Shown piece by piece: positions 1 to 64,000 of a stretch of DNA of 64,000 nt. A program made the translations under genes and the position numbers. The DNA is from Marinobacter sp. HL-58. Lineage in GTDB: Bacteria > Pseudomonadota > Gammaproteobacteria > Pseudomonadales > Oleiphilaceae. The stretch spans positions 1 to 64,000 of the forward strand of contig NZ_LIHP01000013.1 of NCBI RefSeq assembly GCF_001314605.1. Direction: 5' to 3'. Within the stretch, counting starts at the first letter, position 1. Each line of letters starts with the position of its first letter. Below the pieces are notes generated by a model. The model was not told the origin of the DNA. It did not search any database and saw only the letters and a list, made by a program, of their open reading frames with translations.

Positions 1-783
1 GTTGGAGACCTGGTCCATGGTGCCTTCGGCCAGTACGCTGCCCTGGTGCAGCACGGTGACTTTGCGGGCGATGGAGCGCACGAAGCCCATGTCGTGCTCC
101 ACCACCACCACGGACTGTTTGCCGGCCAGGCTGGTGAGCAGTTCGGCGGTGCGTTCCATTTCCTGTTCGGTCATGCCCGCTACGGGTTCGTCCACCAGCA
201 GCAGCCGGGGTTTCTGCATCAGCAGCATGCCGATTTCCAGCCACTGTTTCTGGCCGTGGGAGAGGATGCCCGCCGGTTTGTCCCGCAGTTGATGCAGGCC
301 GACGGTTTCCAGCACTTCGTCGATGCCGTCCCGGTATTCGTGTTTCATGATGGCGGTCAGGGTGGGCAGGATGCGTTTGTCGGTGGCCATGGCCAGTTCC
401 AGGTTTTCGAACACGGTGAGTGCTTCGAACACCGTGGGCTTCTGGAACTTGCGGCCGATGCCCAGGCTGGCAATGTCCGGCTCGTTCATGGTGAGCAGGT
501 TGTGGCGGCTGCCGAACCATACCGAGCCGGTGTCCGGCGTGGTTTTCCCGGTGATGATGTCCATCATGGTGGTTTTGCCCGCGCCGTTGGGGCCGATGAT
601 GCAGCGCAGTTCACCGTCGTCCACGGTCAGGTTCAGGTTGTTGATGGCCTTAAAGCCGTCAAAGCTCACGTTTACATCTTCCAGGTACAGGATGGGCCCA
701 TGGCGGACGTCCACCGGGGACGCCACCGGGGTCAGGAAGTTGAAGACGCGATCGCGGTTGGAAATCTCCTCGATAATGCTCAT
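1..783 (-). CDS. urtD: Urea ABC transporter ATP-binding protein UrtD (3' end beyond window)
   Basis: Cytoplasmic ATPase of the high-affinity urea uptake ABC transporter. 261 codons are visible, running off the left edge; UrtD proteins are usually about 250-280 residues, so only a short C-terminal tail is missing. The Walker A motif GPNGAGKTT is near residue 60, the signature region reads LSHGQKQWLEIGM and Walker B reads LLLVDEPVAGM, followed by the EHDM switch histidine. The start ATG overlaps the urtC stop (ATGA), so translation is coupled. The LivG-type fold alone would not settle the substrate; the assignment rests on the urtA-B-C-D order and on allophanate hydrolase and urea carboxylase next door. 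urtE would be expected just outside the window. Confidence 0.93.
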   Translation of the reverse strand, partial: MSIIEEISNRDRVFNFLTPVASPVDVRHGPILYLEDVNVSFDGFKAINNLNLTVDDGELRCIIGPNGAGKTTMMDIITGKTTPDTGSVWFGSRHNLLTMNEPDIASLGIGRKFQKPTVFEALTVFENLELAMATDKRILPTLTAIMKHEYRDGIDEVLETVGLHQLRDKPAGILSHGQKQWLEIGMLLMQKPRLLLVDEPVAGMTEQEMERTAELLTSLAGKQSVVVVEHDMGFVRSIARKVTVLHQGSVLAEGTMDQVSN

Positions 784-1931
784 GCGGTGGCCTCCCTGGC
801 GGGTGTAGGTTCGGGATCGCTGCTGTCGCTTCCGTCAGAGCCGTCATCCTTGCGTTTACGGCGGCTGGCCAGCAGGCCGGCAATGCCTTTGGGCAGGAAC
901 ACGGTTACCAGCACAAACAGGCCACCCAGGGCGAACAGCCAGGCGTCCGGCATCACGCCGGTGAACACGGTTTTGGCGTAGTTCACCAGGATGGCGCCGA
1001 TGACGGCCCCGTAGAGGGTTGCACGGCCGCCCAGGGCTACCCACACCACGATTTCGATGGAGAACAGCGGCGAGAATTCGCTGGGGTTGATGATGCCCAC
1101 TTGCGGTACGTACAGGGCCCCGGCCACGCCCGCCAGCATGGCGGACACCACGAACACGAACAGTTGCACCCGTTCCACCCGGTAACCCAGGAAGCGGGTG
1201 CGGGCCTCGGCGTCGCGACAGGCGATGCTTACCCGGCCCAGTTTGCTGGCCACGATGCCCCGGCAGATCACATAGCCGATGGCCAGGGCGATGCCGGTGG
1301 CGATGAACAGCCCCAGCCGGGTGGCGTCCGTGCGCAGATTGAAGCCGAGGATATCGCGGAAGTCGGTCAGGCCGTTGTTGCCGCCGAAGCCCATCTCGTT
1401 ACGGAAGAAGGCGAGCATCAGGGCAAAGGTCAGTGCCTGGGTGATGATGGACAGGTACACCCCGGTCACCCGTGAGCGGAAGGCCAGGAAACCGAATACC
1501 AGCGCCAGCAGGCCCGGTGCCAGCAGCACCATGATGAAGGCGAACCAGGCCATGTCGAAGCCCAGCCAGTACCAGGGCAGTTCGTCCCAGTTCAGGAACA
1601 CCATGAAGTCCGGCAGTACCGGGTCGCCATAGGTGCCGCGGTCGCCGATCTGGCGCATCAGGTACATACCCATGGCGTAGCCGCCGAGAGCAAAGAAGGC
1701 GCCGTGGCCCAGGCTGAGGATACCGAGGTAACCCCACACCAGGTCCACCGCCACCGCCAGCAGTGCATAGCACAGGTACTTGCCCAGCAGGGTGACGGTG
1801 TAGGCGCTGACATGCAGGGCGCTGTCCTGGGGCATGGCGACGTGCAATACCGTCACAACAACCATGGCCGCAAAGAGAACGCCCAGGAAGATCTGCGTGG
1901 AGCGTTCACGCAAGGGTCTTGTTAACCACAT
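780..1931 (-). CDS. urtC: Urea ABC transporter permease UrtC
   Basis: One of the two inner-membrane permease subunits of the urea transporter (LivM-like branch of the hydrophobic amino acid family). 383 residues with about ten hydrophobic segments. The LivM-type motif LSLGHGAFFALGGYAMGMYL is near residues 70-95 and the cytoplasmic coupling region near 245-260. The C-terminus is a charged tail (RRKRKDDGSDGSD) of low complexity, which varies among homologues. It lies three bases after urtB and overlaps urtD by four bases, so the genes form one operon. A general LivM permease is the alternative, made unlikely by the neighbours. Confidence 0.93.
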   Translation of the reverse strand: MWLTRPLRERSTQIFLGVLFAAMVVVTVLHVAMPQDSALHVSAYTVTLLGKYLCYALLAVAVDLVWGYLGILSLGHGAFFALGGYAMGMYLMRQIGDRGTYGDPVLPDFMVFLNWDELPWYWLGFDMAWFAFIMVLLAPGLLALVFGFLAFRSRVTGVYLSIITQALTFALMLAFFRNEMGFGGNNGLTDFRDILGFNLRTDATRLGLFIATGIALAIGYVICRGIVASKLGRVSIACRDAEARTRFLGYRVERVQLFVFVVSAMLAGVAGALYVPQVGIINPSEFSPLFSIEIVVWVALGGRATLYGAVIGAILVNYAKTVFTGVMPDAWLFALGGLFVLVTVFLPKGIAGLLASRRKRKDDGSDGSDSSDPEPTPAREATA

Positions 1932-1934
1932 ACC

Positions 1935-3533
1935 TTAACCCTCCGCTGCACGGCCCTTTTGCGGGAAGAGTCCGCGCGGGCGTTTCTGGATGAACAGGAT
2001 GATGAAGACCAGCACGATGATCTTCGCGAGTACGGCACCGGCCCAGGGTTCCAGCAGCTGGTTGATGGTGCCCAGTGACAGCCCGGCAATCAGCGTGCCC
2101 CAGAGGTTACCCACGCCGCCGAACACCACCACCATGAAGGAGTCGATGATGTAGTTCTGGCCCAGGTTGGGGCCCACGTTGGTGAGCTGGGACAGCGCCA
2201 CACCTGCCAGGCCGGCAACGCCGGAGCCGAGGGCGAAGGTCATGATGTCTACCCGGGTCGCGCGGATGCCCATGGAGCGGGCCATGTTGCGATTCTGGGT
2301 GACGGCGCGCACTTCCAGGCCCAGGCGGGTTCTGCGCATGATCAGCATCAGCGCGGCGAAGACCACCAGGGCAAAGCCCAGCACGTACATGCGGTTGAGG
2401 GTCAGGGACAAGGCGTCGTTGACGACGATGGAACCGCTCATCCATTCCGGCGTGACCACGGTGCGGTTCTGGGGTGAAATCACCGTGCGCACCAGCTGCT
2501 GCAGGATCAGGCTGATGCCGAAGGTGGCCAGCAGGGTTTCCAGGGGACGGCCCTTGAGAAACTGGATCACGCTGCGTTCGATGATGATGCCGGCGGTGGC
2601 CGCCACCATGAAGCCGGCGGGTATGGACAGGATCAACGCCAGGCCGGGCTGGTCGGGTAACATTTGCTGCATGCCCCAGGTGGTGTAGGCACCCAGCATG
2701 ATCAGCTCCCCGTGGGCCATGTTGATCACGCCCATCACGCCGAAGGTGATGGCCAGGCCGATGGCCGCCAGCACCAGCACCGAGCCGAGGCTTAAACCGA
2801 AATAGAGGGTCTCGGCGGCTTTGTTCAGTTTGAGTTTCTGTTCGATGGTTTCCAGGGCGGCCTTTGCCTTGGTGGCCAGCTCCGGATCGTCGCTGTCGGC
2901 GGCGTTGTTCAGGGCGGCGCGGGCACGGCTGTGGAGGCTGCCGGCGAGCACGTCCACCGCTTCAATGTCGCCTTCTCCCACCCGGTAAATGGCCAGTGCC
3001 GCTTCGATGCGCTCGCGCACCTTCGGGTCTTCTTCCAGTTCCAGGCGTTCTTCCAGGGGCGCCACGATGGGGGCTTCAACCTTGCCCATCATGCTCTCTG
3101 CCGAGGCCAGGCGTATGTCGCGGTCTTCGGCGTCCAGGTCCAGCATGGCTTTGATGCCATCAAGCTGACCCCGGATAAGGTTGTTCACGGGAATCCGGTC
3201 AAGCTCGCGGCGGGAAATCTCGCCAAGGTCTTCCCCGGTCAGCGCGTCGGAAATGGTCCAGTCCAGGCCGCGATTGTTCAGCACAACCACGATCCGGCCG
3301 GTGTCCTTTACCTGGCTCAGGCGGTTGTTGCCGTAGGCGTCCAGCCAGCTTCTGGCGCGCACATCACCACTGGTGGCGATGGCATTGATGGCGTCCTCGA
3401 TCTGGGCCGGCCGCGCGTCTGCCAGGTTGCCCAGCAATGTCTGGCCCGGGTCATTGTCCTGGGCATGGACAGCCGGGAAGACCGTCATTGTGATGGCGAT
3501 AAGCAGTAGCGTGAGCGATCGGATGATGCTCAT
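1935..3533 (-). CDS. urtB: Urea ABC transporter permease UrtB
   Basis: Second permease of the urea transporter. 532 residues: an N-terminal signal-like segment (about 1-24, ending AVHAQ), then about 210 residues of non-membrane helical sequence, then a LivH-like membrane domain from about residue 240 (motif GVMGVINMAHGELIMLGAY). The long extra N-terminal domain distinguishes UrtB from ordinary LivH proteins of about 290 residues and supports the urea call. A hairpin lies between urtA and this gene. Ends with TAA three bases before the urtC start. Confidence 0.93.
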   Translation of the reverse strand: MSIIRSLTLLLIAITMTVFPAVHAQDNDPGQTLLGNLADARPAQIEDAINAIATSGDVRARSWLDAYGNNRLSQVKDTGRIVVVLNNRGLDWTISDALTGEDLGEISRRELDRIPVNNLIRGQLDGIKAMLDLDAEDRDIRLASAESMMGKVEAPIVAPLEERLELEEDPKVRERIEAALAIYRVGEGDIEAVDVLAGSLHSRARAALNNAADSDDPELATKAKAALETIEQKLKLNKAAETLYFGLSLGSVLVLAAIGLAITFGVMGVINMAHGELIMLGAYTTWGMQQMLPDQPGLALILSIPAGFMVAATAGIIIERSVIQFLKGRPLETLLATFGISLILQQLVRTVISPQNRTVVTPEWMSGSIVVNDALSLTLNRMYVLGFALVVFAALMLIMRRTRLGLEVRAVTQNRNMARSMGIRATRVDIMTFALGSGVAGLAGVALSQLTNVGPNLGQNYIIDSFMVVVFGGVGNLWGTLIAGLSLGTINQLLEPWAGAVLAKIIVLVFIILFIQKRPRGLFPQKGRAAEG

Positions 3534-3574
3534 GGTTCCATCCTGTTTTATTGAAATGGTGCGGGGGAAAACGT

Positions 3575-3597
3575 CGGGGGCGGCATGGCCACCCCCG
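3575..3597 (-). terminator. GC-rich hairpin between urtA and urtB
   Basis: Inverted repeat with CGGGGG and CCCCCG arms and a GGC/GCC inner stem, in the 74-base gap after urtA. There is no strong T run right after it in the direction of transcription. It is more likely a 3'-stabilising or partial-termination hairpin that lets the binding protein UrtA exceed the permeases than a full terminator. Confidence 0.5.
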
Positions 3598-3607
3598 TTT
3601 TCAGGCC

Positions 3608-4918
3608 TTATTCAGCGTCTTCAGCGGCCATTTCGCCGGCAGAGGCACCGCACTTGCCGGTTTTGGTGTTGAAGGTTCCGCAGAACAGGGGCTTGCGCCA
3701 GTCAGCGATCATGTCGCGGGAGCCGGGCAGGAAGTCAGACCAGGCATCGCCGGCCACGGTGGACGGGGTCTCCCAGACGACGGAGAACTGGCCGTTGTCC
3801 TGGATCTCGCCAATCAGCACCGGCTTGGTGATGTGGTGGTTGGGCATCATGGCGGCGTAGCCACCGGTCAGGTTGGGTACGCTCACGCCGATGATGGCGT
3901 CCTTCACCGCATCCACGTCGGTGGTGCCGGCTTTTTTCACCGCTTCCACATACATGTTGAAGCCGATGTAGTGGGCTTCCATGGGGTCGTTGGTGACGGC
4001 TTCGTCATCACCGGTATGCTCGATCCACTCGTCGATGAAGTCGTAGTTGGCGTCGCTGTCCACGCTCATGAAGTAGTTCCAGGCAGCCAGGTGGCCAACC
4101 AGCGGGCCGGTGTCGATACCGGAGAGCTCCTGCTCACCCACGGAGAAGGCAACCACCGGGATGTCGGAAGCAGAGATGCCCTGATTGCCCAGCTCGCGGT
4201 AGAAAGGCACGTTGGCGTCGCCATTGATGGTGGATACCACGGCGGTTTTCTTGCCGGCGGAGCCGAAGTCCTTGATGTCAGAAACGATGTTCTGCCAGTC
4301 GGAATGGCCGAAGGGCGTGTAGTTGATCATGATGTCTTCTTTCGCCACGCCCTGATCCATCAGGTAGGTCTCGAGGATCTTGTTGGTGGTGCGCGGGTAG
4401 ACGTAGTCGGTGCCGGCCAGTACCCAGCGCTCGACGCCGATTTCATTCATCAGGTAGTTCACCGCCGGAATCGCCTGCTGGTTGGGCGCAGCACCGGTGT
4501 AGAACACGTTCTCGGAAGATTCTTCACCTTCGTACTGAACCGGATAGAACAGCAGGCCATTCAGCTCTTCCACCACCGGCAGCACGGACTTGCGGGAAAC
4601 CGAGGTCCAGTTGCCGAAGATCACGTCCACTTCTTCCTGGGCCAGCAGCTCTCGGGCTTTCTCAGCAAACAGGGGCCAGTCAGAGGCAGGGTCAACGACT
4701 ACGGCTTCCATCTTGCGGCCCAGGACACCACCTTCGGCGTTCTGCTTTTCAATCAGCATTTCAACGGTGTCTTTCAGGACCGTTTCACTGATCGCCATGG
4801 TGCCGGAGAGGGAGTGAAGGATACCGACCTTGATGGGATCTTCCTCGGCAACGGCCGAGAGGGATATAGAGAGGGCCAGCGCTGAAAGGCCAAGTTTCAC
4901 GTATTTTCTAATGGTCAT
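3608..4918 (-). CDS. urtA: Urea ABC transporter substrate-binding protein UrtA
   Basis: Periplasmic urea-binding protein, first gene of the urtABCD operon. 436 residues with a signal peptide (about 1-24, cleavage after LSAVA, mature protein from EEDPIKVGILHSLSG). The Peripla_BP fold of the amide-binding type covers the rest; FmdD/AmiC-like features include GTMAISE near the N-terminus and HYIGFNMYVEA near residue 320. A cysteine-containing tail (CGTFNTKTGKCG) is at the C-terminus. The leader runs about 54 bases from a predicted sigma-54 promoter. Short-chain amides are the alternative ligand, but the neighbouring urea-degrading enzymes favour urea. Confidence 0.95.
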   Translation of the reverse strand: MTIRKYVKLGLSALALSISLSAVAEEDPIKVGILHSLSGTMAISETVLKDTVEMLIEKQNAEGGVLGRKMEAVVVDPASDWPLFAEKARELLAQEEVDVIFGNWTSVSRKSVLPVVEELNGLLFYPVQYEGEESSENVFYTGAAPNQQAIPAVNYLMNEIGVERWVLAGTDYVYPRTTNKILETYLMDQGVAKEDIMINYTPFGHSDWQNIVSDIKDFGSAGKKTAVVSTINGDANVPFYRELGNQGISASDIPVVAFSVGEQELSGIDTGPLVGHLAAWNYFMSVDSDANYDFIDEWIEHTGDDEAVTNDPMEAHYIGFNMYVEAVKKAGTTDVDAVKDAIIGVSVPNLTGGYAAMMPNHHITKPVLIGEIQDNGQFSVVWETPSTVAGDAWSDFLPGSRDMIADWRKPLFCGTFNTKTGKCGASAGEMAAEDAE

Positions 4919-4982
4919 GTTGTGCGTCCTTGTTTACAGGTTGATTCGTGCCAGTTGCTTTGAGTAAACGCATCCCCTGCAC

Positions 4983-4998
4983 TGCATCAGCCGTTCCA
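4983..4998 (-). promoter_or_regulatory. Candidate sigma-54 promoter for urtABCD
   Basis: On the minus strand the sequence reads TGGAACGGCTGATGCA. It has GG and GC dinucleotides exactly 10 bases apart, as in the sigma-54 consensus TGGCAC-N5-TTGCA, with two mismatches. Transcription would start about 12 bases on, giving a leader of about 50 bases before urtA. It lies in the 351-base divergent gap 4919-5269, which holds no gene. Confidence 0.5.
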
Positions 4999-5035
4999 GC
5001 TTTCACCAATTCCATTACAAAACAGCAATTTATCT

Positions 5036-5046
5036 AGTATACAAGC
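5036..5046. promoter_or_regulatory. GTATAC-centred site, possible GntR operator (copy 1 of 2)
   Basis: AGTATACAAG here, with a second copy TGTATACAAG at 5235-5244 just before atzF. GntR proteins of the FadR/FCD group often bind short palindromes centred on GTATAC-like cores. A GntR/FCD regulator is encoded at 11386-12111 after uca. The pairing is inference. Confidence 0.35.
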
Positions 5047-5051
5047 TATCC

Positions 5052-5066
5052 GCACATGCCCTGTGC
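5052..5066. promoter_or_regulatory. NtrC-type binding site between urtA and atzF
   Basis: GCACATGCCCTGTGC matches the NtrC dyad GCAC-N7-GTGC exactly. It is extended by outer CC/GG pairs to arms of seven (CCGCACA and TGTGCGG). It lies about 85 bases upstream of the predicted urtA start and about 175 upstream of the predicted atzF start, suitable for an enhancer serving both sigma-54 promoters. Confidence 0.55.
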
Positions 5067-5210
5067 GGGTTTTCGGGCGCATAAATTCCCGGTTTCCAGG
5101 CCTTTTTCTGGTGCGTTCGCCCATCAATAGTGCACCTTTAAAATACCGCCTTTCTCTCCACACCTTTTTAACAAACTGTTTTCAAAGGTATTTCTAAAAC
5201 CATTCCCGAA

Positions 5211-5225
5211 TGGCACGGGCATTGC
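5211..5225 (+). promoter_or_regulatory. Candidate sigma-54 promoter for atzF-uca
   Basis: TGGCACGGGCATTGC fits the -24/-12 consensus TGGCAC-N5-TTGC with no mismatch in the conserved positions. The predicted transcript start is near 5237, about 33 bases before the atzF ATG; a GTATAC site at 5235-5244 overlaps that start and could be a repressor site. Confidence 0.65.
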
Positions 5226-5269
5226 CATTGCTCATGTATACAAGTTGACAACGCACATGAGGAAGAACC

Positions 5270-7105
5270 ATGCCCGCAACACTCGGATGGACCATTGAGG
5301 ACTGGCGGAAAGCCTATCAATCCGGCGCCAGGCCGGAAGAACTGCTTGGCGAACTGGTCGCCGGCCTGGATAAAACCGACAACGCCTGGATTGCACTATC
5401 AGGTAGCACAGAGTTGCAGGCGGCGCTGTTCGACCTGGAGGGGACGCTTAACAAGATCGGCGGCGATATCAGCCGCCTGCCGCTTTATGGTGTTCCGTTT
5501 GCGGCGAAGGACAATATTGACGCCCACGGATTTGAAACCACCGCCGGCTGCCCGGCCTATGCCTATTCGCCAGAGGAAGACGCCACCGTTATTGCCCGGC
5601 TTAAGGCCGCCGGTGCCGTGTTGATAGGCAAGACCAACCTCGACCAGTTTGCTACCGGGTTGGTGGGCACACGCTCTCCTTATGGGGCGGTGGCCAATGC
5701 CTTCAAGCCGGAGGTGGTCAGCGGTGGTTCCAGTTCCGGTTCCGCGTCTGTGGTTGCCCGCGGCCTGGTGCCCTTTGCACTGGGTACAGACACCGCCGGC
5801 TCCGGCCGGGTACCTGCGGGGCTTAACAATCTGGTCGGGCTGAAGCCTACCAAGGGGCTGTTCAGTATCCACGGCGTGGTGCCGGCATGTCGGTCCCTGG
5901 ATTGCGTGTCCGTTTTTGCTCTGACGGTTAACGACGCCGGTCTGGTGGCCGATGCCATGGCCGGGTTCGATGCCGACGATGCCTTTTCCCGCAGGGCGCC
6001 CTATGCGCTGCCTCTTGATGGTCCGGCCATTCGCCGCCCCGGCCCGATCAAACGCCTGGCCATTCCCGAGCACCCGCAATGGTTTGGTGACCAGCAGGCG
6101 GAGGCGGCCTGGAATACCGCCGTCAGCCTTTGGCGTCAGCAGGATGTGGAGCTGGTGCCGCTGGACTTCAGCCCCATGCTGGAACTGGCTGCCCTGCTGT
6201 ATGAAGGCCCCTGGGTGGCCGAGCGCCACGCTGCCGTGGAGTCCTTCATGGCCAGCCATGGCGACGATATGAACCCGGTGGTCAGAGGCATTATCGCCAA
6301 CGCCGGCAAGTTCACCGCCACCGATACCTTCGGGGCCCAGTACCGCAAGGAAGAACTGCTGCGCCAGATCGATGAATTACTGGCCGATGTGGACGCACTG
6401 CTGGTGCCTACCGCACCCACGGCGCCGACGATCGACGCGGTGAACGCCGACCCGATCACCCTCAACAGTCAGTTGGGCACCTATACCAATTTTGTGAACC
6501 TGGCGGACTTCAGCGCCCTGGCCATTCCCGCCGGCTTCCGGGACGACGGCCTGCCCTTCGGCGTCACCCTGATCAGCGGCGCCTGGAAAGATACCGAGCT
6601 GCAACACCTGGCCTGCCAGTGGCTGAACGCCCATCCCACTCCTTTGGGCGCCACGGACAAACCCCGCCCGGAAGAAACGCCCGGCGCGGAAATATCCACA
6701 CCCACCATTCAGGTGGCGGTCGTCGGCGCCCACCTCAGCGGCATGCCCCTGAACACCCAGCTTACCGAGCGATCTTCGGTGTTGGTCGAGCAGACCACCA
6801 CCTCCGCCAACTACCGCCTCTATGCCCTGCCCAACACCACCCCGCCCAAGCCCGGGCTGAAGCGGGTCGCACCGGGCGAAGGTGAGCAAATCATCGTGGA
6901 AGTCTGGCAAATGCCCGCCGCCGCCTTCGGCTCCTTCGTGGACCTGATCCCGGCGCCGCTGGGCATAGGCAATGTGGAGCTTGCGGATGGGCGCTGGGTT
7001 AACGGGTTTATCTGCGAGGGGTACGGGTTCGAGGGGGCCCGGGATGTGACCGAGTTTGGGGGTTGGCGGGCTTTTGTTGGTTCTGCGGGGTCTGCCGGGG
7101 TCTGA
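5270..7105 (+). CDS. atzF: Allophanate hydrolase
   Basis: Hydrolyses allophanate (the product of urea carboxylase) to ammonia and CO2 in the cytoplasm; second step of the ATP-dependent urea amidolyase route. 611 residues. The amidase-signature domain covers about 20-450 with the Ser-cisSer-Lys triad visible: Lys in PFAAKDNID (about 82), Ser in GGSSSGSAS and Ser in GTDTAGSGRVPAG. The C-terminal domain typical of AtzF/DUR1 (about 470-611) is complete. Ribosome site GAGGAAG lies six bases before ATG. Its stop codon lies inside a REP-like repeat. Transcribed with uca. Confidence 0.95.
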   Translation: MPATLGWTIEDWRKAYQSGARPEELLGELVAGLDKTDNAWIALSGSTELQAALFDLEGTLNKIGGDISRLPLYGVPFAAKDNIDAHGFETTAGCPAYAYSPEEDATVIARLKAAGAVLIGKTNLDQFATGLVGTRSPYGAVANAFKPEVVSGGSSSGSASVVARGLVPFALGTDTAGSGRVPAGLNNLVGLKPTKGLFSIHGVVPACRSLDCVSVFALTVNDAGLVADAMAGFDADDAFSRRAPYALPLDGPAIRRPGPIKRLAIPEHPQWFGDQQAEAAWNTAVSLWRQQDVELVPLDFSPMLELAALLYEGPWVAERHAAVESFMASHGDDMNPVVRGIIANAGKFTATDTFGAQYRKEELLRQIDELLADVDALLVPTAPTAPTIDAVNADPITLNSQLGTYTNFVNLADFSALAIPAGFRDDGLPFGVTLISGAWKDTELQHLACQWLNAHPTPLGATDKPRPEETPGAEISTPTIQVAVVGAHLSGMPLNTQLTERSSVLVEQTTTSANYRLYALPNTTPPKPGLKRVAPGEGEQIIVEVWQMPAAAFGSFVDLIPAPLGIGNVELADGRWVNGFICEGYGFEGARDVTEFGGWRAFVGSAGSAGV

Positions 7106-7293
7106 CCCTGCGGGTCTGACCCCATAGAAATTGACCAAGACGAGCCTACCTCCGAGTTCAGACCTCGGGGGCATGAGCAAGCTAGGGGTATACGCGGCCT
7201 GGTCAGCACGTTTGGGGTCAGACCCGCAGGGTCAGACCCCGGAGTCCGCCGCAAAAGTATCGCATCGGGGTCAGACCCGGCGGGTCTGACCCC
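7097..7293. repeat. REP/REPIN-like cluster of GGGTCTGACCC units
   Basis: Two copies of GGGTCTGACCC in tandem at 7097-7123 are an exact inverted repeat, over 27 bases, of 7214-7240. A third block at 7267-7293 is self-complementary. Units of this kind (GGGGTCAGACCC) are, to my knowledge, spread by REP-associated tyrosine transposases; none is encoded here. The first block overlaps the last codons and stop of atzF. The 218-base gap otherwise holds only the uca ribosome site. Confidence 0.75.
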
Positions 7294-7323
7294 ACCTACT
7301 CCATTAAAAGGAGATATCGGAAA

Positions 7324-10300
7324 ATGTTCACCAAAGTACTAATCGCCAACCGAGGCGAAATCGCGGTCCGCACCATTCGCACCCTCAAGGCCATGGGCGT
7401 TGGCAGTGTGGCCGTCTATTCCCACCAGGACCGCCACAGCCTGCACGTTGCCCTGGCAGATGAATCGGTAGCCCTGACCGGCAATGGCGCCAGTGAAACC
7501 TATCTGGACAAGGCCCAGATTCTGTCCGCCGCCAAACACACCGGCGCCGAGGCGATTATTCCGGGGTATGGCTTTCTGTCCGAGAACGCCGACTTTGCCG
7601 AGGCCTGCGAGGCCGATGGCATTGCCTTTATCGGCCCCACGCCCGACCAGATGCGCGAGTTCGGCCTGAAGCACCGGGCGCGGGAACTGGCGGAAGCCGC
7701 CGGCGTGCCCCTGGCGCCGGGCAGCGGGCTGCTGGACAGTCTTGATGAAGCCGTAACCGTAGCCAACAAACTCGGCTACCCGGTGATGCTGAAAAGCACC
7801 GCCGGTGGTGGCGGCATCGGCCTGACCCGCTGCAACAGCGAAGCGGAACTGCGGGAGGCCTTCGAAACCGTGCGCCGCCAGGGCCAGAGCTTCTTTAACG
7901 ACAGTGGTGTATTCCTGGAGCGTTTCATCGCCAGGGCCCGCCATGTGGAAGTGCAGATGTTCGGTGATGGCGAGGGTAATGTGGTGGCCCTGGGTGAGCG
8001 GGATTGTTCCCTCCAGCGCCGCAACCAGAAGGTGGTGGAGGAAACCCCCGCGCCGAATCTGCCGGCCGCTACCCGCCAGAAAATGCTGGATGCCGCCGTC
8101 TCCCTCGGCCAGTCGGTGAACTACCGTTCCGCCGGCACCGTGGAATACATCTACGACGCGGACCGGGATGAATTCTACTTCCTGGAAGTGAATACCCGCT
8201 TACAGGTTGAGCACCCGGTAACCGAGTCTGTCACTGGTCTGGACCTGATCGAGTGGATGCTCGGGATCGCCGCCGGCGAGAGCCCGGACCTGGCCAATTT
8301 CCAGCCGGAGCTGAACGGCGCTTCCATGGAAGTGCGTATCTACGCAGAAGATCCTTTGAAGGATTTCCAGCCCTCCCCGGGTGAACTGACCGACGTGCAC
8401 TGGCCGGAAGAAGGCGTGCGCGTGGACACCTGGGTGGAAGATGGCAGTGAAGTCTCTGCTCACTACGACCCGATGATCGCCAAGCTGATCGTCCACGGCA
8501 AGGATCGCGCCGATGCCCTGGCCAAGCTCAAAGCCGCCCTGGCGGAAACCCGGCTGATGGGCATTGCCACCAACCTGGACTATCTGCGCCAGGTGGTCGC
8601 CCAGCAGAGCTTTGCCGATGGCATTGTCTCCACCCGTGCGCTGGAAAGCTTCGAGTTCAGGCCCTCTGTGGCGGAAGTGATCAAACCCGGCACCTACACC
8701 ACGGTGCAGGATTATCCCGGCCGCGTGGGCTACTGGAATATCGGCGTGCCGCCTTCCGGCCCTATGGATGACTACGCCTTCCGCATCGCCAACCGAATCG
8801 TGGGCAACCACCACGAAGCGGCGGGGCTGGAAGCCACGCTGATCGGCCCGAGCCTGAAGTTCCACAAGGATTCGGTAGTGGCTCTGACCGGTGCGCTGAC
8901 CGAAGCCACACTGGACGACAAGGCGATTGAGTTCTGGAAACCCATCACCGTAAAAGCCGGCCAGGTTTTGGCCGTGGGCAAGGCCATCAAGGGCTGCCGA
9001 ACCTACCTGGCGGTGCGTGGCGGCTTCGATGTACCGGTGTACCTGGGCAGCCGTGCCACCTTCGCCCTGGGCCAGTTCGGCGGCCACGGCGGCCGGCCCC
9101 TGCGCCCCGGTGACATGCTGGGCATCAGCCAGATCAGCCTGCCCGCCTGCACCACCACGGCACCGACACACGATCCCGCACCGGCAGACCCGGACCTGAT
9201 CCCGGACTACCCGGACCACTGGGAAATCGGCGTACTCTATGGCCCCCACGGTGCCCCGGATTTCTTCACGGAAAAGTCCATCGAAAAATTCTTCGAGCAG
9301 GACTGGGAAGTGCACTACAACTCCAACCGCCTGGGCATCCGCCTGAACGGCCCCAAGCCGGAGTTTACCCGCGCCGACGGCGGCGAGGCGGGCCTGCATC
9401 CGTCCAACATTCACGACTGTGAATACGCCATCGGCTCCATCAACTTCACCGGGGATATGCCGGTCATCCTGACAAAAGATGGCCCCAGCCTGGGCGGATT
9501 CGTATGCCCGGTGACCATTGCCAAAGCCGAGCTGTGGAAAGTCGGCCAGGTCAAACCCGGCGACACCATCCGCTTTGTGGCCATTGATAACGACACCGCG
9601 GTGAAACTCTCGGAGCGCCAGGAACTGGCCATCAAGAGTTTGATGGCACCGCCACAGGTGAAGCTGGTGGCACCGGACCTGGCACCGCTGAACGGCATCT
9701 CCGCCACCATCCTCGCCCACCTGGAAGAAACCGACGGCCGCCCGGAAGTGGCGTACCGCCAGGCCGGCGACCAGTACATCCTGCTGGAATACGGCCCCAA
9801 CGTGATGGACCTGGGCGTGCGAATGCGCATCCATGCCCTGATGGAAGCCATCGCCGACGTGCAACCGGCAGGCCTGCTGGAGCTGTCACCGGGCGTGCGT
9901 TCCCTGCAGCTTCGTTATGACGCACGGATTCTTACCCAGCAGGCGCTGATGGAATACCTGCTCGACCTGGAAGCCACCCTGCCACCCACGGACGAACTGA
10001 AAGTCCGCAGCCGGGTGATTCATCTGCCCATGGCCTTCGAGGACAGCGCCACCCTGGAAGCGGTGGACAAATACCGCCAGTCGGTCCGCGATACCGCCCC
10101 CTGGCTGCCCAACAACGTGGACTTCATGCAACGCATCAACGGCCTGCCCAGCCGGGAAGCTGTCCGGGACATCCTGTTCTCCGCCAGATACCTGGTACTG
10201 GGCCTGGGTGACGTCTACCTGGGCGCACCCTGCGCTGTGCCCCTGGACCCACGGCACCGGATGCTCACCTCAAAGTACAACCCGGCCCGCACCTACACCG

Positions 10301-10956
10301 CCGAGGGCACCGTGGGCATCGGCGGCGTGTACATGTGCATCTACGGCATGGACTCCCCCGGCGGCTACCAGCTCGTCGGCCGCACCCTGCCGATCTGGAA
10401 CAAATACCTGAAGAACCCCCAGTTCGCCGAAGGCGCCCCCTGGCTGCTGCGGTTCTTTGACCAGGTGTGCTACTACCCGGTGACCGAAGCCGAACTGGAC
10501 GAAATGCGCGACCAGTTCCGCGCCGGCCAGTTAACGGTGAAAATCGAGGAAGAAACCTTCGACCTCAAATCCCACCAGGCCTTCCTGGACGCCAACGCGG
10601 ACTCCATCGCCGAATTCCGCAAACTGCAGCAGGCGGCCTACGCCAAAGAGGTGGCCCTGTGGAAAGACAGCGAAGCCGAGGAGCTGGACAAACTGGCCAA
10701 GGCACCGCCGAAGGCGGATGTGTCTGACCTGGCGAAGTTCGGTGAGCTGGTAAGCGCTGAGATTGCCGGTAACATCTGGAAGTGCCTGGTGAAAACCGGT
10801 GATACGGTATCGGAGGGTGATCCGCTGGTCATTGTGGAGGCCATGAAAATGGAGTTCGAAATCAACGCCACCCACAGCGGCGAGATCAGCGCCCTGCACG
10901 TTGAGCCTGGCAAGGCTGTGACTCCCGGGGAGCCTTTGTTGAGTATCAAGGTCTGA
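7324..10956 (+). CDS. uca: Urea carboxylase (biotin-dependent)
   Basis: ATP- and biotin-dependent carboxylation of urea to allophanate, which AtzF then splits. 1210 residues in the family order: biotin carboxylase (about 1-450, with the ATP-grasp glycine loop KSTAGGGGIGL and the EVNTRLQVEHPVTE motif), the carboxyltransferase made of KipA-like and KipI-like (AHS2/AHS1) domains (about 460-1060), and the biotinyl domain at the C-terminus with the target lysine in VEAMKMEFE. Ribosome site AAGGAGAT precedes ATG. Some homologues are guanidine carboxylases; those sit with two DUF1989 genes and a guanidine riboswitch, neither of which is seen here, so urea is the likely substrate. Confidence 0.93.
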   Translation: MFTKVLIANRGEIAVRTIRTLKAMGVGSVAVYSHQDRHSLHVALADESVALTGNGASETYLDKAQILSAAKHTGAEAIIPGYGFLSENADFAEACEADGIAFIGPTPDQMREFGLKHRARELAEAAGVPLAPGSGLLDSLDEAVTVANKLGYPVMLKSTAGGGGIGLTRCNSEAELREAFETVRRQGQSFFNDSGVFLERFIARARHVEVQMFGDGEGNVVALGERDCSLQRRNQKVVEETPAPNLPAATRQKMLDAAVSLGQSVNYRSAGTVEYIYDADRDEFYFLEVNTRLQVEHPVTESVTGLDLIEWMLGIAAGESPDLANFQPELNGASMEVRIYAEDPLKDFQPSPGELTDVHWPEEGVRVDTWVEDGSEVSAHYDPMIAKLIVHGKDRADALAKLKAALAETRLMGIATNLDYLRQVVAQQSFADGIVSTRALESFEFRPSVAEVIKPGTYTTVQDYPGRVGYWNIGVPPSGPMDDYAFRIANRIVGNHHEAAGLEATLIGPSLKFHKDSVVALTGALTEATLDDKAIEFWKPITVKAGQVLAVGKAIKGCRTYLAVRGGFDVPVYLGSRATFALGQFGGHGGRPLRPGDMLGISQISLPACTTTAPTHDPAPADPDLIPDYPDHWEIGVLYGPHGAPDFFTEKSIEKFFEQDWEVHYNSNRLGIRLNGPKPEFTRADGGEAGLHPSNIHDCEYAIGSINFTGDMPVILTKDGPSLGGFVCPVTIAKAELWKVGQVKPGDTIRFVAIDNDTAVKLSERQELAIKSLMAPPQVKLVAPDLAPLNGISATILAHLEETDGRPEVAYRQAGDQYILLEYGPNVMDLGVRMRIHALMEAIADVQPAGLLELSPGVRSLQLRYDARILTQQALMEYLLDLEATLPPTDELKVRSRVIHLPMAFEDSATLEAVDKYRQSVRDTAPWLPNNVDFMQRINGLPSREAVRDILFSARYLVLGLGDVYLGAPCAVPLDPRHRMLTSKYNPARTYTAEGTVGIGGVYMCIYGMDSPGGYQLVGRTLPIWNKYLKNPQFAEGAPWLLRFFDQVCYYPVTEAELDEMRDQFRAGQLTVKIEEETFDLKSHQAFLDANADSIAEFRKLQQAAYAKEVALWKDSEAEELDKLAKAPPKADVSDLAKFGELVSAEIAGNIWKCLVKTGDTVSEGDPLVIVEAMKMEFEINATHSGEISALHVEPGKAVTPGEPLLSIKV

Positions 10957-11003
10957 CTTTGGTGCTTTTCTCCGCTGGTCTCTGACTTCGGAGTAGCGCC
11001 GAT

Positions 11004-11097
11004 GGGGGAAGGGGTGTCCCAGACACGCCGTGAACCCATCCATGGGGGCTTGAGCGCAGCATCCCTGCTGCGCACAGTCTGGGACACCCCTTCCCCC
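11004..11097. repeat. Long-arm palindrome with two-hairpin loop (element A)
   Basis: Perfect 21-base arms (GGGGGAAGGGGTGTCCCAGAC and its complement) enclose a loop with two small hairpins, ACCCATCCATGGGGG and GCAGCATCCCTGCTGC. It lies 48 bases after uca in the 429-base gap before the GntR gene. The arms differ from those of the other copies but the loop is almost identical to that at 17504-17555. It may act as a uca transcription end or RNA-stabilising structure. Confidence 0.85.
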
Positions 11098-11233
11098 ACC
11101 GGCTTCTCGGAGTTTGGTGAATGCTGTTTGAGAAAAACCAAGTGTTTGTTCGTAATCAAGGCTGCACTGAACAAACGACTACCCCCAAACCTGCGACTAG
11201 GATTTCTTGCAGGCCACGGGAGTCGGGACGGAT

Positions 11234-11329
11234 GGCGGGGTGAGGGTTTCAAAAGTGTGCGCAGCAAGGATGCTGCGCTCAAGTCCCCATGGATGGGTTC
11301 ACGACGTCTTTTGAAACCCTCACCCCGCC
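11234..11329. repeat. Long-arm palindrome with two-hairpin loop (element B)
   Basis: 22-base arms (starting GGCGGGGTGAGGG) enclose the same two-hairpin loop as element A but in the opposite direction. It is 137 bases from A and 57 bases before the GntR start. Between A and B I see no gene; the GntR promoter is presumably there. Confidence 0.85.
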
Positions 11330-11385
11330 AGCCGGCCCAGCGGCCATGCACCGCACCAAGAGGCCCCGCATATAAAGGAAAGAGC

Positions 11386-12111
11386 ATGGCAACAAAAACC
11401 AAAAGAAAAGAGTCCATGGCAGACAGGGTTTACGAAGCCCTGAAGGACGACATCTTTGAGTTTCGGCTGATCCCCGGCGACAAATTCAGCGAGGGCGATG
11501 TGGGAACGCGCCTGAATGCCAGCCGGACACCCGTACGGGAGGCGCTATACCGCTTGCAGCGGGAAGGCTTCGTGGAAGTGCTGTTCCGCAGCGGCTGGCA
11601 GGTGAAACCGTTTGATTTCCAGCAAGTGGAAGAACTCTACGACCTGCGCATCACCCTCGAACGGGCCGCGATGCACAAGATCTGCCAGTTGCAGGAAATG
11701 CCACAGACCGTAAGAACCCTCACCGCCATCTGGAACCCCGACCACCCCTCCGAGCGCGCCGTTGGCAGCACCGTGCGGGCACTGGATGAAAGCTTCCATT
11801 GTGACCTGGTGGCCGCCGCCGGCAACCGGGAAATGACGCGAATCCACCGGGAAATCACCGACCGCCTGCGAATCATCCGCCGGCTGGACTTCACCCGGGA
11901 CGACCGCATAGACGCCACCTACCGGGAACACGCCGAAATACTCGAAGCCATTCGTGCAGGCCATGCCGTGGAGGCGGCGGACCGGTTGACACGCCATATC
12001 CGCATCAGCCAGAAGGCCGTACGGGAAATCACCATGGAGAAGATCCGGGAGGCGGCAGAAGCCCATCAGTCAGCGTTCAGAGACACAGGCGAAACTCCCG
12101 CAAAAACTTGA
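11386..12111 (+). CDS. GntR/FCD-family transcriptional regulator
   Basis: DNA-binding regulator, probably of the urea genes. 241 residues from the ATG at 11386 (ribosome site AAAGGAAAG). The winged helix is at about 10-75 with the GntR signature LNASRTPVREALYRLQREGFV, and the all-helical FCD ligand domain covers about 85-225, with its usual metal-ligand Asp/His positions (DESFHCDLVAAAGN and EHAEILEAI). A longer upstream reading exists but would translate palindromes A and B, so it is rejected. Placement after uca and GTATAC sites near urtA/atzF suggest local control; an unrelated target is possible. Confidence 0.85.
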   Translation: MATKTKRKESMADRVYEALKDDIFEFRLIPGDKFSEGDVGTRLNASRTPVREALYRLQREGFVEVLFRSGWQVKPFDFQQVEELYDLRITLERAAMHKICQLQEMPQTVRTLTAIWNPDHPSERAVGSTVRALDESFHCDLVAAAGNREMTRIHREITDRLRIIRRLDFTRDDRIDATYREHAEILEAIRAGHAVEAADRLTRHIRISQKAVREITMEKIREAAEAHQSAFRDTGETPAKT

Positions 12112-12152
12112 ACTTACATTCATTGTTAGCGCCATGAATTTGATTACAAATC

Positions 12153-12170
12153 TGTAAGAGATATCGCACA
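12153..12170 (+). promoter_or_regulatory. GacA-type upstream activating sequence
   Basis: TGTAAGAGATATCGCACA matches the GacA box TGTAAG-N6-CTTACA in the full left half and four of six bases of the right half. It is centred about 64 bases upstream of the predicted start of the GGA-rich transcript, with a -10-like TAGAAT at 12214-12219. This is the layout of rsmX/Y/Z and csrB promoters. Confidence 0.5.
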
Positions 12171-12225
12171 GACCACGGAGCGATTGTCCGATTTGCCGAG
12201 AACCGATCCCACGTAGAATGGTCGG

Positions 12226-12445
12226 CGTCAAGGATGAAAAGCCGGCAAGGAAAAGCTGGCTCAGGGATGCGAATTCAGGGAATCGAATTCAGGGAAGACC
12301 ACTCCACGGATCAGGAATTGCCCAGGGAACAGGGCCTACAGGGACGAACCACAGGGAAGACGCGCACAGGATGGTGCGCAGCCTGAAGGATCAGGCACGG
12401 GGTCAGCCACGGATACAGGATCACATGGAATGTGTTCCTGTCCGT
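12226..12445 (+). ncRNA. Candidate CsrA/RsmA-sequestering small RNA (CsrB/RsmZ type)
   Basis: About 15 GGA triplets, mostly as CAGGGA, CAGGAT or AAGGA, occur in roughly 200 bases. Several sit in hairpin loops, the mark of CsrA-binding RNAs: GCCGGC/GCTGGC around AAGGAAAA (12241-12260), GCCC/GGGC around AGGGAACA (12320-12335), GCGCA/TGCGC around CAGGATGG (12362-12379) and a long stem around TGGAA (12415-12441). A GacA-type box lies upstream. No protein reading is convincing here. The 3' end is uncertain: no T-rich terminator was found before the next gene. This accounts for most of the gene-free gap 12112-12555. Confidence 0.6.
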
Positions 12446-12555
12446 GCACTACTCCATCCTCGCAGTTTGCTTCTTCTTGAATCCGGCCAGCTCCGTCGCT
12501 TTTACGTCCTGACCAATAATCAGAAACGTAAATCCACTCTCAGGAGCCAACCAAA

Positions 12556-12825
12556 ATGAAACGTACCTCTTTCATGGCCATGATGGTCCTGCTGTTCAGC
12601 CTGTTTACCGGTTTTGCCCATGCCGAGCCTGCCACCATCAATATCAACACTGCAGACATCGAGACCCTGACCAGCCTGAACGGCATTGGTGAAGCCAAAG
12701 CCGAAGCCATCGTCAACTACCGCGATGCCAACGGTCCTTTCCAGTCCAGCGAAGAACTGACCAAAGTGAAAGGTATTGGTGAGCTCACCGTTGAGAAGAA
12801 CGCCGAGCGCCTGACCGTCAAGTAA
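12556..12825 (+). CDS. ComEA-like helix-hairpin-helix protein, exported
   Basis: 89 residues: a signal peptide (about 1-23, ending GFAHA) followed by a ComEA-type double helix-hairpin-helix domain (ININTADIETLTSLNGIGEAKAEAIVNYR ... KGIGELTVEKN, cited in part). ComEA proteins bind incoming DNA in the periplasm during natural transformation; single-domain forms like this one are common in Gammaproteobacteria and their role in DNA uptake is not always shown. Ribosome site CAGGAG lies nine bases before ATG. No other competence gene is in the window. Confidence 0.88.
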   Translation: MKRTSFMAMMVLLFSLFTGFAHAEPATININTADIETLTSLNGIGEAKAEAIVNYRDANGPFQSSEELTKVKGIGELTVEKNAERLTVK

Positions 12826-12953
12826 GCCCGTCGGGCAGCGGCTTCTGTCCGCTGCCCTCCATGCCGGATATCTTCCCATAAAGTCGTCTGGTAACAACCG
12901 GTTTGCCACCCTATCATTGAGTGTTACATCCGATAATCTCGAGTGGCGGCACT

Positions 12954-13730
12954 ATGGTTGATCCCATCAAGATGTACCCGGCGAAACCTTCCAAAGTCTA
13001 CTTCTACGCCACCTGCCTGGTGGACATGTTCTATCCGGATGCAGGCATGGCCGGCGTGCAGTTGCTGGAGCGGGAAGGCATTGAGGTGATCTACCCGGAG
13101 GACCAGACCTGCTGCGGCCAGCCCGCCTATACCTCCGGCTACCATGACGAAGCCCGCGCGGTTGCCCGGGCGCAGCTTGGGCTGTTTCCGGAGGACTACC
13201 CGATTGTGGTGCCCTCAGGCTCCTGTGGCGGCATGATGCGCAAGCATTACCCCGACCTGTTCAAGGACACCACCGACGATGTAAAAGCGGCGGAAATTGC
13301 CGGCCGGGTATGGGAGCTGACGGATTTCCTGTTGAACGTCTGCCACATCAAACTGGAAGACCTGGGGGAGCCCACCACCGTGGCCATGCACACCTCCTGC
13401 TCCGCCCGCCGGGAAATGGGCGTGGCGGAAGTGGGGCCGAAGCTGCTGGGGCAGCTTAAAAACGTGAACCTGGTGGAACAGGTGCGGGCCGAGGAATGCT
13501 GTGGTTTCGGCGGCACCTTTGCCGTGCGCCACCCGGAGATTTCCGGCGCCATGGTCAGTGAAAAAGTGGACACCCTGGTGAATACCGGCGCCAAGGATTT
13601 TGTCACCACGGACTGCGGCTGCCTGATGAACATTGCCGGCTACGCCGAGAAAAACCACAAGCCCATGGACGGCCAGCACATTCTGAGTTTCCTCTGGGAA
13701 CGCACCGGCGGCAACAGGAGCAAACCATGA
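12954..13730 (+). CDS. lutA: L-lactate oxidation complex subunit LutA/LldE
   Basis: Iron-sulfur subunit of the LutABC (LldEFG) complex that oxidises L-lactate to pyruvate. 258 residues from the ATG at 12954; an upstream GTG at 12921 is in frame but lacks the family's start. Two CCG-type cysteine motifs of the heterodisulfide-reductase-like fold are present, TCCGQPAY near residue 45 and ECCGFGGTFAV near residue 180. It overlaps lutB by four bases (ATGA), so lutA-B-C form one operon. No lactate permease or LldR-type regulator lies next to it. Confidence 0.92.
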   Translation: MVDPIKMYPAKPSKVYFYATCLVDMFYPDAGMAGVQLLEREGIEVIYPEDQTCCGQPAYTSGYHDEARAVARAQLGLFPEDYPIVVPSGSCGGMMRKHYPDLFKDTTDDVKAAEIAGRVWELTDFLLNVCHIKLEDLGEPTTVAMHTSCSARREMGVAEVGPKLLGQLKNVNLVEQVRAEECCGFGGTFAVRHPEISGAMVSEKVDTLVNTGAKDFVTTDCGCLMNIAGYAEKNHKPMDGQHILSFLWERTGGNRSKP

Positions 13731-15178
13731 GCGAGACAGCACAGCCCACCCCTCCGCAATCCGCCCATCACATCGATGTGAAGGAATTCCACCCGCGGGC
13801 ACGGGCGGCCATTCACAACCCGCAGATTCGCCAGAACTTCCGCAAGGCGATGGACGGCCTGATGACCAAGCGCAAGTCCGCGTTCGAGGGCTGGGACCTG
13901 GAAGCCCTGCGGGACCTGGGCGCCAACATTCGGCTGCGGGCCCTGGCCAACCTGCCGGACCTGCTGGAGCAGCTGGAACAGAAGCTGACCGAGAACGGCA
14001 TCAAGGTGCACTGGGCCAGCGACGGCGACGAGGCCTGCGAGATTGTGCGGGATATCTGCATCGCCCGTGATGCCAAGACTGTCATCAAAGGCAAGTCCAT
14101 GGTGTCGGAGGAAATGGAGCTGAACCATTACCTCGGGGAACACGGCATCGAAGCCCTGGAATCGGATCTGGGCGAGTACATTGTGCAACTGGCGGATGAA
14201 ACGCCGTCCCACATCATTATGCCGGCCATCCACAAGAATACCAGCGAGATTTCCCAGCTCTTGCACGACAAGACCGGCACCGATCTCTCCAACGATGTGG
14301 AATACCTGACTGCCAACGCCCGCCTGCAGCTGCGGGAGAAGTTCATGAACGCGGATGTGGGTGTATCCGGGGTGAATTTCGCCGTCGCCGAAACCGGTAC
14401 CCTGTGCCTGGTGGAGAACGAGGGCAACGGACGCATGACCACCACGGTGCCCCCCTGCCATATTGCAGTGACCGGCATCGAGAAGGTGGTGCCCAACCTG
14501 GAAGACGTCACCGGGCTGCTGGCACTGCTGACCCGGTCCGCCACCGGCCAGCACATCACCACCTACTTCAACATGATTTCCGGCCCCCGCAAGGCGGACG
14601 AGATGGACGGGCCGGAAGAGGTCCACGTGGTGCTGGTGGATAACGGCCGCTCCACCATCTACCAGGACGACGAATTGCTGGACACCCTGCGCTGTATCCG
14701 TTGTGGCGCCTGTATGAATCACTGTCCGGTGTATACCCGCGTGGGCGGCCATGCCTATGGCACCACCTACCCCGGCCCCATCGGCGCAATCCTGATGCCC
14801 CACATGGTGGGCCTGGACGAGGGGCGGCACCTGCCTACGGCGTCGAGCCTATGTGGCGCCTGTGGCGAAGTCTGCCCGGTGAAGATCCCCATACCGGACC
14901 TGCTGGTGCGTTTGCGGCAGGAGTCCGTGGACGGCGACAAGCTGCACCCTGCCAAGGTTAGTGGCCATGGTGCCAAACGCGGCGCTATGGAGGCCCTGAT
15001 CTGGAAGGGCTGGAGCTGGATGCATGCTCGCCCCGGCCTGTACCGGATGGGCACCAGCCTGGGCGCCCGCTTCCGCAAGCTACAGCCGGGTAAGCTCGGC
15101 GGCTGGACGCAATATCGCACGGCGCCGAAGCTGGCCGCCAAAACCCTCCATGAACGGATGAAGGAGCGCAGCCAGTGA
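13727..15178 (+). CDS. lutB: L-lactate oxidation complex iron-sulfur protein LutB/LldF
   Basis: Electron-transfer subunit of the lactate-oxidising complex. 483 residues: an LUD domain over about 60-300, then two 4Fe-4S motifs, CIRCGACMNHCPVY near residue 325 and CGACGEVCPVKIP near residue 380, and a C-terminal helical DUF3390-type region. The length matches the family (about 470-485). It overlaps its neighbours by four bases on both sides. Confidence 0.93.
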   Translation: MSETAQPTPPQSAHHIDVKEFHPRARAAIHNPQIRQNFRKAMDGLMTKRKSAFEGWDLEALRDLGANIRLRALANLPDLLEQLEQKLTENGIKVHWASDGDEACEIVRDICIARDAKTVIKGKSMVSEEMELNHYLGEHGIEALESDLGEYIVQLADETPSHIIMPAIHKNTSEISQLLHDKTGTDLSNDVEYLTANARLQLREKFMNADVGVSGVNFAVAETGTLCLVENEGNGRMTTTVPPCHIAVTGIEKVVPNLEDVTGLLALLTRSATGQHITTYFNMISGPRKADEMDGPEEVHVVLVDNGRSTIYQDDELLDTLRCIRCGACMNHCPVYTRVGGHAYGTTYPGPIGAILMPHMVGLDEGRHLPTASSLCGACGEVCPVKIPIPDLLVRLRQESVDGDKLHPAKVSGHGAKRGAMEALIWKGWSWMHARPGLYRMGTSLGARFRKLQPGKLGGWTQYRTAPKLAAKTLHERMKERSQ

Positions 15179-15834
15179 GTTCCCGGGACACTATCCTCCA
15201 GCGCCTTCGCAACCGTACCGGGGGCGAACTGACGGCTCCGGAATGCGATTTCTCCGTGCTCAAGCGGCCGGACTGGACCACCGCTGAAAAGCTGGACATG
15301 TTCGAACGCACCATTGAGTCCGTCCACGGTGAGGTGCACCGCACCACCGAGGCAGGCTGGATCGACCGGCTGGCAGAAATCCTGCAATCCCGTGGCGCCC
15401 AGACTTTGTTGATCGCCAAGGAACACGAGATCGGCAAGGCCCTGAAAACCGCCACGCAGAACCGTGAAGATTTGCCGCAACTGCTGGTGTACGACGAGCC
15501 GGTGGAAAGCTGGCAGGAAGCCCTGTTCACGGAAGTGGATGCCGGCATTACCTCCACCCGTGGCGGTATCGCTGAAACCGGGTCGCTGATTCTTTGGCCG
15601 TCAGTGGATGAACCACGGCTGATGAGCCTGGTGCCGCCCATCCATATTGCGGTGCTGAAGGCCAGCGAGCTTTACACCACCTTCCACGAAGCCATGCACT
15701 CCCAGAACTGGGCGGCTGGCATGCCGACCAATGCGCTGTTAATCTCCGGACCATCAAAGACCGCCGACATCGAGCAGACCCTCGCTTACGGTGTCCATGG
15801 TCCCAAGGAACTCATCGTACTGGTTATTGAATGA
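15175..15834 (+). CDS. lutC: L-lactate oxidation complex subunit LutC/LldG
   Basis: Third subunit of the lactate-oxidising complex. 219 residues, a single LUD (DUF162) domain. The conserved stretches TSTRGGIAETGSL and SGPSKTADIEQTLAYGVHGP at residues 125-215 are typical. The start overlaps lutB (GTGA-type junction, GTG start) and the end overlaps the DMT exporter by four bases, so that exporter may belong to the same transcript. Confidence 0.92.
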   Translation: MSSRDTILQRLRNRTGGELTAPECDFSVLKRPDWTTAEKLDMFERTIESVHGEVHRTTEAGWIDRLAEILQSRGAQTLLIAKEHEIGKALKTATQNREDLPQLLVYDEPVESWQEALFTEVDAGITSTRGGIAETGSLILWPSVDEPRLMSLVPPIHIAVLKASELYTTFHEAMHSQNWAAGMPTNALLISGPSKTADIEQTLAYGVHGPKELIVLVIE

Positions 15835-16751
15835 TCCGAGGCGCATTACTGATCGCCCTGGCCGCCCTGCTCTGGGCGACCACGGGTATTGTGGCAAAAT
15901 TCCTGTTCACCGGCACCGAACTGCAGGCGGTCACCCTGGCCTTCCTGCGGCTGGCCGTCGCCCTGCCGTTCTTCTTTGTGCTGATGCGCAGGGAGCAGCG
16001 TGCTTCTTCCAGAAGCGCCACACCGGCTGTGAAGCTCAACCGCAAGGTGCTGATTCCGCTACTGGCCCTGGGATGCTTCCAGGCGGTGTACCAGGGCAGC
16101 TACCTGCTGGCGGTGGATATGACCGGTGCCGGCATTGCCACCCTGATTGCCCTGTGCCTGGCTCCGGTGCTGGTGGCCATTCTGGCGGCGCCTCTTCTGG
16201 GCGAGAAACCCGGGCTGGTGACGGTACTGGCGCTGGTTGCCGCCATCGCCGGCACCGCCATGCTGGTGATCAGTGACATGGACAGCGCCGGCAAGCTGCG
16301 CCTGGGCGGCATACTGATGGCGGTTCTGGCAGCCTTCGTTTATGCTGGTTTCACCCTGACCAGCCGCCATACCTCCACCGGCACGCCGGTATTCACCACG
16401 GCTTTTATCTGCTTTTTTACCGCTGCCCTGATCCTTTTGCCGGCGGTGGCCATCAGCACCGGTTTCGAGGGCCTGCGAAGCTTTGAATTCAGGCACTGGC
16501 TGATGGTGGTTTATATCGGTGTCGTGCCCACATGTCTGGGCTACCTGAGCTTCTTTACCGGTATGAAAACCACGCCGGCGACGCTTTCCAGCATTATTGT
16601 GACCCTGGAGCCGCTGTTTGTGGCCTTGCTGGCCTGGATGATTCTGGGGGAGGAACTCGGGGTTATCGGTATGGCAGGGGCGCTGATTCTGACAGCGGCG
16701 GTTATCGTGGCGTCACAGAGCAGTGCCGGGAAAAAACCCGGCACTGCCTGA
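15831..16751 (+). CDS. EamA/DMT-superfamily transporter
   Basis: Inner-membrane protein with about ten hydrophobic segments arranged as two EamA repeats (about 1-140 and 150-295). 306 residues, the usual length. Family members export amino acids and other small metabolites; the substrate cannot be told from sequence. The ATG overlaps the lutC stop (ATGA), hinting at co-transcription with the lactate genes. It converges with gloA, six bases away. Confidence 0.85.
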   Translation: MIRGALLIALAALLWATTGIVAKFLFTGTELQAVTLAFLRLAVALPFFFVLMRREQRASSRSATPAVKLNRKVLIPLLALGCFQAVYQGSYLLAVDMTGAGIATLIALCLAPVLVAILAAPLLGEKPGLVTVLALVAAIAGTAMLVISDMDSAGKLRLGGILMAVLAAFVYAGFTLTSRHTSTGTPVFTTAFICFFTAALILLPAVAISTGFEGLRSFEFRHWLMVVYIGVVPTCLGYLSFFTGMKTTPATLSSIIVTLEPLFVALLAWMILGEELGVIGMAGALILTAAVIVASQSSAGKKPGTA

Positions 16752-16757
16752 ACCGGC

Positions 16758-17315
16758 TTATGCTTCTTCTGCTTCCCGGCGCTGCTTTTCAAGCATGTTC
16801 GGCTGCAGGATTTCGATCCAGTAGCCGTCCGGGTCCTTGATGAAGGCCAGGCCTTTCATCTTGCCGTCGTCCGGCTTCTTGACGAATTCCACGCCCAGCT
16901 TTTCCAGCCTGTCGCAGGCGTAATAGACATCAGGCACCGCAATACCAATGTGGCCGAAGCCCTGGGGTTCGTCGTTACCATTGTGGTAGCTGAAGTCGTC
17001 GTCGTTTTCGGTGCCCCAGTTGTGGGTCAGCTCCAGCATGGCTTCGCGGCCGAAGATGAAGGTGGTGCGGTGGGCGTCGTCGTTGGGCACCATGTTGGCC
17101 TGGCGGTCGTCGAGGTAGGCCAGGAAGTAGAGGGTGAATTTCATTTCGGGGAAGTCGAGTTTCCTGACGAGGCGCATGCCCATGATCCGGGTGTAGAAGT
17201 CCATGGAGCGCTCGGGGTCTTTGATGCGCATCATGGTCTGGTTGAAGACGTAGCCTTCGGTTTCCGGGACTGGGGCTTCGTGCAGGCCTGGGGCTTGTTC
17301 GAAGTGTTTGGGCAT
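16758..17315 (-). CDS. gloA: Lactoylglutathione lyase (glyoxalase I)
   Basis: Isomerises the methylglyoxal-glutathione hemithioacetal to S-lactoylglutathione in the cytoplasm. 185 residues from the ATG at 17315, chosen for GGGAG just upstream; a TTG 11 codons earlier is less likely. Metal ligands of the longer, eukaryote-like (zinc-type) class appear as Gln in [10 protein letters not shown], Glu in MLELTHNWG, His in [12 protein letters not shown] and Glu in GYWIEILQP. The extra segments relative to the 135-residue nickel form support that class. Stands alone. Confidence 0.93.
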
Positions 17316-17388
17316 GGGGGCTCCCTTTTTTATGGGTTCAGGATTCAACTTATATACTTGCGTGCGTTACGGGGGGATTTCAAGGGCC

Positions 17389-17428
17389 AAAAAAAAGACC
17401 CCACAGTCAGAGACACAAACCTGTGGGG
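17389..17428 (-). terminator. Rho-independent terminator after alkB
   Basis: On the minus strand, CCCCACAG and CTGTGGGG (8-base arms, 14-base loop) are followed closely by eight Ts. It lies about 200 bases after the alkB stop, beyond element C. The 313-base gap 17316-17628 holds this, element C and the gloA promoter, and no gene. Confidence 0.8.
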
Positions 17429-17475
17429 CCTTTGGAACTTTTTATTGCCTGCTTTTGATTGCTTGCCGGGGGGCT

Positions 17476-17583
17476 GGTCCGAGCGGCTATGCCCCTCCCA
17501 GACACGCCGTGAACCCATCCATGGGGGCTTGAGCGCAGCATCCCTGCTGCGCACAGTCTGGGAGGGGCATAGCCGCTCGGACC
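17476..17583. repeat. Long-arm palindrome with two-hairpin loop (element C)
   Basis: 28-base arms (beginning GGTCCGAGCGGCTATG) enclose a loop nearly identical to that of element A (ACCCATCCATGGGGG and GCAGCATCCCTGCTGC) although the arms are unrelated. It is 45 bases past the alkB stop codon. Confidence 0.87.
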
Positions 17584-17628
17584 GATCTGACTTTTCAGGT
17601 AACGCCTTCAGTTTTTTGCAAATTTGCT

Positions 17629-18765
17629 TTAGACCAACTGGTGTTCTTCGCCTTCGTAATAGGCTTCCACCCTCGGATTCATCACCTTTTTCCACAGCGG
17701 CGGGATCATTGCCAGGACGACCATGGCGGCATAACCGGCCGGGAGTTGGGGGGCAACGTCGTGGTGGCGGAGGACCTGGTAGCGGCGTTTGGCCCAGGCG
17801 TGGTGGTCGCTGTGGCGTTGGAGATGGAACAGGAACACGTTGGTGAGGAAGTAGTTGGAGTTCCAGCTGTGTTCCGGGCCGGTGCGTTCGTAGCGGCCGT
17901 TTTCGAGTTTGCGGCGGTGGAGGCCGTAGTGTTCCAGGTAGTTGACGATTTCAAGCAGGTTGAGGGCGATGAAGCTCTGGCCCAGGAAGAAGGCGGCGCC
18001 GAGCCAGCCGAAGGTGATGGTGAAGGCTGCCAGTGCCACGGCGCTGATGCTGTACCACCAGATGAGTTCGTTGCGCCAGCTGAAGGCGCTGTGGCCTTTT
18101 TTATGCAGGCGTTTGGCTTCCAGTTTCCAGGCGTTCATGAAGTTGCGGGCGTAGGCCTGGGGCAGGAAGTTGTAGAGGGACTGGTTGTAGCGGGAGGAAG
18201 AGGCGTCTTCCGGGGTGGAGACGTGCACGTGGTGGCCGCGCAGGTGTTCCACCTTGAAGCCGGCGTAGCACACCAGGGACAGCAGAAGGCCGCCGGCCCA
18301 GGTTTCCAGTTTGCCGTCTTTGTGGATGAGTTCATGGGCGACGTTGATGCCCAGCCCTCCGACGATACCGACGGAGAATATCCAGCCGATGCCGCCGGCC
18401 ACATTGAAGATGCCGGAGGCCAGCACGAACATGCTCCACACCAGCAGCACTACAAACAAAGCCACCCAGCCCAGGGTGATGAACTTGTAGAACACTTCTT
18501 GGTTCATACGGGGCGTGTCCACTTCCTCATCCGGGTTGAGAGCGTCTTTGCCCAGCAGCAGATCGAGGATGGGGATGATGCCGAACACCACCACCGGAAC
18601 GCCCCAGGCGAACAGGTTTACCCAGCCGGTGGCGTGCCCGGCCGCCAGCAATAAAGGCGGCAGCGCCAGGGGCACCATGGCGATCAGATAGCTGTATTTC
18701 TTGAGTGTCAGCAGCACCTTGCGTCGTGTGGCTTTGGTGCCCAGGGTCAATGGTTTGGTACTCAC
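17629..18765 (-). CDS. alkB: Alkane 1-monooxygenase
   Basis: Membrane di-iron hydroxylase that oxidises medium-chain n-alkanes to 1-alkanols, using rubredoxin as electron donor. 378 residues, about six membrane segments. All histidine boxes are visible: HELIHK near 144, EHLRGHH near 172 and LQRHSDHH near 315, plus the NYLEHYGL signature near 275. No rubredoxin or rubredoxin reductase lies nearby. The divergent GntR gene is a likely regulator; alkB genes paired with GntR regulators are known in Alcanivorax and Marinobacter. Confidence 0.96.
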   Translation of the reverse strand: MSTKPLTLGTKATRRKVLLTLKKYSYLIAMVPLALPPLLLAAGHATGWVNLFAWGVPVVVFGIIPILDLLLGKDALNPDEEVDTPRMNQEVFYKFITLGWVALFVVLLVWSMFVLASGIFNVAGGIGWIFSVGIVGGLGINVAHELIHKDGKLETWAGGLLLSLVCYAGFKVEHLRGHHVHVSTPEDASSSRYNQSLYNFLPQAYARNFMNAWKLEAKRLHKKGHSAFSWRNELIWWYSISAVALAAFTITFGWLGAAFFLGQSFIALNLLEIVNYLEHYGLHRRKLENGRYERTGPEHSWNSNYFLTNVFLFHLQRHSDHHAWAKRRYQVLRHHDVAPQLPAGYAAMVVLAMIPPLWKKVMNPRVEAYYEGEEHQLV

Positions 18766-18825
18766 GGGTCTTCCCTCATTGGCTGTTGCATTGGATCTTG
18801 GTGATCGCTTTTTGTTATCTGCATT

Positions 18826-18838
18826 ATTGTCCTACAAT
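18826..18838. promoter_or_regulatory. ATTGT-CCT-ACAAT palindrome between alkB and gntR
   Basis: Palindrome with five-base arms and a three-base centre, 60 bases upstream of alkB and about 100 upstream of the GntR start. Size and place fit a GntR operator for the divergent pair; this is inference. Confidence 0.4.
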
Positions 18839-18938
18839 CTTGCAGTCGTCAACCCGTTATCGTTATTTTTTGATCAATATCAGGTCTGGCTCGCAGTAAC
18901 TTCCTGACAATCCAAGACTAAATGCCTGTGATAAACTC

Positions 18939-19682
18939 ATGACCACATCCACAATCGCTGGCGGTTTGCCAGTTGCGGTATCGGGCCGCTTACTTCGCCC
19001 TGTTCAGAGAGCCTTTATGGATTTCCAGGTCCCCAACACCCTTGCCGAGCAAATCGCCAACTACCTCGCCGAGCGCATCATGACCGGGCAAATCCGGCCT
19101 GGTGAGCGTTTGCATGAGGCCACTACCGCCAACGAGCTGAAGGTGAGCCGGGCGTCGGTGAAGGAGGCGTTGTACACCCTGGAGCGCTGGCACCTGATCG
19201 AGATCACCCCGCGCAAGGGTGCCTCCGCCACCAGGCTGGATGCGGTGCATGCATCCGAGCTTTACGACGTGTACATGCATCTGCTGATCATGCTGGCGCG
19301 GCGGTTGTGTGAACGTTGGCAGGAGAGCGACAAGGCCAGTCTGTTGACGGCTGTGGAAAAGGTCACCAGCCAGATGCAGCGGAAGGACGCCAATATCACT
19401 GCGATTGTGGAGGCAAGTTTCGGGGTAATGGAGGTGTGCTGCGAGGTGGTGGGCAACCCCTACCTCACCGAAGCCCTGACCAACTTCAAGCCTGCCGTGA
19501 GCCGGGCTTACTATCTCAGTGCGGATCGCTACCGGCAGGATCTGGACCGTACCGGGCTATTCTTTACCCGCCTGACCCGGGCCATCCTGGCAAGGGATGC
19601 GGATGAATCCGAGGTACTGGTTGCAGAGTTCGGCGCCCACCAGAAAGAGCTGATCCAACAGGCACTGGCCCCTTCGGCCTGA
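18939..19682 (+). CDS. GntR-family regulator, probable alkB regulator
   Basis: 247 residues from the first ATG; an in-frame ATG at 19017 would give a protein starting MDFQVPNTLAEQ, closer to the usual family length. The GntR winged helix (NELKVSRASVKEALYTLERWHLI) is followed by an FCD-like helical domain of about 120 residues. The FCD metal-ligand pattern is not clear, so it may bind a hydrophobic ligand without metal. Divergent from alkB with 173 bases between them. Confidence 0.85.
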   Translation: MTTSTIAGGLPVAVSGRLLRPVQRAFMDFQVPNTLAEQIANYLAERIMTGQIRPGERLHEATTANELKVSRASVKEALYTLERWHLIEITPRKGASATRLDAVHASELYDVYMHLLIMLARRLCERWQESDKASLLTAVEKVTSQMQRKDANITAIVEASFGVMEVCCEVVGNPYLTEALTNFKPAVSRAYYLSADRYRQDLDRTGLFFTRLTRAILARDADESEVLVAEFGAHQKELIQQALAPSA

Positions 19683-19845
19683 CCGGGTCTGTGCGTTGAG
19701 TCACAGAATCCCGTGGCTATCCCGCCTATCGTAACACTCTGTAACAAACCTTTTTTCCCGCTGCACTGGTTATGCTGTCCCCTGCGGCCAATGGATAACT
19801 CTGACCGGGCAAAACACCGGCATAACAATAACGATCGGGGCCACC

Positions 19846-20880
19846 ATGACACGTCGAAACGCCCGCAAGCGCCTGAAACATTGCATGCCTGCCGTGGGCA
19901 GGTATTTCACCCTGAGCCTTGCCGCCAGCCTGTCACTGCCTGTAATGGCGGATTTCAGGCCTCTGGATGACAGCAGCCTGGGTGAAGCCACCGGCCAGAC
20001 CGGTGTCACCATCGAGATGGAGACCAAGGTCGAGATGGACCGCCTGAGCTGGACCGACGAAGGTTCACTGAACGTGGATGGCATCCGCCTCTCCGGCCAT
20101 GACGACACGGTATTGGACAACCTCAAGTTCACCCTGGATATCGCCGGGCAGGACGAAGTGCTCACCCACGGCTTCTCGGAAATTGCCCGCCGTGCCGATG
20201 CCGGCCTGCTGGACACCTCCAACCCCGATGTGGCCGATGCCCTGGCCCGCTACGCTGTGGGTGGTGGTTACGGCAAACAGTTCGACAGCGGGGACCTGGT
20301 GATTCACCTGGGCGCCACGGATTATGGCGACCCGACCAGCCTGGAGGATTACCTGCAGGCCGTGGATTTTGAACTGGCGGTCGACAGTGTGGAGGCCTCC
20401 GGCTCCGGCGGCACCGCCAGCCTGTTCTCCAATGTCATGCTGCAGGGCTATCTCGGCCCTACCGACCTGGTGATCCGCAACCAGGGTGACAACACCCATA
20501 CGCTGGACAACGGTAACGAAGTCTCTGGCTCGGAACTGCAGATCGACACCCACTTTGAAATCACCGACGGCAGCCTGGACTGGGATGCAGCCGATGTGAT
20601 CCTGCTGTTCAACTTTGCCGCGGTTGGCATTGAGGGGCTGCAGATTCACAACCGCCGGGGCGATGACACCCTGGGGCATTTCGGCATGGCCAGCGCCACA
20701 GCGAAACTCTCCCGGGGCACCAGCGCCGCTTCCGGCAAGGAAGGCCTGTCCATTCACGAGGTGGACTTCCGTGCTGATATCGATATGCCGGTATTCAAGA
20801 TCGGCGGCACCAGCATCGGCTCGGTACAGTTCACGGACTTTGCCATCAAGAACACCAACATGATGGTGTATGGCCACTAG
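19846..20880 (+). CDS. DUF6160 family exported protein
   Basis: 344 residues with a twin-arginine-free signal peptide after a basic start (about 1-35, ending LPVMA). The mature N-terminus FRPLDDSSLGEATGQTGVTI is the hallmark of DUF6160, the family that includes FilA-like proteins of putative Acinetobacter pilus systems. The rest is rich in Asp, Gly and short beta-type repeats, consistent with a surface or outer-membrane-associated beta protein. Function unknown. Separate from its neighbours, with its own 163-base leader. Confidence 0.75.
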   Translation: MTRRNARKRLKHCMPAVGRYFTLSLAASLSLPVMADFRPLDDSSLGEATGQTGVTIEMETKVEMDRLSWTDEGSLNVDGIRLSGHDDTVLDNLKFTLDIAGQDEVLTHGFSEIARRADAGLLDTSNPDVADALARYAVGGGYGKQFDSGDLVIHLGATDYGDPTSLEDYLQAVDFELAVDSVEASGSGGTASLFSNVMLQGYLGPTDLVIRNQGDNTHTLDNGNEVSGSELQIDTHFEITDGSLDWDAADVILLFNFAAVGIEGLQIHNRRGDDTLGHFGMASATAKLSRGTSAASGKEGLSIHEVDFRADIDMPVFKIGGTSIGSVQFTDFAIKNTNMMVYGH

Positions 20881-21096
20881 ACAAGCAGCCCTGCCTCAAC
20901 AGTACACTGCCCGTCTCTGACGGCGGGCCGTTAATTCCCCGAATTTCTGATCAATAGTATCAACGGCCCCCAGGCTGCGGTGGTCTTTTCTTTCATTCCC
21001 ATATTTCTGCTTATTCTTGACGTCCCGGAAATCCAGCCACTGCCAGTCAGGCCCGGACGAGGTAGACTAGCTGACAAGGCAGCGAAGGGAAGCCCA

Positions 21097-23313
21097 ATGA
21101 CAAGACGTCATCCGTTAAAAGTCCTGTTCTACATCAATCTCGCGGTTGTGGTGCTGCTGATCGGGTACAAGGGCTACCTGAACTTTTTCGAGCCCGAGTT
21201 CGAGGCTCTGCACACGGAACAGGTAGCTCGAATCAGTGACAGACTGTCCGGTGCCGATGGTTTCAGTTTTGCGGTGGTGGGCAACATCAACAACTCCGTG
21301 GGCATTTTCGAGGACCGTATGATTCCGGTTCTCAACCAGGCTGGCCTGGACTTTGTGATTTCCGCGGGCAACGCCGTCAGCGGCGGCGGGGAAGACAAGT
21401 ACCGCGCCATCCAGGGCACCCTCTCCCACCTGGAGATTCCCTACCTGCTGACCTTCGGCGCGAAGGAGCACGATAACTTCGGCAGTTACCGGTTCTACGA
21501 CCACTTCGGCCCCCATTTCTTCAGTATCAGGGCCGGCGACGCGCGGCTGATCTTCCTCGACAGTACCGGCAAGACCCCCTGGCAATGGCAGATTCGCTGG
21601 TTGGATGACCTGCTGAGCCAGGAACCCGACAGGCTGCAATTTCTGTTCGTCGGCCACCCCCCGCTGGAACCGGAGCATGAGGCTCCTTTCCAGCAGGCGG
21701 ATGATTTCCTGCAACCTCCCGAGTTCCGGGACGCCCTGCTTGATGCCATAGACCGGCACAATGTGGATATGGTTTTCTCCGCGAACCTGGCACTGTATTC
21801 AGACCAGGTCCGGAACAGTACACGCTTTATCACCACCGGCGGTGCCGGCGGCCTGGTAATGAACGACGACACCAGCTTTTATCATTACGTGCGGGTGGAT
21901 GTGGACGAAGATGGTGACATCACCCACTCGATGGAACGCCTGGAGGCAGGTCAGAACCCGATACTGAGTACGCTGGAATCTCTCTGGTTCTTTATCTATT
22001 CACTGTTCTATGTCGGCTACGTGAACTTTATCCTGCTGGTCAGCGTGTTTGCGCTAATCAGCATCCGGCTCTATACCGCCATCTTCGTGGCGAAGGACTA
22101 CTACCCGGACTACGACCTGGATCCGCAGCCCTGGCTGTCGCTGCCGCTCCGGGTTGCCATGTTCACTAACAACTACCTGCCGTTCATTGGCGGCGTGCCT
22201 ATCTCTATTGCCCGTTTGCGCAAGGGCCTGGAGGCCCTGGGGGACATCGTTCTCATTATTTCTCCACGCTACCGGGATCAACCAGGGGGCGAGACCCACG
22301 TAATCCGGGTTCCCTCCCTGCTGGCCATGGGTGAGAGACGGGAGTTCCGGCTGGCGAATATTTTCCTGGCCAGAATCCGCAAGCAGGTACGGGCATTCAG
22401 GCCAGATATTATCCACCTTCACCACCCCTTCTGGCTCGGCTGGCTGGGGCTGTTTATCGCCCGGCGCCTGAAGGTGCCGGCGGTTTACACCTACCACACC
22501 CGCCTGGAGCACTATGCACATTTCGTCCCTCTGCCCGGCAACCTGTTCCGCAACCTGATCTCCCATGAACTGGTCAAACGCTTCGCCAACCGCTGCGACG
22601 GTGTCATTGTGCCCACCTACTCCACCGAGGAGTACCTGCGGATGATCGGCGTCAGGAGCCCGGTGTTCGTGCAGCCGACAGGTATTGAATACCGGCAGCT
22701 CCAGGAGGTTGATGAGAAGGATGTCCGCAAGCTGCGGGAGTCCCTGGATATTGGCGATGAAATCGTATTTATCAGCGTGTCGCGGCTGTCCAACGAGAAG
22801 AACATTGATTTCATGATCGATGCGATTGCCGAACTGCGCCGGCGCAGCGAGCGCCCGTTCCGCTTCCTGATGATTGGAGACGGCCACCAGCGTGAGCGTC
22901 TGCAGCAGCGCATCGACGAACTGGAGCTGCAGGACTGCTTTACACTGGTCGGTTCCATACCGCCAGACGACATGGCTATCTGGTACCACCTGGGTGATGC
23001 CTTCCTGTTTGCCTCAAAGTCGGAAACCCAGGGCATGGTTATCCTGGAAGCCATGGCGGCAGGCCTGCCCGTGGTGGCCGTGCGCTCCAGCGGTATTGAT
23101 GATGTGGTGCGGCACGGCTTCAACGGGTTCAAAACGCCGGAGAAACAGGACCAGTGGTGTGAATGTGCCAGGCAACTGCTGGAAGATGATTCCCTGCGCA
23201 GGGAACTTGCAGCCCATGCCCAGGAATTCGCCGCGGATTATTCGGTGGAGCAGTTTGCACAGGATGTACGTGAGATCTACGCCCTGACCCTGGCGCAATT
23301 CGCTTCCCGGTGA
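21097..23313 (+). CDS. Glycosyltransferase family 4 fused to a degenerate metallophosphoesterase domain
   Basis: 738 residues from the ATG at 21097 (ribosome site GAAGGGA). Order: one membrane helix (about 8-28), a calcineurin-like phosphoesterase fold (about 55-310), a second membrane stretch (about 320-345), then a GT4 glycosyltransferase (about 365-735) resembling diacylglycerol glucosyltransferases, with MFTNNYLPFIGGV at its start, HLHHPFWLGWLG, and the donor-binding ETQGMVILEAMAAGLPV. The phosphoesterase half has lost most metal ligands: the DxH, GD and GNHD motifs read GNIN, GN and GAKEHD, and GHxH reads ANLALY. It likely no longer hydrolyses and may serve as a scaffold. Likely role: membrane glycolipid synthesis (inference). 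Confidence 0.8.
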   Translation: MTRRHPLKVLFYINLAVVVLLIGYKGYLNFFEPEFEALHTEQVARISDRLSGADGFSFAVVGNINNSVGIFEDRMIPVLNQAGLDFVISAGNAVSGGGEDKYRAIQGTLSHLEIPYLLTFGAKEHDNFGSYRFYDHFGPHFFSIRAGDARLIFLDSTGKTPWQWQIRWLDDLLSQEPDRLQFLFVGHPPLEPEHEAPFQQADDFLQPPEFRDALLDAIDRHNVDMVFSANLALYSDQVRNSTRFITTGGAGGLVMNDDTSFYHYVRVDVDEDGDITHSMERLEAGQNPILSTLESLWFFIYSLFYVGYVNFILLVSVFALISIRLYTAIFVAKDYYPDYDLDPQPWLSLPLRVAMFTNNYLPFIGGVPISIARLRKGLEALGDIVLIISPRYRDQPGGETHVIRVPSLLAMGERREFRLANIFLARIRKQVRAFRPDIIHLHHPFWLGWLGLFIARRLKVPAVYTYHTRLEHYAHFVPLPGNLFRNLISHELVKRFANRCDGVIVPTYSTEEYLRMIGVRSPVFVQPTGIEYRQLQEVDEKDVRKLRESLDIGDEIVFISVSRLSNEKNIDFMIDAIAELRRRSERPFRFLMIGDGHQRERLQQRIDELELQDCFTLVGSIPPDDMAIWYHLGDAFLFASKSETQGMVILEAMAAGLPVVAVRSSGIDDVVRHGFNGFKTPEKQDQWCECARQLLEDDSLRRELAAHAQEFAADYSVEQFAQDVREIYALTLAQFASR

Positions 23314-23361
23314 ACAACAGAATGCGTCACTTTCATCACCGGGCATGATCGGTTTAGACTG

Positions 23362-23389
23362 GAAAAACGTACTTGATAAGTACTTTTTC
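23362..23389. terminator. Symmetric A/T-flanked hairpin GTACTT-GAT-AAGTAC
   Basis: GAAAAAC-GTACTT-GAT-AAGTAC-TTTTTC is an inverted repeat with A and T tracts on the outside. It lies 48 bases after the glycosyltransferase stop and 16 before the next start. It can act as a terminator in either direction, or as an operator for the tudS-type gene. Confidence 0.55.
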
Positions 23390-23405
23390 AGACCGGAGAC
23401 AGACA

Positions 23406-24353
23406 GTGACAGGCATTCCCGTTGGTATCAGCACCTGCCTGCTGGGCAAGGAAGTCCGCCATGACGGCGGGCACAAGCATTCCCGCTTCTGCACCCAGGT
23501 GCTTGCACGGCACTTCGACTTCCGCTCCATCTGCCCGGAGCTTGAAGCCGGCCTGGGTGTGCCCCGGCCAGCCATTCACCTGCGGGAATACCCTGACGGC
23601 CTGAAGCTGATCGAAACCAAAGGCTCCGCAGACCACACCGACGCCATGCAGGGCTTTATCGAACAGGTGATCCCCACCCTTGCTGACCTGAGGGGTTACA
23701 TCCTGATGGCAAAGTCCCCGAGTTGTGGCATGGAACGCATCAAGGTGCACAATGCCGATGGCAATGTGACCCGCCGCGATGGCAGGGGCATGTTTGCCGA
23801 GGCCCTGATGCGCCACTATCCGCTGATGCCCGTGGAGGAAGAAGGCCGCCTGAACGACGATACACTGCGGGAGAACTTCATTGAACGGGTTTTCGCCTAC
23901 GACGACTGGATCCAGAACGTGGCCGGCGAGAAACTGACAGCCAGGGCCCTGATCGAATTCCACACCCGCCACAAGTTCCAGTTGCTGGCTCACTCCGAGA
24001 AAATCTACCGCCAGCTTGGCCCCATGCTCGGGGACCTGAAATCGGAACCGCTGCAGGACATCGCTGACCGCTACATTGCGTTGTTCATGGAGGCGATGAC
24101 CCTGCGGGTGAGCCGGGGCTCCCATGTGAACGCCATGCAGCACCTGATGGGCTACCTGCGGGATTCCATGGCGGATGAGGACCGCAAGGTACTGATGGAA
24201 CAGGTCGAAGCGTACCACCGGGGTGAAGTGCCCCTGGTGGTACCCATGACGTTACTGCGGATGGCCCAGCGGCGGGAGCCGGTGGACTACCTCCACACCC
24301 AGAAATACCTGACCCCCTACCCGGACGAGCTGGGGCTCAGGAACAGGGTCTAG
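23406..24353 (+). CDS. TudS (DUF523) - DUF1722 fusion protein
   Basis: 315 residues from the GTG at 23406 (CGGAG eight bases before). The N-terminal DUF523/TudS domain (about 1-150) has the three cysteines expected to hold an iron-sulfur cluster: STCLLG, SICPELEAG and SPSCGM. TudS proteins remove sulfur from thiouracil. The C-terminal DUF1722 domain (about 185-305, starting near LIEFHTRHKFQLLAHS) is of YbgA type, with unclear function. The two-domain form is common in proteobacteria, often close to photolyase genes; none is seen here. Confidence 0.82.
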   Translation: MTGIPVGISTCLLGKEVRHDGGHKHSRFCTQVLARHFDFRSICPELEAGLGVPRPAIHLREYPDGLKLIETKGSADHTDAMQGFIEQVIPTLADLRGYILMAKSPSCGMERIKVHNADGNVTRRDGRGMFAEALMRHYPLMPVEEEGRLNDDTLRENFIERVFAYDDWIQNVAGEKLTARALIEFHTRHKFQLLAHSEKIYRQLGPMLGDLKSEPLQDIADRYIALFMEAMTLRVSRGSHVNAMQHLMGYLRDSMADEDRKVLMEQVEAYHRGEVPLVVPMTLLRMAQRREPVDYLHTQKYLTPYPDELGLRNRV

Positions 24354-24362
24354 CGCCCGGCT

Positions 24363-25094
24363 TCAGAAGCCGTACAGCAGTGATAGGGAAATCTCTGTAT
24401 CGGTGTCATCCGAGCCTGCGGGCTCGTCGGACACATGCTGTACGCGGTAAGCCGCTTTCATGGAAAGATTGCCAACAACCGTTGCCTGCACTGAGGTTTC
24501 GGACTCTGTCTCCGTGTTGTTCTCGTCCAGGCCGATTTCAGTGCTCAGCTTCTGGCGAAACAGGGCATTCTCGGAGAGCGCATAATCGAACTGGCCAGCC
24601 AGGCGGGTGATGGCTTCTTCCTCGTCCCGATTGCCGTCTTCATCCGGCTCTTCCAGTTTGTTGAACCGGTAACCGGCACCGGCCGACAGATCGAGGAAAG
24701 AACGCTCCCCTCGTTGCCACACCCGGTTACCATAACCCGAGGTGAGGGACGACTGAAAGTCATACCCGGAGAACCGTTCGTCCTCGTAGGAACCACGAAC
24801 AAACAGGTACTGACTACCCTCGAATTTATAGTCCGACTGCAGGTTGCCCCTGTATTTCTCTGTGGTGGTCTCATCCTCGGACTCGGAAAACGCCGAACGA
24901 AATTCACCACTGTTCCGCCATTCAGCCACCTCATGTACCAGCGCCAGGCGGCTGTTGATGTCGGTTTCCTCGGAATTGCCGGAAGTGATCAGAACGCCGA
25001 GTTCAGCCTCTCCCTCCCAGTCTTCGAATTCATCACCCACTACCATCGGTGATACGGCTAACGAGACAATCGCAAGGGTTGTTCTGAACTGCAT
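24363..25094 (-). CDS. DUF481 family outer-membrane protein
   Basis: 243 residues with a signal peptide (about 1-20) and a beta-barrel-like sequence of alternating residues that ends in F (SLLYGF), as needed for outer-membrane insertion. DUF481 (YdiY-like) covers about 25-243; the N-terminal GEAELGVLITSGNSEETDINSRL is typical. It is rich in Glu and Asp. Function not established. It converges with the TudS gene and is 27 bases after trhO, possibly in the same transcript. Confidence 0.8.
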   Translation of the reverse strand: MQFRTTLAIVSLAVSPMVVGDEFEDWEGEAELGVLITSGNSEETDINSRLALVHEVAEWRNSGEFRSAFSESEDETTTEKYRGNLQSDYKFEGSQYLFVRGSYEDERFSGYDFQSSLTSGYGNRVWQRGERSFLDLSAGAGYRFNKLEEPDEDGNRDEEEAITRLAGQFDYALSENALFRQKLSTEIGLDENNTETESETSVQATVVGNLSMKAAYRVQHVSDEPAGSDDTDTEISLSLLYGF

Positions 25095-25121
25095 GAATTC
25101 TCCTTGTTTGTGCTTTTGCTG

Positions 25122-26132
25122 TCAGGATTTCGCGCGACGCTCACCAAGGGCGCTCTTGCGGGCCTGCTGCTCGCGCTCTGCCTTCTTGCGCGCCTTACGC
25201 TCCGCGATGATGCGCGCGGCTTCACCACCGACGTGGGCTTCACCGCGCTGCTCTGCCAGCCGCATCTGCCGCTCGCGTTCGGCAAACCGGGCTTTCTGCT
25301 CGTCTGTCAGGGAGTCAATACACCGGTGGCAGCTCACACCCTGCTCGTACTCGGGGCGCTGCTTGTCTTCTTCGGTGATTGGCCGGCGACACGCATGGCA
25401 CTGGTCGTACTCCCCCCGTTCCAGTTTGTGGTTAACGGTTACCCTGTCATCGAATACAAAGCACTCACCCTGCCACAGGCTCTGGGATTCCGGCACTTCT
25501 TCCAGGTACCGGAGAATGCCTCCCTTCAGGTGGTACACCTCGTCAAAACCCTGTTCTTTCAGGAATGCCGTGGATTTTTCGCAACGGATTCCTCCCGTAC
25601 AGAACATGGCAACCTTTTTGTGCTTCGCCGGATCCAGGTTTTCCTTCACGTATTCCGGAAACTCCCGGAAGGTATCCGTGGCAGGGTTCCTGGCGTTCCT
25701 GAAGGTGCCGATCTCCACCTCGTACTGGTTGCGGGTATCCACTACCAATACGTCCGGGTCCGAGATCAGATCATTCCATTCCCCGGGGTCGACATAGGTG
25801 CCAACGATCCGCTTCGGATCGATGCCTTCCACGCCCATGGTGACAATCTCCTTCTTGAGCTTCACCTTGGTGCGTTTGAAGGGCTGGATATCCACAAAGG
25901 ATTCCTTGTAGTCGATACCTTCAAACCGCTCATCGGCATCCAGCCAGCTGCGGATGGCATCCACCCCCTCCCGGCTGCCGGCAATGGTGCCGTTGATGCC
26001 CTCGCGCGCAAGCAGCAATGTGCCGTGCACGTCTTTCTCAAGCATCAGGTCCAGCAGTGGCTGGCGAAGGGCTTTGTAATCATTCAGAACTGCGAACTTG
26101 TACAGTGCGCAGACAACAACATCCTGGCTCAT
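25122..26132 (-). CDS. trhO: tRNA uridine(34) hydroxylase
   Basis: Oxygen-dependent hydroxylase for 5-hydroxyuridine at position 34 of tRNAs, a precursor of cmo5U. 336 residues: an N-terminal YceA domain (about 1-100), a rhodanese domain (about 110-230) with catalytic Cys in [12 protein letters not shown], then a cysteine-rich C-terminal segment (CHACRRPI and SCHRCIDSL) that can bind zinc, and a charged tail. Length and motifs match the family. Confidence 0.93.
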
Positions 26133-26254
26133 GAGTCTGGTTTCTCCTGCGGGCCGGACCGTAAATCCGGAGCATGGTTAATAATCGCCGTGGGCGCGAG
26201 GGCGCCATTCTAACGAATCCGGCCGCAGGAAGGTATTACGGGGAATTACTGTAC

Positions 26255-26977
26255 TTAATCCGCCAGTTCACGCTCGACGACTGCTGACAGCTGCCCCCAT
26301 CCGGGACGGGTCAGGCGGATGTTGTCGACAAGTACTGTGGGCGTGCTGGTTACTCTGAGACGCATGGCCACCCGGCGGCTTTCCTCGATGTCGTCCACGT
26401 GCAGATCGGTGTCCATGCAACGGCGGAAACGACGCTCATCCAGCCCCAGATCGTCAGCATAGCGGGTGAAGGTGTCGACCGGGCTGCCGGAACCGCTCCA
26501 TTCGGCCTGCATGTCGAACAGTTCGTCGTGCATTTCCCAGTAGGCACCCTGATCGCCGGCACATCGTGCGGCGTGGGCGGCTGGCATGGCGTTGTCGTGC
26601 TGTTGCAGTGGCAGGTCGAAATAGACAAAACGCACCTGGCCGGATTCAACGTATTCCTGCTTCAATTGCTGGCTGGCATCCAGAAAGCGGGCGCAGGCGG
26701 GGCACTGGTAATCTGCGAACTCCCGAACAACCACCGGGGCGTCTTCGTCACCAATGGATACTCCGTAACGGTCAAGTTCTGCTGGAAACGGATCAGCGTT
26801 CGCGTCGGCCACCGGTAAATCATCCGACGTTGGAGTGGGGCTGGCGGTCAGGAAAAAGACGGCGGCGGCGACAAAAACCAGTACTGCGACCCCAAGCCCA
26901 ATGTACAGCGGCTTGCGGCCTTTTTTCCCCTGGGGCGGCGGTGCACCGGTTTCTTTTCTTCTTTTCGCTTCGCCCAT
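26255..26977 (-). CDS. Membrane-anchored DsbA-family thioredoxin-like protein
   Basis: 240 residues: a basic cytoplasmic start (MGEAKRRKETG, resembling the MGxxKRRK motif of unrelated proteins), one membrane helix (about 23-45), and a periplasmic DsbA/DSBA-like thioredoxin domain (about 65-240) with CPAC in ADYQCPACARF and a cis-proline in STPTVLVDN. It is probably a disulfide oxidase or isomerase of the Com1/BdbD type. Divergent from the nitronate monooxygenase gene. Confidence 0.87.
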   Translation of the reverse strand: MGEAKRRKETGAPPPQGKKGRKPLYIGLGVAVLVFVAAAVFFLTASPTPTSDDLPVADANADPFPAELDRYGVSIGDEDAPVVVREFADYQCPACARFLDASQQLKQEYVESGQVRFVYFDLPLQQHDNAMPAAHAARCAGDQGAYWEMHDELFDMQAEWSGSGSPVDTFTRYADDLGLDERRFRRCMDTDLHVDDIEESRRVAMRLRVTSTPTVLVDNIRLTRPGWGQLSAVVERELAD

Positions 26978-27085
26978 GGTAAAGCTCCTTGTTGTTTATT
27001 CGTTCTTGATCATTTTCAGGCGGTAGTGAGCACGCTAAGATCCTTTATATCGTACAAAAGTTCCAACTAAAATTAAGGAATTCTC

Positions 27086-28051
27086 ATGGCGTTACCCGAA
27101 TCACTGAAGCTGTCTCTCCATCTTCCGCTAGTGGCGGCCCCCATGTTCCTGATCTCCGGCCCGGAAATGGCGCTGGCATGTTGCAAACAGGGAATCGTTG
27201 GCAGTTTTCCTGCACTGAACCAGCGCACCAGCGAAGATTTCGAGAAATGGGTGATTCAGATGAACCAGGGGCTGGAAGACCTCCGTCAGACCCACCCGGA
27301 TCAGAAAATTGCGCCCTACGCCGTTAACCTGATCGTTCACCGCACCAACCCGCGCTGGGAAGCGGATCTGGAGCTGTGCGTCAAACACCGGGTTCCCATT
27401 GTGATTACTTCCCTCGGTGCCGCCACACGCGTAACTGAAGCCGTGCACAGTTACGGCGGCCTGGTTTTCCACGACGTGACCAACCAGAAGCATGCCCGCA
27501 AGGCTGCAGAAGCCGGAGTGGATGGCATTATCGCGGTTTCAGCCGGTGCAGGCGGCCATGCCGGAACCATTAATCCGTTTGTGCTGGTGCACGAAATCCG
27601 CGAGGTATTCGACGGTGTGATCCTCCTCGCCGGCGGACTCTCCAAAGGTGAAGACATCCTCGCCGCCCAGGCCATGGGCGCGGACCTTTGCTATATGGGC
27701 ACCCGGTTTATCAACACCACCGAATCCCGGGCCGAGGCCGCCTATCAGAAGATGATTATCGAGGCGGTCTCCGGCGATATCATCCACACTCCGGCGGTTT
27801 CAGGCATTCCCGCCAACTTCATGCGCCAGAGCCTGGAAGCTGCCGGATACCCGATGGACAAGCTGAACCAGCCCGGCAAGCTTGATTATGGCGAGAAACT
27901 GAAACCGGTGGACGACGAAGCAAAGGCATGGAAAACAGTCTGGTCCGCTGGCCAGGGAGTTAGCCAGATCACGGACGTTGTTGCTGTCAGTGAATTGGTA
28001 GAAAGACTGAGCAGGGAATACCAGCAAGCCCGATCACGGGTCTGTGGCTGA
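27086..28051 (+). CDS. Nitronate monooxygenase (NPD) family protein
   Basis: FMN-dependent TIM-barrel enzyme that oxidises alkyl nitronates or related compounds. 321 residues. Phosphate and flavin-binding features include VSAGAGGHAG with the catalytic-region histidine, LLAGGLSKGEDILAAQAMGAD and MGTRFINTTES. The last is the 2-nitropropane dioxygenase motif. Ribosome site AAGGAA is before ATG. The true substrate cannot be inferred. Confidence 0.88.
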   Translation: MALPESLKLSLHLPLVAAPMFLISGPEMALACCKQGIVGSFPALNQRTSEDFEKWVIQMNQGLEDLRQTHPDQKIAPYAVNLIVHRTNPRWEADLELCVKHRVPIVITSLGAATRVTEAVHSYGGLVFHDVTNQKHARKAAEAGVDGIIAVSAGAGGHAGTINPFVLVHEIREVFDGVILLAGGLSKGEDILAAQAMGADLCYMGTRFINTTESRAEAAYQKMIIEAVSGDIIHTPAVSGIPANFMRQSLEAAGYPMDKLNQPGKLDYGEKLKPVDDEAKAWKTVWSAGQGVSQITDVVAVSELVERLSREYQQARSRVCG

Positions 28052-28117
28052 AGCTATGGGTGCGGGATTTGCACCGGCCTCCAATCCAGCTGCCGGTGCA
28101 ATCAAGTGGGGAAACGA

Positions 28118-29632
28118 TCAATCATCGTCGTCTTCTTCGAGTTCAATCTCATCGACGAACAGAATTCCATTGCTGTTTTGCTGGTAAGAAACCTCGACAA
28201 GCGGGATTTCTCCCTGATCGGCCAACGACTGTAGTTCGCTCTGACTGGTATCAAACTCAGTATCTAGACCGAACCGGATGCTCACGCCAAGCACATCGAT
28301 TCCGTTGTTATCCATCCTCCGCAAACCACCAACAAGTTCGAACTGATCATCAGCAACATCATCATCCACTTCGATCTTGAATGCTTCGAGGTAAACGTTG
28401 CCATCGGCCGTAACCCGCTCAATACCGCTGACTTCAACCTCCTCCGGTCCACCAAGTTGCTGAAAACTGATGCTCGGATCGTCATCACCTATGACGGCCG
28501 TCAGGGGCGTCACCTGAACCAGAACCCCACCGATACGGAAGGTCTGATCAGTCGTATTGACGCTGTTGGCCGCGATGCGCCCCTCAACCTCGGATTCGCC
28601 TTCCCGGAGCTCTATTTCATCAGCCTCAACCGTACCATCGCTCAGAAACTCACCTTCAACCTGGATCAGTAGATCGGGAACCAGATCATCTTCGGACAGA
28701 CCATCATCAAACTCTGTTTCACTGGTGACACGAACGACCAGGCCATTGATCTCGAAAGTCCTGTCGCCTGAATCGAACGCCCGACTGACCGGCCCGGCGA
28801 ATTCAATATCGTCGTCATCACCCCTCCGATACCGGCGAAGATCGTCTTCCCTGATTTCACGGGCGAAGAGCACATTGTCATTGAAATTGCCTTCCACCTG
28901 AATGTAAGTTCCATCGGCAAGGTCAGAAATATCAATACCATCGAAGTTCGTGTCACCGTCGGAATCACACTCGACAGAGATATTTCCGATTTCAAACGTA
29001 CACAGGTCCCGATTCAGATTGGCGATCTCTCCCTCAAGCTCAATCTCGTTTTCCGGGTCGAAGACCTCTGAGGCAGCATCGTCACGCACACGCACCAGGC
29101 TCGCGCGGAATTCTCCGTTTGGCAGCCTCCAGGCACTTATCCTGGCGAAATCATCATCAGCCAGCTCCGTCACCTGCTTGCCCTTGACCACTGTCTGTTT
29201 ATCAACATGCACAATAAGACCATACATGCTGACCGTGGCGGTCTTGGTTGCGATATCCCAGGGCTGAGTAACAACGATCTCACCCCTGAGTGTGTCGTCA
29301 TACTCAACGCTAGCAGCCTCACCAGTGCCATCATCCCGCCACTCTCCATCAACCCGCAGGATCATGCCCTCATCAAGTTCGGACTCAAAGCCGATACCAT
29401 CGTCACTGTTCACAGCGCGATTTGGAATGTCATCGGTATCAAACCTGACCCCATTCACAAACACGCTGCCAAAACCCGAAACCGGCCCAACGCTGGACCC
29501 TGTTCCGCGAATGCCACCATCCGCGATATCAAGACCATCGCTGCCTCCGCCGCCACCGCATGCGGTCAGAATGCCAATGGTCAATGCACTCAGCGAAAAA
29601 CGGGCAACTGACTGAATGGATGTCGGGTTCAT
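28118..29632 (-). CDS. DUF5666 repeat lipoprotein (A)
   Basis: 504 residues. Lipoprotein signal with lipobox LTAC, Cys at 25, followed by a glycine tract. The rest is a series of DUF5666 beta modules, each with phrases like IQVEGEFLSDGTVEADEIELRE. The protein is very acidic (runs of Asp). It shares the GPVSGFGSVFVNGVRFDT start with protein B at 30625-32061. Last gene of a three-gene operon B - DUF6502 - A. Function unknown; an extracytoplasmic, possibly metal-binding scaffold is a guess from the acidic runs. Confidence 0.8.
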   Translation of the reverse strand: MNPTSIQSVARFSLSALTIGILTACGGGGGSDGLDIADGGIRGTGSSVGPVSGFGSVFVNGVRFDTDDIPNRAVNSDDGIGFESELDEGMILRVDGEWRDDGTGEAASVEYDDTLRGEIVVTQPWDIATKTATVSMYGLIVHVDKQTVVKGKQVTELADDDFARISAWRLPNGEFRASLVRVRDDAASEVFDPENEIELEGEIANLNRDLCTFEIGNISVECDSDGDTNFDGIDISDLADGTYIQVEGNFNDNVLFAREIREDDLRRYRRGDDDDIEFAGPVSRAFDSGDRTFEINGLVVRVTSETEFDDGLSEDDLVPDLLIQVEGEFLSDGTVEADEIELREGESEVEGRIAANSVNTTDQTFRIGGVLVQVTPLTAVIGDDDPSISFQQLGGPEEVEVSGIERVTADGNVYLEAFKIEVDDDVADDQFELVGGLRRMDNNGIDVLGVSIRFGLDTEFDTSQSELQSLADQGEIPLVEVSYQQNSNGILFVDEIELEEDDDD

Positions 29633-29686
29633 TTCTGTTTCTCCCTGCCCGTACCCGGGCCAACATTAAGCTGGGGAAGCCGGTTA

Positions 29687-30544
29687 TTATTTCCGTTTAC
29701 CTTCAGGATCTGGCTGAACCGGATCTTCAAAGTAGAAAATACCCACTCCGGTTCGCACTGAATCCCCCGATACCTTGCCTTTGCCGTGGCTGGCTATGTC
29801 CCTGTCATGGGGGCCAAGCCATTTGTCGAGCTGTTCAAGCATGGTCTGGGACTGTTCCGCCGCATAACGGCGCCAGCGGGCCATGACTTCCGGAGGTATG
29901 TTGTTGTATACCAGTGTTCTCTGGAACAGGGGTTGGCTGTCGCCCTCGCTCCCTGTGAGATTATGATCAATGGTCGCTATAAGATCTGATACGTCCTCGC
30001 CGAAGATCTGGAGCATTTCTTCGCTGTCGCCGGCGGGCACGTATGCCCTTTGACGCAGTGCCAGAGTGCCCGATGCTTCGGCTTCAACAACCCCCACCCT
30101 CTCCAGTTCCTCCAGCACTGCCCGCGGTGTCATATCGCCGCTATAGCGTCTCACCAGTTCGCTGAAGCTAAGCGGGCCATCGAAGGGTAACTCCGCGGGC
30201 TCGCCATCACCGGCCTGGAACGCGGCATCATGAACCCAGCCGGAAACCACGCGCGAGGCGCGATTTTCATAGCGGGCGCCACGGCTGCCATCCTGTTCAC
30301 CAGCCAGAATCTCACGCTGTTTTTTCACTTCCTTGCGTGTAAGCCCGGTCATCACCGCAGCGCGTGAATCTGTCGGTTTTCTGCGTTCGTCGGCGAAGTC
30401 TTCCAGGGCTGCATCCACATAGGCGCGCTTGACCAGCTCTGCGAACTCGGCAAACGGGATACCGTTGCGCAAAAGCAGGCGTGCCAGGGGGCGCATAATG
30501 CGGTACAGCGCCCTGTGCAGGGGATTGCTGTTGGAATGTTTCAT
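29687..30544 (-). CDS. DUF6502 family protein, probable DNA-binding regulator
   Basis: 285 residues. No signal peptide or membrane segment. The N-terminal 90 residues are helical and basic with a helix-turn-helix-like stretch (DSRAAVMTGLTRKEVKKQREIL, cited from 59), followed by a second winged-helix-like segment (LSFSELVRRYSGDMTPRAVLEELERVGVVE in part). A 16-base palindrome TGGGATTGTATTCCCA lies four bases before its start, and two more of the same form stand before the operon's first gene, so I propose autoregulation. It is sandwiched between the two DUF5666 lipoprotein genes. Regulator status is inference. Confidence 0.68.
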   Translation of the reverse strand: MKHSNSNPLHRALYRIMRPLARLLLRNGIPFAEFAELVKRAYVDAALEDFADERRKPTDSRAAVMTGLTRKEVKKQREILAGEQDGSRGARYENRASRVVSGWVHDAAFQAGDGEPAELPFDGPLSFSELVRRYSGDMTPRAVLEELERVGVVEAEASGTLALRQRAYVPAGDSEEMLQIFGEDVSDLIATIDHNLTGSEGDSQPLFQRTLVYNNIPPEVMARWRRYAAEQSQTMLEQLDKWLGPHDRDIASHGKGKVSGDSVRTGVGIFYFEDPVQPDPEGKRK

Positions 30545-30547
30545 ATT

Positions 30548-30563
30548 TGGGATTGTATTCCCA
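30548..30563. promoter_or_regulatory. TGGGA-N6-TCCCA palindrome before DUF6502
   Basis: TGGGATTGTATTCCCA, directly upstream of the DUF6502 start, the same form and 16-base length as the copy at 32160-32175. Candidate operator; it could block either initiation or read-through from DUF5666 B. Confidence 0.55.
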
Positions 30564-30624
30564 TAGCGGCGTCAAAACCAGAAAGCAGGCCCGGAAACAC
30601 CCGGGCCAGCCTGGCAAACCCTGC

Positions 30625-32061
30625 TCAGTCGTCTTGCTCGATCTCTTCGATGACATAGTCACCGCCGGAATTGAGGAAGTACTCCACTTCCACCTGGTTA
30701 CCCACGCGGATTTCGGAAATATCCTCGTCACCCTGCAACAGGGTAAGGCCAAGAACCGTGACCGAGTCGGAAGTAACAGCCGTTACCCGTCCTTCCATTT
30801 CGAATTGGTCATCATCATCGTCTTCACGCTCGATCTTGATGGCTTCCAGGTAACCGCCGTCGGAAGAACGCTGAATGCCTTCCACTTCGATAAAATCGCC
30901 CGTCCGCAGGCTTTCAATATCCTGGATTCTCATGGAAATCCGGTCGTCGTCATCGTCATCATCGTCGTCTTCAATCAACGTGTTACCTGTGAGAACCACA
31001 CGTACGCCACTGACTGTCAGCTCGTTATCGTCCCTGGACTCGATGACGCCTTCCAGCTCCGCATCACCGTCCCGGGGTTCGATTTCTTCAGCAACCAGAA
31101 CGCCGTTGCGGAAATCGCCCTCGACTTTCACCAGCAGGCCATCGCCCAGATCGCTTTCCCGCAGGCCATCATCGAACTCGGTTCCGCTGTTCACCTGCAC
31201 CGTGATGCCGTTGAGCCGGAACTGCCGGGCCGATTCGTCATAGTCACCGGAAATGGCACCGGCAATCTCGACATCGTCGTCGTCATCGAAAAGATCATCC
31301 TCGTCATCAATTTCTTCGGCGATCAGAACACCCCCTTCGATATGGCCCTCAACCTCGACAATCAGCCCATTGGCCAGGTCATCCCTGTCCAGGTCATCGT
31401 CAAACTCGGCGCTTTGATAATTCACCTCGATGCCATTAATCCGGAAGGTCTGTAACTGGGTATCCAGATCGGTGATTTCGCCTTCGATCTCAACTTCGTT
31501 CTGGTCATCAAAATCATCGCCGGCAAGCCTGGCACCAACAAAGCTGGCCCGGAAACTGCCATCTTCCAGGCGCCATGCACTGACCCGAACCCGATACGTA
31601 TCAGCGCCGGCACTTGCCAGCGTCTCGGGTGTTGCACCTTTGAACACCGTCTGGTCATCAATGCGGATATTCTGCCCGGCGACCTGCAGGGAACCGATGC
31701 CTTCCAGATCATCCCAGCTTGCGGACTGCAGCAGGCCACGAACGCTGTCGTCGTAATCGAGGCGATCCGCCTCCCCGCGGCCATCATCACCCCAGCGGCC
31801 ACGAACCTTGAGGATCATGCCCTTCTCGAGCTGGGTTTCCCGCTCGATGCCGTCGTCACTGTTAACACTGCCGTTCGTATCAAACCGTGTGCCGTTGACA
31901 TATACACTGCCAAAACCGGACACCGGCCCCACGCTGGTTCCCGAGGATGTGGTGTCACTGCTGGAAGAGCCGGAACCACCGCCGCCACAGGCCACAAGCG
32001 ATCCCGCTACTGCGGTTGTCATTGCCAGTCTGATTGCTGTTGTTAAAGGATTGCGCTTCAT
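30625..32061 (-). CDS. DUF5666 repeat lipoprotein (B)
   Basis: 478 residues from the ATG at 32061 (GGAGAAAGACG before it; a start 13 codons earlier is less likely). Lipobox LVAC with Cys at 25, glycine and serine tract, then repeated DUF5666 modules (for example LIVEVEGHIEGGVLIAEEIDDEDD) with many Asp runs. It has the same architecture as protein A, and the two are probably paralogues. First gene of the operon, preceded by two TGGGA/TCCCA palindromes. Confidence 0.8.
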   Translation of the reverse strand: MKRNPLTTAIRLAMTTAVAGSLVACGGGGSGSSSSDTTSSGTSVGPVSGFGSVYVNGTRFDTNGSVNSDDGIERETQLEKGMILKVRGRWGDDGRGEADRLDYDDSVRGLLQSASWDDLEGIGSLQVAGQNIRIDDQTVFKGATPETLASAGADTYRVRVSAWRLEDGSFRASFVGARLAGDDFDDQNEVEIEGEITDLDTQLQTFRINGIEVNYQSAEFDDDLDRDDLANGLIVEVEGHIEGGVLIAEEIDDEDDLFDDDDDVEIAGAISGDYDESARQFRLNGITVQVNSGTEFDDGLRESDLGDGLLVKVEGDFRNGVLVAEEIEPRDGDAELEGVIESRDDNELTVSGVRVVLTGNTLIEDDDDDDDDDRISMRIQDIESLRTGDFIEVEGIQRSSDGGYLEAIKIEREDDDDDQFEMEGRVTAVTSDSVTVLGLTLLQGDEDISEIRVGNQVEVEYFLNSGGDYVIEEIEQDD

Positions 32062-32132
32062 CGTCTTTCTCCAGGGTTGTTCTTTCCGTGACACCAGCAC
32101 CGGACACCCGCCGGCATGTACCGCGCTTTGAT

Positions 32133-32175
32133 TTGGGATTAATTTCCCAAGGCTGTAATTGGGAATTTATTCCCA
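32133..32175. promoter_or_regulatory. Two TGGGA/TCCCA palindromes upstream of the DUF5666 operon
   Basis: TTGGGATTAATTTCCCAA (32133-32150) and TGGGAATTTATTCCCA (32160-32175), with a further half-site ATGGGAA at 32179-32185. They sit 70-125 bases before DUF5666 B and about 100 bases before the small DUF6435 gene on the other strand, so they could control both. Confidence 0.6.
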
Positions 32176-32276
32176 TTTATGGGAAGTGTCCAGTTTTTGA
32201 TCATGAATAATTTGTGAACTTTCCCGCCCCAGGGGCGTAAGCTACTGAACAGACGAATGAAAACAGGGGAAAAATA

Positions 32277-32447
32277 ATGCTGGGATTTTTGAAGGGCGAT
32301 CCGAAGAAAAAGCTACAGAAACAGTATGAAGCCAAGCTTCAAGAAGCGCTGCATGCCCAGCGCAACGGCGACCTGCGCACCCATGGCACGCTAATGGAAG
32401 AAGCCGAAAAGATTTATGCGGAGCTGCAGAAGCTGGGGAAGGAGTAG
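32277..32447 (+). CDS. DUF6435 family small protein
   Basis: 56 residues, MLGFLKGDPKKKLQKQYEAK at the start and a charged, probably coiled-coil helix (LQEALHAQRNGDLRTHGTL, EEAEKIYAELQKL). This is the pattern of the DUF6435 family of small gammaproteobacterial proteins, function unknown. Ribosome site AGGGGAA lies seven bases before ATG. Element D follows the stop codon by 21 bases. Cytoplasmic; no membrane segment. Confidence 0.8.
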   Translation: MLGFLKGDPKKKLQKQYEAKLQEALHAQRNGDLRTHGTLMEEAEKIYAELQKLGKE

Positions 32448-32468
32448 ATTTTTAGCGTGGCGGGTGGA

Positions 32469-32575
32469 TCGGCTGGCACACCCCTGTTCAAAACACGCCC
32501 GTAAATACGTCCATGTAGGGCTCGGTCGCGCCGTCCCTGGCGCTCCACGGTTTTGAACAGGGGTGCGCCAGCCGA
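32469..32575. repeat. Long-arm palindrome with two-hairpin loop (element D)
   Basis: 26-base arms (TCGGCTGGCACACCCCTG...; two mismatches) enclose a loop with ACGTCCATGT and GCGCCGTCCCTGGCGC hairpins. It stands between two converging genes (DUF6435 and cbpM), where a two-way terminator would be useful. Confidence 0.83.
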
Positions 32576-32583
32576 CCTTCTGA

Positions 32584-32928
32584 CTATGTCTCGCCTAAAA
32601 ACTGCCTTAGTTGCCGGTTTAACCGATCAACTTCCCGCCTCATTTCCTGAACCTCATCAAGCAGCTCCAATGACATGGCAAGGCCGGGCAGGTTCATCTT
32701 CAAATCCCTTTGCAAACGTTGAGCTTTGCGCAAACGGGCCAGGGCTTCCAGATCGAATTGCCATTGCCGCGCCTCCGGCGACTCCTCCACCGGCGCAATG
32801 ACACCGTAGTTCACCAGTTTGATCACAAATTCGGCATGGCAGTCCCCACGCTCGCACACTTCACGCAAGGTGAATGTTGCGGTTGGTTCCACCAGTTCGA
32901 CGCTCAGAATCCGGTCTTTGTCAGTCAT
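32584..32928 (-). CDS. cbpM: Chaperone modulatory protein CbpM
   Basis: Small MerR-like-fold protein that binds the J domain of CbpA and inhibits its co-chaperone and DNA-binding activity. 114 residues, with FTLREVCERGDCHAEFVIKLV at the N-terminus and a C-terminal coiled coil (LDEVQEMRREVDRLNRQLRQF in part). It lies 12 bases after cbpA in the same direction, the standard operon. Confidence 0.9.
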   Translation of the reverse strand: MTDKDRILSVELVEPTATFTLREVCERGDCHAEFVIKLVNYGVIAPVEESPEARQWQFDLEALARLRKAQRLQRDLKMNLPGLAMSLELLDEVQEMRREVDRLNRQLRQFLGET

Positions 32929-32940
32929 CCTTCACCCCGC

Positions 32941-33912
32941 TCACACATGCAGCTTGCTACGTGGATTGAACCCTTTTTCTGCCTCGGCCAGCTTCCTGTA
33001 AAGCTCCTCGGCTTCTTCAGAGTGTCGTTCCGGCATCACGATCTGCAAGACCACCAGCTGGTCTCCCGGATGCTTGCCAGGCAGCCCCTTGCCTTTGAGC
33101 CGCAGCTTGCGGCCACTGGAGGAGCCCTTGGGCACTTTCACATTCACCTTTGAGCCCACGGTTGGCACCGTAACCGAAGCGCCGAGAGCGGCTTCCCAGG
33201 GTGCAATCGGGACAGTGACAATGATATCCCTGCCTTCAACAGTGAACAGGGGATGCGGCGCGTATTCCACCTCGATAAACAGGTCGCCGTTCTCCGCACC
33301 ACCAATCCCGGGAGCACCCTGGCCTTTCAGGCGGATGTGCTGCCCTTCTTTCATGCCCGCCGGTATCTTCACGTTCAGGGTTTTCTGGCGCGGAATGATC
33401 CGGCCCTTGGCATCTGCCTCCTGGACGTTGAAAGACACCTGCTTCTCGCAGCCATGAAACGCTTCTTCCAGGAACAGGGCTATTTTGGCGTGAACGTCTT
33501 CCCCACGCATTCTCATGGAGTGGCGCTGGCCACCAAACCCTGACCCGAAACCACCACCCGCGCGACGGCCACCACCGAAGATTTCCTCAAAGAAGTCACT
33601 GAACTGCCGCGCATCGGCCTCGGTGTAACCACCGCCACCAAAACCAGACGCGCTCTCCCAACCGGGAGGCGGCTCGAAGGACCCGTCTTTGCGGGTGCCA
33701 TACTTTCTCAGTTGGTCGTATTCAGCCCTTTTTTCAGGGTCTTTCAGTACTTCATAGGCCTCACCGACGTCTTTGAATTTGTCGGATGCGTCGGTCTCCT
33801 TGCTGACATCCGGATGGTATTTCCGGGCCAGCTTGCGGTAGGCCTTTTTGATTTCCTCGGGGGAGGCAGACTCGCTCACACCGAGTACGGCGTAATAGTC
33901 TTTGAAGTCCAT
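32941..33912 (-). CDS. cbpA: Curved DNA-binding protein / DnaJ-type co-chaperone CbpA
   Basis: DnaK co-chaperone. 323 residues from the ATG at 33912 (AGGA before it). J domain at 1-70 with HPD in ARKYHPDVS, a Gly/Phe-rich linker (about 100-135), then two beta C-terminal domains (about 140-310) and no zinc-finger, which separates CbpA from DnaJ. Pairing with cbpM confirms it. Upstream, 33913-34421 (509 bases) holds its promoter and elements E and F, and no gene. Confidence 0.93.
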
Positions 33913-34084
33913 TCTATTCCTCACACCTGTTCAGAGTATTGAGCTTTTGCTCGGTTATTACCTCTATATTTGATGAGGAAGCTCAAATTACAAGGTGTGG
34001 TTGTATCAGAATTGATGCGTATCAGTTCGTAGAGAGGAGTCTGCCTGGATTCCTGACACCTAGCCTGTCAGCACAGCGGGTACC

Positions 34085-34188
34085 GCAAAGGCGGGGCACT
34101 CTTCCGGGACACGCTGTAAATACGTCCATGTACGCTCGACAAAAACATCCATGTTTTTGACGTTCCCGGAAGAGTGCCCCGCCTTCGC
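34085..34188. repeat. Long-arm palindrome with two-hairpin loop (element E)
   Basis: 25-base arms (GCAAAGGCGGGGCACTCTTC..., one mismatch) around a loop with ACGTCCATGT and AAAACATCCATGTTTT hairpins. In the gap between fba and the cbpA start; 77 bases from element F. Confidence 0.85.
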
Positions 34189-34265
34189 TTGTTCTGAACC
34201 TTCAGATATTTCTGGCTTTGCAAGTATCTGAGATGGCGATATGCGATATCACCGAGGTATCTCAA

Positions 34266-34374
34266 GCACTGGTGGGAGGGACTGCTCAGAAATGTGGAGC
34301 GCCAGGGATGGCGCGACCAAGCCCTACATGGATGTATTTACGGGCGTTTTCTGAGCAGTCCCTCCCACCAGTGC
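34266..34374. repeat. Long-arm palindrome with two-hairpin loop (element F)
   Basis: 25-base arms (GCACTGGTGGGAGGGACTGC...) around the loop in the opposite direction to element E, with GCGCCAGGGATGGCGC and ACATGGATGT hairpins. It stands 47 bases after the fba stop codon. Confidence 0.86.
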
Positions 34375-34421
34375 AAGCCCGCCAGGCCAGTAGGCTACAA
34401 AAGAGGGGCTAACTCCAAAGC

Positions 34422-35486
34422 TTACTTCACCTTGGGATCCAGCTCACCAGAGGCATAACGCTCGAACATGCGCTCAAGGTTAACCGGTTTGATCTTGCTG
34501 GCATTGCCGGCACATCCGAAGGCTTCGTAACGAGCAATGCACACGTCGGTCATCGCCTTCATGGTTTCCTTCAGGAACTTGCGCGGGTCGAACTCGGCCG
34601 GGTTCTGGGCCAGGAAGCGGCGGACCGCGCCGGTGCTGGCCAGGCGCAGGTCGGTGTCGATGTTGACCTTGCGAACGCCGTGCTTGATACCTTCCACGAT
34701 TTCCTCAACCGGCACGCCGTAGGTTTCCGGAATCTCACCACCGTACTGGTTGATGATTTCCAGCCACTCCTGGGGCACGGAGCTGGAACCGTGCATGACC
34801 AGGTGGGTGTCCGGAATGCGGGCATGGATGGCCTTGATCTGGTCGATGGCCAGGATGTCACCGGTGGGCGGACGGGTGAACTTGTAGGCGCCGTGGCTGG
34901 TGCCGATGGCGATGGCCAGGGCGTCCACGTGGGTTTTCTTGACGAAGTCCGCCGCTTCTTCCGGATCGGTCAGCATCTGACTGTGGTCCAGGGTGCCTTC
35001 GGCGCCAATGCCATCTTCTTCACCGGCCTGCCCTGTTTCCAGGGAACCCAGGCAGCCCAGTTCGCCTTCAACCGACACACCACAGGCATGGGCCATTTCC
35101 ACGGTGCGACGGGTGACATCCACGTTGTAGTCGTAGTCGGTCGGGGTTTTGCCATCTTCTCCAAGAGAGCCGTCCATCATTACAGAGCTGAAGCCCAACT
35201 GGATGGAACGCTGACATACGGACGGACTGGTACCGTGATCCTGGTGCATGACCACCGGAATATGAGGAAACTCCTCAATGGCCGCCAGGATCAGGTGGCG
35301 CAGGAAGGGGGCACCGGCGTATTTGCGGGCACCGGCGGAGGCCTGGACAATCACCGGAGAGTCGGTTTTGTCCGCCGCTTCCATAATCGCGCGCATCTGC
35401 TCCAGATTGTTCACGTTAAACGCCGGCACACCGTAACCATGCTCCGCGGCGTGGTCCAGCATCTGCCGCATTGAAATCAGGGCCAT
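34422..35486 (-). CDS. fba: Fructose-bisphosphate aldolase, class II
   Basis: Zinc-dependent aldol cleavage of fructose 1,6-bisphosphate. 354 residues. Metal-binding histidines appear in [18 protein letters not shown] and [18 protein letters not shown] and [10 protein letters not shown] are substrate-site motifs. The sequence belongs to the class II type B group (about 345-360 residues) found in Pseudomonas and autotroph cbbA. Fourth gene in the order tkt-epd-pgk-fba; 184 bases with element G separate it from pgk, so it may also have its own promoter. Confidence 0.95.
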
Positions 35487-35546
35487 GGGGTCTGTCTCCT
35501 TGGTTATTTAATGTCTTTGGCAGGCTCTGTGTTTGGAGTCTGCTGC

Positions 35547-35650
35547 GGAGGGCCGAGAAGCTCTTCCGGGACACGCCGTAAATACGTCCCTGTAGGCTCG
35601 TAAAAAACATCCATGTTTTTTACGGTCCCGGAAGAGCTTCTCGGCCCTCC
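35547..35650. repeat. Long-arm palindrome with two-hairpin loop (element G)
   Basis: Perfect 25-base arms (GGAGGGCCGAGAAGCTCTTC...) around ACGTCCCTGT and AAAACATCCATGTTTT hairpins; the loop is close to that of element E. It lies 21 bases after the pgk stop codon. Confidence 0.87.
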
Positions 35651-35670
35651 TTGCGATTCGAAGTTGTGTG

Positions 35671-36831
35671 CTATGCGCCACGCTCTTCAAGTACAGCAAC
35701 AGCTGGCAGTGTTTTGCCTTCCACAAACTCGAGGAAAGCACCGCCACCGGTAGAGATGTACGAGATTTTGTCACTCACACCGTACTTGTCAACGGCGGCG
35801 ACGGTATCACCACCACCGGCCAGTGAGAAAGCCTCGCTTTCGGCGATGGCATGGGCCAGGGCTTTGGTGCCGTTGCCAAACTGATCGAACTCGAACACGC
35901 CGACCGGGCCGTTCCACAGGATGGTTTTGGAGGACTTCAGCAGACCGGCGAATTTGGAGGCGGTTTCAGGGCCCACATCCAGAATCATGTCGTCTTCGGT
36001 GACGTCGTCGATGTTCTTAACCGTCGCTTCAGCGGTTTCCGCAAACTCACTGGCAACGACCACATCAACCGGCAGCGGGATTTCAACACGGGAGGCGATT
36101 TCCCGGGCGGTTTCGATCAGGTCGTGCTCGCACAGGGACTTGCCAACGGGATGGCCGGCCGCTGCCAGGAAGGTGTTGGCGATGCCGCCACCGACAATGA
36201 TGGAGTCGCAGACTTTTTCCAGGGCGTTCAGAACGTCCAGCTTGGTGGAGACCTTGGAGCCGCCGACGATGGCGACCACCGGCTTGGCCGGGTTATCCAG
36301 TGCCTTGCCGAGTGCTTCCAGTTCCGCCGCCAGCAGCGGGCCGGCGCAGGCTTCAGGGGCAAAGCGGGCGACACCGTGGGTGGAGGCCTGGGCGCGGTGG
36401 GCGGTGCCGAAGGCGTCCATCACGTACACATCGCACAGGGCGGCGTACTTTCTGGAAAGGGCTTCGTCGTCTTTCTTTTCGCCCTTGTTGAAGCGTACGT
36501 TTTCAAACAGGACCACTTCGCCGTCGGCCACTTCAACGCCGTCCAGATAATCGGTAATCAGGCGTACTTCTTCACCCAGCACCTTGCTGAGGTGGTCTGC
36601 TACCGGCTTCATGGAGGAGGCTTCGTCATAAACACCTTCTTCCGGACGGCCCAGGTGTGACATCAGCATCACTTTGGCACCGGCGTCCTTGGCTGCCTTG
36701 ATGGTGGGCAGGGAGGCGCGGATGCGGGCGTCGCTGGAGACTTTGCCGTTCTTTACCGGTACGTTCAGATCTTCACGAATCAGTACTCGCTTGCCTGCGA
36801 GGTTCAGATCGGTCATTCGTTTGATAGCCAT
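35671..36831 (-). CDS. pgk: Phosphoglycerate kinase
   Basis: Transfers phosphate from 1,3-bisphosphoglycerate to ADP. 386 residues, the bacterial length. Features: [16 protein letters not shown] (N-terminal substrate loop), [33 protein letters not shown], and the nucleotide-binding [18 protein letters not shown] near the C-terminus. The gap to epd is a REP-like palindrome. Confidence 0.97.
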
Positions 36832-36879
36832 TATATTCTTCCCTTGTTCAGATCTTGTGCACTTGAATCGGGTCTGGGT

Positions 36880-36967
36880 GTCGGGTTACGGCTTCGCCTA
36901 ACCCGACCTACAAACTGCGCTCTAATCGACGTACCGTAGGTCGGATTAGGCGAAGCCGTAATCCGAC
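36880..36967. repeat. REPIN-type inverted pair GTCGGGTTA.../...TAATCCGAC
   Basis: Two 32-base arms (36880-36911 and 36936-36967) are inverted copies, each itself a small hairpin (TCGGATTAGGCGAAGCCGTAATCCGA type). Units of this sort are widespread REP elements in proteobacteria. The pair begins two bases after the epd stop and fills the epd-pgk gap. Confidence 0.75.
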
Positions 36968-36969
36968 AA

Positions 36970-38004
36970 TCAGCCACTGGTTTTTTCCAACCAGCAACGG
37001 CTGACATCCAGCATCCGGTTGGCAAACCCCCACTCGTTATCAAACCAGCACAGCACCTTCACCATGGTGCCGCCGGTTACGCGCGTCTGGCCCCCGTCCA
37101 CGATGCCGGAGTGGGCGTCGTGGTTGAAATCGGAGCTGGCCAGCAGCTCGTCGGTGTAGCCCAGAATGCGTTTCAATGGGCCGTGGGCGGCGTCTTTTAA
37201 CAGTTTATTCACCGCCTCAACCGAGGTGCGTTCGCGAACGTTCACCACCATATCGATCGCCGATACGTTCATGGTGGGCACACGCATGGCCACGGAGCTG
37301 AACCTGCCCTCCATATGCGGCAACAGCCGTTCAATGCCCCTGGCCAGGCCGGTTTCCACCGGGACGATGTTGTGCAGTGCACTGCGGGTGCGGCGCAGGT
37401 CCTGGTGGTGATAAGCGTCAATCACCGGCTGGTCGTTCATCGCTGCGTGGATGGTTGTGGTGCTGCCCTGCTCTACGCCGAAAGCCTCGTCCAGCACCCG
37501 TATAACCGGCACCAGGCAGTTGGTGGTGCAGGAGGCTGCAGCAACAATGCGGTCGGTCTCGATCAGCTGGTCCTGGTTCACGCCGAATACCACCGTGCGG
37601 TCCACATCGGACTCCGCCGGCTGGGAGAACAGCAGGCGCTGAGCCCCGGACTTGAGGTGCTGCTCTGCCGTGGCGCGATCGGTGAAGGCGCCGGAGCATT
37701 CCAGCACCAGGTCGATACCAAGTTCGCCCCAGGGCAGCTCCGATGGGTCCGCCTTGCGAACCACGCGGATGCGATCTCCGTTCACGATCAGGGCATCGCC
37801 CTGTACTTCTATCTCACCCTGGAATCGACCATGGGTGGAATCGTACCGGGTCAGGTGCGCGATGGTATCGATATCCGCCAGCTCGTTAATCGCGACCACC
37901 TGCAGGTGATCGCGAAAACCGTTCTCGTAAAGTGCGCGCAGGACGCACTGGCCAATACGGCCGTATCCATTGATGGCGATGCGATACGGTGCAGCAGTGC
38001 TCAT
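36970..38004 (-). CDS. epd: Erythrose-4-phosphate dehydrogenase (GapA/GapB-type)
   Basis: NAD-dependent oxidation of erythrose 4-phosphate to 4-phosphoerythronate for pyridoxal phosphate synthesis, or glyceraldehyde-3-phosphate dehydrogenase. 344 residues: Rossmann start IAINGYGRIGQCVLRAL, catalytic Cys in AAASCTTNCLVPV, CWFDNEWGFANRM near the C-terminus. The order tkt-epd-pgk and the Epd-like NELADIDTIAHLTRYDSTHG favour Epd over GapA. The start overlaps the tkt stop (TGATG). Confidence 0.85.
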   Translation of the reverse strand: MSTAAPYRIAINGYGRIGQCVLRALYENGFRDHLQVVAINELADIDTIAHLTRYDSTHGRFQGEIEVQGDALIVNGDRIRVVRKADPSELPWGELGIDLVLECSGAFTDRATAEQHLKSGAQRLLFSQPAESDVDRTVVFGVNQDQLIETDRIVAAASCTTNCLVPVIRVLDEAFGVEQGSTTTIHAAMNDQPVIDAYHHQDLRRTRSALHNIVPVETGLARGIERLLPHMEGRFSSVAMRVPTMNVSAIDMVVNVRERTSVEAVNKLLKDAAHGPLKRILGYTDELLASSDFNHDAHSGIVDGGQTRVTGGTMVKVLCWFDNEWGFANRMLDVSRCWLEKTSG

Positions 38005-40004
38005 CAGGCTTCCAGCAGCTCCGAAGCTACGGCAATGATGTTGTCCACGGTGAAGCCGAACTCCTTGAACAGGTCGCCCGCCGGTGCGGATTCACCGAAG
38101 GTGCTCATGCCCACCACGCGGCCATCCAGGCCGACGTACTTGTACCAGTAGTCTTCGATGGCGGCTTCGATGGCAACGCGATTGGTCACTTCCAGCGGCA
38201 GCACTTCCTGCTTGTAGGCAGCGCTCTGGGCATCGAAGGTATCGGTGGATGGCATGGAAACAACACGTACCTTGTTGCCTTTCTCACGCAACGCAGTGGC
38301 TGCGTCCTGGGCCAGCCCTACTTCGCCGCCGGTGGCGATGAGGATCAGGTCCGGCGTGCCATCGCTGTCGGACAGGATGTAACCGCCCCTGGCGATGTTG
38401 GCCAGTTGCTCTGAGTCACGCTGCTGGTGAGGCAGACCCTGACGTGAAAATACCAGGGCGGTGGGGCCATCGGTACGCTCAAGCGCTGCTTTCCAGGCAA
38501 CGGCGGATTCCACGGCATCCGCCGGGCGCCAGGTGCTCATGTTAGGTGTGGTGCGCAGGCTGGCCAGCTGCTCGACGGGCTGGTGGGTAGGGCCGTCTTC
38601 GCCCAGACCAATGGAGTCGTGGGTGAACACATAGATGGAGCGCTGTTTCATCAGTGCCGCCATGCGCACCGCGTTACGGCAGTATTCCATGAAGATCAGG
38701 AAGGTGGCGCCGTAGGGCACGAGGCCACCGTGCAGGGCTACGCCATTCATGATGGCAGCCATGCCGAATTCGCGAACACCGTAGTAAACGTAGTTGCCAC
38801 TGGCGTCGTCTTTGGTCAGCGGCTTGCTGCCATTCCAGATGGTGAGGTTGGAGCCGGCCAGGTCGGCGGAGCCGCCAAGCAGTTCCGGCAGCATCGGGCC
38901 GTAGGCATTCAGAGTATTCTGGGAGGCCTTGCGGCTGGCAATGGTTTCGCCCTTGTCCTGGCACTCCTGGATGTAGGCCTGGGCCTTCTCAGAGAAGTCC
39001 GCCGGCAGTTCGCCGGCCATACGGCGTTTGAACTCTGCCGCAAGCTCCGGCTCGGCTTTCTCGTAGGCGGCGAAGGCCTGTTCCCATTCGGACTGCGCAG
39101 CAGCGCCTTTTTCGCGAGCATCCCAGGCGCTGTAGATTTCTGACGGAATCTCGAAGGCGCCGTGGTTCCAGCCCAGTTTTTCGCGGGTCAGTGCAATTTC
39201 GTCTTCGCCCAGGGCTGCGCCGTGGCAGGCTTCGGTGCCCTGCTTGTTGGGGGAGCCAAAGCCAATAATGGTCTTGCAGCAGATCAGTGTGGGCTGGGTG
39301 GTGTTGGCTCGACCGGCTTCGATTGCTGCGCGCACGGCTTCCGGGTTATGGCCGTCCACTTCCGGAATCACCTGCCAGCCATAGGACTCGAAACGCTTTG
39401 GCGTATCGTCGGTGAACCAGCCGTCCACTTCACCGTCGATGGAAATGCCGTTGTCGTCATAGAACATGATCAGTTTGCCGAGGCCCAGGGTGCCGGCAAG
39501 GGAGGACACTTCGTGGGAGATACCTTCCATCAGGCAGCCATCACCCAGGAAGGCATAGGTGTAGTGATCAACAATGTTGTGACCGGGACGGTTGAACTGC
39601 TCGGCCAGAGTCTTCTCCGCCAGCGCAAAACCAACCGCATTGGCGATGCCCTGACCCAGCGGGCCGGTGGTGGTTTCAACGCCGGGGGTATAACCGTACT
39701 CAGGGTGGCCCGGGGTTTTGGAGTGCAACTGACGGAAGTTCTTGATGTCGTCGATGGAAACGTCGTAACCGCTCAGGTGCAGCAGGGAATACTGCAACAT
39801 GGAGCCATGGCCATTGGACAGCACAAACCGGTCGCGGTTGGCCCACTTGGGGTTGGCGGGGTTGTGTCTGAGGAAATCATTCCATAGAACCTCGGCGATG
39901 TCCGCCATACCCATGGGCGCGCCCGGGTGGCCGGATTTGGCTTTCTGAACCGCATCCATGCTCAGCGCGCGAATGGCGTTGGCGAGATCTGTGCGAGACG
40001 GCAT
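38004..40004 (-). CDS. tkt: Transketolase
   Basis: Thiamine-diphosphate enzyme of the pentose phosphate pathway that moves two-carbon units between sugars. 666 residues. ThDP-binding motif GDGCLMEG through the Asn-containing stretch [12 protein letters not shown]; transketolase signature [17 protein letters not shown] near residue 25 and [17 protein letters not shown] near residue 465. First gene of the tkt-epd-pgk-fba cluster, divergent from the ArsR-type regulator across 234 bases. Confidence 0.97.
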
Positions 40005-40174
40005 TGACGTTTTCTCCAGTTTTGGTCGGCAAAAAGGTGAACACTAAAAAAGAAGGCGCGTATTTTCGCCGATTAGTGACCACCGGGGCAAATCGGCGAC
40101 GTTCTTTTTTCTCCTGTTTCCTGCGACAGGTTTTTATGGCGGTTATTTCGCCTGACTTTTCAAACAGATCCAAC

Positions 40175-40200
40175 TCTATATCAATTTTTTTTGATATAGA
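40175..40200. promoter_or_regulatory. SahR-type operator TCTATATCAA-T6-TTGATATAGA
   Basis: Perfect palindrome with ten-base arms and a six-T centre, in the gap between tkt and the ArsR-methyltransferase gene, 39 bases before the regulator ATG. The core TATCAA-T6-TTGATATAGA recurs before metK. Probably the operator of the regulator. Confidence 0.7.
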
Positions 40201-40238
40201 TATTGATTGCGCGACCGGAGATCCCTAAACTTCTCCCC

Positions 40239-41240
40239 ATGACATCCATGACCACGCATACCAACGAGCTTCCCTCCGTGGACGCACTGGCACCGATCTT
40301 CAAGGCAAGCGGTGACCCTCTGCGCCTGGAGATATTGCGTGTGTTGCGCCGGGACACTTTCGGCGTACTGGAACTGAGCCAGCTTTTCGATATGCGCCAG
40401 TCCGGCATGAGCCATCACCTGAAAGTGATGCACAGGGCCGGGCTGCTGGAACCCCAGCGCGAGGGCAACGCCATCTTCTACCGGCGTCCCCTGAACCTGG
40501 AAAGCGACAAGCTCACGGACCAGACCATCCGGCAGGTGTTTGAAACCGTGGACCGCATTCCCCTGCCGGAACACCTGCAGGTGAAGATCGAGGCCATCCG
40601 CAACCAGCGCGCCGACCAGTCACAGGCGTTTTTCGCCCGCTACGCCGAGAAATTCCGCGAGCAGCAGGAGCTGATTGCAGCATTTGAACTCTATGCAGAG
40701 CCGGTGGCCGACCTGATCCGCAACCGCTCGATCCGCCACACCTGGAAAACCGCCCTGGAAATCGGGCCGGGGGAAGGCGCCTTCCTGCCGGTACTCGCGG
40801 ATATCTGTGAGCACGTGGTGGCGCTGGACAACTCCCGCGACATGCTGGCCAAGGCCACACGCACCTGCATCGACGAACGCCTGAACAACGTCGACCTGAT
40901 AGAAGGGGTCACCGACAACCTGCTGGCACGGGGTGACGACTTCGACCTGGTGGTGGCAAACATGGTTCTGCACCACGTACCCAGCCCTGCGGACATCTTC
41001 CTGGACGCGTCGGCCCTGATGAGCACCGGGGCCTGCCTGGTCATCAGCGACCTGTGCAGCCATGACCAGGACTGGGCCAAGGAAAACTGCGGCGACCTTT
41101 GGCTGGGCTTTGAACCGGAAGAACTGACCAACTGGGCAACGGAGGCCGGGCTGACCCCTGGCGAGTCCCTGTTTATCGGCCTGCGTAACGGGTTCCAGGT
41201 GCAGGTAAGAGAATTCTGGAAGAACCCCGAGCCCGCCTGA
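40239..41240 (+). CDS. ArsR-family regulator fused to a SAM-dependent methyltransferase domain (SahR-like)
   Basis: 333 residues from the ATG at 40239; a second ATG at 40248 and an upstream TTG are alternatives. ArsR/SmtB winged helix at about 10-90 (KASGDPLRLEILRVLRR ... GMSHHLKVMHRAGLLEPQ), then a class I methyltransferase fold (about 160-320) with the SAM loop LEIGPGEGAFLPVL and VVANMVLHHVP. SahR-type proteins sense S-adenosylhomocysteine and control SAM-cycle genes; metK and ahcY directly downstream and shared palindromes fit that role. Whether the fused domain methylates anything or just binds SAM/SAH is unknown. Confidence 0.8.
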   Translation: MTSMTTHTNELPSVDALAPIFKASGDPLRLEILRVLRRDTFGVLELSQLFDMRQSGMSHHLKVMHRAGLLEPQREGNAIFYRRPLNLESDKLTDQTIRQVFETVDRIPLPEHLQVKIEAIRNQRADQSQAFFARYAEKFREQQELIAAFELYAEPVADLIRNRSIRHTWKTALEIGPGEGAFLPVLADICEHVVALDNSRDMLAKATRTCIDERLNNVDLIEGVTDNLLARGDDFDLVVANMVLHHVPSPADIFLDASALMSTGACLVISDLCSHDQDWAKENCGDLWLGFEPEELTNWATEAGLTPGESLFIGLRNGFQVQVREFWKNPEPA

Positions 41241-41258
41241 AGGCGGAAATCAAAACTG

Positions 41259-41276
41259 TATCAATTTTTTTTGATA
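41259..41276. promoter_or_regulatory. SahR-type operator before metK
   Basis: TATCAATTTTTTTTGATA, the core of the palindrome at 40175-40200; the 18 bases plus the next four (TAGA) are identical to that site. It lies 113 bases before the metK ATG and 18 after the regulator stop codon. Confidence 0.7.
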
Positions 41277-41389
41277 TAGAATTATGCACACTCGGAAAAC
41301 TGATTTAGGATATCCACACAAACACAGCCGGCCGTAACAGAAGATCCACCGCTGGCGCGAATTTGCAACGCTCACAGAGGAGCAACCCT

Positions 41390-42580
41390 ATGTCTGATTA
41401 CAGCATCTTTACTTCCGAATCGGTCTCAGAAGGCCATCCTGACAAACTGGCAGACCAGATTTCCGATGCCGTACTCGATGCCATCCTCGTGGACGACCCC
41501 CATGCGCGGGTTGCCTGTGAAACCATGGTAAAAACCGGTGTTGCCATCGTTGGCGGTGAAATCACCACCAGCGCCTGGGTTGACCTGGAAGACCTGGTTC
41601 GTGGCGTGATCAAGGACATTGGCTACACCTCCTCTACCGTCGGCTACGACGGCGACACCTGCGGCATTATCAACATCATCGGCAAGCAATCCGTTGACAT
41701 TGCCCAGGGCGTTGACCGCCAGAAGCCGGAGGACCAGGGCGCAGGCGACCAGGGCCTGATGTTCGGCTACGCCAGCAACGAAACCGACGTACTCATGCCG
41801 GCACCGATCACCTTTTCGCACCGCCTAGTCCAGCGCCAGGCCGAAGCCCGCAAGAGCGGCCTGCTGCCCTGGCTGCGCCCGGATGCGAAAAGCCAGGTCA
41901 CCTGCCGCTACGAGAACGGCCAGGTTTCCGGCATCGACGCAGTGGTACTGTCTACCCAGCATGATGAAGACGTGTCCCAGGCGGACCTGAAAGAAGCGGT
42001 GATGGAACTGATTGTCAAACACGCCCTGCCGGCGGAACTGTTGCACAAGGACACCCAGTTCCACATCAACCCCACCGGCAAGTTCGTCATCGGCGGCCCG
42101 GTTGGCGACTGTGGCCTGACCGGCCGCAAGATCATTGTCGACACCTACGGCGGCATGGCCCGCCACGGCGGTGGTGCATTCTCCGGCAAGGACCCGTCCA
42201 AGGTTGATCGTTCAGCGGCCTACGCCGGCCGTTATGTGGCCAAAAACATCGTCGCTGCCGGCCTTGCCGACAAGTGCGAGATCCAGGTGTCCTACGCCAT
42301 CGGCGTGGCGCAGCCGACGTCGATTTCTCTGAACACGTTCGGCACTGGCAAGATCAGCGACGACAAGATCATCCAGCTGGTCCGCGAGCATTTCGACCTG
42401 CGTCCGTACGCGATCACCAACATGCTGGACCTGCTGCACCCGATGTACCGGGCTACTGCGGCCTACGGCCACTTCGGCCGCGAGCCGGTTGAGATGACCG
42501 TTGGCGGTAAAACGTTTACCTCGTTCCCATGGGAGAAGACGGACCGGGCAGACCTTCTTAAGGATGCTGCTGGTATTTGA
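41390..42580 (+). CDS. metK: S-adenosylmethionine synthase
   Basis: Makes S-adenosylmethionine from methionine and ATP. 396 residues from the ATG at 41390 (AGAGGAG before it). N-terminal [21 protein letters not shown], the ATP-binding loop [12 protein letters not shown], and [20 protein letters not shown] are the three family signatures. No SAM riboswitch was recognised upstream; a regulator palindrome is. First of the metK-ahcY-metF series. Confidence 0.97.
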
Positions 42581-42588
42581 TTTGGGCC

Positions 42589-42611
42589 TTGGCTTGGGCT
42601 TGGGCTTGGGT
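42589..42611. repeat. Short tandem repeat of TTGGGC
   Basis: About three and a half copies of a six-base unit (TTGGCTTGGGCTTGGGCTTGGG) just after the metK stop codon. Simple repeat without a known role; may vary in length between strains. It opens the 483-base metK-ahcY gap, which also holds elements I and J and no gene. Confidence 0.7.
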
Positions 42612-42633
42612 TAGCCCGCCACGATTGGGGGTG

Positions 42634-42743
42634 GCGGTGCTGAGATAACCCTTTCATGGACACGCTACAAGCACGTCCGTGTGCGCTTGGGGTCGGCCAT
42701 CCTTGGCCTCCCACAGTCCATGAAAGGGTTACCTCACCACCGC
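42634..42743. repeat. Long-arm palindrome with two-hairpin loop (element I)
   Basis: 27-base arms (GCGGTGCTGAGATAACCC..., imperfect) around CACGTCCGTGTG and GGCCATCCTTGGCC hairpins. It is 54 bases after metK, so its place fits a metK 3' end. Confidence 0.84.
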
Positions 42744-42886
42744 TTCGCATTGTGGTGCGGGCTTTTCGAAACAAGCGAAATGGACCTTTTGTGTCTCCAG
42801 GCACTGATTTCGATGGAGACAATTTTTAAAGGCCAAATTAAGGGCCTTGGTCGTACAAGAGACGGCCATCACCAAAATTTTAACGA

Positions 42887-42994
42887 GGCGGTGGGGGGAT
42901 TCTCTCCCCGGAATGTGGGAGGCCATGGATGGCCGACCCCAAGCGCACATGGATGTGCTCGTAGCGTTTCCGGGGAGAGAATCCCCCCACCGCC
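42887..42994. repeat. Long-arm palindrome with two-hairpin loop (element J)
   Basis: Perfect 26-base arms (GGCGGTGGGGGGATTCTC...) around the loop in the opposite direction to element I, with GGCCATGGATGGCC and CACATGGATGTG hairpins. It ends 69 bases before the ahcY start. The I/J pair in opposite directions repeats the A/B and E/F pattern. Confidence 0.87.
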
Positions 42995-43063
42995 GACGCA
43001 CCAAAATTCAGAGGCAAGGGACGATAACTCCCAGGCCGAAAGTTCAAAAAACGGGAGAACACC

Positions 43064-44458
43064 ATGAGCACTCCGGCAGAAAAACTGAAAAACTTCGATG
43101 ACTACAAAGTCCGTGATATTTCACTCGCTGACTGGGGCCGCAAGGAAATCAGCATTGCCGAAGGCGAAATGCCCGCGCTGATGAAGCTCCGCGATAAGTA
43201 CAAGGGCGAGCAGCCCCTGAAAGGCGCCAACATCATGGGCTGTATCCACATGACGATACAGACCGCCGTGCTGATTGAAACACTCATCGAACTGGGCGCC
43301 AACGTGCGCTGGTCTTCGTGCAACATCTTCTCCACCCAGGACCAGGCCGCCGCTGCCATCGCTGCGCAGGGCATTCCCGTGTTCGCCTGGAAAGGCGAAA
43401 CCGACGAGGAATACGATTGGTGTCTGGAACGCACCGTAGGTGCCGACGTGGACGGCTGGGAACCCAACATGATTCTGGATGACGGCGGCGACCTGACGGC
43501 GCTGCTCCATGAGAAGTATCCGGAAGTCCTGGCCAACTGCCACGGCGTAACCGAGGAAACCACCACCGGCGTGCATCGCCTGCAGGAAATGCTGCGGGAC
43601 GGCAAGCTGAAGGTTCCGGCCATCAACGTGAACGATGCCGTCACCAAGGCCAAGAACGACAACAAGTATGGTTGTCGCCACAGCCTGAACGACGCCATCA
43701 AGCGTGGCACCGACCACCTGATGGCCGGCAAGAAAGCCCTGGTCATCGGTTACGGCGACGTGGGCAAGGGCTCTGCGGCTTCCCTGCGCCAGGAAGGCAT
43801 GATCGTGAAGGTTACCGAAGCGGATCCGATCTGTGCCATGCAGGCCTGCATGGACGGTTTCGAGGTGGTGTCTCCCTATATCGACGGCGTGAACACCGGT
43901 ACCGAAGCGGGCGTCGACAAGGCGCTGCTGCAGACCACCGACCTGCTGGTCACTACCACCGGCAACATGAATGTATGTGACGCCAACATGCTCAAGGCGC
44001 TCAAGAGTGGTGCCGTTGTGTGCAATATCGGCCACTTCGATAACGAAATCGACACCGCCTTCATGCGCAAGAACTGGGAATGGGACGAGGTCAAGCCGCA
44101 GGTGCACGTGGTGTACCGCGACAAGGCCACCAACGACCACCTGATCCTGCTCTCCGAAGGCCGCCTGGTGAATCTAGGTAACGCCACCGGCCACCCCTCA
44201 CGGATCATGGACGGCTCCTTCGCCAACCAGGTGCTGGCGCAGATGTATCTTTTCGAGCGCAAGTTTGCAGACCTTCCGGAAGATGCGCGCGCCAAGGGTG
44301 TCTATGTTCAGGTGCTGCCGAAGGAGCTGGACGAGGAAGTCGCCCGCGCCATGGTGGAAGGTTTTGGTGGCGTGATCACCAAAATGACCCCGGAGCAGGC
44401 GAAATACATTGGTGTACCGGTCGAAGGCCCGTACAAACCTGAAACCTACAAGTACTGA
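43064..44458 (+). CDS. ahcY: Adenosylhomocysteinase (SAH hydrolase)
   Basis: Splits S-adenosylhomocysteine to adenosine and homocysteine, clearing the product of methylation. 464 residues with the 40-residue insert typical of many bacterial forms ([19 protein letters not shown] follows it). Signatures: [16 protein letters not shown] and the NAD-binding [18 protein letters not shown]-terminal PYKPETYKY. No SAH riboswitch was found in the gap before it. Twelve bases before metF. Confidence 0.97.
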
Positions 44459-44470
44459 TCAGGTAGCAGA

Positions 44471-45340
44471 ATGGAAACCCAGAAACAGTTCAAACGCCGC
44501 TTCAGCTTTGAGTTTTTCCCGCCCAAGACCGACAAGGGCTGGGAGAAGTTGCAGGGCGTGCGGAATCAGCTGGCGGAGGTTGATCCGGATTTTTTCTCGG
44601 TCACCTTCGGTGCCGGCGGCTCCACCCGGGACCGCACCGTGCAGACGGTGCTGGACCTGCACAAACGGGGTGTATCCACTGCGCCGCACCTGTCCTGCGT
44701 GGGAGCCACCCGCGACGGCATTGCGGAACTGCTGGATATTTATCGTGAAAACGGGGTCAATCGGATCGTTGCCCTGCGGGGGGACATGCCTTCAGGTATG
44801 GGGGCCGCCGGTGAGCTGCGCTATGCCAATGAGTTGGTGAGCTTCATCCGCGAGCACAGCGGCGATACCTTCAACCTTGAAGTGGCGGCCTACCCGGAGT
44901 TTCATCCGCAAGCCCGCACTGCCGAAGACGATCTGAAGAACTTCGCCCGCAAGGTGGAAGCCGGCGCCAACAGCGCCATCACCCAGTACTTCTTCAATGC
45001 GGACAGCTACTTCTACTTTATTGACCGGCTGGAAAAGATGGGCGTTACCATTCCGGTGGTGCCGGGCATCATGCCCATCGTCAACTTCTCCAACCTGACC
45101 CGCTTCTCGGATATGTGCGGCGCGGAAATCCCCCGCTGGATCCGCAAACAGCTGGAAGCCTACGGCGATGACAGCGACAGTATCCGGAAATTTGGCGAGG
45201 AAGTGGTCTCTGAAATGTGCGAACGGCTACTGGCATCTGGTGCCCCGGGGCTGCATTTCTACACCCTCAACCAGGCAGAGCCCAGCCTGCGGATCTGGCA
45301 CAATCTCGGGCTGGACAACCGGGACAAGATTTCGTTTTGA
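44471..45340 (+). CDS. metF: Methylenetetrahydrofolate reductase
   Basis: FAD enzyme that makes 5-methyltetrahydrofolate for methionine synthesis. 289 residues, a TIM barrel. N-terminal RRFSFEFFPPKTDKGWEKL, with the catalytic Glu in FEFFPP, NRIVALRGDMP (folate/FAD site), and C-terminal HFYTLNQAEPSLRIW. It completes the metK-ahcY-metF series and is probably co-transcribed with ahcY. Confidence 0.96.
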   Translation: METQKQFKRRFSFEFFPPKTDKGWEKLQGVRNQLAEVDPDFFSVTFGAGGSTRDRTVQTVLDLHKRGVSTAPHLSCVGATRDGIAELLDIYRENGVNRIVALRGDMPSGMGAAGELRYANELVSFIREHSGDTFNLEVAAYPEFHPQARTAEDDLKNFARKVEAGANSAITQYFFNADSYFYFIDRLEKMGVTIPVVPGIMPIVNFSNLTRFSDMCGAEIPRWIRKQLEAYGDDSDSIRKFGEEVVSEMCERLLASGAPGLHFYTLNQAEPSLRIWHNLGLDNRDKISF

Positions 45341-45407
45341 TGAAATTATGCCGTGATGGTCTATAGTCAGAGACGTTGCAAGTATAAATCACAGTATAGG
45401 AGACTGT

Positions 45408-46157
45408 ATGAAAACCTCATGGTTTAAAACACTTGGTACCGCTCTCGTTGTATCTGTCGCCAGTACCGGCCTCCAGGCCGAAACTCTCAAGGCAGTCACC
45501 GATCCCAGTTTCGTTCCGTTTGAAATGCAGAATGACGAAGGGGAAATGGTTGGTTTTGACATGGATATCCTGGCAGAGGTCGCCGAGCGTGCCGGCTTCG
45601 AGTACGACCTCAAGACCATGGATTTCAACGGCATCATCCCCGCCCTACAGAGTGGCAACGTCGACCTGGCCATTGCGGGCATCACCATCACCGAGAAGCG
45701 CGAGGAAGTCGTCGATTTCTCCGACCCCTACTACGATTCTGGTCTGCGCATCCTGGTGAGCAAGGATAATGACGACATCAAGGAATTCGACGACCTCGAG
45801 GGCAAGAAGGTCGGCACCAAGACCGGTAGCACCAGCTACGACTACCTGAAAAAGAATCTGGAAGAGAATGATGACGTCACGCCGTATCCGGGCAGCTCAG
45901 ACATGTACATGGCGCTGATGTCCGGCAGTGTGGACGCGGTGTTCTACGATGCCCCCAACGTCGGCTATTTCGCCAGCACCAAGGGTGAAGGCAGGGTGAA
46001 AACCGTTGGTGACCTGTACGAGGGCCAACAGTACGGTATCGCACTCAAGGAGGGCAGCGAATGGGTAGAAAAAGTCAACGAAGCCCTCAAGGAGATGAAG
46101 GACGACGGCACCTACGACGAAATCCACGAGGAGTGGTTCGGCGAAAAGGCTGATTAA
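45408..46157 (+). CDS. Polar amino acid ABC transporter, binding protein (GlnH-like)
   Basis: Periplasmic solute-binding protein, 249 residues with a signal peptide (about 1-24, ending GLQAE). The mature part resembles E. coli GlnH closely over its length: VTDPSFVPFEMQ, MDFNGIIPALQSGNVDLAIAGITIT and GIALKEGSEW. Glutamine is the likeliest ligand, but arginine or other polar amino acids are possible. First gene of an ABC set; a terminator hairpin follows it. Confidence 0.88.
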   Translation: MKTSWFKTLGTALVVSVASTGLQAETLKAVTDPSFVPFEMQNDEGEMVGFDMDILAEVAERAGFEYDLKTMDFNGIIPALQSGNVDLAIAGITITEKREEVVDFSDPYYDSGLRILVSKDNDDIKEFDDLEGKKVGTKTGSTSYDYLKKNLEENDDVTPYPGSSDMYMALMSGSVDAVFYDAPNVGYFASTKGEGRVKTVGDLYEGQQYGIALKEGSEWVEKVNEALKEMKDDGTYDEIHEEWFGEKAD

Positions 46158-46179
46158 GCCGTCACTACCCGAACCAACG

Positions 46180-46216
46180 ACGCCAGCCAGCGGTCAAGAC
46201 GCTCGCTGGCGTTTTT
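46180..46216 (+). terminator. Rho-independent terminator between binding protein and permease genes
   Basis: ACGCCAGC-C-AGCG and CGCT-C-GCTGGCGT arms with a seven-base loop, followed by TTTTT. Placed inside the transport operon it likely ends most transcripts after the binding protein gene, so that the binding protein is made in excess. Confidence 0.85.
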
Positions 46217-46243
46217 CTGTCCTTCTTAAACGGAGATTCCACC

Positions 46244-46915
46244 GTGGAGTTTGAATTCGAGTTTGACTGGGAAGCGATGTTCAAGTCGATTCCCCACCTG
46301 CTGGAAGGGCTTCCCTACACACTAATGATCTCCTTCGGCGGCCTCGCCATCGGGTTTGTCCTGGGCATTATCTTTGGACTCCTCAGCATCAACAAAAACC
46401 GCCTTCTGAGCTGGCCGGCCACCGCCTATATCGAGATTTTCCGCGGCACCCCCATACTGGTACAGGTACTGTTTATCTTCTACGGCCTGCCGGACATCAT
46501 CGGCACCTCCGTAAACCCCCTGGTGGCCGGCATCGCGGCAATCGCGCTCAACTCAGGCGCCTATATTTCGGAAGTGGTCCGGGGTGGCGTCCAGTCCATC
46601 GACCGCGGCCAGACCGAGGCAGGCCTGTCCCTTGGCCTCTCCCGCAGGCAGACCTTCTGGAGCATTGTCTGGCCCCAGGCGTTCCGGCGCATGATTCCAC
46701 CGCTGGGTAACCAGGCCATTGTCAGCATCAAGGACACCTCCCTGTTCTCCGTCATCGGGGTGGGTGAACTGGTACGGCAGGGCCAGGTCTACATTGCCAA
46801 CACCTTCACCGCCTTCGAAGTCTACTTTGCCATTGCGGTGCTTTACCTGATGATAACCCTGTCCCTGTCGCTGCTGCTTCGCGTTATTGAGCGGCGCGGG
46901 CTGGTTTCGGTCTGA
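46244..46915 (+). CDS. Polar amino acid ABC transporter, permease (GlnP-like)
   Basis: Inner-membrane subunit, 223 residues with a GTG start (GGAGA before it); an ATG ten codons on is the alternative. Five or so membrane segments. The HAAT-family coupling motif [20 protein letters not shown] and the preceding EVVRGG are present. A ribosome-site-like GAGGAGAGCAAG follows the stop for the ATPase gene. Confidence 0.9.
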
Positions 46916-46929
46916 GGAGAGCAAGGCTC

Positions 46930-47706
46930 ATGTCAAAAACCCCAGAAAACCCAATATCGGAAACCCCGATTGTGCGCATGGCCGGGCTGAACAAATACTT
47001 CGGCGACCTCCATGTGCTGAAAGAAGTCGATCTCACGGTGACCCAGGGCGAAGTAGTGGTCATTATCGGCGCCAGCGGCTCGGGGAAATCCACCCTCATT
47101 CGCTGCATCAATGGCCTGGAGCCGTTTCAGGGTGGCACCCTGGAAGTGGACGGCCAACCTATGGCCACCAACGGCACTGACCAGCAGACTCTGTTTACCA
47201 TCCGCAAGGAAGTGGGAATGGTATTCCAGCAGTTCAACCTGTTCCCACACCTGACGGTGAAAAAGAACATCATGCTGGCCCCCATGAAGGTCAAACAAGA
47301 ACCGGAAGTGATCGCCAACGCTACCGCCGAACGGCTGCTTAACCGCGTGGGTATCGGTAATCAGGCGGACAAATACCCCAGCCAGCTGTCCGGTGGCCAG
47401 CAGCAGCGGGTGGCCATCGCCCGTTCCCTGGCCATGGAACCGCGGCTGATGTTGTTCGACGAACCCACCTCCGCCCTGGACCCGGAAATGATCGGCGAAG
47501 TGCTGGACGTCATGCGGGAACTGGCCAAGGAAGGCATGACCATGATGGTGGTCACCCACGAAATGGGCTTCGCCCGGGAAGTGGCCGACCGGGTGATCTA
47601 CATCCACGAAGGCAAGATTGTCGAGGAAGGCAAGCCGGCGGATGTGTTCGACAACCCGCAGAACGAACGCACCCAGGCGTTCCTGAGCCGGGTGTTGGCG
47701 CACTGA
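46930..47706 (+). CDS. Polar amino acid ABC transporter, ATPase (GlnQ-like)
   Basis: 258 residues: Walker [11 protein letters not shown] loop [13 protein letters not shown], signature [16 protein letters not shown], Walker [15 protein letters not shown] and switch His in VVTHEMGFA. This is the standard ATPase of the PAAT group. Ends the operon; a strong terminator follows within ten bases. Confidence 0.94.
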
Positions 47707-47715
47707 GTAAAACGC

Positions 47716-47739
47716 AGCCCCCGAAACCGGGGGCTTTTT
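47716..47739 (+). terminator. Rho-independent terminator after the amino acid ABC operon
   Basis: AGCCCCCG and CGGGGGCT arms around a four-base loop, ending in TTTTT. Separates the transport operon from the restriction genes. Confidence 0.93.
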
Positions 47740-47837
47740 CTTGAATGCCTTCCGCCAAACCGCAACAATGCCCTCCAAACCGATCAACCAACCGGCGGCC
47801 CGCAGTGTCACCGCCGGCACAGGATGCAGTATTCTCC

Positions 47838-49409
47838 ATGGCCAAAGCCCCAAGTAAAAAAACCACCAAAAGCTTCGAACAAACCCTCTGGGATACCGCC
47901 GACAAACTGCGCGGCACGGTGGAATCCTCCGAGTACAAGCACGTAGTACTCAGCCTGATCTTCCTGAAATTTGTCAGCGACAAATTCGAGGAGCGCAAAC
48001 AGGCGCTGATTGATGAAGGCCAGGGCAGCTACGTGGACATGGTGGAGTTCTACGCCATGAAAAACGTGTTCTACCTGCCGCCGGAAGCGCGCTGGAATTT
48101 TATCCAGAAGAACGCCAAGCAGGACGACATCGCCCTGAAGATCGATACGGCGCTGTCCACCATCGAGAAAACCAACAAATCCCTGCGCGGTGCCCTGCCG
48201 GACAACTATTTCTCCCGCCTGGGCATCGACGCCAGCAAACTGGCGGCGCTGATTGATTCCATCGACAACATCGACACGGTGGAAGACCGGGAGCAGGACG
48301 TCGTCGGCCGGGTGTACGAATACTTCCTCGGCAAGTTCGCCGCCACCGAAGGCAAGGGCGGCGGCGAGTTCTACACTCCCAAGTGCATCGTCAACCTGCT
48401 GGCCGAAATGATCGAGCCGTTCCAGGGCAAGATCTACGATCCGTGTTGTGGTTCCGGCGGCATGTTCGTGCAGTCCATCAAGTTCGTGGAAAGCCACCAG
48501 GGCAACCAGAAAGACATCTCCATCTACGGCCAGGAGTACACCGCCACCACCTACAAACTGGCCAAGATGAACCTCGCCATTCGTGGCATTGCCGGCAACC
48601 TGGGGGATGTGCCCGCAGACAGCTTCTTCAAGGACCAGCACCCGGACCTGAAGGCGGACTTCATCATGGCCAACCCGCCCTTCAACATGGACCAGTGGCG
48701 CGCAAGCGACGAACTCACCGACGACCCCCGCTGGGCCGGCTATGAGGTACCGCCCACCGGCAACGCCAACTACGCCTGGATTCTGCACATGATTGCCAAA
48801 CTGTCCGAACACGGCACCGCCGGGTTCGTGATGGCCAACGGCTCCATGTCCACCAACACCAAGGGCGAAGGCGCCATCCGCCAGAAGATCATCGAGAACG
48901 ACCTGGTGGACTGCATGATCGCCCTGCCCGGCCAGTTGTTCTACACCACCCAGATACCCGTGTGCCTGTGGTTCCTCACCAAAAACAAAAAGGCCCAGAC
49001 TATCCCCGGCCACAGCGACAGCAACCACCGCAACCGGGAAGGCGAAACCCTGTTCATCGACGCCCGCAACATGGGCAGCATGATCAGCCGCGTGCACAAG
49101 GAACTCACCCCAGACGATGTTGCCCACGTCGCCCGCACCTACCACGCCTGGCGCGGCGAGGCGAAGGATGGCGACTACGAGGACGTGCCGGGCTTCTGCA
49201 AAGCCGTCACCCTCGACGACATCAAGGCCAATGATTATGTGCTCACCCCCGGCCGCTACGTGGGCGCTGCGGAGATTGAGGATGACGGCGTGCCGTTTGA
49301 GGTGAAGATGGCGGAGCTGAGCCAGATGCTGTATCGGCAGATGGCTGAGGGGGAGAAGTTGGATAAGGTGATCCGGGGGAATTTGGAGGAGTTGGGTTAT
49401 GGGCAGTGA
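47838..49409 (+). CDS. hsdM: Type I restriction-modification system, methyltransferase subunit HsdM
   Basis: N6-adenine methyltransferase subunit. 523 residues from the ATG at 47838; an ATG 31 codons upstream gives a Pro/Arg-rich extension unlike the family and is rejected. N-terminal helical HsdM domain (FEQTLWDTADKLRGTVESSE), the SAM loop DPCCGSGGMFVQ and the catalytic NPPF in FIMANPPFNMDQW. It overlaps hsdS by 11 bases. Intact here, so it should still work if a specificity subunit is made. Confidence 0.96.
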   Translation: MAKAPSKKTTKSFEQTLWDTADKLRGTVESSEYKHVVLSLIFLKFVSDKFEERKQALIDEGQGSYVDMVEFYAMKNVFYLPPEARWNFIQKNAKQDDIALKIDTALSTIEKTNKSLRGALPDNYFSRLGIDASKLAALIDSIDNIDTVEDREQDVVGRVYEYFLGKFAATEGKGGGEFYTPKCIVNLLAEMIEPFQGKIYDPCCGSGGMFVQSIKFVESHQGNQKDISIYGQEYTATTYKLAKMNLAIRGIAGNLGDVPADSFFKDQHPDLKADFIMANPPFNMDQWRASDELTDDPRWAGYEVPPTGNANYAWILHMIAKLSEHGTAGFVMANGSMSTNTKGEGAIRQKIIENDLVDCMIALPGQLFYTTQIPVCLWFLTKNKKAQTIPGHSDSNHRNREGETLFIDARNMGSMISRVHKELTPDDVAHVARTYHAWRGEAKDGDYEDVPGFCKAVTLDDIKANDYVLTPGRYVGAAEIEDDGVPFEVKMAELSQMLYRQMAEGEKLDKVIRGNLEELGYGQ

Positions 49410-50715
49410 GTGGCCAACTTCATCACTGGGGAAAACCTGTTACATCACTGATGGTGCACACGCAAAAGTTGAGCGACAAAAACGAGGTGTCCTCTACCTG
49501 ACCTCGAAGAATTTCGGCCAAGGACAAATTAAGCTCGATAACGCTGATTACATCTCCCAGGAGGATTTTAATCGACTCTTCACTGATACCAAAAAATCCC
49601 AGCGGAGATTGCGCAATGGTGATGTTCTAACCGGAATAATCGGAACATTCGGGAATGCTTACCGCTATAGGCATGATGATTATTTTGGAATCTCCAGCTC
49701 CGTTGCCATCCTGCGACCAAATCCAGATATTCTAGATTCAGATTTTCTCTACTACGTAATCACCAGCGAAACTTTCAAGCGAACGGTCGCAGCCTACAAG
49801 GGGGGATCCGTTCAAGGATATACCAACATTGCGACGTTGAAGACTCTCCCTATACCTCTGCCAGACTTGACTTCGCAAAGACAAATCGCCGCACTCCTTA
49901 GCGGACTGGACGAAAAAATCTCCCTGAACCACCAAATCAACACCACCCTCGAATCCATGGCCCAGGCCCTGTTCAAAAGCTGGTTCGTGGACTTCGACCC
50001 GGTGATCGACAACGCCCTGGCCGCCGGCAACCCCATCCCCGAGGAACTCAAAGCCCGCGCCGACGCCAGAACCGCCCTCGGCGACCAGCGCAAGCCCCTG
50101 CCCGACCACATCCGCCAGCAGTTCCCGGACCGGTTTGTGCTGACGGAGGAAATGGGGTGGGTGCCGGAGGGGTGGGAAGTAAATCCCATCGGCTCTTTAA
50201 TCGAACTCGCCTATGGGAAATCTTTACCAGCAACCAAGCGTAAGGAAGGAAATGTGCCTGTTTATGGTTCCGGCGGTTTATCGGGATACCACAACACCCA
50301 TCTAGTCTAGGGGCCGAGTGTTATTGTCGGGAGAAAAGGCACGGTCGGCTCGCTGTATTGGGTGGAAGAGGATTGCTTCCCCATTGATACCGTATTCTAT
50401 GTTGTTAACAAGTCACATCTTCCACTTCACTGGGTATATCAGGCTTTTCAGCTAGTAGACATTAAATCTATGGGCGCGGATTCTGCTGTTCCCGGAGTCA
50501 ATAGGAATGTCGTTTACGCGAGAAAATTAACCGTTCCACCGAAAGGAGCCGTAGACCAGTTTGCTGTGCATATCGATGTCATCTTCGCCCGGTGTAAATC
50601 ATTACGAGATGAAAGTCGTGCGCTCATGGACTTGCGAGACACCCTCCTCCCCAAACTCCTCTCCGGCGAACTGCGGATTCCAGAGGCGGAGCAGGAAGTC
50701 GCGGAAGCACTCTAA
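49399..50715 (+). pseudogene. hsdS: Type I restriction specificity subunit HsdS, interrupted by an in-frame amber codon
   Basis: Reading through gives 438 residues, a normal HsdS length, but codon 304 (50308-50310) is TAG. Both sides stay in the same frame, and the break lies in the conserved motif GYHNTHLV*GPSVIVGRKGTVG, where homologues usually have Lys or Glu, so one base change from AAG or GAG explains it. The first 303 residues hold the first target-recognition domain, the central conserved helices (QINTTLESMAQALFKSWFVDF) and the start of the second recognition domain; the rest of that domain and the distal helices (LRDTLLPKLLSGELRIPE) follow the stop. It could be dead, suppressed, or act as a half-subunit. 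ATG at 50362 could restart translation but lacks a good ribosome site. Confidence 0.85.
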
Positions 50716-50780
50716 AATAGAGCACATTTCACGCCGGTGAAACCGAACCGAAAAACGCAGCTCGGCCCGCTAATCGTATT

Positions 50781-50829
50781 TTGACAAATCCCAAATTCGG
50801 CATTATTGTGTCTATTAATGAACACAATA
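50781..50829 (+). promoter_or_regulatory. Promoter and overlapping operator of yafNO
   Basis: TTGACA (50781-50786) and TATTGT (50804-50809) are 17 bases apart. A palindrome with perfect eight-base arms TATTGTGT (50804-50811) and ACACAATA (50822-50829) covers the -10 box. Toxin-antitoxin operons repress themselves through sites placed like this. Confidence 0.7.
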
Positions 50830-50884
50830 TTTTGTGCATTTATTTGATTAAAATTGCCTTAATTATTTTGAGAGAGGGTTCGTC

Positions 50885-51187
50885 ATGGAAACTCGCGCCA
50901 TCCTGGCGGAGAAATCCGTAAGCATCTCTGCGTTACGCAACAATCCTGCGCAGTATTTTGGCGATCAACCGGTTGCCGTTCTGAACCACAACAAGCCTGC
51001 GGGCTACATGATTGGCGCTGAACTCTTCGAAGAAATGATGAAGCTGATTGGCGACAAGGAAGCAGCCCGTGCGTTTCGTGGCCGTTTCCGGCCATCCGGG
51101 GCCGAGCTGGCTGAGTACTGCAAGCGCGGCGCCAAAGCCCTGGAAGAGGCCAAGCCTGAGGATCTGGAGGAATTCACCCGGTGGTAG
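50885..51187 (+). CDS. yafN: Antitoxin YafN (Phd/YefM family)
   Basis: 100 residues. It follows E. coli YafN along its length: ILAEKSVSISALRNNPAQYF at the N-terminus, QPVAVLNHNKPAGYMI, and FRPSGAELAEY. The Phd/YefM N-terminal half binds DNA and represses the operon; the C-terminal half masks the toxin. Followed with a 7-base overlap by yafO. Confidence 0.92.
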   Translation: METRAILAEKSVSISALRNNPAQYFGDQPVAVLNHNKPAGYMIGAELFEEMMKLIGDKEAARAFRGRFRPSGAELAEYCKRGAKALEEAKPEDLEEFTRW

Positions 51188-51579
51188 CGGTATTCACGTC
51201 CAAAATCATCGAGGATTCGATGCCGGAAGGACAACTAAAGGATCTGGTGGAAGACTTCAGGGAATACAAGTCGACAGGACGCCGCCCCGAAAATTTTGGA
51301 CGTGATGTAGCCTACGACAGTGATGTAACGCTCAAGATCGTTCGGGAAGAGGAAGTTCAGCACATTCACCTGAAGGACGCTGAATCGAATTGGCCTGTCA
51401 GGGCAATGCAATTCCAGATGACCAGCGACTGCCACTTGCTCTATTGTCCGGGAGCAATGAACGACGATCACTATCTGCTGATCGCTATCCTGGAGCCCGA
51501 CGCTCATCGACTCGCTCGGGATAACAACGTCATGCATCGCGTTGGAGAGATGGCTGAGAGATTCCGGAACGTGTATTAA
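51181..51579 (+). CDS. yafO: Toxin YafO (mRNA interferase)
   Basis: 132 residues, GTG start overlapping yafN. It matches E. coli YafO: VFTSKII at the start, RPENFGRDVAYD, IHLKDAESNWP, DCHLLYCPGAMND and LLIAILEPDAHRLARDNNVMHRVG (cited in part). YafO cuts mRNA on the ribosome. The last matching motif includes conserved His/Arg, so the toxin looks intact. May help keep this accessory DNA in the population. Confidence 0.92.
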   Translation: MVAVFTSKIIEDSMPEGQLKDLVEDFREYKSTGRRPENFGRDVAYDSDVTLKIVREEEVQHIHLKDAESNWPVRAMQFQMTSDCHLLYCPGAMNDDHYLLIAILEPDAHRLARDNNVMHRVGEMAERFRNVY

Positions 51580-51601
51580 CTGCCCGTTGCGAGCTGGATA
51601 G

Positions 51602-52447
51602 TTAGTGAGCGGCAAAGTCGAGGATTCTGCCTTCGTCAGTGTGGAGAGTTACCTCAATACCGTCGCCCGCCAGGTTAGTAACGGTCTCCTCGAAAGCCTC
51701 CCGTCGAATATCACGAGCTTGGCCGGGTTCCGGGCCTTTCACCGGGAATAACACCGGGCCTTTAAGCAGGTGCCGCTTACGCAACTGGTCGACTTTCAGC
51801 TTCCACCGGTCGCCGTGTTCAATGATTGCAGTAGAATCGGTCTGTCCCAAGAACAACGGCTTGATAACCTTGATGGCGTCACCATCCTTTTGTTCAACAA
51901 ATGGGAAGGTAACACCATAAAGCTGATCTTCGATTCGGCGTTTTGTAAAACGCCGAGCCAGATCTCGCTGTTCGAGGAGTTTCTTTACACCCTTCTCAAG
52001 AATGGTTTCCTGATACTCCCTGGTGACGAAGTTCCTGCCAACGTAAAATTTATAGAGTTCAGCTAAGGCATGCTCCGGATTCTCCGCCAGAACTACCCGC
52101 TGCTCGCTGAACCGCACAATGGTCTCACGGGGTCGGATCAGCTCCTGAAACAGGCCTTTATGGAATCCATATTCCCGGTCGTTGTCACCAAACTCGCTGA
52201 TCTGCTCCTTCAGCATCGCCTGCACTCTGTGCAGCTCAACCTCCAGATTCGCCATGGTTTTCAGATATAGCCCTCTGTCCAGCTCCTCAAAAAACTGGGT
52301 GATACGGGCATGTTTTTTCCGAAGAAGTTTAAAGCCCAGGTAGCGAGTTTTCGGCGCCCACAGTAAAATACCGACGTTGGCGAACTCGCCCGTCTCGATA
52401 TAAGGCATAAACCGCACGATGGCGTATTGGCAAGCTAGCCTGGTCAT
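51602..52447 (-). CDS. DUF3037 family protein
   Basis: 281 residues from the ATG at 52447, which overlaps the stop of the HipA-like gene (ATGA). N-terminal CQYAIVRFMPYIETGEFANVGILLW is the DUF3037 hallmark. The rest is mixed helix and strand with no catalytic motif I recognise. DUF3037 is commonly found as the second gene of a two-gene unit with a HipA-type kinase, as here; its function is unknown. Confidence 0.83.
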   Translation of the reverse strand: MTRLACQYAIVRFMPYIETGEFANVGILLWAPKTRYLGFKLLRKKHARITQFFEELDRGLYLKTMANLEVELHRVQAMLKEQISEFGDNDREYGFHKGLFQELIRPRETIVRFSEQRVVLAENPEHALAELYKFYVGRNFVTREYQETILEKGVKKLLEQRDLARRFTKRRIEDQLYGVTFPFVEQKDGDAIKVIKPLFLGQTDSTAIIEHGDRWKLKVDQLRKRHLLKGPVLFPVKGPEPGQARDIRREAFEETVTNLAGDGIEVTLHTDEGRILDFAAH

Positions 52448-53196
52448 TTCCAGTTCCAAAAGTTTTCACTACGAAAACGCTGTAAGTGTTTCAGGAATGA
52501 ATCCGGATCAAAATCCAGCTTCATCGTCATTTCCGGATCTCTGTAAAACCACTCTTCGGGGATGGCCTGGACGATATTATCCCACTCCGTCAAGGCCTGT
52601 TCCATCCTTTCAGTATAGTGCTGCCGCTCGATCAAGTCATCGAATACGACCGGCGCACTGTCCTTGAAGGCATGGTACCGAAGGAAATCGTCAGCATCGA
52701 ATTCTGGGTCAAATGACTGATTGTGATCAATAACCACGAGGCGCTGCGCATCCGGCTCCCAAAAGAGATTCGGATTACCACTGTTCTCAGTCAGCATGCG
52801 ATCCACATTCAAAATCCACCAATCAAATACAAGGACTGCTGTTCGCAGCTCAACGGGTACTTCACTCACCTGCGAAAACGCCAGTTCCGTCACTATCTGC
52901 TCTTGCGACCCAAACGCAGGGCCTGAGCCGAGATCGGCAGCATCATTTGCCGTCATTAACTCGGCTAACTCATCGGAGACAGACACAATTCTGAAGGGCG
53001 CCAGCGGAATGCCAAAGATCAGTGCAAGATTGCCCGCGATCCATTCCTTGATCTGGCTGTCCCGGCCCGCGCCAAAGCCTTTGACGAAATAGACATTGCC
53101 ATCATCCCCTCTGCAGATAAAAGGCCGCGTCATTCCATGCTCTGAGCGACGCATAACCTCGACTATCTCGACTTCAGGCAGCTGGACGCTCGACAC
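52444..53196 (-). CDS. HipA-like kinase family protein
   Basis: 250 residues with a GTG start (ATG at 53154 is an alternative). Short HipA-type kinase fold: FICRGDDGNVYFVKGFG holds the ATP-binding Lys, the catalytic loop reads WWILNVDRMLTENSGNPNLF and the metal-binding motif VVIDHNQSF. It lacks the N-terminal lobe of toxin HipA (about 440 residues) and no HipB-like antitoxin gene lies nearby; DUF3037 follows instead. Probably phosphorylates an unknown protein. Confidence 0.78.
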   Translation of the reverse strand: MSSVQLPEVEIVEVMRRSEHGMTRPFICRGDDGNVYFVKGFGAGRDSQIKEWIAGNLALIFGIPLAPFRIVSVSDELAELMTANDAADLGSGPAFGSQEQIVTELAFSQVSEVPVELRTAVLVFDWWILNVDRMLTENSGNPNLFWEPDAQRLVVIDHNQSFDPEFDADDFLRYHAFKDSAPVVFDDLIERQHYTERMEQALTEWDNIVQAIPEEWFYRDPEMTMKLDFDPDSFLKHLQRFRSENFWNWK

Positions 53197-53447
53197 AGGT
53201 GTGAAATTCCCTTTTTACTTGGTGGTGACCACAATACATGGAATCAAAGGACTCATTGATACAATTCAACCGTATCCCATATTCTCTTCTTGAGAAAGTG
53301 CGAATAGCTCTGTGAGTGCATTTCATCACTCATTGTAAAGCGGTGGCCCGTGACTCATAACCACATGAAAAATGATAACTATCTTATTTCATCGCAAATC
53401 GAAGCTGGTCGCCAAACGGTGTCAACAGAGCTGGAAACCAGAAATCC

Positions 53448-53999
53448 ATGATCCGCCTCCACTGCACTCAAAAGCTCTTGGCAAAACTGCCCCTGGATCC
53501 TTCCGATCGACTTAAGAGAAAAGCAATACTCCCGTATGCCGCCAACGATGAGGCCGAGAGCCTTCTTAGTGGCTGGCACGCCAACCTGGTCACCATTCAG
53601 CGCCGCAACTGTGTGTTGTTTGTTCATGACACCACTCGTTTCCCGGTGCTGGCGACTTGCCTGACAAAACCGGATTTCGCGCAGCTGGACTGGTGGTTCC
53701 AGGATGCTCTGATGAACATCCTGCTCAAGTCCGGTGCCGATAGCGCGCACATGGATGCCGCGGCAAACGCGCTCTCGCACCTGGTTTGCGACTCGCAATG
53801 CGACCGATCAGTGCAGGCCACCATGAATCAGATGAAGCAGGATCTGGAGCATCAGATCTGGTATGACAATCTCTCGATCAACGATCTGGCTCCGCACAGC
53901 ACCGGTGCCTGGTTGGCGGAGCGGCCCTGCACGGTAAAGGGCGTGAAAGGCTGTGTCTGGCCAAAGCGGGCGATGCTGGGATTGTTGGAACAATGCTAA
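53448..53999 (+). CDS. DUF6933 domain protein
   Basis: 183 residues. N-terminal MIRLHCTQKLLAKL, WHANLVTIQRRNCVLFVHDTTRFPV (cited in part) and a C-terminal SINDLAPHSTGAWLAERPC match the DUF6933 pattern. No signal peptide or known catalytic motif. It faces away from the HipA-like gene with 251 bases of AT-rich sequence between, where I see nothing beyond likely promoters. Frequently found singly in accessory regions. Function unknown. Confidence 0.7.
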   Translation: MIRLHCTQKLLAKLPLDPSDRLKRKAILPYAANDEAESLLSGWHANLVTIQRRNCVLFVHDTTRFPVLATCLTKPDFAQLDWWFQDALMNILLKSGADSAHMDAAANALSHLVCDSQCDRSVQATMNQMKQDLEHQIWYDNLSINDLAPHSTGAWLAERPCTVKGVKGCVWPKRAMLGLLEQC

Positions 54000-54120
54000 A
54001 CCACAGATTCTCCTTCCTGACATTCTCAATGCGAGGTATCAACCGGATTATGGCGCAAATCAGCGAGGCCATACGCCCGAGGCTCTGCCGATTTAACTCA
54101 AGCAGGGCTCGTCGTCGGGC

Positions 54121-54435
54121 TCAAAATGGCATGAAATAAACAAGCGAGTAATAACTGACAGCAGCAATCAATGCTGAGATCAGCAGCCCCATTGACGTCA
54201 GCAAGGCAACAGTGGCCACGATGGCTAAAGAAATCGTCGCTGCGAGAGGCTCCTGGGCCAATTCGCTGTAGAAAATATAGACAACAAAATTGATGAAGAC
54301 CGCTGACGGAACCGCCTGCTCCACATAAACCTTCCAGGATGGGGCAAGCTCAAACCGTAGTAACACCGGTAAAACCCTGACTATTAAACTGGTTGCAAAC
54401 AGCGCGAGAATAGCCAGGGTTGCAGCGTTATTCAT
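54121..54435 (-). CDS. azlD: AzlD-family membrane protein
   Basis: 104 residues, four hydrophobic segments; the small partner of AzlC in branched-chain amino acid export. Start ATG overlaps the azlC stop (ATGA). Typical AzlD features include the first helix LFATSLIVRVLPVLLR and the AVPSAVF turn before the second helix. Last gene of the minus-strand cassette that begins with araC or the GGTV peptide gene. Confidence 0.85.
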   Translation of the reverse strand: MNNAATLAILALFATSLIVRVLPVLLRFELAPSWKVYVEQAVPSAVFINFVVYIFYSELAQEPLAATISLAIVATVALLTSMGLLISALIAAVSYYSLVYFMPF

Positions 54436-55154
54436 AGCCTGGCCCTGGCGAGCAGGATTGACGTCACGATGATGCCAGGCACCCAAAAGTAGACCGGTCC
54501 CAGCGAATATATCAGCACCAAAGCAACAGCCAGACAGAGGACTACTGCTCCCACCCGGGATGCGGAAAACCGGTCATCGACAAATATCCGCAACCTGAGC
54601 TGGCTTACCGAAAGAAATACCAGCACTGCGCTGGCCGAAAACCCCAGATTGACATTATCCCCAAGCCAGGGAAGATGAAGGGATTGCCCCAACGCCGCCC
54701 CTAGCAACGCTGACAGAACCCATGTGATAAAAATGATGCTCCGGATCAAGAAAACAGTCTGAGGGCCGTCCTTTGGACTTTCGGTTGCATAGGCTTCATC
54801 CCCTAACATGTGAGCCGTAAGGTATCGGCTCACTTTTCTATGCGGTAGTCTGCCAGAGGAGACGTAAGCAATCGGAAAATAACGGCTGTTTATAGAAGCA
54901 GTGACGAAGAGCATGGTTAAAAACCCCGAGCCGGACTGGGAGAGCGGCAACACCGCAAACTGCCCGCTTCCTGAGAAGCCAAGTACGCTTACAAGTAGCA
55001 CGTCCAGAATGCTCCAGTCAGCTTGGTTCGCTATAAAACCAAACAGCATGCTGACTGGAGCCACTGCTAACGCTGGCGGCACGACTCGGGATAGAACACG
55101 GGGCTCCCCCAGTGTTCCTTTTGCCCCCTCACAGCTAACGCTCACGCATTCCAC
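54432..55154 (-). CDS. azlC: AzlC-family branched-chain amino acid exporter
   Basis: 240 residues, GTG start, about seven hydrophobic segments. The AzlC signature region is FSGSGQFAVLPL ... TASINSRYFPIAYVSSGRLPH (cited in part), followed by HMLGDEAYATESPKDG. AzlCD pairs expel leucine, isoleucine, valine and analogues. Located 15 bases after the dioxygenase gene, so the exported product may be a hydroxylated amino acid or a peptide-derived molecule (inference). Confidence 0.87.
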   Translation of the reverse strand: MECVSVSCEGAKGTLGEPRVLSRVVPPALAVAPVSMLFGFIANQADWSILDVLLVSVLGFSGSGQFAVLPLSQSGSGFLTMLFVTASINSRYFPIAYVSSGRLPHRKVSRYLTAHMLGDEAYATESPKDGPQTVFLIRSIIFITWVLSALLGAALGQSLHLPWLGDNVNLGFSASAVLVFLSVSQLRLRIFVDDRFSASRVGAVVLCLAVALVLIYSLGPVYFWVPGIIVTSILLARARL

Positions 55155-55169
55155 CCGGCCTACAATCGC

Positions 55170-55907
55170 TCAGCATAGCTCCAAGCCTCTTGCTCGTTTC
55201 TCATGAGCAGGTCCGTACGCCCGATTTTCCCATTTATTGATTTCGACAACCCAGATATCGCGATAACCGGTGCTCCCCTCTTCAGGCTCAATATTTGTTG
55301 CGTAATGAACGTACTGCTCATCATCAATAATGATCGCTTCGTTCTCCTTTAGCTCATGCCTGAAAACCACTTTACCTGTGTTGGGATTAATTACTTGAGT
55401 CTCACCCCCTACAACGTTCTCTCTGGCGGCAACAGCAATCACGCTAAATTGATGGCCATCTCTATGGGGGCCCTCGGGCACCGTAACCCCACGATACTCC
55501 TCATTGGCAATGACCCGGATCTGATTAACATTCAGGTGGAAGATTTGCCCCGTATCCACGGGTAACTCCTGCATAATGCAAGACATCAGTGGCGAAGGAT
55601 CTATCGTTAACTGCTCTCTGTATCTCAGAACGCCACCTGCTTCTTTCAGCTTTATATATTCGGGAGATTGAATGTAACGCCTCTTCGGAAGCAATCCGAA
55701 TATCCACTCACCTTCCTCGAAGTATCCAAAATACTGTGACAATCTTATTTTTCTCAGTCGCCCCATGCTGTGACAGTCTCTGGGAAGCTCGTCAAAAGAG
55801 GCTATGATTTCATGAGACAGTGCAGGGGTTTTTACAACACAAAAACCATTATTCACGTACTGGTCATTTGCAAATTTCAAATCAGGCTTGGTTAACGACA
55901 TGTTCAT
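55170..55907 (-). CDS. 2-oxoglutarate/Fe(II) dioxygenase (PF10014 type, L-isoleucine hydroxylase-like)
   Basis: 245 residues. It resembles the 2OG-Fe dioxygenase family that includes bacterial L-isoleucine 4-hydroxylase. The iron triad is visible as His148 and Asp150 in PEGPHRDGHQF and His201 in YVHYATNIEP; Arg216 in GYRDIWVV would hold 2-oxoglutarate. Members hydroxylate free aliphatic amino acids such as Ile, Leu, Met, Val or Thr. Here the gene starts two bases after the radical SAM stop (GGAGG before ATG), so it likely acts in the same pathway, on the Thr/Val-rich peptide or on a released amino acid. Confidence 0.82.
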   Translation of the reverse strand: MNMSLTKPDLKFANDQYVNNGFCVVKTPALSHEIIASFDELPRDCHSMGRLRKIRLSQYFGYFEEGEWIFGLLPKRRYIQSPEYIKLKEAGGVLRYREQLTIDPSPLMSCIMQELPVDTGQIFHLNVNQIRVIANEEYRGVTVPEGPHRDGHQFSVIAVAARENVVGGETQVINPNTGKVVFRHELKENEAIIIDDEQYVHYATNIEPEEGSTGYRDIWVVEINKWENRAYGPAHEKRARGLELC

Positions 55908-55909
55908 GA

Positions 55910-57415
55910 TTAGGCCTCCGCTGCCCTTTCTTCAAGATCAAAAGTCGCAATCTCGTGTGGCTTCAATGACTCGATGTGTTTCTTGGTGATACCCCTATAA
56001 AACTCACAGGCAGCAGGTTCAACTACATCAACCGCGTCGTACTTTTTCTCCAGAGGCCCTAAGCAAAGCCCGCCACAGAATCCTTCAATTTCACAGCCTT
56101 TACAAAACTCGGGGTTGTTACGCCGCAACCGTGCGTGGCTGAGATACTCCTCCGAATCCAGAATTCGCTCCTCATCGGATATATTTCCCAGCAGAGTGGA
56201 GCCCGCCTTACATGAAAATACGGACCCGTTTGGCTCAATGCTAAATTGCGCACCTTTCGCTGAGCAGTTTTTAAACCCTCGGTCAGCAACTACGTCAAAC
56301 CCCAGCATCACCTGGAAGATCTGGTGCCAGTACCCTGTCAGAACGACGCCCCGAGATCGTCCGTACTCAACTACCCGCCAAAGGCGGTCTACAATATTTT
56401 GCGTACCAAACTCGGAATAAAATGTGGGGTCAAAGTCTACAACGACTCCTATTTCACGTGCCCCAACGTCAACAGCCAGATCCACAATTGATTCATTGAA
56501 GTCATTCCATGTGTCTGAGGTCAAAGCCGAATTGATCGCTACACGGTTGTTGTACTTTCTCAACATTCTGAACCCGTCCATTACAACAGGAGTGCTGTCA
56601 TCTCCGTTTTTGAGAGGACGGTTCGGACTCGTTGGAGAATCAAAACTCACACAAACAGCAACATTATATTTTGAGAACGTTTCCGAAACTTCTTTTGTTA
56701 TTAGAGAACCATTAGTAACCGTGGAATAATTTATTATTATGTCGTGATTTTCGCCATTGCCAAAGTGCTCAAGAACCGCCTTCACTGTTCGCCAGTTCAA
56801 CAGCGGCTCGCCGCCAAAGAATTGGACCATCACCTCTCTGACGCCAGCAGACTTTGCAACGGCCAATGAAGATTCCACATAGGAAACGCCATCTCCCGGC
56901 TTCATTGCTCGATTTTTAGGATCATACTGATGCTCCAAGCGCTCCTTGGACGCGTAGATGGAGTCTTCGATATTTACTTTTATGCCTTCTCTGGCAATTA
57001 TTCTGGATTCGTCTACCCGATTAAAATCATCCTCTGCAGAAAGCTCTTTCCCCTGAACACCTTCAAAACAATAGGTACAACCAAAATTGCAAGCATTAGC
57101 GAGTATTAGCTGAATAACGTTGATCTTCTTTTCAACGGCGGGCCAGACGTCTTCTTTACTTTCAGTCTCGCTCCCATTCTTCACAATCAACCGTCGCGCA
57201 ATGAGTTGCTGTATCAACTCCTCAGAGCGGTCACTTGCTTCTATATCCATGAAGTCATTTGATAAATATTTCGGAGCTGAGAAACTTTCCAGTAATTTTT
57301 TACTGTTGCCATCCAAAAAGCATAGTCCACCAAGCTGCCTGTGGTATGCAGCATAGCGATCACCTACCTTGTTTAAAATGACATCCTTTGAAAGCGCATA
57401 GCGACTATTAGCCAT
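55910..57415 (-). CDS. Radical SAM/SPASM peptide-modifying enzyme
   Basis: 501 residues from the ATG at 57415, chosen because an AGGT site precedes it and the upstream extension would translate a hairpin. N-terminal 80 residues resemble a PqqD-like peptide-recognition region (RQLGGLCFLDGNSKKLLES). The radical SAM cluster is C109-x3-C113-x2-C116 in ANACNFGCTYCFEG. GGEPLLNW follows near 195. The C-terminal SPASM region holds at least seven cysteines (NCSAKGAQ, VFSCKAG, EFCKGCEIEGFCGGLCLG, AACEF) for further 4Fe-4S clusters. Such enzymes make crosslinks, epimers or other changes in ribosomal peptides. Substrate inferred: the GGTV peptide just upstream. AT-richer than the core genes. Confidence 0.9.
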   Translation of the reverse strand: MANSRYALSKDVILNKVGDRYAAYHRQLGGLCFLDGNSKKLLESFSAPKYLSNDFMDIEASDRSEELIQQLIARRLIVKNGSETESKEDVWPAVEKKINVIQLILANACNFGCTYCFEGVQGKELSAEDDFNRVDESRIIAREGIKVNIEDSIYASKERLEHQYDPKNRAMKPGDGVSYVESSLAVAKSAGVREVMVQFFGGEPLLNWRTVKAVLEHFGNGENHDIIINYSTVTNGSLITKEVSETFSKYNVAVCVSFDSPTSPNRPLKNGDDSTPVVMDGFRMLRKYNNRVAINSALTSDTWNDFNESIVDLAVDVGAREIGVVVDFDPTFYSEFGTQNIVDRLWRVVEYGRSRGVVLTGYWHQIFQVMLGFDVVADRGFKNCSAKGAQFSIEPNGSVFSCKAGSTLLGNISDEERILDSEEYLSHARLRRNNPEFCKGCEIEGFCGGLCLGPLEKKYDAVDVVEPAACEFYRGITKKHIESLKPHEIATFDLEERAAEA

Positions 57416-57449
57416 ATCAATACCTAACCAATTTCCAGCTTTTAAATAA

Positions 57450-57479
57450 CGAGGTAACGCATTCACATACGCTACCTCG
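57450..57479 (-). terminator. Hairpin between the GGTV peptide gene and the radical SAM gene
   Basis: CGAGGTA and TACCTCG arms, followed on the minus strand by GTTATTTAAA. It starts 15 bases after the peptide stop. It looks like a partial terminator that would keep the peptide more abundant than its enzymes. Confidence 0.6.
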
Positions 57480-57493
57480 AGTACCAATGGTGA

Positions 57494-57661
57494 TTACTTG
57501 GTCAGTTTGGTTTTCAACTTGGTTGAGCCGAGTGAAGCTCCAACTGTACCGCCGACTGTTCCACCTACGGTTCCTCCAACAGTACCGCCAACCGTGCCAC
57601 CCACTGTTCCTCCAACAGTGCCGCCGACAGTTCCACCGATCGTTGAAATATTCTGGTTCAT
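57494..57661 (-). CDS. Candidate RiPP precursor peptide with eight GGTV repeats
   Basis: 55 residues: an eight-residue start MNQNISTI, then GGTV eight times without a mismatch, then GASLGSTKLKTKLTK, a basic tail. The site AGGAAA lies eight bases before ATG. No Cys, Trp, Tyr, Phe, His, Asp or Glu. All eight 12-base repeat units differ in DNA sequence by synonymous codons. It is followed by a radical SAM/SPASM enzyme, a 2OG dioxygenase and AzlCD on the same strand. The leader is much shorter than in most RiPPs, so recognition may use the lysine-rich tail. Nothing in my knowledge of RiPP families matches a GGTV core. A structural Gly-rich peptide is the alternative. Confidence 0.75.
   Translation of the reverse strand: MNQNISTIGGTVGGTVGGTVGGTVGGTVGGTVGGTVGGTVGASLGSTKLKTKLTK
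57542..57637 (-). repeat. Eight 12-base units encoding GGTV
   Basis: Ninety-six bases in eight in-frame units, each GGN-GGN-ACN-GTN. Third-position bases vary so that no two units are identical, while the protein repeat is exact. Confidence 0.95.
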
Positions 57662-57711
57662 AGTCACTTTCCTTTTCTTTATGGATTTGCACTAAGCACA
57701 GAACTATCTCC

Positions 57712-57740
57712 GTGCTCTTATTTGCGCTCTTTTTGAGCAC
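57712..57740. promoter_or_regulatory. GTGCTC/GAGCAC inverted repeat upstream of the peptide gene
   Basis: Six-base arms 17 bases apart, about 50 bases before the GGTV peptide start, with a related AAGCACA nearby (57694-57700). A possible binding site for the AraC-type regulator encoded next, or part of the terminator of that gene. Confidence 0.35.
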
Positions 57741-57898
57741 AAATCCTTGTGCCAGGCCCAACATAATCAATGTTAAAAAGTTCAAGGCATCCGGCTATTC
57801 AGTTGCCAGCATAGAACTGAGTGCGGGCCATAATCTTGAAAGATCGTGCAGAAAAGGGGTTTTGAAATGAGGAGAGGATCACAGAATTCTGCGTTGGT

Positions 57899-58705
57899 TC
57901 AGCGAAGCATTCTGAGCCACCGAGCCGGGGTTATGCCGTAGGCCCGCGTGAAGTGATTGGTAAAATGGCTCTGATCACTAAAACCAACCGTAACGGCAAC
58001 TTCTGCAAGCGATGAACCGCACTGCATCAGTTCACGAGCTTTATCCAGCCGGCGCATGGTTAAGTAGCGGTAGGGGCTTGTACCAAAAAGGCTGCGGAAG
58101 TCCCTGGCGAGCCCCCAGCGATCCCGGCCAGTAACAGCCTCGAGTTCATCCATTGTGATTGCTGCGTTCAATGAGTCATGCATAAATTCTCTAGCCCGCT
58201 GAGCAGCGGCAATATTCAGCTTCTTGCGTTTCATGGGATTACCTGCGGCTGCAGCCAATGCTTGCGCCAGATCGAATATGCAGTCCGCTTCCTCCAGGTA
58301 ATCCAAGGGTTGATCCAAATTCTGCAGAAGCGCACTGGAGGCGGCCATCAAGCGTGGATCCTGAGAAAGCCCACCTGGAATATAAGGCAAGGGCCTTCCG
58401 CCCAACACCTCTTGAAGCAAGGCGGGTTCGACGTACATTATTCGGTATCTGAAGCCTTCATCAGTTCCCGCCTCTCCGTCGTGGAGTTCGTCGGGATAAA
58501 TGGCAATCGTTCCGCCGGGAAGACTATTTCGCAAACTTCCCCGATAGCGGAAGTTGTGAACTCCCGAAAGTGTATGGCCGATTGCATAGGTGTCGTGGCG
58601 ATGGGGGGTGTAACCGGTGCCCACAAAATAGGCTTCGAGGCGATCCAGAGAAGCCGCCTTTTCCCCGCGTCTCACCCAGTCACCCCTTCGGATCTGTGAT
58701 GACAT
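57899..58705 (-). CDS. AraC-family transcriptional regulator
   Basis: 268 residues. N-terminal AraC-type cupin (about 20-150; GYTPHRHDTYAIGHTLSGVHNFRY in part), C-terminal double helix-turn-helix (about 165-265) ending VTVGFSDQSHFTNHFTRAYGITPARW, the AraC signature. Regulators of this shape often sit beside LysE- or AzlC-type amino acid exporters and sense amino acids. It is in the same direction as the GGTV cassette with 237 bases between, so it is probably its activator. Confidence 0.87.
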   Translation of the reverse strand: MSSQIRRGDWVRRGEKAASLDRLEAYFVGTGYTPHRHDTYAIGHTLSGVHNFRYRGSLRNSLPGGTIAIYPDELHDGEAGTDEGFRYRIMYVEPALLQEVLGGRPLPYIPGGLSQDPRLMAASSALLQNLDQPLDYLEEADCIFDLAQALAAAAGNPMKRKKLNIAAAQRAREFMHDSLNAAITMDELEAVTGRDRWGLARDFRSLFGTSPYRYLTMRRLDKARELMQCGSSLAEVAVTVGFSDQSHFTNHFTRAYGITPARWLRMLR

Positions 58706-58950
58706 TTATTACTTCCCTGTCTGAAACTGCGCTTTTTACGTGGGCCTTGTACCAGTATGCCGATGGGAGCATTCCTAGCTTCCAGGAGGCTTCGCCTTAT
58801 CCTATACACAAACAGTTGAGAGGCCAAATTACCCGATCTCACAATGTGATACCGTCGAGCAGGCAAAAAATGACTACAATCCGGTAACATGCTAATAAAT
58901 CCTACGGATAAGCCACCCCGGGACGCCAGATCGCGCAGTAAGGATAGGGA

Positions 58951-61900
58951 ATGCCCAAGTTCACCGAGGACAAACTGGAACAGGCTATCATCACCCTGCT
59001 AGGTGAGCAGGGGTTTCCGTATACACCCGGCCCTTCCCTTTCCCGATCCCCCAGCGATGTTCTGATCCGTGACGACCTGCGTTCTTTTCTGGCCTGCCGA
59101 TACGCCTCCGACGGCATCACCGACCATGAAATCACCACGATCATCCACCGGCTGGACACGCTTTCTGCTGCTGACCTTTATTCCTCCAATAAAACCATTC
59201 ACAAATGGGTGGCCGACGGCTTTTTGCTGAAACGGGAAGATCACACGCAAAAAGACCTCTACATTCAGTTGCTGGACTACGCAGGGCTGCCTGAACAGCG
59301 CCAGCCAGAGCCTGGAGATGTGGACACGTTCGTCGCGGACGATGGTGAGGGCTACCATACCGGCGGCAATATCTATCGGGTGGTCAACCAATTGGAGATT
59401 GAAGGGCTGGAGAAGCGCATTCCCGATGCCATTCTCTACATCAACGGTCTGCCGCTGGTGGTGTTCGAGTTCAAGAGCGCAACCCGTGAGAACGCCACCA
59501 TCCACGATGCCTGGAAGCAGCTCACCGTTCGTTACGCTCGTGATATTCCGGAACTGATGAAGTACAACGCGCTGTGTGTGATCAGCGATGGTGTTAACTC
59601 TCGCCTTGGCTCACTGTTCGCGCCCTACGAGTACTTTTATACCTGGCGCAAGGTGACCGGTAACGAATCCATCGAGCAGGATGGCATCAATGCGCTGCAC
59701 ACGATGATTCAGGGGTTGTTCGACCACAACCGGCTGCGCGACGTCATCCGGCATTTCATCTACTTCCCGGACAAATCCCACCGGGAAGAGAAAATCGTTT
59801 GCCGGTACCCGCAGTTCTATGCCGCCGGCAAGCTGTTCCAGAACATTCTGGAGCACCGTAAGCCGGAGGGTGACGGCAAAGGCGGCACCTATTTCGGGGC
59901 CACCGGCTGCGGCAAGAGCTTTACCATGCTGTTTCTCACCCGCCTACTGATGAAAAGCGTGGATTTTGAAAGCCCCACCATTGTGCTGATCACGGACAGA
60001 ACCGATCTGGACGACCAGCTCTCGGGCCAGTTCACCAACGCCAAGGAATACATCGGTGACCAGACGGTGATCAGTGTGGAAAGCCGCAGTCATTTGCGGG
60101 AACTGCTGAAGGGGCGCACCAGTGGCGGGGTTTTTCTGACCACGATTCACAAGTTCACGGAAGACACCGAACTGCTCACAGATCGCTACAACGTGATCTG
60201 CATTTCCGATGAGGCCCACCGCAGCCAGATCAACCTGGACCAGAAGATCCGGGTAACGGAGAACGGTGTCAGGCGTACCTTCGGCTTTGCCAAATACCTG
60301 CACGATTCATTGCCAAACGCCACCTATGTCGGCTTCACCGGCACCCCCGTTGACGCCACCCTGGATGTCTTTGGCGAGGTGGTGGACAGCTACACCATGA
60401 CCGAATCGGTGAAGGACGAAATCACCGTACCCATTGTGTATGAAGGCCGGGCCGCCCGGGTGATTCTCGACAATGAAAAATTGCAGGAAATCGAGGCCTA
60501 CTACGACCAGTGTGCGGAAGACGGCGCCAGCGACTACCAGATCGAAGAAAGCAAGAAAGCCAGCGCCAACATGAGTGTGATTCTGGGTGATCCGGACCGT
60601 TTGCGAGCTCTGGCGAAAGACTTTGTGCACCACTATGAGCGACGGGTGAACGAAGGGGCAACCGTTAAAGGCAAGGCGATGTTCGTGTGCAGCAAGCGAG
60701 AGATCGCCTACAACTTCTGGCAGGAACTGATTGCGCTTCGGCCCCAGTGGAATGAGGTGATGATGTGTGAACCCGGGGCCAACCTTTCTGAAAAGAACCG
60801 CAAAGAGATCAAGCCCATGGAGCGGGTCAAACTGATCATGACCCGGGGCAAGGATGATCCCAAAGCACTCTGGGACATGCTCGGCACAGCGGACTATCGC
60901 AAGGAGTTGGACCGCCAGTTCAAGAGCGCCAAGTCCAATTTCAAGATCGCCATTGTGGTGGATATGTGGCTCACCGGTTTTGATGTGCCTTTCCTGGATA
61001 CCCTCTACATCGACAAGCCCATTCAGCGCCACAACCTGATCCAGACCATTTCCCGGGTCAACCGCAAATTCGAGGGAAAACGCAAAGGCCTGGTGGTGGA
61101 CTACATCGGCATCAAGAAGCAGATGAACCTTGCCCTGGCCCACTACAACAAGGCCGACCAGCAGAACATCGAAGAAATCGAACAATCGATCACTGTGGTG
61201 AAAGACCACCTGGACCTGCTTGGCAAACTGTTTCACAAGTTTGATGCCCGCCCGTATTACGAGGGTAGCCCGGTGCAACAGCTGAACTGCCTGAACCAGG
61301 CCGCCGAGTTCGCCCAACTTACCGACAAGATCGAAAAACGCTTTATGGCTTTGGTGAAACGCCTGAAAGCGGCCTATGACATTTGCAGTGGCTCAGAGCG
61401 TGTAACCCAGGCCGAGCGGGACCGTATTCATTTCTATCTGGCCGTTCGCTCCATTGTGTTCAAACTGACCCGAGGCCATGCACCTGACACCGCCCAGATG
61501 AACGCGAAGGTGCGGGAGATGATGACGGAGGCCCTGAAAGCCGATGGCGTGGAGGAGATTTTCAGGCTCGGCGAGGATGGTGCCGAGGCGCGGAACATTT
61601 TTGACGATGACTATCTGGCCAAGATCGAGAAGATCAAGCTGCCCAACACCAAAATCAAACTGTTGCAGCAATTGCTGGCGAAGGCCATCGAGGATTTCAA
61701 GCGGGTCAATAAAGCTCGCGGTGTCGACTTCTCGAAGCAGCTTCAGGCGCTGGTAGAGAAATACAACGAACGAAAAGAAGCAGACGTGCTGAGGGGAGAG
61801 GTTGTAGAGGATTTCACCGACGAGATTATCGAGCGCTACATGGGCATGATTCAGGCCCTGAAACATGAAGTTGGCTCCTTTAAGGAGCTGGGGATCGACC

Positions 61901-62190
61901 TGGAAGTCAAAGCCTTTTACGACATCCTCAAGGGCCTGGCAGCCAAATATGACTTCACCTACCCCGAAGAGAAGCTTCTCCCCCTTTCTGAAGCGGTGAA
62001 GGCTGTGGTGGACGATAAGATTAAATATACGGACTGGAACCAACGAGAAGACATCAAGGCCGAACTGAAGGTGGACCTCATACTGTTGCTAGGGAAGCAT
62101 GGCTATCCTCCCATTGACCGGGATGAGGTCTACAGGGAAATCTTTGAACAGGCAGAAAACTTCAAGAAATACCATCCCTCCACCTCATAA
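58951..62190 (+). CDS. hsdR: Type I restriction system endonuclease/translocase HsdR
   Basis: Restriction subunit that moves DNA and cuts it. 1079 residues. The PD-(D/E)xK nuclease is near 165-190 (RIPDAILYINGLPLVVFEFKSA in part), Walker A is GATGCGKSFTM near 310, the DEAH box is CISDEAHRSQ, then FTGTPVDATLDVFGE and the helicase motif VI-like QTISRVNRKFEGK. The coiled-coil C-terminal region for assembly with HsdM/S follows. Intact. Separated from hsdS by 8.2 kb of accessory genes, whereas hsdM-S-R are normally adjacent. It converges with a DUF2505 gene, overlapping by six bases. Confidence 0.95.
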   Translation: MPKFTEDKLEQAIITLLGEQGFPYTPGPSLSRSPSDVLIRDDLRSFLACRYASDGITDHEITTIIHRLDTLSAADLYSSNKTIHKWVADGFLLKREDHTQKDLYIQLLDYAGLPEQRQPEPGDVDTFVADDGEGYHTGGNIYRVVNQLEIEGLEKRIPDAILYINGLPLVVFEFKSATRENATIHDAWKQLTVRYARDIPELMKYNALCVISDGVNSRLGSLFAPYEYFYTWRKVTGNESIEQDGINALHTMIQGLFDHNRLRDVIRHFIYFPDKSHREEKIVCRYPQFYAAGKLFQNILEHRKPEGDGKGGTYFGATGCGKSFTMLFLTRLLMKSVDFESPTIVLITDRTDLDDQLSGQFTNAKEYIGDQTVISVESRSHLRELLKGRTSGGVFLTTIHKFTEDTELLTDRYNVICISDEAHRSQINLDQKIRVTENGVRRTFGFAKYLHDSLPNATYVGFTGTPVDATLDVFGEVVDSYTMTESVKDEITVPIVYEGRAARVILDNEKLQEIEAYYDQCAEDGASDYQIEESKKASANMSVILGDPDRLRALAKDFVHHYERRVNEGATVKGKAMFVCSKREIAYNFWQELIALRPQWNEVMMCEPGANLSEKNRKEIKPMERVKLIMTRGKDDPKALWDMLGTADYRKELDRQFKSAKSNFKIAIVVDMWLTGFDVPFLDTLYIDKPIQRHNLIQTISRVNRKFEGKRKGLVVDYIGIKKQMNLALAHYNKADQQNIEEIEQSITVVKDHLDLLGKLFHKFDARPYYEGSPVQQLNCLNQAAEFAQLTDKIEKRFMALVKRLKAAYDICSGSERVTQAERDRIHFYLAVRSIVFKLTRGHAPDTAQMNAKVREMMTEALKADGVEEIFRLGEDGAEARNIFDDDYLAKIEKIKLPNTKIKLLQQLLAKAIEDFKRVNKARGVDFSKQLQALVEKYNERKEADVLRGEVVEDFTDEIIERYMGMIQALKHEVGSFKELGIDLEVKAFYDILKGLAAKYDFTYPEEKLLPLSEAVKAVVDDKIKYTDWNQREDIKAELKVDLILLLGKHGYPPIDRDEVYREIFEQAENFKKYHPSTS

Positions 62191-62673
62191 CAACTGGCGG
62201 GTGATCCTGTACTCTTTCTCGATCTTGGTATGGGAATCATCCGCCAGAAACCGCGCAATTTTCTTGCCCAGTAAAGGCACTTCGCACAGGACGTTCAGGG
62301 TAACGTAATTGATGCACGCCTGGTCTGTGCCCTGAAGGCGCATGTTACCCTTGATCTTCGCCGGTACCCCTTCGATCCGCACCCGGAATTCACAGTGCCA
62401 TTCGCCGTCGTCCTTGCGGAACCAGTGTTCTTCCTGGCGCACCCGATTCCACTCCTTGTGAAAGCTGGAAAGAATGCCCGGTACGTCGGTGGACGCCATC
62501 ATCTCCCGCTCCACCACCACCTTGGCGGACTGTTCGTCACGGGTCAGTTCCGGTACCCGCACGTTGCGGGAACCCAGCCGCTCGTTCTTCGCCTGGATAT
62601 GGCCTTCATCGAAAAAAGCCCCCAGCACCTGCTCCAGGCCGGCATTGTAAGGATGCTCAATTTCCACTTGCAT
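62185..62673 (-). CDS. DUF2505 family protein
   Basis: 162 residues from the ATG at 62673 (GGAG before it); 28 further codons upstream are in frame but unlike the family. It is predicted to have a START/SRPBCC-like fold. EIEHPYNAGLEQVLGAFFD starts it and a basic segment KIEKEYRITRQLL ends it. No enzyme motif. Stands alone between hsdR and bioA, divergent from bioA; may be ordinary chromosomal sequence marking the end of the accessory insertion. Confidence 0.78.
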   Translation of the reverse strand: MQVEIEHPYNAGLEQVLGAFFDEGHIQAKNERLGSRNVRVPELTRDEQSAKVVVEREMMASTDVPGILSSFHKEWNRVRQEEHWFRKDDGEWHCEFRVRIEGVPAKIKGNMRLQGTDQACINYVTLNVLCEVPLLGKKIARFLADDSHTKIEKEYRITRQLL

Positions 62674-62843
62674 CAGTCGTCTCCAGAATGGTTTCAGGCC
62701 ATTCTGGAGCCCGCCATGCCGGTCGGCATTGGCCCATGAGTCAAAGGCAGATGGCATAGTGGCCAGCAGCCGCCGTTAACTGTAATATCCGCACAGGTTA
62801 ACAGCCGAGCATTCACAACCTGAGCGTCCGACGGAGATTTATC

Positions 62844-64000
62844 ATGCGCAATGCTGACCTCGTCGCCCGCGGCCTTAAATCCGTGTGGCATCCCTGTACC
62901 CAGATGAAAGACCACGAAGGTACTTTGCCACTGGTTCCGATCAAGCGGGGCGAGGGTGTATGGCTGGAGGATTTCGAGAACAACCGCTATATCGACGCGG
63001 TAAGCTCCTGGTGGGTCAACCTGTTCGGCCACTCCAACCCCAGGATCAATGCCGCCATCCAGGAACAGATCGGCCAGCTTGAGCATGTCATCCTGGCAGG
63101 ATTTACCCATGAGCCGGTGGTTAACCTGTCCGAGCGCCTTATTGAAGTGACTCCTGAAGGCCTCAACAAGTGTTTCTATGCCGACAATGGTTCTTCTGCC
63201 ATCGAAGCGGCGCTCAAGATGAGCTTCCATTACTGGAAAAACCACGGCAAGCCGGGCAAGAAAAACTTCGTCAACCTGAGCAACAGCTATCACGGGGAAA
63301 CCCTGGGCGCCCTGGCGCTTGGCGATGTGTCCCTCTACAAGGACACCTACCAGCCGTTGCTGATGGAGGTGCTCACCGCGCCGTCGCCGGACGCCTTTAA
63401 CAAGGAACCGGGCGAGACGGACGAGGAATACGCCCTGCGCCAGTTTGAAGCCATGGACAGGTTGCTGGCTGAAAAACACGATGAAATCTGCGCCGTGGTG
63501 GTGGAGCCCCTGATCCAGTGTGCAGGCGGCATGCGCATGCATCACCCCGTCTACCACACCAGGCTGCGGGAAGCCTGCGACCGCTACGGCGTTCACCTGA
63601 TTGCCGATGAAATCGCCGTGGGCTTTGGCCGTACCGGTACCCTGTTCGCCTGCGAACAATCCGGCATCACCCCGGACTTCATGTGCCTCTCCAAGGGCCT
63701 GACCGCCGGCTACCTGCCGCTGTCTGTTGTACTCACTACCGATAACGTCTACAACGCCTTCTACGACGACTACGAAACCCTGAAGGCCTTCCTGCACAGC
63801 CACAGCTACACCGGCAACCCCATCGGCTGCGCGGTGGCCCTGGCCACCCTGGACATCTTCCGGAACGACAACGTGATCGAGAACAACAAGCGCCTGAGCG
63901 CCTGCATGGCAGACTCCGTGGCCCACCTGGCGGACCACCCCAACGTCGGCGATATCCGCCAGCACGGCATGACCCTGGCGGTGGAAATGGTAAAGAACAA
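62844..64000 (+). CDS. bioA: Adenosylmethionine-8-amino-7-oxononanoate transaminase (3' end beyond window)
   Basis: Pyridoxal-phosphate transaminase that makes 7,8-diaminopelargonate in biotin synthesis. 385 codons visible of about 430, cut by the right edge. WHPCTQMKDHE at the start, SSWWVNLFGHSNPRI, ADNGSSAIEAALKMSFHYW and the pyridoxal lysine in LSKGLTAGYLPLSVV identify it; IADEIAVGFGRTG holds the cofactor Asp. Ribosome site CGGAGA before ATG. The biotin made would also be needed by urea carboxylase, though no link in regulation is seen. Confidence 0.95.
   Translation, partial: MRNADLVARGLKSVWHPCTQMKDHEGTLPLVPIKRGEGVWLEDFENNRYIDAVSSWWVNLFGHSNPRINAAIQEQIGQLEHVILAGFTHEPVVNLSERLIEVTPEGLNKCFYADNGSSAIEAALKMSFHYWKNHGKPGKKNFVNLSNSYHGETLGALALGDVSLYKDTYQPLLMEVLTAPSPDAFNKEPGETDEEYALRQFEAMDRLLAEKHDEICAVVVEPLIQCAGGMRMHHPVYHTRLREACDRYGVHLIADEIAVGFGRTGTLFACEQSGITPDFMCLSKGLTAGYLPLSVVLTTDNVYNAFYDDYETLKAFLHSHSYTGNPIGCAVALATLDIFRNDNVIENNKRLSACMADSVAHLADHPNVGDIRQHGMTLAVEMVKN

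Follow-up and report, generated by a model that had tools for sequence, protein, structure and literature searches.

A tvg-type cassette in Marinobacter sp. HL-58 and the probable role of its repeat peptide as scaffold for a cyclopropyl amino acid

In the 64,000 nucleotides of Marinobacter sp. HL-58 analysed here (contig NZ_LIHP01000013.1, positions 1 to 64,000; the window), a gene for a peptide of eight GGTV units lies beside genes for a radical SAM/SPASM enzyme, a dioxygenase and a membrane exporter. What becomes of the peptide, and what leaves the cell? A sequence-only reading had described six minus-strand genes at 54121–58705 as an uncharacterised peptide-modification cassette. Gene calls and Pfam matches bear out the six genes and their place (araC, repeat peptide, radical SAM/SPASM enzyme, dioxygenase, azlC and azlD). 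The cassette is not uncharacterised: the tvg pathway (genes tvgABCDE) of Halomonas (Litchfieldella) anticariensis DSM 16096 was published in 2022, and the chemistry of the orthologous enzyme is solved (Kostenko et al. 2022; PMC9062424). Our literature searches found no paper joining GGTV with radical SAM, nor AzlC with radical SAM and RiPP.

Judged by sequence, the window cassette is an orthologue of this pathway. The published locus was recovered as L006, where TvgB is 74% and the dioxygenase 61% identical to their window counterparts. Both loci hold a TVGG-repeat precursor, a radical SAM/SPASM enzyme, an Fe/2OG dioxygenase and two membrane transporter genes in the same order, including the positions of AzlC and AzlD, and both are adjoined by araC, which is not one of the five published tvg genes. 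They differ in the number of TVGG/GGTV units (8 in the window, 11 in L006), in the terminal GGT-F/S unit of L006, which the window peptide lacks, and in the type I restriction gene that adjoins the window cassette but not L006. In H. anticariensis, TvgB acts on the TvgA peptide in vitro and links both methyl groups of Val in the TVGG repeats to give cyclopropylglycine (CPG), as assigned by mass spectrometry, NMR and a synthetic standard, with the mass loss placed on Val (PMC9062424). By homology, we expect the same conversion in the window. The earlier proposal of a RiPP-type radical SAM cassette that alters Val is upheld; it had also named Thr, for which we found no evidence, and Thr was rejected as the modified residue since the mass loss of the orthologue sits on Val (PMC9062424).

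All features lie on the minus strand. The AraC-type regulator (57899–58705; AraC_binding and HTH_18 domains) is a probable activator that would turn the cassette genes on, and the adjacent 237-base intergenic region (57662–57898) is, by its position, predicted to contain the tvgA promoter. tvgA (57494–57661) encodes the 55-residue precursor MNQNISTI(GGTV)8GASLGSTKLKTKLTK. The radical SAM frame as called spans 55910–57487, but its likely true start is the ATG at 57415, because the 24 residues ahead of it differ at 9 positions from a sister genome whereas the remainder of TvgB is 95% identical; 78 bases therefore separate the peptide gene from the enzyme gene. The resulting tvgB (55910–57415), a predicted cyclopropyl synthase by orthology, motifs and fold, matches Radical_SAM, Fer4_12 and SPASM in Pfam, and tvgC (55170–55907) matches 2OG-Fe_Oxy_2 (PF10014/BsmA family, 111 bits), an Fe(II)/2-oxoglutarate dioxygenase. 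The exporter genes follow as tvgD (54432–55154, large subunit) and tvgE (54121–54435, small subunit), the latter starting at ATG 54435 with a 4-base overlap with azlC.

The eight GGTV units are all distinct in their DNA (8/8), with 84 pairwise differences at third codon positions and none at first or second positions, a zero that arises partly by construction since the units were chosen by their amino acids. This silent divergence indicates that it is the protein repeat that is maintained; recent tandem duplication of the DNA was rejected. A repeat peptide lies ahead of the enzyme in 23/23 intact loci, window included, and the check for close TvgB homologues devoid of such a peptide found none among them. 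Not all of these 23 loci are independent, as L003 and L018 share gene coordinates and peptide; loci with identical DNA were counted once (L004/L036, L011/L037, L020/L087, L003/L070 and L007/L073). Four close loci with broken enzymes were left out, two of which have no repeat peptide (L022 and L024, enzyme fragments only) and two of which retain it (L020 and L023). GTVGGTV-type coding DNA was present in 15 of the 18 genomes searched, in each at the tvg locus only. Among distant actinobacterial TvgB relatives (~30% identity), the peptide was non-repetitive in all five loci where one was seen. It is very improbable that TvgA stays unmodified, as a glycine-rich peptide whose radical SAM neighbour works on another substrate, given that peptide and enzyme co-occur in every intact locus and that the orthologous pair reacts in vitro (PMC9062424).

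Outside the repeat, the N-terminal part of TvgA is short and variable in relatives, whereas the C-terminal tail is conserved, with examples such as LKTRLSK, LNDRLTK and LKHSLSK. The corresponding LKTKLTK of the window (57494–57517 with the stop codon) is a candidate enzyme-recognition sequence. Between intact loci the number of repeat units drifts from 4 to 11, which argues against use of the intact modified peptide, be it a membrane-active poly-CPG peptide, a structural one or the like. We regard such use as improbable. The long regular repeat and a weak glycine-zipper similarity of unmodified TvgA would fit it, but the Pfam glycine-zipper matches fall below cut-off, and peptides of 55 residues are not known as cargo of the AzlCD family. 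TvgA has no Pfam match above cut-off, and its identification as a glycine-zipper protein was rejected.

The assignment of TvgB is supported by its motifs and predicted fold. The enzyme is 49–77% identical to the 15 other rows of its alignment, and in 16/16 rows both the ten cysteines (CxxxCxxC plus seven in the SPASM region) and the tripeptide GYW (G361, Y362, W363) are invariant; GYW occurs in 0/11 remoter radical SAM relatives, among them partial sequences. The TvgB model (mean pLDDT 73.9) is closest to TigE of Paramaledivibacter caminithermalis (PDB 8vpo; Z 34.2, r.m.s.d. 3.2 over 419 aligned residues within 2–495), the next best structure reaching Z 24.5. TigE and TvgB have in common a fold over almost the whole protein, GYW and the SPASM region, and are 35% identical in the structural alignment. 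The substrate of TigE reportedly consists of TIGSVS repeats in which Ile becomes methyl-CPG, and the Gly-Tyr-Trp motif is said to be defining for radical SAM cyclopropyl synthases, both from work by Lien et al. in 2024. Residues 3–79 of TvgB, in the N-terminal region where RRE-dependent RiPP enzymes carry a PqqD-like recognition domain, form beta strands and helices in the model and align to TigE; the Pfam search of the whole protein gave no RRE match. The PapB-type ranthipeptide maturase model of NCBIfam (NF047865) scored 92.9 bits, below its cut-off of 340. This and the other NCBIfam maturase models were rejected, none reaching cut-off among the 25 of 54 matches listed, where the general SPASM-domain model alone did so.

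For the second half of the pathway, Kostenko et al. left the final product open; in their expectation TvgC would oxidise the peptide, and its hydrolysis and export would fall to TvgD/E (PMC9062424). Close to this expectation is a true RiPP, with TvgC oxidising the poly-CPG peptide and TvgD/E cutting and exporting short units such as T-Cpg-G-G. The action of TvgB on a peptide (PMC9062424) is consistent with it, as is the conservation of Thr and Gly in the repeat, nearly as high as that of Val. We nevertheless consider it rather unlikely. By their Pfam matches, TvgD (PF03591, 90.3 bits; cut-off 32.1) and TvgE (PF05437, 26.0 bits; cut-off 23.7) are AzlC and AzlD, an amino-acid exporter family; no peptidase domain was matched by Pfam in either, and no protease, peptidase or peptide exporter is encoded in the cassette. 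The sequence-only reading had taken an amino-acid-type exporter with no protease as a sign of a product the size of one amino acid or a very short peptide, and the AzlC/AzlD matches agree. Against the azlC equivalog of NCBIfam (TIGR00346), TvgD scores 35.8 bits versus a cut-off of 332.35, making it a member of the AzlC family by score and not the azaleucine-resistance equivalog. For Bacillus subtilis AzlCD, export or detoxification of 4-azaleucine, histidine and asparagine is reported (PMC10882977). AzlCD does not define the tvg product because it is promiscuous.

Moreover, the structures nearest to the TvgC model, HrmJ (Z 29.9), BelL (25.1) and IDO (19.7), with TqaL also among them, belong to enzymes of free amino acids, acting on 6-nitronorleucine, Ile or Val (PMC10764440; for IDO, an abstract). 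HrmJ and BelL, which share the fold of TvgC, come from the hormaomycin and belactosin pathways, in which a free cyclopropane amino acid is made and then used by an NRPS or ATP-grasp ligases (PMC10764440). The origin of the ring differs: there the 2OG enzyme forms it from 6-nitronorleucine, whereas in tvg a ribosomal peptide is the substrate and a radical SAM enzyme closes the ring. IDO has the fold of TvgC but only 18% identity in the structural alignment; HilB, of PF10014 like TvgC, acts on a free hydroxyisoleucine according to an abstract, and neither isoleucine hydroxylase involves a ribosomal peptide, unlike tvg.

Because the exporter is of the AzlCD family, the structural neighbours of TvgC use free amino acids and free-amino-acid enzymes adjoin the loci of some relatives, we favour a free amino acid as product. 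TvgA probably serves as an expendable scaffold, and the end product is probably a free, oxidised analogue of valine or isoleucine, of CPG type, which most hosts export. Modification of Val was demonstrated with the H. anticariensis orthologue; that the amino acid is set free, oxidised and put to use is what we infer. The (GGTV)8 peptide with its conserved tail is the translation product of tvgA; its Val residues would be converted to CPG by TvgB. Ordinary cellular peptidases would then break it down to up to eight free L-cyclopropylglycine molecules per peptide, release to single residues being assumed as the cassette encodes no peptidase. TvgC would oxidise the free amino acid, with hydroxylated CPG as the simplest guess, and AzlCD would export the resulting analogue of valine or isoleucine, whose simplest role would be that of an antimetabolite. 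We hold this sequence of modification, degradation, oxidation and export to be reasonably likely as a whole.

Relatives suggest further uses. AzlC is present at 19 of the 23 intact loci and AzlD at 18 of 22 testable ones, absence being judged within the flanks examined. The four loci without AzlCD (Massilia, Pseudoduganella, Actinocrinis and Rhizorhapis) carry other neighbours. In Massilia and Pseudoduganella these comprise an NRPS, an extra threonine dehydratase and a second dioxygenase; Actinocrinis has ATP-grasp ligases and Rhizorhapis a WelO5-like enzyme. A TauD-family dioxygenase adjoins L010, L015, L017 and L084; that of L015, the only one tested, matches asparagine oxygenase and L-arginine hydroxylases, which are free-amino-acid enzymes. 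L015 and L017 are each followed by an NRPS. The peptide of L021 has ATP-grasp proteins next to it, one of which carries an L-amino-acid ligase domain. In these few relatives the CPG-type amino acid may become part of a larger molecule, assembled by the NRPS or by the ATP-grasp ligases. Such contexts are few (two NRPS loci and one ligase locus), and in L021 the genes could be neighbours by chance. Of the A-domains in the L017 NRPS, the first does not look valine-like, which speaks against this reading. Only a later one (L063) does: with code positions mapped by eye through an LgrA alignment, it reads DAFWLGGTFK, similar to a Val code. Both NRPS regions are interrupted by runs of N.

The extra full-length threonine dehydratase in L015 and L017 points to a branched-chain analogue. 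One generalisation is that tvg cassettes work as ribosomal factories for an amino acid, in which a throwaway repeat peptide yields many CPG or methyl-CPG residues, the peptide is degraded and TvgC oxidises the free amino acid; hosts would differ only in its use (AzlCD export, NRPS or dipeptide ligation), and the duplicated dehydratase would protect NRPS-type producers from an isoleucine analogue. We give this generalisation a little better than an even chance. Should it hold, free non-proteinogenic amino acids could be made by a ribosomal route that dispenses with the aminoacyl-tRNA-dependent ligases known from other scaffold-peptide pathways. With the enzyme chemistry already published, the window cassette is a further example. 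New here are the peptide–enzyme pairing across intact loci, the AzlCD assignment, the structural neighbours of TvgC and the alternative neighbours of AzlCD-less loci. Their value lies in the pathway's second half, where gene contexts predict a free cyclopropyl amino acid, name enzyme/substrate pairs and mark the NRPS and ligase clusters as places to seek CPG-containing natural products.

The two cluster dehydratases were compared with four other copies. They are 58–60% identical to their own housekeeping copies in the regulatory domain and 73–74% in the catalytic part, whereas the housekeeping pair is 83% and 82% identical. Against two outside copies the regulatory-domain values are 50–52% for cluster versus 53–54% for housekeeping enzymes, and 46–47% versus 45–47%, so that distance to these two reveals no clear extra divergence and leaves altered feedback control unsupported. 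Sites invariant among the housekeeping copies are changed in both cluster copies at 9/70 regulatory and 7/140 catalytic positions (Fisher p 0.055).

An AraC homologue of at least 50% identity adjoins 15 of the 23 intact loci; the sequence of L010 extends just 1.6 kb past the enzyme on its upstream side, and absence of araC there is not meaningful. Viral contigs contained one relative (22% identity) and plasmids 13 records, all below 60% identity (best 29%). Finally, the cassette had been called richer in AT than flanking core genes. Its 1-kb windows are indeed lower in GC (45–53%; the median over window bases 1–49000 is 59%), but the immediate neighbours, a type I restriction subunit and a HipA-like kinase, are also at 50–56% and are not core genes.

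The six-gene cassette on the minus strand at 54121-58705 is present as first read, and Pfam backs the families of its five larger proteins. The most likely starts of the radical SAM gene (ATG 57415) and azlD (ATG 54435) amend the earlier ones. The sequence-only reading had called the cassette uncharacterised, a description that no longer holds. Judged by sequence, it is a real, functional-looking orthologue of the tvgABCDE pathway described in Halomonas anticariensis DSM 16096 (Kostenko et al., 2022, PMC9062424). Compared with most of the window the cassette is AT-rich, but the surrounding stretch is AT-rich too, against the contrast with the flanks that the sequence-only reading had claimed. 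A HipA-like kinase gene and the gene of a type I restriction subunit flank it directly, and it may lie in a defence island. The region is collinear with the sister genome G007 across 12.4 kb at 84% identity, and so the two probably share the cassette by descent. On one side (50885-53196) lie a YafO-type toxin, a Phd/YefM-like antitoxin scoring slightly under the Pfam cut-off, a DUF3037 protein and the HipA-like kinase; on the other (58951-62190) lies the restriction subunit.

The modification itself is already known. TvgB of H. anticariensis is reported to join the two γ-carbons of Val in TVGG repeats, which gives cyclopropylglycine; a peptide with four repeats lost 2, 4 and 6 Da (PMC9062424), and a 2024 review gives the same chemistry for DSM 16096 (PMC11002830). 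The strain of Kostenko et al. is represented in our scan by the tvg locus of Litchfieldella (Halomonas) anticariensis FP35 (= DSM 16096; L006), a close relative of the window locus. All ten signature cysteines, three radical SAM and seven in the SPASM region, are unchanged across the window enzyme and its relatives (16/16 aligned), as is a Gly-Tyr-Trp (GYW) motif. None of 11 more divergent radical SAM relatives from the same genome scan, some of them partial, carries this motif. The best structural match of window TvgB is 8vpo, titled TigE (Z 34.2 over 419 residues; next, Z 24.5). Lien et al. (2024) reportedly solved the TigE structure and treated GYW as the defining signature of cyclopropyl synthases. 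With the chemistry transferred from its orthologue, window TvgB very probably converts Val to cyclopropylglycine. Among the 25 of 54 NCBIfam matches listed for the enzyme, all maturase models fell short of their cut-offs; the top one, PapB, was rejected as an identity (92.9 bits against a cut-off of 340).

The precursor peptide TvgA reads MNQNISTI(GGTV)8GASLGSTKLKTKLTK. No two of its eight units have the same DNA sequence: compared in pairs, they show 84 third-position differences and 0 elsewhere; the protein repeat is therefore held by selection. Outside the repeats, conservation is concentrated in the C-terminal tail, mostly L-x-x-x-L-S/T-K, and the N-terminal part shrinks to about five residues in some precursor peptides, so that recognition may be C-terminal, which is uncommon among RiPP precursors.

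A scan of 84,980 species genomes with the enzyme returned 33 loci, with close relatives (L003-L024) at 49-77% identity, L022-L024 matching in part only. An intact close enzyme occurs in 23 distinct genomes (window, L083 in G007, L003-L014, L015-L019, L021 and L084, L085 and L086). A repeat peptide stands upstream of the enzyme in all 23, window included, with GTV units in 22 and GGTIAGTI in L021. TvgC accompanies it in 22/23, AzlC in 19/23, AzlD in 18 of 22 judgeable loci and an AraC homologue (identity ≥50%) in 15/23. GTVGGTV-coding DNA was confined to the tvg locus in each of 15 of 18 genomes and not found in the other three, namely Actinocrinis and two genomes that hold only fragments of the enzyme. 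Its distribution is sparse and patchy: counting each sample's centre genome, the cassette occurs in 2/58 relatives, 3/390 genomes of the order, 1/399 around Massilia, 6/388 around Pseudomonas (one broken) and 9/343 around Actinocrinis, all but one of the last at only ~30% identity. Broken or fragmentary radical SAM genes in four further loci (L020, L022, L023 and L024), two of which retain the peptide, suggest frequent pathway loss.

What comes after the ring we infer from the remaining genes. In Kostenko et al., TvgC is only a putative dioxygenase, TvgD/E are transporters or peptidases, and the final product is deferred to future work; their expectation is that the peptide itself is oxidised, then cut (PMC9062424). 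Lower structural matches of the TvgC model (mean pLDDT 85.6), at Z 12.5 or less, include prolyl hydroxylases acting on proteins, so a peptide substrate is compatible with the fold taken alone. The closest neighbours are HrmJ (Z 29.9) and BelL (25.1), with IDO at 19.7 and TqaL at 17.6. Free amino acids are the reported substrates of BelL/HrmJ (6-nitronorleucine) and TqaL (L-valine) (PMC10764440), as of HilA/HilB (isoleucine and its hydroxyl derivative; PMC3684760). TvgD/E are AzlC and AzlD; for the Bacillus subtilis pair, export or detoxification of 4-azaleucine, histidine and asparagine has been reported (PMC10882977). Together with alternative gene neighbours, the AzlCD family and the TvgC neighbours indicate a free amino acid, and we lean towards the modified peptide ending as one.

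In two loci, L015 and L017, the flanks examined contain no AzlCD; an NRPS, a full-length threonine dehydratase and a TauD-family enzyme, whose L015 member is related to asparagine oxygenase and L-arginine hydroxylases, are present instead. Both genomes thereby have two full-length dehydratase copies, which would be consistent with a product that is an isoleucine/valine analogue. Cluster and housekeeping copies are 73-74% identical in the catalytic part and 58-60% in the regulatory part, against 82% and 83% between housekeeping copies. Cluster and housekeeping regulatory parts are about equally far from two outside copies (50-52% versus 53-54%; 46-47% versus 45-47%); the duplication is thus a fact, and changed feedback control is not supported. 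In Massilia and Pseudoduganella (L015 8309-13167; L063 6800-14600) the tvg genes run on to an NRPS and are accompanied by an AsnO-like dioxygenase and the extra dehydratase; a later A-domain looks valine-like. L010 and L084 retain AzlCD and add a relative (53% identity) of the L015/L017 TauD-family dioxygenase, a carbamoyltransferase and a LysE-type exporter. A WelO5-like 2OG enzyme lies right behind TvgC in Rhizorhapis suberifaciens (L019 8270-9220), with AzlCD not found in the flanks examined. Upstream of the peptide, the Actinocrinis locus L021 encodes an L-amino-acid ligase domain protein, a second ATP-grasp protein and an MFS transporter; its cluster (24-7515) holds a (GGTIAGTI)4 peptide and two different GYW radical SAM enzymes. 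These alternative neighbours have a parallel in hormaomycin and belactosin, where a free cyclopropane amino acid passes to an NRPS or to ATP-grasp ligases (PMC10764440).

In more distant actinobacterial loci (L061, L052, L055, L056 and L060; ~30% identity) the enzyme is preceded by a single-core peptide (..SSRPC.FVSPDKGNAPTITP..). Thr followed by Val/Ile is common to their PTITP segment, to TVGG and to the GGTI/AGTI of L021, and may be the shared recognition unit. GYW is present in L061 (the same place as L051) and in 9/9 loci tested from the Actinocrinis sample, and these actinobacterial loci are another putative kind of cyclopropyl-synthase cluster. After the enzyme, L061 (9558-19530) encodes two carbamoyltransferases, a PhyH dioxygenase, an MFS transporter and a flavin oxidoreductase.
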